Shown here one piece after another: positions 1 to 28,402 of a stretch of 28,402 nucleotides of DNA (position 1 is the stretch's first letter; every line of letters starts with the position of its first letter). The notes below the pieces were generated by a model. It worked only from the letters and a program-made list of their open reading frames with translations, had not been told where the DNA came from and ran no database searches. The stretch is from positions 1 through 28,402 of the IMG/VR virus record IMGVR_UViG_3300006793_000198, one strand, 5' to 3'. The position numbers were made by a program, and so were the translations under genes. Origin of the DNA: a virus.

Positions 1-351
1 GCCGCCATTACCGTACTCTAAACCATTAATTATATTACGGCCTGTCCAACTTATTACACACTTATCAAAATCTACATTGCTGTTCCAATGAGTATCTTCA
101 TGTGAACTGAGATCATATTCTTTATGTAAAAACTTTGTGTGTATTATGTTGTCGCCGTCTACTGTAATGAAACGATCTGTTTCACTTAATTCTGCACATG
201 CCTTGTGCGCGGCATCTGAACCTTTTACACCATGTACTCTTTTTGCCCACGGAATTTTACTACACAAATCTGCATAGTTTTTTTCAGCATTTGGTTCATC
301 ATAACTTAGATATATAATATCATAGTCGACAATTTTAAATTTATTATCCAT
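1..351 (-). CDS. N-terminal part of a glycosyltransferase-like protein with DGD motif (3' end outside window)
   Basis: 117 codons from ATG at 351 run open through base 1. Motifs in order: 'DIIYLSYDEPNAEKNYADL' (residues 11-29), 'PWAKRVHGVKGSDAAHKACA' (34-53), 'FITVDGDNII' (61-70; D65 and D67 as DxD) and 'GRNIINGLEYGNGG' at the visible end. This matches, from memory, a GT-A-like family in T4-like cyanophages with the same order SYDEPNA, RVxGVxG, VDGDN and NGLxYGxGG. It differs clearly from the two glycosyltransferase paralogues upstream. The ATG shares a base with the preceding stop (TAATG), so its translation depends on that gene. Nucleotide-sugar transfer is likely; the acceptor is unknown. 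Confidence 0.72.
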   Translation of the reverse strand, partial: MDNKFKIVDYDIIYLSYDEPNAEKNYADLCSKIPWAKRVHGVKGSDAAHKACAELSETDRFITVDGDNIIHTKFLHKEYDLSSHEDTHWNSNVDFDKCVISWTGRNIINGLEYGNGG

Positions 352-947
352 TATATAATCTCTTTAATTGCATACGAGTCTATCTTTTTATTAGTGTAGA
401 TACTAAAATTAGTTTGTTGTATGTCACTATTATCGAAATTAATGTTCACATCATTTTCAAATAATTCCACAATCGAAACTGTAATAGTTCTATAAAGAAT
501 ATGCGGGTTACACTTTGCTGTTACACTAAAATGCAATGCATCTCCTTCTATTACTGTTCCATTATTATAACGCTCTTTAACATCGTTGTCAACTGAAAAT
601 TGCCACTCTTTAGTTTTATAATTTTTAGTAACTACAACTTCGCCTACTTCGTTATTAGTAATTTCCATAAATGTGTTTTTTACAGATTCAATTGTTGTAT
701 CTGTTTTTTTTAATAGTTTGTACTTCTTTTGATCTTTATTCCAAACTATCTGATAATCGTCTAAACTTTTATTTCTATTATTAAAATCAAGTGCCATAGT
801 ATGCTCTATAGTAATGTAACTATCGCTGTCGTTATTATGATTCTTAACTGAATAAATTACTCCAGTTTTTTTATCAAAATTACAATACCACTTAGGATCT
901 TTATGTGACAGTGCATTTAATCGAGAAAACTCTTTTTTAAAATTCAT
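351..947 (-). CDS. Hypothetical protein (198 aa) between glycosyltransferase genes
   Basis: Not recognised. A soluble, Asn/Asp/Lys-rich protein with many alternating polar/hydrophobic strands ('GVIYSVKNHNNDSDSYITIE', 'ILYRTITVSIVELF'), which suggests a beta-sandwich; no catalytic motif, signal peptide or membrane helix is visible. Its codon use looks like its neighbours'. The ATG overlaps the preceding glycosyltransferase by 11 bases, with GAAGGA about 13 bases upstream, and the stop shares one base with the next gene's ATG (TAATG). This coupling says it is produced with the sugar-transfer genes; it could be a partner, an acceptor or an unrelated small virion or takeover protein. Confidence 0.7.
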   Translation of the reverse strand: MNFKKEFSRLNALSHKDPKWYCNFDKKTGVIYSVKNHNNDSDSYITIEHTMALDFNNRNKSLDDYQIVWNKDQKKYKLLKKTDTTIESVKNTFMEITNNEVGEVVVTKNYKTKEWQFSVDNDVKERYNNGTVIEGDALHFSVTAKCNPHILYRTITVSIVELFENDVNINFDNSDIQQTNFSIYTNKKIDSYAIKEII

Positions 948-1797
948 TTTTACTTAAATATCCTTCGTATTTCTCTATTAGAGAATCTGTAACAAAACTA
1001 TCTTCTACATAATGAAATATACCATTTTGCTTATAATTACCAATTCTCAAATTTAATTCGTCGTCTATATATGAATTTACATATCCTTGCCAACTGTTGT
1101 GTAAATTACTTACTCCTTGATGATATGTTTTCATATGCACAAATTTCGGAATATCGCTTATTGAATTTGTAACTTGACTACTAATACCTAGAAGCTTAAT
1201 TGCTATTGCCGAACTTACATCAATACTTGCCCATTTTTGAAAAGCATTGCCTCCGGCAAACTCTCCATAAAACATTTCCCAATTTTGATTTATAAATTCT
1301 AACCATTTATAGAACTTGTGGGCTAGTTCGGACTTTTTAAAATAATGTACGCCAACATATATCTTTGGTAAATCATATCGAATAAATGCTTTTCTATAAT
1401 GCCATAATCCTTCAGTAATCGGTTTATCTCTAAATGTTCTAACATTTGTTGTAAAATATAAGTCATATGAATCTAAATATTTCCACCAATGTTCAATATC
1501 TTCTAGAATTAACATGTCTGTATCTAATACAATATTCTCATCAAACGGAGTAGCATGGTATATTTTCCACCTATTTTCAATTTTCCATTTAGATTCTTTT
1601 GCATCATCGCTCCACGGAATATCTACAATATGATCAAATACTTTTTTATACTCTTCAGGTACTACTTCGTTTGTAATTAAACAGGTTGCATTATTTGTGT
1701 GTTGTGTAGCTTTGATACTACATGCTAACAAATATGATTGTTTAACATAATCAGTTGTATCGTTATTTTGAGCAAGAAAAACAAAACCCTTAGACAT
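937..1797 (-). CDS. GT-A-type glycosyltransferase-like protein, copy 2 (286 aa)
   Basis: Paralogue of the gene just upstream: opening 'GFVFLAQNNDTTDYVKQSYL' matches its 'GVLLFANNNESIDYVTQAYQ', and 'NIVLDTDMLILED' (D92, D94) is the DxD motif. A W-rich stretch ('DIPWSDDAKESKWKIENRWK') lies between the fold's first half and DxD, and 'AGGNAFQKWASIDVSSAIAI' resembles the acceptor-side helix. The ATG has a strong AAGGAG six bases upstream and overlaps the preceding gene by 8 bases (ATGTCTAA), the same junction type as the preceding pair. Substrate unknown. This copy is closer to GT-A consensus because of D-T-D followed by hydrophobic residues. Confidence 0.74.
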   Translation of the reverse strand: MSKGFVFLAQNNDTTDYVKQSYLLACSIKATQHTNNATCLITNEVVPEEYKKVFDHIVDIPWSDDAKESKWKIENRWKIYHATPFDENIVLDTDMLILEDIEHWWKYLDSYDLYFTTNVRTFRDKPITEGLWHYRKAFIRYDLPKIYVGVHYFKKSELAHKFYKWLEFINQNWEMFYGEFAGGNAFQKWASIDVSSAIAIKLLGISSQVTNSISDIPKFVHMKTYHQGVSNLHNSWQGYVNSYIDDELNLRIGNYKQNGIFHYVEDSFVTDSLIEKYEGYLSKNEF

Positions 1798-2647
1798 GTT
1801 GTTCTCCTTTGTATAATCTATCTAGACTAAATTTATTCATTACATGTACATCTAATCCTTGAGTCCTATGTGCTACATATTCTCCTGGATGTCCTTGTTT
1901 TCCAGTTAATAAAATTAACACATCATCTTTTATAGAATGTAATATATCAACGTCTAGAGTATATAGAATACTTGTTGGCATTGTTTTAAACATATCTAAA
2001 GAACCATAATCATTCATTATGTGTATTGCTATACTAAAAGCAAAATCATTTCGATACATTGTGTTAGGTAGTTTATACAATAGTACATAGTGATACCAGT
2101 TATCTTGTATATGTTTTAATAACTCAAAAAATACGTTGTTCTTTTTTGTCTTTTCAAAATAAACAACAGTAGCCCAATAAAAATCTATTCCACCGTCGCT
2201 TACATAACTAAATTCTTTTGTATATTTTTCGTCAATTCCTAAATATGTTCCGTCTTTGTAGATTAGGAAATCCTCTGTTTGATCAAAACATTTTGAAAGA
2301 TGATCACTACATATAATATAATCAACATCCATTACAATAGTACTGTCATAAGGCGATAAATCATATGCATATGGTCTTAGATTATTCCTAAAATTTAGAA
2401 TTTGATTAGATGCAATACCGTCATGATAAACTCTATTATTCTTAACTAACTCTTGGTCAGTTTCGATAATTTCATCAAATACTTCATCATAGTCGCTAAA
2501 TGTTTTTTGCAGATAATTTTTGTCAGTAGTAACAATGCTAGTAGGTAAATTTAAATATTGATTTATACGCTTTGCTAACTGGTATGCTTGCGTTACATAA
2601 TCTATACTTTCGTTATTATTTGCAAATAATAATACCCCTTTAGTCAT
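1790..2647 (-). CDS. GT-A-type glycosyltransferase-like protein, copy 1 (285 aa)
   Basis: The N-terminus 'GVLLFANNNESIDYVTQAYQ' is a Rossmann-like first strand and helix for nucleotide-sugar binding. 'TIVMDVDYIICSD' at residues 103-115 holds the D-V-D motif (D107, D109), the metal and nucleotide-sugar binding DxD of GT-A enzymes. 'DGGIDFYWATVVYF' and a 'DFAFSIAIHIM' helix follow as in related phage proteins. The sugar donor and acceptor cannot be told. It is a clear paralogue of the next gene: same opening, same position of DxD, equal length. ATG lies inside the end of the upstream gene with GAGGA about 12 bases before it. Targets could be fibres, host surface polysaccharide or phage DNA; the position beside the fibre genes makes fibre or capsid-surface modification one option. 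Confidence 0.72.
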   Translation of the reverse strand: MTKGVLLFANNNESIDYVTQAYQLAKRINQYLNLPTSIVTTDKNYLQKTFSDYDEVFDEIIETDQELVKNNRVYHDGIASNQILNFRNNLRPYAYDLSPYDSTIVMDVDYIICSDHLSKCFDQTEDFLIYKDGTYLGIDEKYTKEFSYVSDGGIDFYWATVVYFEKTKKNNVFFELLKHIQDNWYHYVLLYKLPNTMYRNDFAFSIAIHIMNDYGSLDMFKTMPTSILYTLDVDILHSIKDDVLILLTGKQGHPGEYVAHRTQGLDVHVMNKFSLDRLYKGEQHV

Positions 2648-2993
2648 TAAACACTATGTCCTCAACATTTCGTTTTTTCGACAATGAAGAAAAACGTTCG
2701 TAGTAATCATTACACACAATCGAATATTGAGACAAAATTAATTGATAAAATTCTGTTAGATCTTCAATTAAAATTGGGGTTTCATTATCGTCTATTAGCA
2801 CAACATCTTCGGTGTTGTCAGAATCAATTAGAATTTTACAATAAGATAGTAGTTCAACTGTAATAGTAAACTGTCCTTTATTTCGATAAATTACTCTACC
2901 TATTCTAAAATTTTCTTTGGCTTGTAGTTTTTCTTTTTCGAGTGTGAGATTATAATTTGCAAAAGATAATGCGTTTTCAAGACGAGGGTCCAT
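2640..2993 (-). CDS. Small conserved phage protein of unknown function (117 aa)
   Basis: Begins 'MDPRLENALSFANYNLTLEK', with central 'DVVLIDDNETPILIEDLTEF' and a helical, tyrosine-rich end ('QYSIVCNDYYERFSSL'). From memory, T4-like cyanophages carry a protein with the same opening MDPRL and a TEDVVLIDDNE-type core near glycosyltransferase-like genes; no function is known to me. Soluble, acidic in the middle, no membrane segment. ATG at 2993 has a strong ribosome binding site, AAGGAG, five bases upstream. It is the first gene after the sigma70-type promoter and overlaps the next gene by 8 bases (ATGACTAA). Confidence 0.75.
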   Translation of the reverse strand: MDPRLENALSFANYNLTLEKEKLQAKENFRIGRVIYRNKGQFTITVELLSYCKILIDSDNTEDVVLIDDNETPILIEDLTEFYQLILSQYSIVCNDYYERFSSLSKKRNVEDIVFND

Positions 2994-3010
2994 AGATACT
3001 CCTTATATAC

Positions 3011-3046
3011 TTCTTATAGTATATACTATATCTATCTAAATGTCAA
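3011..3046 (-). promoter_or_regulatory. Sigma70-type promoter for the glycosyltransferase block
   Basis: Minus-strand TTGACA (3041-3046), a spacer of exactly 17 bases and TATACT (3018-3023): a consensus -35 and a five-of-six -10 box. The start site should fall near 3011, about 18 bases before the first gene's ATG, with AAGGAG (2999-3004) between. Unlike the late sites here, it lacks ATAAATAC. It should be read by host RNA polymerase with its main sigma factor, so the downstream block is probably expressed early or throughout infection. Confidence 0.72.
3015..3030. repeat. 16-base perfect palindrome over the -10 box
   Basis: The bases TATAGTATATACTATA read the same on both strands and cover the -10 element at 3018-3023. 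It may be a dimeric repressor site or simply AT-rich sequence; there is no T-run after it, so it is not a terminator. Confidence 0.5.
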
Positions 3047-3059
3047 GCAATAAGTGAAA

Positions 3060-4079
3060 TTAAAGTGTAGTTCCGGTAGCATTTGTATTAACTGATGGTG
3101 CATCAATTTCTATTATATTGTTACCGTCTTGTGCTCTATATACTTGAATATTACTAGTTAGTGTACCGTCAACACTTGGGTCAACACTAGCAAACTGATC
3201 ATCTCCGTCAGTTAGTGTAATTCTAAAAGTAATAGCGGTTGGGTTTGTTGCATTATCAACTTTAGCCCTCAGTGTATATGTATTAGCTGCATATGTTGAT
3301 CCGACTGCTGATACTACTACTTGCTCCGATGTTGTTAAATCATAAAAACCAATTGTATTATTAGAAACACCAAGACCGTCACCATTAACAGATGAAGTAG
3401 ATCCACTCATACTAATAGTGTTAATATATGTAGCTAACATATTTGTCCAGTCAGTGTTTTTAGTATGACCAGCGCCGCCGGTACGTGTTGCAAATAATCT
3501 TATTTCGCCACCTGTATTAAAAAATGCTCTAGCATGATTTGCTGCTGTTAAGGCTAACGAATTGCCACTAGCTGAAGATTTAGTTTGTCCTGCAAATGTT
3601 ACTGTTAGATAATGGTCAATAGTGTTAAATCCGCCATATCCCCAAGCCGTTGTACGTTGTTTATTTGTTGCTGTGTCAGCAGCTAGATAACTTGCACTAT
3701 GTGTATTTCTTCCATTTACAGAATTTGTTGCTTCTGCTGCATAGTCGTTAAATCCTTGCTGCAAGAGTGTAAGAGTGTCAACATCTGTTCCACTTGCATC
3801 AGCACCAATTACATTGCCTGTACTAACTTCTTGTACTGCAAAGCCTGTACCGTTAACTTGATGTAGTCTACAAGTATATATATCAAGATATAATCTATTA
3901 AGATCATCAGCTGTAACAGTTGCGCCTGCTGCGACTGAATTACTCTCTAATGGTTGCCCGTATCCTTGATTAGATGATGAGTTTCCTTGTGTCCCGGACG
4001 GTGTGCCTAGTACTCCAATAATATCGTCTCGAATATTATTATAATCGGTATCCTGTATTACTGCGCCAACTGCTACCAT
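3060..4079 (-). CDS. Fibre-like virion structural protein (339 aa)
   Basis: The N-terminus 'AVIQDTDYNNIRDDIIGVLG', 'SNQGYGQPLES', 'VTADDLNRLYLDIYTCRLHQ' matches a pattern I recall from tail-fibre-like proteins of T4-like phages (a GYGQ loop followed by a helix ending in HQxxG). The remainder is Gly/Ser/Thr/Asn-rich and beta-type with few charged residues, ending in a beta sandwich ('YTLRAKVDNATNPTAITFRI'). It is unrelated to the three paralogous fibres by eye. ATG is preceded by GAGGAG at a good distance; it is read from the same late unit as the 519-aa fibre. A small fibre or head/tail decoration subunit is likely; which one cannot be said. Confidence 0.75.
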   Translation of the reverse strand: MVAVGAVIQDTDYNNIRDDIIGVLGTPSGTQGNSSSNQGYGQPLESNSVAAGATVTADDLNRLYLDIYTCRLHQVNGTGFAVQEVSTGNVIGADASGTDVDTLTLLQQGFNDYAAEATNSVNGRNTHSASYLAADTATNKQRTTAWGYGGFNTIDHYLTVTFAGQTKSSASGNSLALTAANHARAFFNTGGEIRLFATRTGGAGHTKNTDWTNMLATYINTISMSGSTSSVNGDGLGVSNNTIGFYDLTTSEQVVVSAVGSTYAANTYTLRAKVDNATNPTAITFRITLTDGDDQFASVDPSVDGTLTSNIQVYRAQDGNNIIEIDAPSVNTNATGTTL

Positions 4080-4093
4080 CGTTTATCTCCTCT

Positions 4094-5653
4094 TTAAACC
4101 TTTACAAAACATTCAACAAGAGTCGGAGTATCCGAGTCGCCTGCATCTTCTTCTAATATATATCCTATACGAATTTCTGTCATTCCTTCTTCTGGCGAAG
4201 TTGTACCAATTCCTGGTTCATCACTAAGATAAACAGGAGCTCCCATTTTTCTACCTATACCTTTAACTAGAGTAGGTAGTCTTCCTATTAGTCCTACCGC
4301 TTGTCCGTCAGCTTCTGCATTCATTAAGTATGCTGGATTTGTACTAATAATTCCAATTACAGCAGAACCTTCAGCTCCATTTATAAATGCAGGTCCTATT
4401 TCTGTATTGCCTACACCGCCTATAATACCAACAATTGTTCCGTTAGGAAGATCGTTGTTTTCTGATTTATATATTTCCGCTAAGTCAGCAAACTTTGCTT
4501 GCGAAGCAGTACCAATTAATACGTTTGCTGAAATATTTCCAGTGTCGTCTCTTGCAACTATCTTATTTTCATCAACACCCGGATTATAAGTATAAGAAGC
4601 TGTGATATATTCGCCATTTGCTTCTGCTCCTACAAGCATTTCTTTAGATCTATCTGCAACACCTTTAAAACTAGTAGCATGTACTTCGTTCCATTTGTTT
4701 GCTGTAGAACCTAAGTCTCTCGGTCCTTGATCGGCTGCTGATGTTTCGTATCCAGGCTGAATCGAATTATTATTAATTCTTGCAATATTTTCAAAACTAC
4801 TACCGTTATATGTAGTAAGTTTTATTAAACTTTGTGAAGCCTTTAAGTGAATTTCGTTGCCTCCAGCACCGTCTATAAGAATACCTAAATCTTGATCATT
4901 ACCAATTGTAATACCGTTATCATCAAAGTTAACTGACCCTGTAAAGGCTGCTGCATCTGATCTTACATAACTAGCTGCACTATAACCACCTAAACTATTT
5001 GCATTAGTAGCTGTGCCGTAAAAGAAATAGTCAGAATTTACACCATTTAGATCATTATCTTTAAGGGTAATACCTTTTTTAACTGTTCTTCCAGCATCAA
5101 CAAATCCGGCATAATCTGCAAACTGTGTGCCGATATCTTTAATAGTAAAGTTATCATTACTAAAAATTGCAACTTCTTCGTCATTAAGTATAGAAACAAT
5201 CACTGCTTTAGATGTATTATCTGTAGCAATAATTTCTTTACTTTGCATTTGTGTTACACCGTCGCCTGCATCTTGGGGGCCAATGAAGGAAAAGTCTACA
5301 CCGTTATATACATATAGTTTTTGTTCAGCTGTATTAAACCATAATTCGCCGAGTGCTAACCCTACTGGCTGTGCTGGAGACGTAACTGTACCTCCAGTTG
5401 TTTTCCAATTTCCGCCATCGTAAAATTTAAGTTTATTTTCACCGCTGTCAAACCAAATCTGTCCTTGGATTGCTCTCGGTGGTTGATTTGCTCCAGCAAA
5501 ATTTTCTAATAAAAATACAAAGTTTTCATTTTGTATTTCACCATATCCTGCAAAGTTTTTACCAATTAGTTTTATATCAGTTGAATTGTCAACTGTACCG
5601 TCGGCGATAGTTGTTAAAGTTGCGCCATTTGTTTTCTGTATGCTATACGCCAT
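4094..5653 (-). CDS. Paralogous fibre protein with C-terminal 'DLAE/STNPAYLMN' domain (519 aa)
   Basis: Third fibre paralogue. It shares the N-terminus ('GKNFAGYGEIQNENFVFLLE', 'QGQIWFDSGENKLKFYDG', 'LGELWFNTAEQKLYVYNG') and the second module ('ATNANSLGGYSAASYVRSD'). The shaft includes 'LGSTANKWNEVHATSFKG', a common strand motif of phage fibres. The C-terminal 130 residues begin at 'FADLAEIYKSENNDLPNGT' and contain 'GIISTNPAYLMN', 'AVGLIGRLPTLVKG' and 'GAPVYLSDEPGIG'. This end domain is frequent in marine and vibrio myophage fibres as I remember them and is thought to form a terminal beta domain; whether it self-cleaves is not known to me. ATG with AGGGG upstream; it ends 14 bases before the next gene. 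Confidence 0.84.
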   Translation of the reverse strand: MAYSIQKTNGATLTTIADGTVDNSTDIKLIGKNFAGYGEIQNENFVFLLENFAGANQPPRAIQGQIWFDSGENKLKFYDGGNWKTTGGTVTSPAQPVGLALGELWFNTAEQKLYVYNGVDFSFIGPQDAGDGVTQMQSKEIIATDNTSKAVIVSILNDEEVAIFSNDNFTIKDIGTQFADYAGFVDAGRTVKKGITLKDNDLNGVNSDYFFYGTATNANSLGGYSAASYVRSDAAAFTGSVNFDDNGITIGNDQDLGILIDGAGGNEIHLKASQSLIKLTTYNGSSFENIARINNNSIQPGYETSAADQGPRDLGSTANKWNEVHATSFKGVADRSKEMLVGAEANGEYITASYTYNPGVDENKIVARDDTGNISANVLIGTASQAKFADLAEIYKSENNDLPNGTIVGIIGGVGNTEIGPAFINGAEGSAVIGIISTNPAYLMNAEADGQAVGLIGRLPTLVKGIGRKMGAPVYLSDEPGIGTTSPEEGMTEIRIGYILEEDAGDSDTPTLVECFVKV

Positions 5654-5669
5654 TTTTGACCCCTGTTAG

Positions 5670-5683
5670 TATAATGTATTTAT
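5670..5683 (-). promoter_or_regulatory. T4-like late promoter upstream of the 519-aa fibre gene
   Basis: Minus-strand motif ATAAATACATTATA, identical over 14 bases to the site before gp6. It lies in the 42-base gap between the second and third fibre genes, about 16 bases ahead of the ATG, with AGGGG as ribosome binding site between them. It splits the fibre genes into two late units. Confidence 0.75.
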
Positions 5684-5695
5684 GCTTTTTTATAA

Positions 5696-7411
5696 TTATG
5701 GTTGACTCACTGATTCAACACCTTGGAATTCCCAAACACGTACACCTAATGTTGATTCAACATTGTAAACTCTAACTTCACGTTCATAACCCCCCGATAA
5801 GTAAAATACACAATGAACTTTGGCTAACGTGCCAACGTTTCTGTCACTTGCCGAAGCTACCTGTTCTAACCAAGTAGCAGTAATTGACTGATCGTACTTA
5901 CTGTCAGTATTATAATTTGTCATATCAAAACTTAATGATGCAATTGTATCTCTAGTTTTTACATCTACATATGCTTTATTAGCAGCACTATTAGATGCAG
6001 AAGGTGTTGACACTCCTTTTATTTCAACATCACCTACACCATTTGTAAGATTTAAATCTCCATCAATACTAAACGTAAGCGAATCTGATGTAGTTAGTGT
6101 GTTCCCAACAATAGAAGGACCATTTTGAATAGTGAGATCTACTAAATCTCCTAATTGTTCAATATTACTTTCTACTACTGTATTAAATAATCGTGTACTA
6201 CTTAAAATAGATTGATTATTAATTTTATATTCTTTAGTATTAGCTAGATTTAAATGATCACTTACAGTCCAATAATTTCCATTAATTAAATCAACTTGCC
6301 ACGTTATTGTATGATCTGTTGTTCCTTTTAATGTTATGCCGCCGCCGGATGCAATTGCATCTGTAGGAGTTTCAGCAGCAGCAAGTTCAATATTTTTATC
6401 TTCAACTGTAAGTGTAGCTGTGTTAACTGTGGTAGTACTTCCGTTAACTACTAAATTTTGCTCAACTGTTAAGTCTCCGTTTACTCGAACATCGGCATTT
6501 CCAACTGTTGGGTAAAAACTTACTTGTCGATTTCCAGGATTTATATCAAGTGCAACTTCGTCTGTAGCCGACCCGCCTCTTAATGTAAACAGCATTTTTC
6601 TATTCGAATTATTATTTTTAAAAACTGTATCTCGTTGACTGTTAACAAGAAGATTAAAATATTCTTGTGCGTTGCCAATGCCAATTCCGCCATCATTTTT
6701 AATTCTTATTGTACCAATTGTAGTATCATTACTATCTGATCTTAGCAAATTAGCAGTACCAACTCCGTCAATGCCTTTTGCATTAGTTGCTGTTCCGCTT
6801 ATTACAGGATTAATTTCTCCTGTGGTATTTAATAAATTCATACCAGGTACAATAGCTGCTGTTGTTAATCCTATAACTGCATTAAGCGGTGTAAACTGTT
6901 CTTTACTTAAAATTGCAATTCTTATATTACCAACATACATCGAAGCAACAGATTTAGTTGCGCCGCCATTATCTAAAATATCTTCAATAACAAATCCCGA
7001 TATTCCTTGTGATGAGGAATAACTAGGACCTACAAGTGTCGGAGTGCCGACGCCATCACTAAAGTAAAGTTGTCTATTTGCAGTGTCAATCCATGTATCA
7101 CCTGCTACCATTATAGGTGAAGTTGGAGACAAAATTGGGCCTCCGCTTGTACGCCAGGATTTAGTTGTTCCGTCATATACCTTTAATCTAGACTCTCCGG
7201 TGTCCCACCAAATTTGCCCAGGTAAAGGTGCTGATGGAGCACTACTATTTGCAAAATTTTCTAATACTTTTATAAAATTTTCATTTATAGTTTCACCAAA
7301 ACCTGTATAATTTCTTCCTATTAGTCCAATACTTGTTGTTGTACTATCAAGTATTCCGTCAGCTAATGTAGTCAAAATAGATCCATTTGACGTATTAAGA
7401 ATATAACTCAT
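5696..7411 (-). CDS. Paralogous fibre protein with 'TLTVEDKNIEL' shaft module (571 aa)
   Basis: Second fibre paralogue. The N-terminus repeats the shared unit ('GRNYTGFGETINENFIKVLE', 'PGQIWWDTGESRLKVYDG', 'AGDTWIDTANRQLYFSDG'). Near residues 200-240 it has the second shared module ('ISGTATNAKGIDGVG', 'LLRSDSNDTT', 'IKNDGGIGIG'). From about 310 it has 'VNGDLTVEQNLVVNGSTTTV' and 'LTVEDKNIELA', a module I associate with marine phage fibres. The last 70 residues ('ATWLEQVASASD..VYNVESTLGVRVWEFQG') are unlike the ends of the other two paralogues; no collar or chaperone domain is seen. The ATG overlaps the upstream stop by 4 bases, with GGAGA as ribosome binding site, so translation is likely coupled to the collar-domain fibre. 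Likely an outer fibre or spike subunit. Confidence 0.82.
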   Translation of the reverse strand: MSYILNTSNGSILTTLADGILDSTTTSIGLIGRNYTGFGETINENFIKVLENFANSSAPSAPLPGQIWWDTGESRLKVYDGTTKSWRTSGGPILSPTSPIMVAGDTWIDTANRQLYFSDGVGTPTLVGPSYSSSQGISGFVIEDILDNGGATKSVASMYVGNIRIAILSKEQFTPLNAVIGLTTAAIVPGMNLLNTTGEINPVISGTATNAKGIDGVGTANLLRSDSNDTTIGTIRIKNDGGIGIGNAQEYFNLLVNSQRDTVFKNNNSNRKMLFTLRGGSATDEVALDINPGNRQVSFYPTVGNADVRVNGDLTVEQNLVVNGSTTTVNTATLTVEDKNIELAAAETPTDAIASGGGITLKGTTDHTITWQVDLINGNYWTVSDHLNLANTKEYKINNQSILSSTRLFNTVVESNIEQLGDLVDLTIQNGPSIVGNTLTTSDSLTFSIDGDLNLTNGVGDVEIKGVSTPSASNSAANKAYVDVKTRDTIASLSFDMTNYNTDSKYDQSITATWLEQVASASDRNVGTLAKVHCVFYLSGGYEREVRVYNVESTLGVRVWEFQGVESVSQP

Positions 7412-9414
7412 TCTAGTTCTCCATGGTATATAATATAATTTACTGTTTGATATGGAGGCATAATATTAAGTGCTTCGTTTACAGGTTCATTTATGTTTTC
7501 TCTAAAAATTATACCTGTACGATTTAATCCCGAAGTTGTTCCTGCTATATCTTTTGCAATTCCTAGGTTGTTACTAACACCTTCAGCTGATGTATTTGCA
7601 TTAGAATCAGTAATTGCATAAAACTGATCAACTCCTACATTGTTTCCTTGATTAGTTGACTCAAATCCGTGGCGGTGTTCAGGCAAGTTACGCTGTTGAA
7701 GAGTTAATTCACTAGTTTTAGAGTTTGACAATCCTAATGTATCGGCCGCAGTATCTAGTGTTCTATTAGCCGAACTACCTCCCATATTGTCAGTTCCTAA
7801 CGGTACTCTACCTCTTAAATCAGGTAGCTTAAAGTTTCCTGAAGTAACTGTTCCTATTGCTCCGTAATTATAACCAATTACAAGGAACAATGATTCAAAG
7901 TCAAGAATAGTTATCTCTGATCCATCACATAGTTTCCATCCAGCAGGTGCTGTTGCGCCACCAAATGCAGTAATTGTACCAATAGGAGTCTGTTGTAGTG
8001 AGTTTCGAATTACACTAAACGGAACTTTAAATAATTGACCGCCTCGTTGAATAAGGTATGAATCGGCATCGGCTGCTGTACTTACTGTACTTTTATTAGT
8101 AACAAAAGTACTAGAAACTGCTGCACTTAATACAATGTTTTGTGTACCGTCAATTTCAAAAGGATCGCTACTAACATCACTATTAGCTCCGCCGAACTGT
8201 AACTGTATAGGCGAAGACCAACGTCCAGCGCTGGTAGCACTACCACTAAACGATCCTGTAATAGTATCAGCAATTATTGTAGCTGCATACACAGAATCAA
8301 ATCTATTCGACGGCGCTCCTAGTGTTCCGGCACTTGTATTAGGTAAAAAGTTATTAGATGTTACTGTTGTAGAATCAAGCACTCCGTTAACTGTTGTAGC
8401 ATTAAGTGATGTTGCTCCGGTAACATCTAATGTGCCGCCTAAAGTTGCATCGCCCGAGATTGTTAAGTCTCCAGTTTCTCCGTTTGCTGCTGTTAGTTTT
8501 AAATCCCCTGCTACATCTAATGCTACGTCAGGATTTTTATTAATACCAACTCGTTGTGATCCTTGTACTCTTAAAACTGAATTTAGATTTCCATTTTCGT
8601 TTGTAACACTAATATTAATATTACTATTTTGACTAGAATGTTTAATATTACCGGTAACGCCGCCTACTTCAAGACGCATTGTGCTATCTAGTCCAATACC
8701 TAGTCCTTGATTATTTCGAATAGAAATTGTATCGTTAGTAATGTTACTAGTATCTTTTCTCATAAACTGATTGCCAGCAACCGTATTACCATCAACTACT
8801 AAATTATTAGACCTGTCAGCAATACCATTTATAAGAACATTAGAAGAAACATTAAATCCGCTTTTGATTGATGTAAATCCTGATAAAAAATTCTTTGGCG
8901 TAAAATCTTCTGTAGATACAATTGCAATTGGTTGTCCAGCAACATATAGTATTAATACTGTTTTTTCTAAATTGCTCACATCAACAATTGTGTCTGCTTT
9001 TGCTCCAGTGATCAATCCTTCAGAATATTCAGGACCAATTAATACCCAAGCTGTACCGCTCCAAAGATATAATTGTTGTGAGCCAGTATCACTCCATAGA
9101 TCACCCGGGGCAGATACGCTACCTGCCGGTCTTACTGCTCCAGACTTTAGGCCACCTGCATCTAACCAGTTAACACCATTCCAAACTTTTAATCCGCCCC
9201 CTGCGCCTGTATCGTACCATATTTGTCCTTCAGTTGGTGATCTAGGTGCTGAAGTATTTGCAAAATTTTCTAATAAATGTAATAAACTTTCATTAATTTT
9301 TCCACCGTAACCGGGATATCCTCTGCCTGGAAGATCTAAACTAGTTTCTGCATTAATAGTATTATCTTGTATTTGAAGCTCTTCGCCATCGCTATATAAT
9401 ATTGTTATTGCCAT
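7408..9414 (-). CDS. Fibre protein with C-terminal phage tail collar domain (668 aa)
   Basis: First of three paralogous fibre genes. Residues 1-130 are the shared N-terminal part: 'GRGYPGYGGKINESLLHLLE', 'EGQIWYDTG', 'LKVWNGVNW', then a second unit 'PGDLWSDTGSQQLYLWSG'. A second shared module near 195-260 has 'NQFMRKDTSN' and 'IRNNQGLGIG'. A beta-rich shaft follows ('TLGAPSNRFDSVYAATI'). The tip is a tail collar domain (about 475-545: 'IGTITAFGGATAPAGWKLCD', 'NFKLPDLRGRVPLG') with an HRH motif at residues 580-582 ('LPEHRHGF') and the usual end 'MPPYQTVNYIIYHG'. In T4 gp12 an HxH pair binds zinc within the trimeric short-fibre tip, so this is the best receptor-binding candidate here. ATG follows GAGGGG; the stop overlaps the next ATG (ATGA). 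Confidence 0.88.
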   Translation of the reverse strand: MAITILYSDGEELQIQDNTINAETSLDLPGRGYPGYGGKINESLLHLLENFANTSAPRSPTEGQIWYDTGAGGGLKVWNGVNWLDAGGLKSGAVRPAGSVSAPGDLWSDTGSQQLYLWSGTAWVLIGPEYSEGLITGAKADTIVDVSNLEKTVLILYVAGQPIAIVSTEDFTPKNFLSGFTSIKSGFNVSSNVLINGIADRSNNLVVDGNTVAGNQFMRKDTSNITNDTISIRNNQGLGIGLDSTMRLEVGGVTGNIKHSSQNSNINISVTNENGNLNSVLRVQGSQRVGINKNPDVALDVAGDLKLTAANGETGDLTISGDATLGGTLDVTGATSLNATTVNGVLDSTTVTSNNFLPNTSAGTLGAPSNRFDSVYAATIIADTITGSFSGSATSAGRWSSPIQLQFGGANSDVSSDPFEIDGTQNIVLSAAVSSTFVTNKSTVSTAADADSYLIQRGGQLFKVPFSVIRNSLQQTPIGTITAFGGATAPAGWKLCDGSEITILDFESLFLVIGYNYGAIGTVTSGNFKLPDLRGRVPLGTDNMGGSSANRTLDTAADTLGLSNSKTSELTLQQRNLPEHRHGFESTNQGNNVGVDQFYAITDSNANTSAEGVSNNLGIAKDIAGTTSGLNRTGIIFRENINEPVNEALNIMPPYQTVNYIIYHGELE

Positions 9415-9417
9415 TAG

Positions 9418-10032
9418 TTACCCCTCATTAAAGCCTGTTAAACTTTGTACTCTTACTGTATAATCAATTTGAATTAATCTGTTTAAACTTTTTTGTACAG
9501 GGTGAAAAATTACGTGTGTAAGTAATTTACTGTTACCGGACGGACTATAACTTTTAAGACCTAATTCATCAAATACATATAATGCTTCTGTGTTAGTTGC
9601 TGTATCAAAAGCATCCTGTCCACTAGGCTCACCATAATCTAATAAACAACTAATAAACACATCGGTATAATTTGTACCGCTTACGTGTCTAGTTTCAATT
9701 TTGTTTCTTATCGGGTCAAGGTTATTAACACTACGATCATCTACAACTTTTGAAAATGTTTCTTTATATAAACTTGCATTAGTACCAGTTGAGTTTGGAG
9801 TAAGGTACGTAATTATTCCTGTTGGATCTACATTAGTTCCGCCGTTACCAAACGCCATCTCATATATAAACCCTTGTCCAGCATTACCTAAACTTTCAGC
9901 AAGTGCAACACTCATATTCTCATAATGAATGGCGTTTGGTTTATCTATAAGAACTTCGCCTGATGCAGGATCATGTATCTTAATATGGCCTTTTACATAA
10001 ACGCCGCTATGTTCATCTGTGTTTTTCATCAT
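9418..10032 (-). CDS. Conserved virion structural protein of T4-like marine phages (204 aa), function unknown
   Basis: The sequence has a conserved core 'FIYEMAFGNGGTNVDPTG', 'ITYLTPN', 'KVVDDRSVNNLDP', 'LLDYGEPSG', 'YVFDELGL' and 'LLTHVIFHPVQKSLNR', which I recall from small structural proteins standing before the fibre genes of marine T4-like phages. No catalytic motif, signal peptide or membrane helix is visible; the pattern is beta-rich and fits a small attachment or connector protein. Two adjacent ATGs (10032 and 10029) follow AAGGACA; the first is used here but the second is equally possible. It has its own late promoter and lies 3 bases before the first fibre gene, so it is probably co-made with the fibres. 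A link to a T4 gp8- or gp9-like connector cannot be shown from the sequence alone. Confidence 0.75.
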   Translation of the reverse strand: MMKNTDEHSGVYVKGHIKIHDPASGEVLIDKPNAIHYENMSVALAESLGNAGQGFIYEMAFGNGGTNVDPTGIITYLTPNSTGTNASLYKETFSKVVDDRSVNNLDPIRNKIETRHVSGTNYTDVFISCLLDYGEPSGQDAFDTATNTEALYVFDELGLKSYSPSGNSKLLTHVIFHPVQKSLNRLIQIDYTVRVQSLTGFNEG

Positions 10033-10045
10033 TGTCCTTGTGTCC

Positions 10046-10059
10046 TATATTGTATTTAT
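10046..10059 (-). promoter_or_regulatory. T4-like late promoter overlapping the giant gene's stop codon
   Basis: Minus-strand motif ATAAATACAATATA, one base different from the sites at 27606 and 5670. Its 5' part contains the TAA stop of the giant gene (10056-10058), so coding end and promoter core are the same bases. Directly downstream are GGACACAAGGACA and the ATGATG start of the 204-aa gene. It should start late transcription of that gene and of the fibre genes behind it. Confidence 0.75.
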
Positions 10060-13000
10060 TCAGGTAAGTCCTGAGTTGTATTTCTTATAAATTGAGGAAT
10101 AATTCCTTCAGCATTTGCTAGTTTGACTCCGCTATCTGCCCATGTTTTACCAGTTTTTCTAACTACTTTAACATCTATAATCTTTGTAGGATCTAGATTA
10201 GTAATTCTTACTCTTCCGATTGGGTTTTCAGTTGTTCCATAATTGTACCCGTTAACACTAAATTCAGCTTCATATGTTATATTAGTTTCTGTAACAGGAT
10301 CGTATACTATATGTGGAACTTTTCGTAGTCTTTTTCCAGCAACAAATACTTCAATTTCGTCACATTGACCATGTGTAGCAGGCACTGTATCTCTATACCA
10401 ATCAGTATTCAATGTATTTGTGTTTACATTGGGCACATAAGGTAATGCAATTTCATCTCTCAATGTTGAATCAGCAGCTTCTGGATCATCGTTTTTCTGT
10501 GTTGTTACTTCAATAGTATCATTGTACGGAACTGTATGGTTAACACTTTGATCGATAACAGGAGTGTCAGCTAGATATACTTGACTAATTCCAGTTCCTC
10601 TAGTACCTCGTCTAATTTGTCTTAAGGTATTATTAAGTTTTATAAAATATTCTATTCTTTCACCATTGATATAAATTACTCCTGGAATATTTTCATCTTT
10701 AGACGGAGTAGTTAACCCAGCTGCGGTGTTAAGAACAATATTTTTATCAAAATAATTTAAATCTTGTGCTAGTTTATATGTTCGATTACTTGTTAATCGT
10801 TTGTACTCTGTTTTATTTGTAAGATCTTTAAAAATTCTATAACCAAATCTAGATCCAACTTTGTCTCCGGCAAATTCTAAAATTTCAATTTTATCATTAT
10901 CTTGTAACTCGGTATTATAAATTATTTTCTGTTTATCGTCTGACAGTTTATAATCATAATTAGGTATCTTTAACTCTCCATTTATAAACACCCAGACATA
11001 CTCTGCTCCGTTTGCCTTTGTTCTTAATTTAAATTGTCCTGCTCGCAATTCTAAATATAGCTGATATTGAGCACTATCAGTTGACACTGTTTGGTCAATA
11101 GCAATGTCATAATGATATCTTTCAAACAGTTGATTTCTGTCATCACCTAATGCATAAACTTCAATCTTTGAGTCAAGCGCAGGTGCTGTTCCTAATACTA
11201 AATTAAATCCACTTGATGTATCAATACTAAATTCTTCTTCACCTAAAATAAATATTTTTAATGCGTCTCCATTAGTAGCAGTACCTGGTATTAAACTAAA
11301 CACATTTGTTTGTTCGTTCCATAAAAAGTTAGTTTCGTATGTTAATAATACATTATTTAAAAATACCTTTGCATCTTCTATATTAAAGCTACCTGTTGGT
11401 ATTTGCCAAGTGTCTATTTGATACTGATTTACTAGATTATTAACTACAAACTTCTTATTGTATCCTTGATTTAAAAACACATTATCTATACTAACTAATG
11501 TATTAGTATAAACAGGAGTTGTTAATGTGTAAGGTAATGCAGTTAAACTAAAGCTAACTGAACTGCCGTCACCGATTGCACTTTGTATACTAATTTGACT
11601 TTGGGGGATATCATTAGAACTTAATATAGCATAGTAAATGTAATCATCTGCTACAGGAGCTTCTCCAAATTCAATTCCAATCAATCCTTGATCATTACCG
11701 TAACTGCTGTCAGTTTCAAACAATCTGTGAGGAACCGTAACTCCGTTAACGCTTACTAACGCACTTGCATCATCTTGATATTTTATATTTGTTATATAAT
11801 TTGTAGTACTACCGTCAGCAGTAAAACTATCAACATCAAGAATATTACTCAATCCGCTATCTAATGTAGTAATTGCTACTTGATCATTTAATACAAGCAA
11901 CGAAGTAATAGTAACCTGTCTAAGTTTGTAATCTATAGTGTAATTAGTTGCAGGTATTATAATATTATTTACTTTTACTAAACACCCGCCAACACTACTT
12001 GGATTAAATCCTAAGTCAAATGTTGCGTTTGTTCCATCGTAATAATATGCTCTAGAAGCAATTATACTTCCTCCGTCATCTGGTCTATGATAAACTGATA
12101 TGTCAAGTGTGTCAGCAATATGTCCTGGAACTACTTCTTCTGTTCCTTTACTTGTATTGATAGTAACAAATCCGTCGCCGTCAATAACAATATCCTCTGA
12201 TAATAACCCACTTGCAGTTGAATATGCTAGATCGCCTCCAGATAATAATGTATCGTATGTTTCACTTTCGGGTAACTCGCTACCGTCGCTTGTGCTTTTT
12301 CTAATTACAATTTTAGCTTCAGCTGCTGATCCGATTCCAACTTGAGTATGTCTATTAATGAAAGTTTCAAACAATGCAACATCTGGAAAACTAAATGATG
12401 TTTCGCCGCTACCAACTACCGGAGCCATAAATGCTTTTGGATTATTAGTTAACAGCATCGATGTCGTGCCGTCATAACGTGTGTCGTCAACTCTAATTCC
12501 GTCTATGTATATATTATACTCAACACCTTGCTCTAAAACAAAGTTACTAGGTAATACAAAACTACTAATAGTGCCGTCGGTATAAAATACATAATCATCA
12601 CCTGTTTCAATAAAGTTGCTCCAAGCAAATGTATCCCATGTTGACTGATCCCATCCAACAATACTTTCTTGTTCTAGATTAAACGAACTTACTTCAACTC
12701 CTCCATAATCAACACCGTCCATAAGTTGAGAAATATCATTACCAAACATACCTTCAGTTGGTGCATAAAAGTAATTTATTCTATCAACAATATTTAAACT
12801 GTTTGCTGCTCTTTTATAGTTAACAATAATATTACTATTTTGTGTTGGAGGAACTGTTAACGTAACGTACCCTACTATCGACGTGGTGCCTTCTGATAAT
12901 TGACTATAGAAATTATCATAATAATTGTCTCCAGTTATTAGACCATAAGTGTCACGAGTCTTAATTGTATTATCAACAGTTATATTTCCATATGTATACT

Positions 13001-16000
13001 CACTAGTTAATAACTCTACACCGTCAATTATTACACTAACATTACTCTTTAAAAGATCCATTTCGCTATTAAGTTGATATGTAACTTGACTATCTTTACC
13101 TAATATTGTTTGTGTAAGATCAATTGAATCAAAAACTGGAGTACTTGTTATTCTATCAAATTTTAGAGAATCAGTAATTGATCGTACAACACTATTTCCA
13201 ATTCTTGCTGCAAGTCTAGGACGTCTATTTCCTTCACCGGTTGGATCATCAATAACTACTGTCGGTAAAGTTAAATATCCACTTCCGCTATTTACAACTT
13301 CAATTGCAATTATTTCTCCGTTACGCATAATTGCATTAGCTGTAGCTATAACAGTACTATTGCCTACTATAGTAACCTTAGGGACATAGGTATATCCTGT
13401 GCCACCGTCGATTACATCAATTTGTGTTACGCTGAATCCTACATTTTGTACCCAAGATTGATTAATTCTATTTAAAACATTTTCTTCACCAAATAGTTCT
13501 CCATCAATAAGTTGTATTTTTGGAGTTTCTATACGTCCAGTATCAGAATTAAATACTGGTATAATATCAAAGTCAGTAACTACAGTATTTGTATTTGTAA
13601 CTTTTTCGTAAGTGCTTAAATATTCTCTAATTTTAGTTTTGTAAGGCTTAACTTCACGCACATAATCTTCATAACTTTCTAGATTATCATTTTGATATGT
13701 AATTTTTTGTTTTAATTCACCTAGATTATGTTCTGCTTTTACAAAGCTCGTTTTAAATGCCCAGTCAATATAACGCTGTTCGCTAAATGCATACCGTATT
13801 GATGCAAGGAATAATTGATTCCATTCTATTAATAGCTCGTCAACAAATATATTATCACACAGTGCATTAAGAATACTTCTCATTTCTAGTGTTGGTTCAT
13901 TATCGTATAATTGTGTATCATAACTTTCAAGATCAAACCCTACTTGCTGCTGAGTATAATCCCAAAGAGAACTATTAAACTGTATTGTACCATTTTGTCT
14001 ACCTATAGTCTGATAATCAATAGAATTATCTAATCCAGTATTATCAACTTTACGTAAGAGTATCCAACCTCCTGTGCCAATTGAGTCTACTTTAATTAAA
14101 TCTCCAATATTATCATCAATTTTTGCCAACTCATATGTATTTGCTGTAACAAAATCTATCGAGGTAAGTTCGTTATAACCATTAGCATACCAATCAGTAT
14201 AAGTCCAATATAACGTATTATCAAATGATTGTGTTAAACCACGCTTCCACTTGCCTTCAGTTGTATCGTATGTATATAAAGCCCATCTATTACTAATACT
14301 AGAATCAGCATTAACTAATACTGTGAAATCACGTACTACTGGCGAAATAACATTATAATTTTGTCCTTTATTAACTATTACAACATCTGTAACTTGACCG
14401 TTTTGTATTACTGTTTGCACTTCTGCGTTTTGTCCGTCTCCGGAAATAATTACTGTAGGTGCTGTTATATAACCTTTACCAGGATTGGTAATTTCAATTT
14501 TATTAATTTTTCCTTCTAGCAACGAAATGGATATTTCAGCAGTTTTAAATGTTTCTAAATTAATGTTTATTAACTCAAAAGTGCTGTCGATTGCAACATC
14601 ATATTTGTTTTCTCTAATATCAGGTAGTTCGTCACGCTTTAATAATGTAGATAAATCATAATCATCTATAATTACTTGTTTGCTTAGAATCCAGTTTACT
14701 CTTTCAAAAAATTCTTTTCGAGCTTCAAAACGATTTGTAAACATACTCTGTCGAGGAATATTTAATGTTCCATATTTTTGTTTTTCTGATAAGTTTCTAT
14801 TAGGTACTTCTCTAATAAATTTGTCAGAACCAATTAAACTATCAAACCATTTTTCTTTTAGTTGGTCATTTGGAACACTAGTGTTTAACCCGTCTGTAAA
14901 TATTTGATACTGTGTATGTATATTAGATTGTGTATTATCATTAGTATAATAACTAAAGTTTAGTGCATGTTCTTTACCACTAAACAAACTGCCCATATTG
15001 TACATTGCAAATTCGTTATTACCTAATAATGCTACAAAACGGTATCCTTGTCCTGCAGGATCTTCAATCATTAACGCAATTTCTTGTGCTGTTAGTTGTC
15101 TATAAAAGTTTGTTTCTGGGAGTGTTCTTTTATTAGATATCCAGTAATAGTAGTTTGTTGTAAATGATGATGATTCAGGATTATAAATTCTTCCTGTTGC
15201 ATAAACATCATCACCGTACTTAGTTGTGCCTGTTATTCCTTGTACATATCCTTGATTAGTATTAGTTAAGGCATTCCATTGAGAAGGTAGTAATGTTGTT
15301 TCTACCCATTCACATACTTCAACACTATAACCTGGAAATATTTTATTCCAATTATTTGTTTTATACGCTATATCGCCCTGATAAGGATTATAAAACTTAC
15401 TTGAATTCAAATTCCACCATACTTTACCAACTTGATTTTTACCCCAACTTTGATCGCTATCAACTACTACATCACTAGTTCCAATATCGTATACTGCTGG
15501 GTCGTAATATGTTTTAAAATCAATTTCTTGCTCTAACGGAGCAGCAATTTTTCCTTGTAGTACATCAATATAATCTACTTGAGAGATAAAATTCTTTGTT
15601 CTTGTGTTATAAACAAACGAAGTTTTTATTTTAGAAGTATCAACAATTTCACTTGACTGTTTTATAACTTTCCAACTATTAGTATTAGGTGCTTTTCGTA
15701 TATCATAAATGGTACCTAAATCATTTTCTAATCCACTATATGGTAAACCAACATATACATGATTTACTCCTGATGATAATGTAAAGTTAGTAACATTAGA
15801 ACCGTCAAGTACTATCTGTCCTGAATAAAGTAAACCGTTTTCAAATTGATCGTACACATTTAAATTAGTTGTGTCGTTGTTTATAGTACCTATTCTAGTA
15901 AATTTACCATCCATTGTAAAGTCAAGATCTAATGGATCATATCTGTATGTTCCTGTTGTGAGAACAAACAAGTTATTTTCATTAAATTCAAAATTTAATC

Positions 16001-19000
16001 CAAATTCTTGATCTCTTAAATCTTGTGGTGCCTCTATTGTTTGTTCTAAACTCCAAGACAGATTTTTCCATTTGTACAGGTAAATTTTTCCACTGTTTTC
16101 AAGTGTGCCATTATCGGCATACGGAGCACCAATAATCAATGTCTTACCGTCGTCACTAAGTGCAACCTTACTACCAAACCCTTGGTTTTCTACTGTACCA
16201 CTAATAGTTTCACTTAACGTAATACGAGTATTATTTTTACGATATATTGCAACCTTTTCAGCGGCAACTTCTTGCCAAGAGTTTGTAACTGTAGTATCTG
16301 CATCTGGCATATCAACAATGCTTGCAATTGATGTAATATCTTCCTGATGCCATAATGTTTCTGGTGCTGAACTATCTTGAATTGTTATGTTTATAGGGTT
16401 AGTAGTATCAAATACTCCAGTTACATTAGTTAGTATAATTCTATTAGAATCAATCACCTGACTTTTTACCGTACCGGTTGCTCCGCTAACATTTTGTGTT
16501 ACAAGTGCACCAATTGGTATAGTTAGTTTTGCAAATATATTATTTGATATTTCTGTATCAGTAGCCGATGTTAGGTATAAAACTTGTTCTTTTATAGGTA
16601 GTATCGAACCTAGTGCTTTATAAACTTTACCATTATTACTTACGATATCACCTACTGAATAAACTGTAGAAGCTTCATACTTAGGATAGTTAGTAATTCC
16701 TACTGCTAGGACTTCACCGTCTGCAGAAACTGCAAACGAGTCGCCAAAGGTTTCCCTTTCTTCGTCTGATAACACTGTACTATCGTCATTCAATACTGGT
16801 AAGGAATTATTTGGTACATACCCTAAAATATTGATATCGTCGTTAATTAACTCCCAATTAGCTAAATTAAAATTACCTGGTGTTACAACTGTTTTTGCCT
16901 TATATAATTCAGTACCGGTTATGTTAGGATTACCTAGTTGAGGTACATATAATACAATATCATCTTTATAATATTTTTGTAAAGAATTAAATTCGCCTTT
17001 AAAACTGGTATCTTCTCTATAAGAAAGTGTGTTGGTAGAATTATTATACTCTAAAATATAAATTCTTTTAGTGCCTGGCGCACTTACATATATCTCATAG
17101 TTGTCATTAACTTTTACAATTTTTATAGTTTTACCAAACAGTTCACTTTCTTGAGGATATCGACTTGTTGTGCTTGTCTTAAGCTCATAGAATCTAGGAG
17201 AAACTTGTTTGAAAATAAATATTGCCCCTTGCTCGTTAAGTAAACTAGCAGATCCGTTAACATCAGCAGGAATAGATCCTATTGCTGTTATATCACTTCG
17301 TTCATTATTAATAAGATCACTGCTATTATCGCCGTCATAATCTTCATTAAATAACCATAATGTATCTAGGTAACTTACAATGTCACCGGCTGTATATACT
17401 ACGTTAGAGACAAACTCGCCCTTATAATTTGATTTAACACCAGTTGCGTTAGGATCAGCAATTACTAATAGATCTTCGTCGTCACTTAGTGCAATACTGT
17501 TTCCAAGTGTAAGTGATGTTGCATAATCGTTAAGTCCTTCTATTTTAGACTGATAATTTAATTGTAATGTTTCGCTGTTACGTTGATAATAATAAATTGC
17601 ACCATTACCATTTTCAGCAGTAGGTGCTCCAACAAATATGTTTTGATTTTTTCGGCCAGATGCTATTACACTGCCAAAGCCATCAATTGTATTTTCGTCT
17701 GCTATCTCTACCCAATTAGTTGAATCAGTATCCGGTGATACTGTACTAAAATGGGTAAGAATAGCTAAGTAACGCACTTCATTATATAATACAGAATCGT
17801 TTTTAGAATATCTGCCCGAAGCCCAATCGCCTTTGTAGTCTGCACGATTGTCAATTGTTTGATTTAGATAATAAGGATTAGTATTTTCAACAACTTTCCA
17901 ACTTGAATTATCAGTTTCGTCTATCCAAACTTTGTCTCCTGCAGAAAGATAATTTGTATTAATATTATTGTTAAAATTAGTAATGTCAGCCGTTCGTTGT
18001 GATACAAACTTATACACAAAAATACTCTCAGGAGATACAGTGTCAGGTGCCGCAGCAGTACTACTAACTGTGATTGTTTTAAACCCTATATCTTTTACTT
18101 TGAAACATCTGTTTATTTTATCTTCTACAAAAGTTGTAGTTTCAGCTGCTCCGTAAAACCCGACATATTCGCCAACTTCAGTATTTCGTACTATATCATT
18201 TAGTGTGAATACAAGATCACTTCCAACAGCTTCAACAGATTCTACTATTAGTTCTGTCTTAGTAGGCTTAAGAATATCCCAGTCATTATTAAAGTTTGAT
18301 ACCCAAACATATGTTGTTCTTGTAACATCACTAAAATCTAAAGTTGGAAGTTCTGAAATGTCTTTAATGATATATGTTACATCAGTTTCGCTTACGTAAC
18401 CTACATCTTTTAGAAACTGTTCGTAATTGTCCTTTAATACAAACGGTTTGTGATCATAATCTAAAGGTTTAGTATATACATCTGCTTCAGGTAATTTATA
18501 TACTAAACTTGTATCTGTGCCATCGATAAGATTTGTAAGTATAACAGGCTGTGGCTGTAATTTATATTGTGATTCATCAATTGCTAATTCAAATTCTCTA
18601 AAGTTATCAACAGCACCATATTGTCCAGTTCTAACTGCCCATTCTTCGTAAAATTTTAAACCCGAAGTTGCTTCACTAGAAATTAAAGTATCAAATAACT
18701 TAGTTAAACTATTCTTGGTTCCTTTTTCACGTATCATTCCTTGATAAAATTTATACTGGCTTACTTCGTCGTTAATAATATTTTCTAGGTATTGACGTTT
18801 TTGATAACCTATTAAATGCTGTGCTAGTTTTTGCTGCTCACTATCAAAGTTATCAGTATCTAAATCGTAAAAATCTCCAAACTGTACTGTTTTGTAATCC
18901 CAATTAGCTTTTAATCCAGGTTCTGGTTTTTCTGCTAATTGTACCCAACGACTAGTATCAAATATTTCTGTTCCAGATATATTACTATTAGCAATATAAT

Positions 19001-22000
19001 AATATTCTTTAAATTTAACTGTGTCACCGACAATATAATCTTTATAACTTTGCCATGTAGTTACTTTAATATCATCGTAAATAAATCCTGGTATTTCAAA
19101 TCCGCCGTTCCAGTTGTCTGTTCTATAACCTAGAACTTTTATTCTGTCTTGACGATACCCCATTTCCGGTGCATAGATATAATCGTTAAATCTAGTTGTA
19201 TTATCTAATATTAACACATGTTCTTTTTGCACAGGATATACTTTACAAAAGTATATTCCGTCTTTGGTATTTTGTGTTTGTATTTTAAATACATTGTCTT
19301 CTCTAAATGTTGTTACAAACTCTTTGCTTAAATTATTTCCGTCAGCTTTAAATAATAGATTTCCGTAAAACGGATCAAACACATCGTCGATTATTGCAAA
19401 TTCATTAGAGTATGTTAGTTTACTGGCAGCTGGACTTAATGTAATTACGCTTCCAACTTCCCAATTCTGTAGTGTCCAAAACATAAATTCTTTTGCACTA
19501 GTTTTCCAATTGTACACTTCGCCAGTTTCGCCATCAAACTCGTCAAATACAAATCCTTGGCTTTTTAAATAACTTTGATATCCTAATAAAAAGTCAACTA
19601 CTGATTGTAGATTATTAAATACTGATCCATAAGGAACTTCTATAACATTACTAAAATGAGACTTTCTAAATATTGCTCGGGCGCCGCCTACAATCGGAAG
19701 TTCTGGCAACTGCTGCCATTCGTCAGGATTAAATGCACCTGGTTGAATATTCGACAATGCTCTAAAATAACTTCCGTTATATAAAACAATTTGTCCTTCA
19801 CTCCAGTTAATTGCTCTCCAATCACTATAGGTGTCAGATACGCCGCCAACAGCAATAGATGAGTCACTTACTGTTTCTTTATATTCATTAATATAAAAAG
19901 AAGATTTTTCTTTGTCGTATCCTCTAACACTATACCCTGAAATCAACTTCTCGATTATAACTCCGCTATATACAACTTCGCTGATTGGAGAACTTTTATT
20001 AAGGGATATTTTATAGTTTTCTGCTGGAACAAAAACATTACCTTTATTCAGTGGTGTTCTACTATCTAATATTAATTTAAAATTGTCTTTATTGCTAAAG
20101 CCGCCCAATTTACTTACTAGATTAATTTGTAGATTCTTTAATGTTGTTTGATAATTGTCAACTGGTGTTTGATTTTTACTTGCTAAAAAGTTTTGAATAT
20201 AATTTACTAATCCAACTGTATTAAACTTTGTAGTATCACTTGGTTTGTTAGGAAATACTAAATCTTTTAATTGTATTCTTAATGATGTAGGTTCGTATAC
20301 TATTTGATCTTGCGCATTTTTTATTTGACGGGATTTGTCAAATGCTGATGCAAATATTTTGTGAGGATAATTTACTATCATACTTGTTAGTAGTGCAAAC
20401 GGATATTCGCTACTTCGTCTCCAAGCATTTTCAACAGGAGATTGGTCACTAAAGATAAAATCATTAGTACCTAGTAATTCACTATATCCAACAACTAGTC
20501 TTGCTGATATTGGAGTTTTTAATGTTCCATTTTCAGTTACTGGAATATGTGATAATAACCAAGATCTTATTTTATTTTTAAAAACTTTTACAGGTTTATT
20601 AGGTTGTTTTAATTTACCATTTGACAAGTCTTCCCATAGAACTAAATTACCATCAGTATATGGCGCAGGGCCATATTGCTCTTCCCACCAACTAGGTTTA
20701 ACTGTTAGCCCTAGCATTTCCCAAGGATGAGTATGAGGACGATCTGTATCATACACATACTTAAATATACCTCTCCAAAATCCTGGAGACTTATCGCCAT
20801 TAAATAAGGTACAATGATTATAATTGTAAGTAAATGCGTTATCAATATTATAGTAGGAATTATTTTGATAACTTTGACCGCCTGTAAATGTAAGCCACTG
20901 TCCAAAGTCTTGTGTTAGCGATTTATTAATAGACGCTATAGGTAATCCTTGTTTTCTATCAAATGACTGTATTAACTCGTCGTAATCAAATAATGTTTTA
21001 TCGTATGCTACTTTAATATTATTATAGATTCTTTTTTCAAATTCTAAAATTAAGTCATCTCTGAAGTCATTGTATGCTTTAGTAATACTACCGTCGTGTC
21101 CTTGAATTACATTTGTCGGAGTTTGATAGGTAGTATCAACAAATATTTTTGGCTCATATGCTGGATACAGTCCCAGCTTTGTTGGCGTTGGCGGTATAAA
21201 ACTACCATTGGTAGTTTCGTATTCTTCAACACATAACTCTTGACCTCGTTGCAATGCTTTAGAAATAATTATAAAATCTTCGTTGAATGTATAGTCTCTT
21301 TCGTGCAATAATAATTCATTATCAAGATATACCATTACACTTTTATCAGAACTAGTAGATAAATTAAACTCTCGAGTCATAGGATAATTTTTAATTCTCG
21401 AATCTTTAATTTTATATTCTATAACATTTTTAGCTTTAAATGATAGCATATCGCTAAAATAAAACGGCATTTCTTTAGTTTTATTTTTAACAATATTTTG
21501 TAATATTATATCTAAATGAGTTTTTGCTAATCCATCATAGCTTACATTATTAGCAGTAAGTAAAAGTAATCTTTTAAATTTTGCATACTCTCTTTTTGCA
21601 TACTTTAGTGCTTTTATAATATTTGCATCTTTATCTAGTATATGATAACCTGCTAAACTAAAAGGAGCACTGTGTTGTACTACCTTTTTACCATAAAATA
21701 TACTATCAGGTATATCTCTTAAATTACCAACTCCTGGAAATATACCTGTAAATGTTGGTGCTTCTTCAACAATTGATAGTGCATGATCTAACACTTCACC
21801 AAATGTAAAGGACGGTAATATATCATTGTTTGGATTGCGTTCTAAATTTATTGGAACTTCGTATACACCATTATCATTTTTATTTTGTACGCTACTAGTT
21901 TTAATTGTAATAGAACTATCTACTAAATCGTTCACAAATCTCACTAGTAATTTATTTCCGTCTGTGACTAAATTATAATCAGTTATTGGAAATTTTAAAG

Positions 22001-24101
22001 TATTATTTACAAATACATTTACATTTAAATCTGTAATTAAATGTGCATTGTCATATACATCAATTTCAAAATTATTAGACTGTTCAGCGTTTGCAAAATA
22101 TTGTTTAATAACTCGTTGCGTTCGAGTAACTCTAGATTTTACCCAAGCACTTTCAATCTTAAAATTATTATGTCTATCGTATTTGTGTAAAAATGTTTTA
22201 GATGATTCAACTTGTTTAACTAATAAATTATCAGTATAATTATACTGTTCCGTCAAATAGTTGTATGCAAATACGATGTCGCCTGTATTTTCAATTGTTC
22301 TATAAGTTAGAGGAAATCCTAAATCTGTGTCGTCTGTTCCTGTTCCAATCTGATACGAAAATAATTTATTGCCTGCAAAACTTGTACCAGGATACACAAT
22401 ACTATTCGATAAACTATTTCCGTCTTTATCAAACAAATCAAATAACGGTGCTTGGTTTACAGTATCTTTAGTTTGTGCTTTAATCCAATTACTATCGTTA
22501 TAATACCAAATTACTCCTTGATTATTAGTTCCCTTAGTAACCAATACTGTTTCATTAAGCACAGGAGTTGAATCATCTTCCTCAACTAGTGATATTTGGT
22601 CATTATTTTTAAATTTAATAAATTTAACTTTAAAAATTTTACCCCTAACTTTTGTATCAGGATCATTTGTAAAAATAACTCTCATACCTTCTGTTAGATC
22701 AACACCGTCGACATTATATCCTTGTTGTCCTTCTATAATACTAAATGCATCTGAAGTAAAAGTATCAATTAAATCAACACTTTGTTTATTAGACGTACCG
22801 TAATTATAAAGTTTTATACCAGGCGTAAACTCGATGATAGGTTTAAACGCTCGATTGTCTTGATCTAAAGTAAATTCTAATTCATTTATTTTAGCACTTA
22901 TTTCAATTACATCTTTATGGAACCAACGATTGTATCTACTCCAAGGAGATTTTTCAGGCGCTGCTCTATTAATCAATATGTAATCTTTTGTACCTGCAAA
23001 GGTTGCCTGGTCTGCAAAAGGTAACGAATCAAATCCGTTATTATCAAAAGGTATAATACTAGCATCTGTATAAGTTGCAGGAATTTCTAAATCTTTATCA
23101 GATATTAAATTTATAGATTTTCCAACTCCTTCTACATACCAGTTGCCTTCTTGATACTTTTGTGGATTAGTTTTTCCAGCAAAATTAACTTTCATTCCGT
23201 TGGTAATATTATACCCATTTGATAATTTGAAAGTTTTTTTACCTTGAAGTTCTTCATCAACATCTATAAAACTTGCTTCTTCTGCATTTAATATGTTTAT
23301 AGAACCACCTTGATTAGGATCGTTAGCATTTATATAAAATAATGTAGTCGGAGTAGTTTCGTCTAATGTTAATTCAATTATGCCTTCTTCGGTTCCGTTG
23401 TTTATAACATTTTCATAATCATAGTCACTATCTAAAGAACGTTGTGTTCTAAAAAATAACGGAGCATCTTTACAGTCAACTTCGAACTTATAAGTACGTC
23501 CTCTATATAATGTAAGATTTGGATTTCTTGTTAATCCGTTAGGGTCAAATATATACGGCTGATTATCGAGATCATCGCCTAGTTCTACAGTATATGTACT
23601 TTCGATAATATCTTCTTGTCCGACTATAGTTATTGCGGAAGGTCCATTTGGTAACCAATAATATTCTCTAAAGTTTACAAATTTGTCAACATCAATTTTT
23701 GGATCCCAGCTATAAAATTCTTGTTGATTTAACCTATTATGATTTTTTATGTCTGCACCAAATATTTCTATTTGATTTAAAAAGTCGTTATAATCTTTGA
23801 AAAAGTCGACATTATTTAATTCGTCAAGCGCAACTAATCCAGGTTCAAGTTGATAATTTTCTCTATTCTTTGATACATCAGGTAAAAATGTATCAGTTTC
23901 TACTACACTTCTAGAACTACGTCGACCAATATAGTCATTAACTTTTTCAACCTGACCGTTTTTTATAAATTGGTCAATTGTTGCATTTAAAAATTTCTTA
24001 TTAAAATCAGTTCTGAAATATCTAGGAAGAAATCCTTCAGACTTTTTATTAACATCACCAATAGGTAGCGGAGACTCGTTTTGATTTTTATCGTATGCCA
24101 T
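10056..24101 (-). CDS. Giant multidomain virion structural protein (4681 aa), probable baseplate/tail-fibre network component
   Basis: One uninterrupted 14,046-base frame, predicted protein roughly 0.5 MDa. It resembles, from memory, very large uncharacterised virion proteins of marine T4-like phages; its slot after gp6 is where T4 has gp7, gp8 and gp10. Visible modules, by residue: conserved N-terminus (1-150: 'FLPRYFRTDFNKKFLNATID', 'NHNRLNQQEFYSWDP'); cupredoxin-like fold (about 192-268); aromatic-rich segment about 1095-1150 ('PGFWRGIFKYVYDTD', 'WWEEQYGPAPYT'); small W/Y modules about 1425-1470, 1680-1734 and 2084-2134; seven FG-GAP-like blades (about 2134-2820); paired GKGY/GSGY beta repeats (3195-3254, 3557-3622); a helical, charged domain (3400-3500, 'RYAFSEQRYIDWAFKTSFV'); fibre-type beta modules (about 3686-4601). 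No signal peptide or membrane segment. The ATG shares a base with the gp6 stop; GGAGG lies 13 bases upstream. Structural role likely; exact function unknown. Confidence 0.85.
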   Translation of the reverse strand: MAYDKNQNESPLPIGDVNKKSEGFLPRYFRTDFNKKFLNATIDQFIKNGQVEKVNDYIGRRSSRSVVETDTFLPDVSKNRENYQLEPGLVALDELNNVDFFKDYNDFLNQIEIFGADIKNHNRLNQQEFYSWDPKIDVDKFVNFREYYWLPNGPSAITIVGQEDIIESTYTVELGDDLDNQPYIFDPNGLTRNPNLTLYRGRTYKFEVDCKDAPLFFRTQRSLDSDYDYENVINNGTEEGIIELTLDETTPTTLFYINANDPNQGGSINILNAEEASFIDVDEELQGKKTFKLSNGYNITNGMKVNFAGKTNPQKYQEGNWYVEGVGKSINLISDKDLEIPATYTDASIIPFDNNGFDSLPFADQATFAGTKDYILINRAAPEKSPWSRYNRWFHKDVIEISAKINELEFTLDQDNRAFKPIIEFTPGIKLYNYGTSNKQSVDLIDTFTSDAFSIIEGQQGYNVDGVDLTEGMRVIFTNDPDTKVRGKIFKVKFIKFKNNDQISLVEEDDSTPVLNETVLVTKGTNNQGVIWYYNDSNWIKAQTKDTVNQAPLFDLFDKDGNSLSNSIVYPGTSFAGNKLFSYQIGTGTDDTDLGFPLTYRTIENTGDIVFAYNYLTEQYNYTDNLLVKQVESSKTFLHKYDRHNNFKIESAWVKSRVTRTQRVIKQYFANAEQSNNFEIDVYDNAHLITDLNVNVFVNNTLKFPITDYNLVTDGNKLLVRFVNDLVDSSITIKTSSVQNKNDNGVYEVPINLERNPNNDILPSFTFGEVLDHALSIVEEAPTFTGIFPGVGNLRDIPDSIFYGKKVVQHSAPFSLAGYHILDKDANIIKALKYAKREYAKFKRLLLLTANNVSYDGLAKTHLDIILQNIVKNKTKEMPFYFSDMLSFKAKNVIEYKIKDSRIKNYPMTREFNLSTSSDKSVMVYLDNELLLHERDYTFNEDFIIISKALQRGQELCVEEYETTNGSFIPPTPTKLGLYPAYEPKIFVDTTYQTPTNVIQGHDGSITKAYNDFRDDLILEFEKRIYNNIKVAYDKTLFDYDELIQSFDRKQGLPIASINKSLTQDFGQWLTFTGGQSYQNNSYYNIDNAFTYNYNHCTLFNGDKSPGFWRGIFKYVYDTDRPHTHPWEMLGLTVKPSWWEEQYGPAPYTDGNLVLWEDLSNGKLKQPNKPVKVFKNKIRSWLLSHIPVTENGTLKTPISARLVVGYSELLGTNDFIFSDQSPVENAWRRSSEYPFALLTSMIVNYPHKIFASAFDKSRQIKNAQDQIVYEPTSLRIQLKDLVFPNKPSDTTKFNTVGLVNYIQNFLASKNQTPVDNYQTTLKNLQINLVSKLGGFSNKDNFKLILDSRTPLNKGNVFVPAENYKISLNKSSPISEVVYSGVIIEKLISGYSVRGYDKEKSSFYINEYKETVSDSSIAVGGVSDTYSDWRAINWSEGQIVLYNGSYFRALSNIQPGAFNPDEWQQLPELPIVGGARAIFRKSHFSNVIEVPYGSVFNNLQSVVDFLLGYQSYLKSQGFVFDEFDGETGEVYNWKTSAKEFMFWTLQNWEVGSVITLSPAASKLTYSNEFAIIDDVFDPFYGNLLFKADGNNLSKEFVTTFREDNVFKIQTQNTKDGIYFCKVYPVQKEHVLILDNTTRFNDYIYAPEMGYRQDRIKVLGYRTDNWNGGFEIPGFIYDDIKVTTWQSYKDYIVGDTVKFKEYYYIANSNISGTEIFDTSRWVQLAEKPEPGLKANWDYKTVQFGDFYDLDTDNFDSEQQKLAQHLIGYQKRQYLENIINDEVSQYKFYQGMIREKGTKNSLTKLFDTLISSEATSGLKFYEEWAVRTGQYGAVDNFREFELAIDESQYKLQPQPVILTNLIDGTDTSLVYKLPEADVYTKPLDYDHKPFVLKDNYEQFLKDVGYVSETDVTYIIKDISELPTLDFSDVTRTTYVWVSNFNNDWDILKPTKTELIVESVEAVGSDLVFTLNDIVRNTEVGEYVGFYGAAETTTFVEDKINRCFKVKDIGFKTITVSSTAAAPDTVSPESIFVYKFVSQRTADITNFNNNINTNYLSAGDKVWIDETDNSSWKVVENTNPYYLNQTIDNRADYKGDWASGRYSKNDSVLYNEVRYLAILTHFSTVSPDTDSTNWVEIADENTIDGFGSVIASGRKNQNIFVGAPTAENGNGAIYYYQRNSETLQLNYQSKIEGLNDYATSLTLGNSIALSDDEDLLVIADPNATGVKSNYKGEFVSNVVYTAGDIVSYLDTLWLFNEDYDGDNSSDLINNERSDITAIGSIPADVNGSASLLNEQGAIFIFKQVSPRFYELKTSTTSRYPQESELFGKTIKIVKVNDNYEIYVSAPGTKRIYILEYNNSTNTLSYREDTSFKGEFNSLQKYYKDDIVLYVPQLGNPNITGTELYKAKTVVTPGNFNLANWELINDDINILGYVPNNSLPVLNDDSTVLSDEERETFGDSFAVSADGEVLAVGITNYPKYEASTVYSVGDIVSNNGKVYKALGSILPIKEQVLYLTSATDTEISNNIFAKLTIPIGALVTQNVSGATGTVKSQVIDSNRIILTNVTGVFDTTNPINITIQDSSAPETLWHQEDITSIASIVDMPDADTTVTNSWQEVAAEKVAIYRKNNTRITLSETISGTVENQGFGSKVALSDDGKTLIIGAPYADNGTLENSGKIYLYKWKNLSWSLEQTIEAPQDLRDQEFGLNFEFNENNLFVLTTGTYRYDPLDLDFTMDGKFTRIGTINNDTTNLNVYDQFENGLLYSGQIVLDGSNVTNFTLSSGVNHVYVGLPYSGLENDLGTIYDIRKAPNTNSWKVIKQSSEIVDTSKIKTSFVYNTRTKNFISQVDYIDVLQGKIAAPLEQEIDFKTYYDPAVYDIGTSDVVVDSDQSWGKNQVGKVWWNLNSSKFYNPYQGDIAYKTNNWNKIFPGYSVEVCEWVETTLLPSQWNALTNTNQGYVQGITGTTKYGDDVYATGRIYNPESSSFTTNYYYWISNKRTLPETNFYRQLTAQEIALMIEDPAGQGYRFVALLGNNEFAMYNMGSLFSGKEHALNFSYYTNDNTQSNIHTQYQIFTDGLNTSVPNDQLKEKWFDSLIGSDKFIREVPNRNLSEKQKYGTLNIPRQSMFTNRFEARKEFFERVNWILSKQVIIDDYDLSTLLKRDELPDIRENKYDVAIDSTFELININLETFKTAEISISLLEGKINKIEITNPGKGYITAPTVIISGDGQNAEVQTVIQNGQVTDVVIVNKGQNYNVISPVVRDFTVLVNADSSISNRWALYTYDTTEGKWKRGLTQSFDNTLYWTYTDWYANGYNELTSIDFVTANTYELAKIDDNIGDLIKVDSIGTGGWILLRKVDNTGLDNSIDYQTIGRQNGTIQFNSSLWDYTQQQVGFDLESYDTQLYDNEPTLEMRSILNALCDNIFVDELLIEWNQLFLASIRYAFSEQRYIDWAFKTSFVKAEHNLGELKQKITYQNDNLESYEDYVREVKPYKTKIREYLSTYEKVTNTNTVVTDFDIIPVFNSDTGRIETPKIQLIDGELFGEENVLNRINQSWVQNVGFSVTQIDVIDGGTGYTYVPKVTIVGNSTVIATANAIMRNGEIIAIEVVNSGSGYLTLPTVVIDDPTGEGNRRPRLAARIGNSVVRSITDSLKFDRITSTPVFDSIDLTQTILGKDSQVTYQLNSEMDLLKSNVSVIIDGVELLTSEYTYGNITVDNTIKTRDTYGLITGDNYYDNFYSQLSEGTTSIVGYVTLTVPPTQNSNIIVNYKRAANSLNIVDRINYFYAPTEGMFGNDISQLMDGVDYGGVEVSSFNLEQESIVGWDQSTWDTFAWSNFIETGDDYVFYTDGTISSFVLPSNFVLEQGVEYNIYIDGIRVDDTRYDGTTSMLLTNNPKAFMAPVVGSGETSFSFPDVALFETFINRHTQVGIGSAAEAKIVIRKSTSDGSELPESETYDTLLSGGDLAYSTASGLLSEDIVIDGDGFVTINTSKGTEEVVPGHIADTLDISVYHRPDDGGSIIASRAYYYDGTNATFDLGFNPSSVGGCLVKVNNIIIPATNYTIDYKLRQVTITSLLVLNDQVAITTLDSGLSNILDVDSFTADGSTTNYITNIKYQDDASALVSVNGVTVPHRLFETDSSYGNDQGLIGIEFGEAPVADDYIYYAILSSNDIPQSQISIQSAIGDGSSVSFSLTALPYTLTTPVYTNTLVSIDNVFLNQGYNKKFVVNNLVNQYQIDTWQIPTGSFNIEDAKVFLNNVLLTYETNFLWNEQTNVFSLIPGTATNGDALKIFILGEEEFSIDTSSGFNLVLGTAPALDSKIEVYALGDDRNQLFERYHYDIAIDQTVSTDSAQYQLYLELRAGQFKLRTKANGAEYVWVFINGELKIPNYDYKLSDDKQKIIYNTELQDNDKIEILEFAGDKVGSRFGYRIFKDLTNKTEYKRLTSNRTYKLAQDLNYFDKNIVLNTAAGLTTPSKDENIPGVIYINGERIEYFIKLNNTLRQIRRGTRGTGISQVYLADTPVIDQSVNHTVPYNDTIEVTTQKNDDPEAADSTLRDEIALPYVPNVNTNTLNTDWYRDTVPATHGQCDEIEVFVAGKRLRKVPHIVYDPVTETNITYEAEFSVNGYNYGTTENPIGRVRITNLDPTKIIDVKVVRKTGKTWADSGVKLANAEGIIPQFIRNTTQDLPE
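10300..13047 (-). repeat. C-terminal array of fibre-type beta modules in the giant protein
   Basis: Residues about 3686-4601 repeat a strand-turn-strand unit of the type V-x-(I/V)-(N/D)-(G/N)-x-x-(I/L)-x(3-8)-(Y/F)-x-x, often followed by an I-x-F/I strand and a D-x-I-x-I/L end. Eight copies are visible, among them 'VSVIIDGVELLTSEYTY', 'CLVKVNNIIIPATNYTI', 'ALVSVNGVTVPHRLF', 'AKVFLNNVLLTYETNF', 'VWVFINGELKIPNYDY' and 'IEVFVAGKRLRKVPHIVY'. The pattern resembles adaptor/fibre beta sandwiches such as those in T7-like fibre N-termini. Copies are well diverged, so this is an old array and not recent duplication. Confidence 0.55.
13235..14515 (-). repeat. Two paired 'G-x-GY' beta-repeat modules flanking a helical domain
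   Basis: Residues about 3195-3254 and 3557-3622 each carry two copies of the pattern I-x-I/V-x-(N/D)-x-G-x-G/N-Y-x(3-5)-P-x-V-x-I, with an Ala-rich strand and 'G-x-I/V-x-x-I/V' between copies (for example 'ITNPGKGYITAPTVII' and 'VVNSGSGYLTLPTVVI'). About 300 residues lie between the two modules, and part of this stretch is helical and charged (residues about 3400-3500). Such repeats recur in tail and surface proteins as stiff beta linkers; the function here is unknown. Confidence 0.6.
15645..17725 (-). repeat. Seven FG-GAP-like blades: probable beta-propeller in the giant protein
   Basis: Residues about 2134-2820 contain seven segments with the order [G-F/L-G ... alternating hydrophobic ... 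I/V-G/A-x-P ... G-x-I-Y-x-Y/F]. Examples: 'GFGSVIASG..NIFVGAP..GAIYYYQ', 'LGNSIALSDDEDLLVIADP..GAIFIF', 'FGDSFAVSADGEVLAVG', 'GFGSKVALSDDGKTLIIGAP..GKIYLYKW' and 'HVYVGLP..GTIYDI'. Several have acidic loops (SDDEDL, SADGE, SDDGK) like the calcium loops of FG-GAP/integrin-alpha repeats. Seven copies fit one complete propeller ring. The match is by eye; blades 3, 6 and 7 are weaker than the rest. Confidence 0.6.
16590..19830 (-). repeat. Repeated W/Y-rich carbohydrate-binding-like modules in the giant protein
   Basis: At least six short segments share the pattern W/Y-x(3-8)-Y-x-x-G/N-D-x-V-x-Y/F-x(3-6)-Y-x-A ... W-x-x-L/I, as in small aromatic sugar-binding modules of the CBM5/12 chitin-binding type. 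Approximate positions: 19690-19830 ('NWSEGQIVLYNGSYFRA' ... 'EWQQL'), 18900-19063 ('YIVGDTVKFKEYYYIA' ... 'RWVQL'), 17700-17850 ('RYSKNDSVLYNEVRYLA' ... 'NWVEI'), 17335-17430 ('VYTAGDIVSYLDTLW'), 16840-17010 ('KYYKDDIVLY' ... 'NWELI') and 16590-16710 ('VYSVGDIVSNNGKVYKA'). Several lie next to or inside propeller blades. Sugar binding is an inference from the aromatic pattern. Confidence 0.55.
23296..23527 (-). other. Degenerate cupredoxin-like domain in the giant protein
   Basis: Residues about 192-268 follow the pattern of plastocyanin-like beta sandwiches found in some marine phage virion proteins: 'NLTLYRGRTYKFEV', a 'NNGTEEGIIELTL' turn and strand, 'TTLFYINA' and 'GGSINIL'. Where copper-binding relatives have HPF and Y-x-C-x-x-H-x-x-M, this sequence has APLFF and FYINANDPNQGG, so the His, Cys and Met ligands are missing. 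I infer a fold kept for structure or sugar/protein contact, without metal. Confidence 0.5.
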
Positions 24102-27100
24102 TAGTAACTGTATCCTCCAGTATTATTACTGCTGCTTGTTGATGTTGACTGTGTACTTACCGCAATATTACTGCTTGTTGTCGGTGTTGACTGTGTACTT
24201 ACCGCAATATTTCCTTGCGCCCTAAGTTGCGATTCAGTATTACTTGTTATAATATCAATATCGTCAACTGTTGCGCCGCTAATAAGAACTTCGTTATTTT
24301 CACTTGCTATTTCAAATAATCCTCCAAAGTTTAACGACTGATCAGTTGGAACTATTACCATACTTACTATAACAGGGCTTAGTTCTTTCATTATATACGT
24401 TGCCATTTCTTGGAAGTAAAATGTATCTCCAAAGTCCCAGTTTTCTAAACTAAAATAAATGTCCATAAGATCTACAATTTGACTCTTTAGTATGTTGTCA
24501 TTAACTGTAACTCCTAGATTTTTTACAACCTTAATTTTAGCTTGGTATACACTAGATGCTTTTGGTCCAAATAATACTTTATATTTTACTGGATGATATA
24601 TTACTTCGTCACTAATACTTTTAATAGCGCCGATTGCATCGTTAAAATTGATAAACAAATTATCGCTACTAGGAGGCTTTGGAATAGCAGCGCCTGTTGT
24701 TGCTAGATATTTTCTAAATTCAATATCGTAAGATCTTGTCAGTACAAAAGTATCAATAATATTACTAACACTAGGATCAATTCTTGTATTTTGATCAGCA
24801 CTATGAGTATACTGAATTGTAAGTTTGTCTCTTCCAGCAAATGCTCTGTAGTTGCTAGTTATTGTTAGTTTCTGCTGTGTAAGATTTAATACCTTAAATA
24901 GTTTGCTTTCTGAAAGATAAAATACTTGATTGTCATCATATTGCGAAACTGCACCAATTTGACCTTCGTTATTAACAACTATAATGCCTTCATTATTTTG
25001 ATCTACATATTTGTAATCTTCTAAATTATCTGCTGTTATATATTTCTTTTGAAATATAAATTTAGTATTACTGTTCACATCCTCTTGCACTAATGTTTTA
25101 AATAGATCTGGGTCATCTGAAACTCCGTCGTTGTCGCTGTCGTAAAAGTCAACCTTTACTTTGCGACTATCAATATAACCTTCTGCATTTTGAAAAGTAT
25201 CTACAATTTGCCAACTATAATCTCTAGTAAACGGTAACAAACTATCAGGCTTAGTATTCACACTTAGCACTTTTATTAGGTCACTAACATATTGTCCTGT
25301 TTTAGTATCAAATACAGTATTATCCTTTTCAAAATAAAATCTTATATCTTGTTCACTTTCGGCTATAAATTCTAATACTCGATTAGTAACAGTGTATGTT
25401 ACAGCATCAGTTTGGAATAAAATTATCCAACTTGAATCTTGATTAGTACCTGATATATCTCCGGATTTACCTAAACTAAAATTATTTACTGTATCTAAAT
25501 CTTGATTAGTAATAATTTTCCACTGGCGCAATGTTGAGTCATATCTAAGGCCAAACGATTTATAAGAAAATATTAAATCAATTGCTTTACTAATTACATC
25601 ACTTCCTAGTTCTCTAGTGTATTTTTGACGCAAGCCTGTTAACAAAGCGCCACTCGGAATATTATCACTAAACACTAGCGGTCCTGTTCCTGAATCAAGT
25701 GTACCGTTGTTTTCTGCTGTTCCGTCATTTACAACTTGTACAACTCTTGTCCATACATATTCAACTGAATTTTTATGATCCGGATCACCAAGCATAAGTT
25801 TATTTTTGTTGTTAGACATAAAATGATAACCTGACGGCGCACTAAACTTAACCATAGCACCCGGTTCAACATATTGTAAATTGCCGCTTGTAAAACTAGA
25901 TAATTTATAGATATTATCACTTAAATCTTTTAAGTAACCAGTATCTCTATTTGTATCAGTAGTTACTCTTTCCCAGACTATATTATCTTCATTAAATAAT
26001 ATTTCAGTATAATTGTCATAATAAAAATTTCTTGTTTTAGATTGTTTTATTATTGGATCAATTGTATTAACTAATATATTTTCAATATCAGTTCTAGTAT
26101 CAAAAGAAAATGTAGTTTTGTCAGTTGACTGTTGTTTATATATTATACCATCATCTGCAAAAATATTTGTGTTACTATATTTTCCTGTACTATCTTTTAG
26201 ATCAAAATATCGACTAATTCCGCTTGAATTTCTGTTAACACTTTTTACTTTTACAATTTCTTGTGTAGTAGCAAGTGGTCCAACATTGTAATCTTCTGCT
26301 GTAATTAATCTGTTTTGTGTATAATATGCAGCTGGTGCATTTGAACGAATACTATCATTTGATTCTGTTGCACTTGCATTATTAACAATATACTCTAAAC
26401 TAGCAACTATTGTTAAATTATGTGTATTACCTTTTGAATTTATATAAGGTATTTTAAAACTAATATTCTTTATTTCATTTGGATTAATTTGATAACTTCT
26501 GTTAGCACTTGTTCTATAATAAGTTTTAAATTGACCTTTTGGTAAATTACCAAAAATTCCATCGCTAAACAACAAATCAATTTTATCATTTGATTTTGTT
26601 AGAACATTATAAATGTTTTTGTTACCACTAGTAAGTGTATTGTATACTACATTATTTCCGGTAAGGCTAGATACTTTATTCCATAGCTCAACTTCATTCC
26701 CGTTAGAATCAAGTTTATATAACCATACATCCGAATTGTTTATATTTGTTGCATCAATACTAACAACTTGATTTGTACTAGGATTAGTAACTGAGAAATT
26801 TCCGTTTTGTAATATACCTTGTCTAAAATGTACAAAAAATCCGTTGTTTGATGAGCTGGCTCCTTTTCCGTCATCTTTGTAAATTAGTGATAGACTGTTG
26901 CCAGGGAACGGTTCTTCTTCAACAATATTTCCGTCTGTAATTCTACAACTAGTAACTTCAAACGGAGTATTTATTCCGCTTATTGCTTTTGAAAAGCTAT
27001 AAATTGGTACGTCTGCTGACACACCTGCTAATCTGTACTGTTCTGAATTAATTCCATTTACATCGCCAAATGCAATTGGATTTCCAAACTTATTATTATT

Positions 27101-27595
27101 AGTAAAAGAACTATTTAAAACTTTAATGAATTGTTCGTACCAATCTAAATTAGAACTATCGTTCCATATAACTGTTTGCGTGTTTAGGTTAATATTGTTA
27201 CTATCAACAATATCTTCAGTAGTACTAATGCTTTTTATTTTTAAAAATCCATTACTAGATAAATTTCTTTTAGGATTGTAATTAATTAGTCTCGAAAGTT
27301 TTAATATACTCTCTCTGCGTTCTGCTGTTTCAAGAAAGTTTTCTCTTGCATTTAGATCAATACGAAAACTAAGGTTTTGACCAAGATAGGCAATAAGGTC
27401 AATAAGTGCAAGATATTCGCTTGATTCAATGTAATCGTTAAAATCCTCAGGATAGTTTTCTCTAAGGTATGCTATCATTGTTCTTCTTAAACTATCAAAG
27501 TCATAACTTTGAAAATCTGCATTTCTATATGATTGGTAAATTCTTTTCCAATCTTCTGCAATAATAAGTCTATTTTGCCTATCAGTCACTGACAT
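24101..27595 (-). CDS. 6: Baseplate wedge protein, gp6-like, enlarged (1164 aa)
   Basis: A gp6/baseplate-J-like wedge protein. Positions 20-130 hold the N-terminal helical region seen in gp6 proteins (a 'YLALIDLIAYLGQNLSFRID' stretch, then 'NFLETAERRESILKLSRLI'). 'LLFSDGIFGNLPKGQF' near residues 340-355 and 'NRLITAEDYN' near 425-435 parallel the gp6 segments around 'FYFGEGEIS' and 'CVTATDYDT'. The C-terminal half carries 'NWDFGDTFYFQEMATYI' and beta-rich segments. In T4, gp6 dimers tie wedges into the inner baseplate ring. At 1164 residues it is almost twice T4 gp6 (660), with extra material in the middle and a Ser/Thr-rich tail of tandem 14-residue repeats. ATG at 27595 has AGGAG six bases upstream. 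The stop shares one base with the giant gene's ATG (TAATG), implying translational coupling. Confidence 0.88.
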   Translation of the reverse strand: MSVTDRQNRLIIAEDWKRIYQSYRNADFQSYDFDSLRRTMIAYLRENYPEDFNDYIESSEYLALIDLIAYLGQNLSFRIDLNARENFLETAERRESILKLSRLINYNPKRNLSSNGFLKIKSISTTEDIVDSNNINLNTQTVIWNDSSNLDWYEQFIKVLNSSFTNNNKFGNPIAFGDVNGINSEQYRLAGVSADVPIYSFSKAISGINTPFEVTSCRITDGNIVEEEPFPGNSLSLIYKDDGKGASSSNNGFFVHFRQGILQNGNFSVTNPSTNQVVSIDATNINNSDVWLYKLDSNGNEVELWNKVSSLTGNNVVYNTLTSGNKNIYNVLTKSNDKIDLLFSDGIFGNLPKGQFKTYYRTSANRSYQINPNEIKNISFKIPYINSKGNTHNLTIVASLEYIVNNASATESNDSIRSNAPAAYYTQNRLITAEDYNVGPLATTQEIVKVKSVNRNSSGISRYFDLKDSTGKYSNTNIFADDGIIYKQQSTDKTTFSFDTRTDIENILVNTIDPIIKQSKTRNFYYDNYTEILFNEDNIVWERVTTDTNRDTGYLKDLSDNIYKLSSFTSGNLQYVEPGAMVKFSAPSGYHFMSNNKNKLMLGDPDHKNSVEYVWTRVVQVVNDGTAENNGTLDSGTGPLVFSDNIPSGALLTGLRQKYTRELGSDVISKAIDLIFSYKSFGLRYDSTLRQWKIITNQDLDTVNNFSLGKSGDISGTNQDSSWIILFQTDAVTYTVTNRVLEFIAESEQDIRFYFEKDNTVFDTKTGQYVSDLIKVLSVNTKPDSLLPFTRDYSWQIVDTFQNAEGYIDSRKVKVDFYDSDNDGVSDDPDLFKTLVQEDVNSNTKFIFQKKYITADNLEDYKYVDQNNEGIIVVNNEGQIGAVSQYDDNQVFYLSESKLFKVLNLTQQKLTITSNYRAFAGRDKLTIQYTHSADQNTRIDPSVSNIIDTFVLTRSYDIEFRKYLATTGAAIPKPPSSDNLFINFNDAIGAIKSISDEVIYHPVKYKVLFGPKASSVYQAKIKVVKNLGVTVNDNILKSQIVDLMDIYFSLENWDFGDTFYFQEMATYIMKELSPVIVSMVIVPTDQSLNFGGLFEIASENNEVLISGATVDDIDIITSNTESQLRAQGNIAVSTQSTPTTSSNIAVSTQSTSTSSSNNTGGYSY
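24128..24211 (-). repeat. 42-base tandem repeat encoding the Ser/Thr-rich tail of gp6
   Basis: Two copies with a 42-base period; a 26-base stretch is identical at 24144-24169 and 24186-24211. It encodes two 14-residue units of the type NIAVSTQSTxTxSS just before the gp6 C-terminus (GGYSY). The reading frame is kept. It looks like recent slippage-type duplication in a low-complexity linker; the number of copies may vary among relatives. Confidence 0.85.
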
Positions 27596-27605
27596 ATTAA
27601 TCTCC

Positions 27606-27620
27606 TATAATGTATTTATT
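27606..27620 (-). promoter_or_regulatory. T4-like late promoter upstream of gp6
   Basis: Read on the minus strand the site is AATAAATACATTATA, followed by GGAG. It matches the T4 late-promoter core TATAAATA at seven of eight positions and the ATAAATAC form I associate with T4-like marine phages. Two nearly identical 14-base sites stand before other genes here (10046-10059 and 5670-5683), which makes chance unlikely. There is no -35 box, as expected for promoters read with a phage gp55-type sigma and clamp-linked coactivator. It would drive gp6 and the giant gene. Confidence 0.75.
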
Positions 27621-27626
27621 TGAGTA
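27621..27626 (-). other. Spacer between gp25-like gene and late promoter
   Basis: AT-rich intergenic bases upstream of the late-promoter-like motif. The whole 45-base gap (27596-27640) contains that motif and the gp6 ribosome binding site and nothing else I can recognise; no hairpin followed by a T-run is visible, so transcription from upstream probably reads through. Confidence 0.3.
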
Positions 27627-27640
27627 TAAAATATACGCAG

Positions 27641-28075
27641 TTAACTAATGAGACCATTATTTTGGTCAAAATCAAAACGCATTTTTTCTGAAATATTATA
27701 ATTTAAATATCGTAATGTACATTCGATATTGAGTCCGCTTTCGTATTCTTCTAAAAATACACTGTCTACTTGAACCCGAGGATCCGAGTTCACAATTTCT
27801 GTTACGTTATCTAAAACTGCCTGCCTTAGATCTTCTGTTAAAGGCTCAAATAAGACATCCCATATTATTGTACCAAAAGAAGGATTTTCTAACTTTTCGC
27901 CCTGTCTTATATGAAAATGATTTATGATATCTTGTTTTATAATTGCAATATCATATAATGTTTTGCTATCATTAATATCATTTACTGTACTAATACCCTT
28001 GTACCGTTGAGATATCACAGGATTGCTATCTTCGTATCCTATAACTTTAATATTTTTATATAAACTATCTTCCAT
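27641..28075 (-). CDS. 25: Baseplate wedge protein, gp25-like (GPW/gp25 family)
   Basis: A 144-aa protein close to the usual length of T4 gp25 (132 aa) and P2 gpW. It has the family pattern: an N-terminal strand, a helix around 'DIAIIKQDIINHFHIRQGE', then the hallmark 'NPSFGTIIWDVLFEP' near residues 62-76, a helix with 'VTEIVNSDPRVQVDSV' and a final beta hairpin. In T4-like particles gp25 sits in the inner baseplate next to gp6 and gp53 and helps start sheath assembly. The start is ATG at 28075 with GAGGT six bases upstream; the gene follows the hydrolase stop by 3 bases and precedes gp6 by 45 bases, the usual gp25-gp6 order. No catalytic lysozyme function is implied, despite the historical family name. 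Confidence 0.93.
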   Translation of the reverse strand: MEDSLYKNIKVIGYEDSNPVISQRYKGISTVNDINDSKTLYDIAIIKQDIINHFHIRQGEKLENPSFGTIIWDVLFEPLTEDLRQAVLDNVTEIVNSDPRVQVDSVFLEEYESGLNIECTLRYLNYNISEKMRFDFDQNNGLIS

Positions 28076-28078
28076 TTT

Positions 28079-28402
28079 TTACCTCGTACTCGCATAACTG
28101 TCAAGGCTACCTGAAGCCAAATCTGTTCCAATAACTGGAAAATCATATTTCTCCGGAACAGTCCAGTTTCTTTTTATTGATGTTAGTGTCATTCTATCGC
28201 CCCTTACTAAAAAATTACTTAATTTTACAGTATCCTTTTGATTTCCGCCTAACATCTGTACACGCTTTGTTGACGGATTATAACCTCTAAAAAATCCAAC
28301 ATGTCCAAATCTTGAGTCATCATTTCTTGTTAAAATCACTATGTCATTAGTGCGAACATTTTCAAATGTCCTCCAGTCAATTTCTGAACCATATTGTTTA
28401 TA
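28079..28402 (-). CDS. C-terminal part of a CHAP/TIGR02594-like cell-wall hydrolase (5' end outside window)
   Basis: The last 107 codons of a gene entering from the right edge; the frame stays open to base 28402, so an internal GTG at 28339 is not a true start. The visible protein matches the end of the TIGR02594 family of phage NlpC/P60- or CHAP-like peptidoglycan hydrolases: a tryptophan segment (DWRTFENV), a 'DIVIL' strand, the histidine motif GHVGF (28292-28306) and LGGNQ (GGNQ at 28238-28249). The His and Asn would be two members of the Cys-His-Asn-type catalytic triad; the Cys would lie upstream, outside the window. About 45 residues follow the motif. It ends 3 bases before the gp25-like gene, the place where T4 relatives carry hub/lysozyme genes, so it may be the cell-wall-cutting tip domain of the baseplate hub, possibly fused to a gp5-like part. 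Family call fairly sure; the hub role is inferred from position. Confidence 0.72.
   Translation of the reverse strand, partial: YKQYGSEIDWRTFENVRTNDIVILTRNDDSRFGHVGFFRGYNPSTKRVQMLGGNQKDTVKLSNFLVRGDRMTLTSIKRNWTVPEKYDFPVIGTDLASGSLDSYASTR

Follow-up and report, generated by a model that had tools for sequence, protein, structure and literature searches.

Gene organization of the locus

The window analysed here is the whole stretch of 28,402 nucleotides; it is an entire 28.4-kb IMG/VR virus record, and since that record is a genome fragment, genes absent from the window say little by themselves. Along the minus strand, from 5' to 3', it carries the 3' end of a hub/lysozyme gene, then gp25, gp6, a giant gene, one gene of 204 codons' product length (204 aa) and three fibre genes:

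28079..28402, minus strand: 3' end of a gp5-class hub/tail lysozyme gene (phrog_1259, E 5e-9)
27641..28075, minus strand: gp25, sheath initiator (PF04965, E 2e-6; phrog_261/phrog_43)
24101..27595, minus strand: gp6-class baseplate wedge protein, 1164 aa (phrog_10646, E 3e-290)
10056..24101, minus strand: giant virion protein, 4681 aa, 529 kDa (phrog_10938 family)
9418..10032, minus strand: conserved partner protein, 204 aa (phrog_11259, E 6e-72)
7408..9414, minus strand: fibre 1, 668 aa, Phage Tail Collar domain, gp12-type (PF07484, E 8e-17)
5696..7411, minus strand: fibre 2, 571 aa, N-terminal module as in fibre 1
4094..5653, minus strand: fibre 3, 519 aa, N-terminal module as in fibres 1 and 2

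The giant is encoded by a single ORF with an ATG start and zero internal stops, accounting for 49% of the window, in good agreement with a preliminary description of an uninterrupted 14-kb frame filling half of it. The protein has a mass of 529.4 kDa. Codon-position GC is constant over the full length (about 0.43/0.34/0.17), arguing that the giant is one genuine coding frame. Its start overlaps the gp6 gene (24101-27595) by one base. The preliminary description placed it between gp6 and the fibre genes; it does follow gp6 directly, but the conserved 204-aa gene precedes the fibres. Residues 27-147 of gp6 constitute a T4-type N-terminal region (phrog_219, E 1e-22), and the 3' end of the hub/lysozyme gene gave a weak CHAP match (PF05257, E 0.03) that is below the cutoff.

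The three fibres are paralogues with a common N-terminal module of about 135 aa, and this shared head would be a natural candidate for docking onto the giant. Fibre genes 3' of the giant number one to three among relatives, with three in most close relatives, two in PA5oct and one in several others; GAP32, RaK2 and 121Q have no such gene directly 3' of the giant. Homologues of the 204-aa partner (phrog_11259) were found in 41 loci, almost always right after the giant.

Small genes and weakly glycosyltransferase-like genes lie 3' of the fibres. A 65.9-kb IMG/VR contig represents the same virus (100% identity, from mid-giant onwards), and ten ORFs of it were scanned past the window. Some matched radical-SAM proteins, carbamoyltransferases and ATPases, and one weakly matched a tail fibre; no additional T4 baseplate genes were found among these ten. 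The weakly glycosyltransferase-like, radical-SAM and carbamoyltransferase genes 3' of the fibres (1-2647 and L253/L254) possibly form a glycan-modification cluster.

The giant belongs to a family of jumbo-phage virion proteins

The giant falls within phrog_10938 (PHROG 10938; 1054 bits, E 0, four stretches, the best at residues 727-1676), whose jumbo-phage members, 3323-4555 aa long, come from RaK2, 121Q, GAP32, CBB, PA5oct, Atu_ph07, Phosso, SCTP-2 and Vibrio 2.275.O. BLASTP matched the window giant to seven jumbo-phage giants. The GenBank lengths are:

PA5oct, 3857 aa
Phosso, 4555 aa
GAP32, 3341 aa
Vibrio 2.275.O, 3771 aa
Atu_ph07, 4449 aa
RaK2, 3326 aa
121Q, 3323 aa
CBB (CBB_236), 3340 aa

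The family also occurs in 49 IMG/VR loci, where complete copies span 3376-5609 aa. The giant is a real, new member of a known family without an assigned role, and is not unique; in the literature examined, as far as the text of those reports was accessible, phrog_10938 giants carry the annotation 'virion structural protein' or 'hypothetical' and are given no function. The nearest sequence relatives are jumbo phages of the RaK2/PA5oct/Atu_ph07 type rather than the marine T4-like phages mentioned in the preliminary description, although cyanophage P-SSM2 does have a protein of 5195 aa at the equivalent position.

The gp6 gene lies immediately 5' of the giant in all 45 IMG/VR loci that cover that side, and in every one the gp6 end and the giant start either overlap or are separated by at most 77 nt, with no intervening gene. 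Among GenBank relatives, SCTP-2 alone departs from this order, its giant being located apart from gp6. This Salicola phage (L011:8630-29421) has adjacent giants of 3096 and 3807 aa away from gp6, of which the second is the homologue. At another locus (L043:8670-23605) the giant appears as 634-aa and 4112-aa frames about 0.7 kb apart, which may reflect an insertion, a frameshift or an assembly error.

That the giant is a virion protein, as had been proposed, is supported by mass spectrometry of three relatives. The record of PA5oct gp355 carries an ESI-MS/MS note. CBB_236 (3340 aa, beside the gp6 protein CBB_237) is represented by 21 peptides at 7.7% coverage (PMC5259590), and phAPEC6 gp245 (381.9 kDa, beside the wedge protein gp244) by 17 peptides at 7.6% (PMC7247149).

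Conserved core blocks, a variable insert and mobile modules

An alignment of 45 giants revealed conserved blocks at residues ~1-1950 and ~2800-3500 (taken as 1-1990 and 2790-3520 in the window giant), separated by a variable insert (~1950-2800) of which GAP32 retains only about 120 residues. Because this insert is variable and nearly missing in GAP32, we regard the propeller as accessory and the remainder as core. The C-terminal 1001 residues, used as a query, had no match in GenBank phages. The features of the giant are as follows:

23634..24101, minus strand: conserved N-terminus, residues 1-156 (LPRYFRTDxNKKFL...YQLEP...YSWDPxIDxDKFxNF)
23247..23609, minus strand: cupredoxin-like beta domain, residues 165-285 (AF2 and Foldseek)
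18990..19055, minus strand: CBM5/12-like W/Y module, residues 1683-1704 (Foldseek to chitin-binding domains)
18492..18899, minus strand: helical KGT region, residues 1735-1870 (cyanophage/T4 gp7 profile match)
18717..18725, minus strand: K-G-T, residues 1793-1795 (KGT in 40/43 giants, KGS in 3/43)
15732..18134, minus strand: lineage-variable insert, residues 1990-2790, FG-GAP and CBM5/12 (nearly absent in GAP32)
13542..15734, minus strand: second conserved core block, residues 2790-3520 (alignment)
14322..14534, minus strand: GxGY beta module 1, residues 3190-3260
13224..13454, minus strand: GxGY beta module 2, residues 3550-3626
10602..10874, minus strand: 'RG' beta module, residues 4410-4500 (common to the P-SSM2 giant N-terminus)

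The chain of modules read from the sequence at the outset was mostly real, in that the cupredoxin-like, W/Y (CBM5/12), FG-GAP and GxGY beta-repeat elements were all detected. The variable insert is probably a beta-propeller; in it or nearby, we detected CBM5/12 W/Y modules (PF02839, E 5e-12, three stretches) and FG-GAP (PF14312, E 5e-6). CBM5/12 matches within residues 1000-2000 were present in 34 of 34 family members. Copper binding by the cupredoxin-like domain was rejected on inspection alone, as no H...C..H..M set was apparent. The GxGY module is mobile and occurs in several proteins, including the cyanophage gp8 family phrog_438. We also rejected the PHROG label 'Head closure Hc2', which is best explained by this mobile module, residues 3550-3626 being the probable cause.

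AF2 modelled residues 1-1150 (32 sequences) with a mean pLDDT of 77.1 and a pTM of 0.62, and residues 1000-2000 (34 sequences) with a pLDDT of 70.5 and a pTM of 0.36. Among the matches listed by Foldseek in the PDB, those of the first model were mainly cupredoxins; the second model gave at useful probability only chitin-binding modules, with no whole-domain match and with gp7 absent among the matches listed. The comparison with T4 baseplate folds suggested in the preliminary description thus produced no match among those listed for the two models. PDB sequence searches with single sequences and alignment profiles detected nothing beyond chitin-binding modules of the CBM5/12 type, a depolymerase repeat and, weakly, a pectin lyase, and a BFVD fold search returned mostly the same family together with weak matches. 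Given that the PDB fold matches listed are mainly cupredoxins and chitin-binding modules, most of the core has no detected solved relative. The helical KGT region was modelled at a pLDDT of about 45-62 only, a poor result that might be expected if this segment needs partners.

T4 peripheral baseplate proteins in relatives

We searched 15 relative records for the T4 peripheral baseplate proteins with profiles, using T4 as a positive and gp53 as a sensitivity control. The gp7 profile (phrog_964) detected T4 but none of the 15 relative records, and a T4+cyanophage gp7 profile uncovered no alternative gp7 in them. Neither gp8 (phrog_977), apart from one 28-column match at chance level, nor gp11 (phrog_963) was found in any of the 15. 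For gp10 (phrog_958) we observed only partial short modules, located in other genes of some relatives. The gp53 control was found in 14 of the 15 records, the miss being a 3' fragment (G001); since gp53 itself was detected only at E 1e-3 to 1e-6, a distant gp8 or gp10 could escape detection. The preliminary description reported no otherwise recognisable homologue of gp7, gp8, gp9, gp10, gp11 or gp12. For gp7, gp8 and gp11 this holds in the 15 relatives, but a gp12-type collar domain is present at 7408-9414. Homologues of gp7 or gp8 elsewhere in the genome, which would have counted against replacement, were not seen in these records, and gp10 was seen only as partial modules. When five core segments of the giant were compared by hhalign with T4 gp6, gp8, gp9, gp10, gp11, gp12 and gp53, no match was obtained; gp9 was represented in this comparison by one T4 sequence.

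Similarity of the KGT region to gp7

The giant had no hits to the T4 gp7 families Gp7_helical, Gp7_5th and Gp7_6th (Pfam) or phrog_964, and its direct hhalign comparison with T4 gp7 was not significant (prob 1.3). PF23786 (Baseplate_wedge) misses the giants and, over whole relative records, matches P-SSM2 only. The N-terminus of the 5195-aa P-SSM2 protein, however, aligned with the stretch of T4 gp7 from about residue 724 to 812 (prob 90.6, E 1.3e-6, in one comparison), the alignment being centred on FYxxKGI (FYxxKGIExS...LF), and on the strength of this match we consider the P-SSM2 protein to be a giant gp7. It is located after gp6 (L088:21930-37517) and annotated merely 'predicted protein'.

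Residues 1735-1870 of the window giant, with the pattern FYxGxIxxKGTxxxxxxLF, matched a cyanophage gp7 profile over ~80 columns (prob 40.7, E 2.9e-4), and KGT or KGS is present in all 43 giants (40 and 3, respectively). When 101 tiles of the giant were compared with the cyanophage profile, good matches were confined to the KGT region and the mobile 'RG' module (4366-4591), the next tile reaching 20.6; with a combined T4+cyanophage profile, tile 1711-1891 alone stood out from the background (28.7, against 19.3 for the runner-up). None of 100 column shuffles reached the observed 32.9 with the cyanophage profile (shuffle maximum 24.0). The control with the combined profile was borderline, since the shuffle maximum (28.8) exceeded the observed value (28.2). 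Over whole relative records the combined profile detected T4, P-SSM2 and one meaningless weak match. P2 gpI as a single sequence did not match the giant; gpI loci are nearly identical, so that a diverse gpI profile could not be built, and a wider search for diverse gp7 yielded cyanophage-like loci only. The KGT region is therefore suggestive of homology between the giant and gp7 but does not prove it, and because a probability of 40% is by itself only suggestive, the case for a gp7-class protein rests partly on position and partner.

Discussion

Starting from what is established above, namely the order of the genes, the family to which the giant belongs, the detection of relatives in virions, the conserved core and variable insert, the KGT similarity and the fibre cassette, we think it probable that the giant is the gp7/gpI/TssG-class baseplate wedge subunit of a T4-related jumbo-phage lineage, expanded to about 4.5-fold the length of T4 gp7 into a multi-domain, fibre-bearing scaffold. 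The order gp25-gp6-giant-fibres equals W-J-I-H of P2, and T4 gp7 likewise follows gp6. The contractile wedge is a 2:1 heterotrimer, namely (gp6)2-gp7 in T4, (TssF)2-TssG, (gp16)2-gp17 in XM1 and (gp31)2-gp32 in A-1(L), with a core bundle made of helices and a third chain able to carry spikes or fibres; XM1 holds its spikes by the gp7-class subunit and A-1(L) gp32 touches the long fibre (PMC6300606, PMC10457771, PMC10966104). In known structures the N-terminal helices of gp6 pair with the gp7-class subunit (PMC10457771, PMC6300606). Given that the window gp6 keeps the T4-type N-terminal region, a third wedge chain is expected, and the giant occupies its place.

One could envisage one copy of the giant in each of six wedges, with the helical KGT region (~1735-1870) packing on the gp6 dimer to form a heterotrimer, (gp6)2-giant, that would be the starting point for gp25 and the sheath. 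The N-terminal block of ~1700 residues and the 2790-3520 block would make up an outer scaffold, and the propeller/CBM insert and C-terminal beta modules would be exposed on the outside, where they bind glycans or hold fibres. Both the 204-aa partner and the common fibre heads would dock on the giant, and receptor binding could for that reason be relayed through a single chain to the baseplate core.

Several other readings were weighed against the wedge-subunit proposal. One, which we consider unlikely, is that the giant has replaced gp7, gp8, gp10 and perhaps gp9/gp11, and contains fused or diverged domains of them. T4-type gp7, gp8 and gp11 were indeed not found in 15 relative records, although T4 itself was detected and gp53 turned up in 14 of the 15, the GxGY module is shared with the cyanophage gp8 family phrog_438, and T4 gp7 itself touches gp8, gp9 and gp10 (PMC3004832). 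However, the five core segments have no profile match to T4 gp8, gp9, gp10, gp11 or gp12, the PDB matches listed for residues 1-1150 are mainly cupredoxins, and GxGY is a mobile module of several proteins. Simple contractile phages of the P2 type have gp25-gp6-gp7-fibre without gp8 to gp11 (PMC3004832), and P-SSM2 encodes gp8 next to its own giant, so that missing gp8-gp11 do not show replacement; their absence also fits a simple P2-like baseplate. Size does not imply replacement either, since the 5195-aa gp7 of P-SSM2 coexists with a true gp8. Replacement of gp8, gp9, gp10 and gp11 by the giant is speculation. The preliminary suggestion of one virion protein standing in for several fares accordingly: its presence in virions (three relatives) and in the gp7 slot (45/45) is supported, but replacement of gp12 is not supported, a gp12-type collar-domain fibre being present (7408-9414). 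It is possible, though not probable, that one chain of 3300-5600 residues, in six copies, bridges the gp6 bundle and the fibre sockets and takes over the functions of gp7 and of the whole intermediate ring (gp8, gp10, gp9/gp11). If so, a large fraction of the baseplate would be one protein relaying the fibre signal to the sheath.

That the giant instead forms the tail hairs or whiskers of RaK2-like phages and has no wedge role appears very unlikely to us, even though it contains many beta and glycan-binding modules and the reports on CBB, phAPEC6 and Atu_ph07, each with a family member, describe whiskers or hairs. The PA5oct relative MIJ3 has a giant, yet its microscopy, in the available text, reports baseplate fibres rather than hairs; for so large a protein, few peptides were recovered from CBB and phAPEC6, as would be the case at low copy number; and the giant is paired with gp6 in 45/45 IMG/VR loci. 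We give little credence to a baseplate-associated adhesin outside the wedge core, gp7 being an unrecognised small protein. Its glycan-binding modules, variable insert and fibre cassette, together with the weak core-bundle homology (prob 1.3 directly with T4 gp7), would suit such an adhesin, but conservation is strongest in the two core blocks and not in the glycan-binding insert, the match of residues 1735-1870 to gp7 profiles exceeds background, and there is no gene between gp6 and the giant in the 45 loci.

The wedge-subunit assignment can be set beside known systems. The phrog_10938 jumbo giants (3323-4555 aa vs 4681 aa in the window; about 22-30% identity over long segments) resemble the window giant in core 1-1990 and 2790-3520 and in the gp25-gp6-giant order, whereas the window giant has the large propeller/CBM insert and three fibre genes 3'. 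The P-SSM2 giant shares the slot, size class, KGT helical region and RG and GxGY modules, but it has no HMMER-level core similarity, its KGT region is N-terminal and a true gp8 lies next to it. T4 gp7 (1032 aa) also directly follows gp6 and has FYxTKGIExS in a helical region of similar type; unlike the giant, it is surrounded by gp8 to gp11, and the direct profile match is not significant. P2 gpI, XM1 gp17, A-1(L) gp32 and TssG represent the minimal third wedge chain holding fibres or spikes, with the W-J-I-fibre order; P2 gpI (176 aa; XM1 gp17, 242 aa; window giant, 4681 aa) has HCHKGT, yet no detectable sequence similarity to the giant.

Assignment of the giants to the gp7/gpI/TssG class would supply dozens of phages with their seemingly missing wedge subunit. 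It would explain the lack of a separate gp7, tie these proteins to the cyanophage giant gp7 and predict fibre attachment. It also points to a third wedge chain in contractile systems that can range in size from 176 aa, as in P2, to more than 5000 aa.
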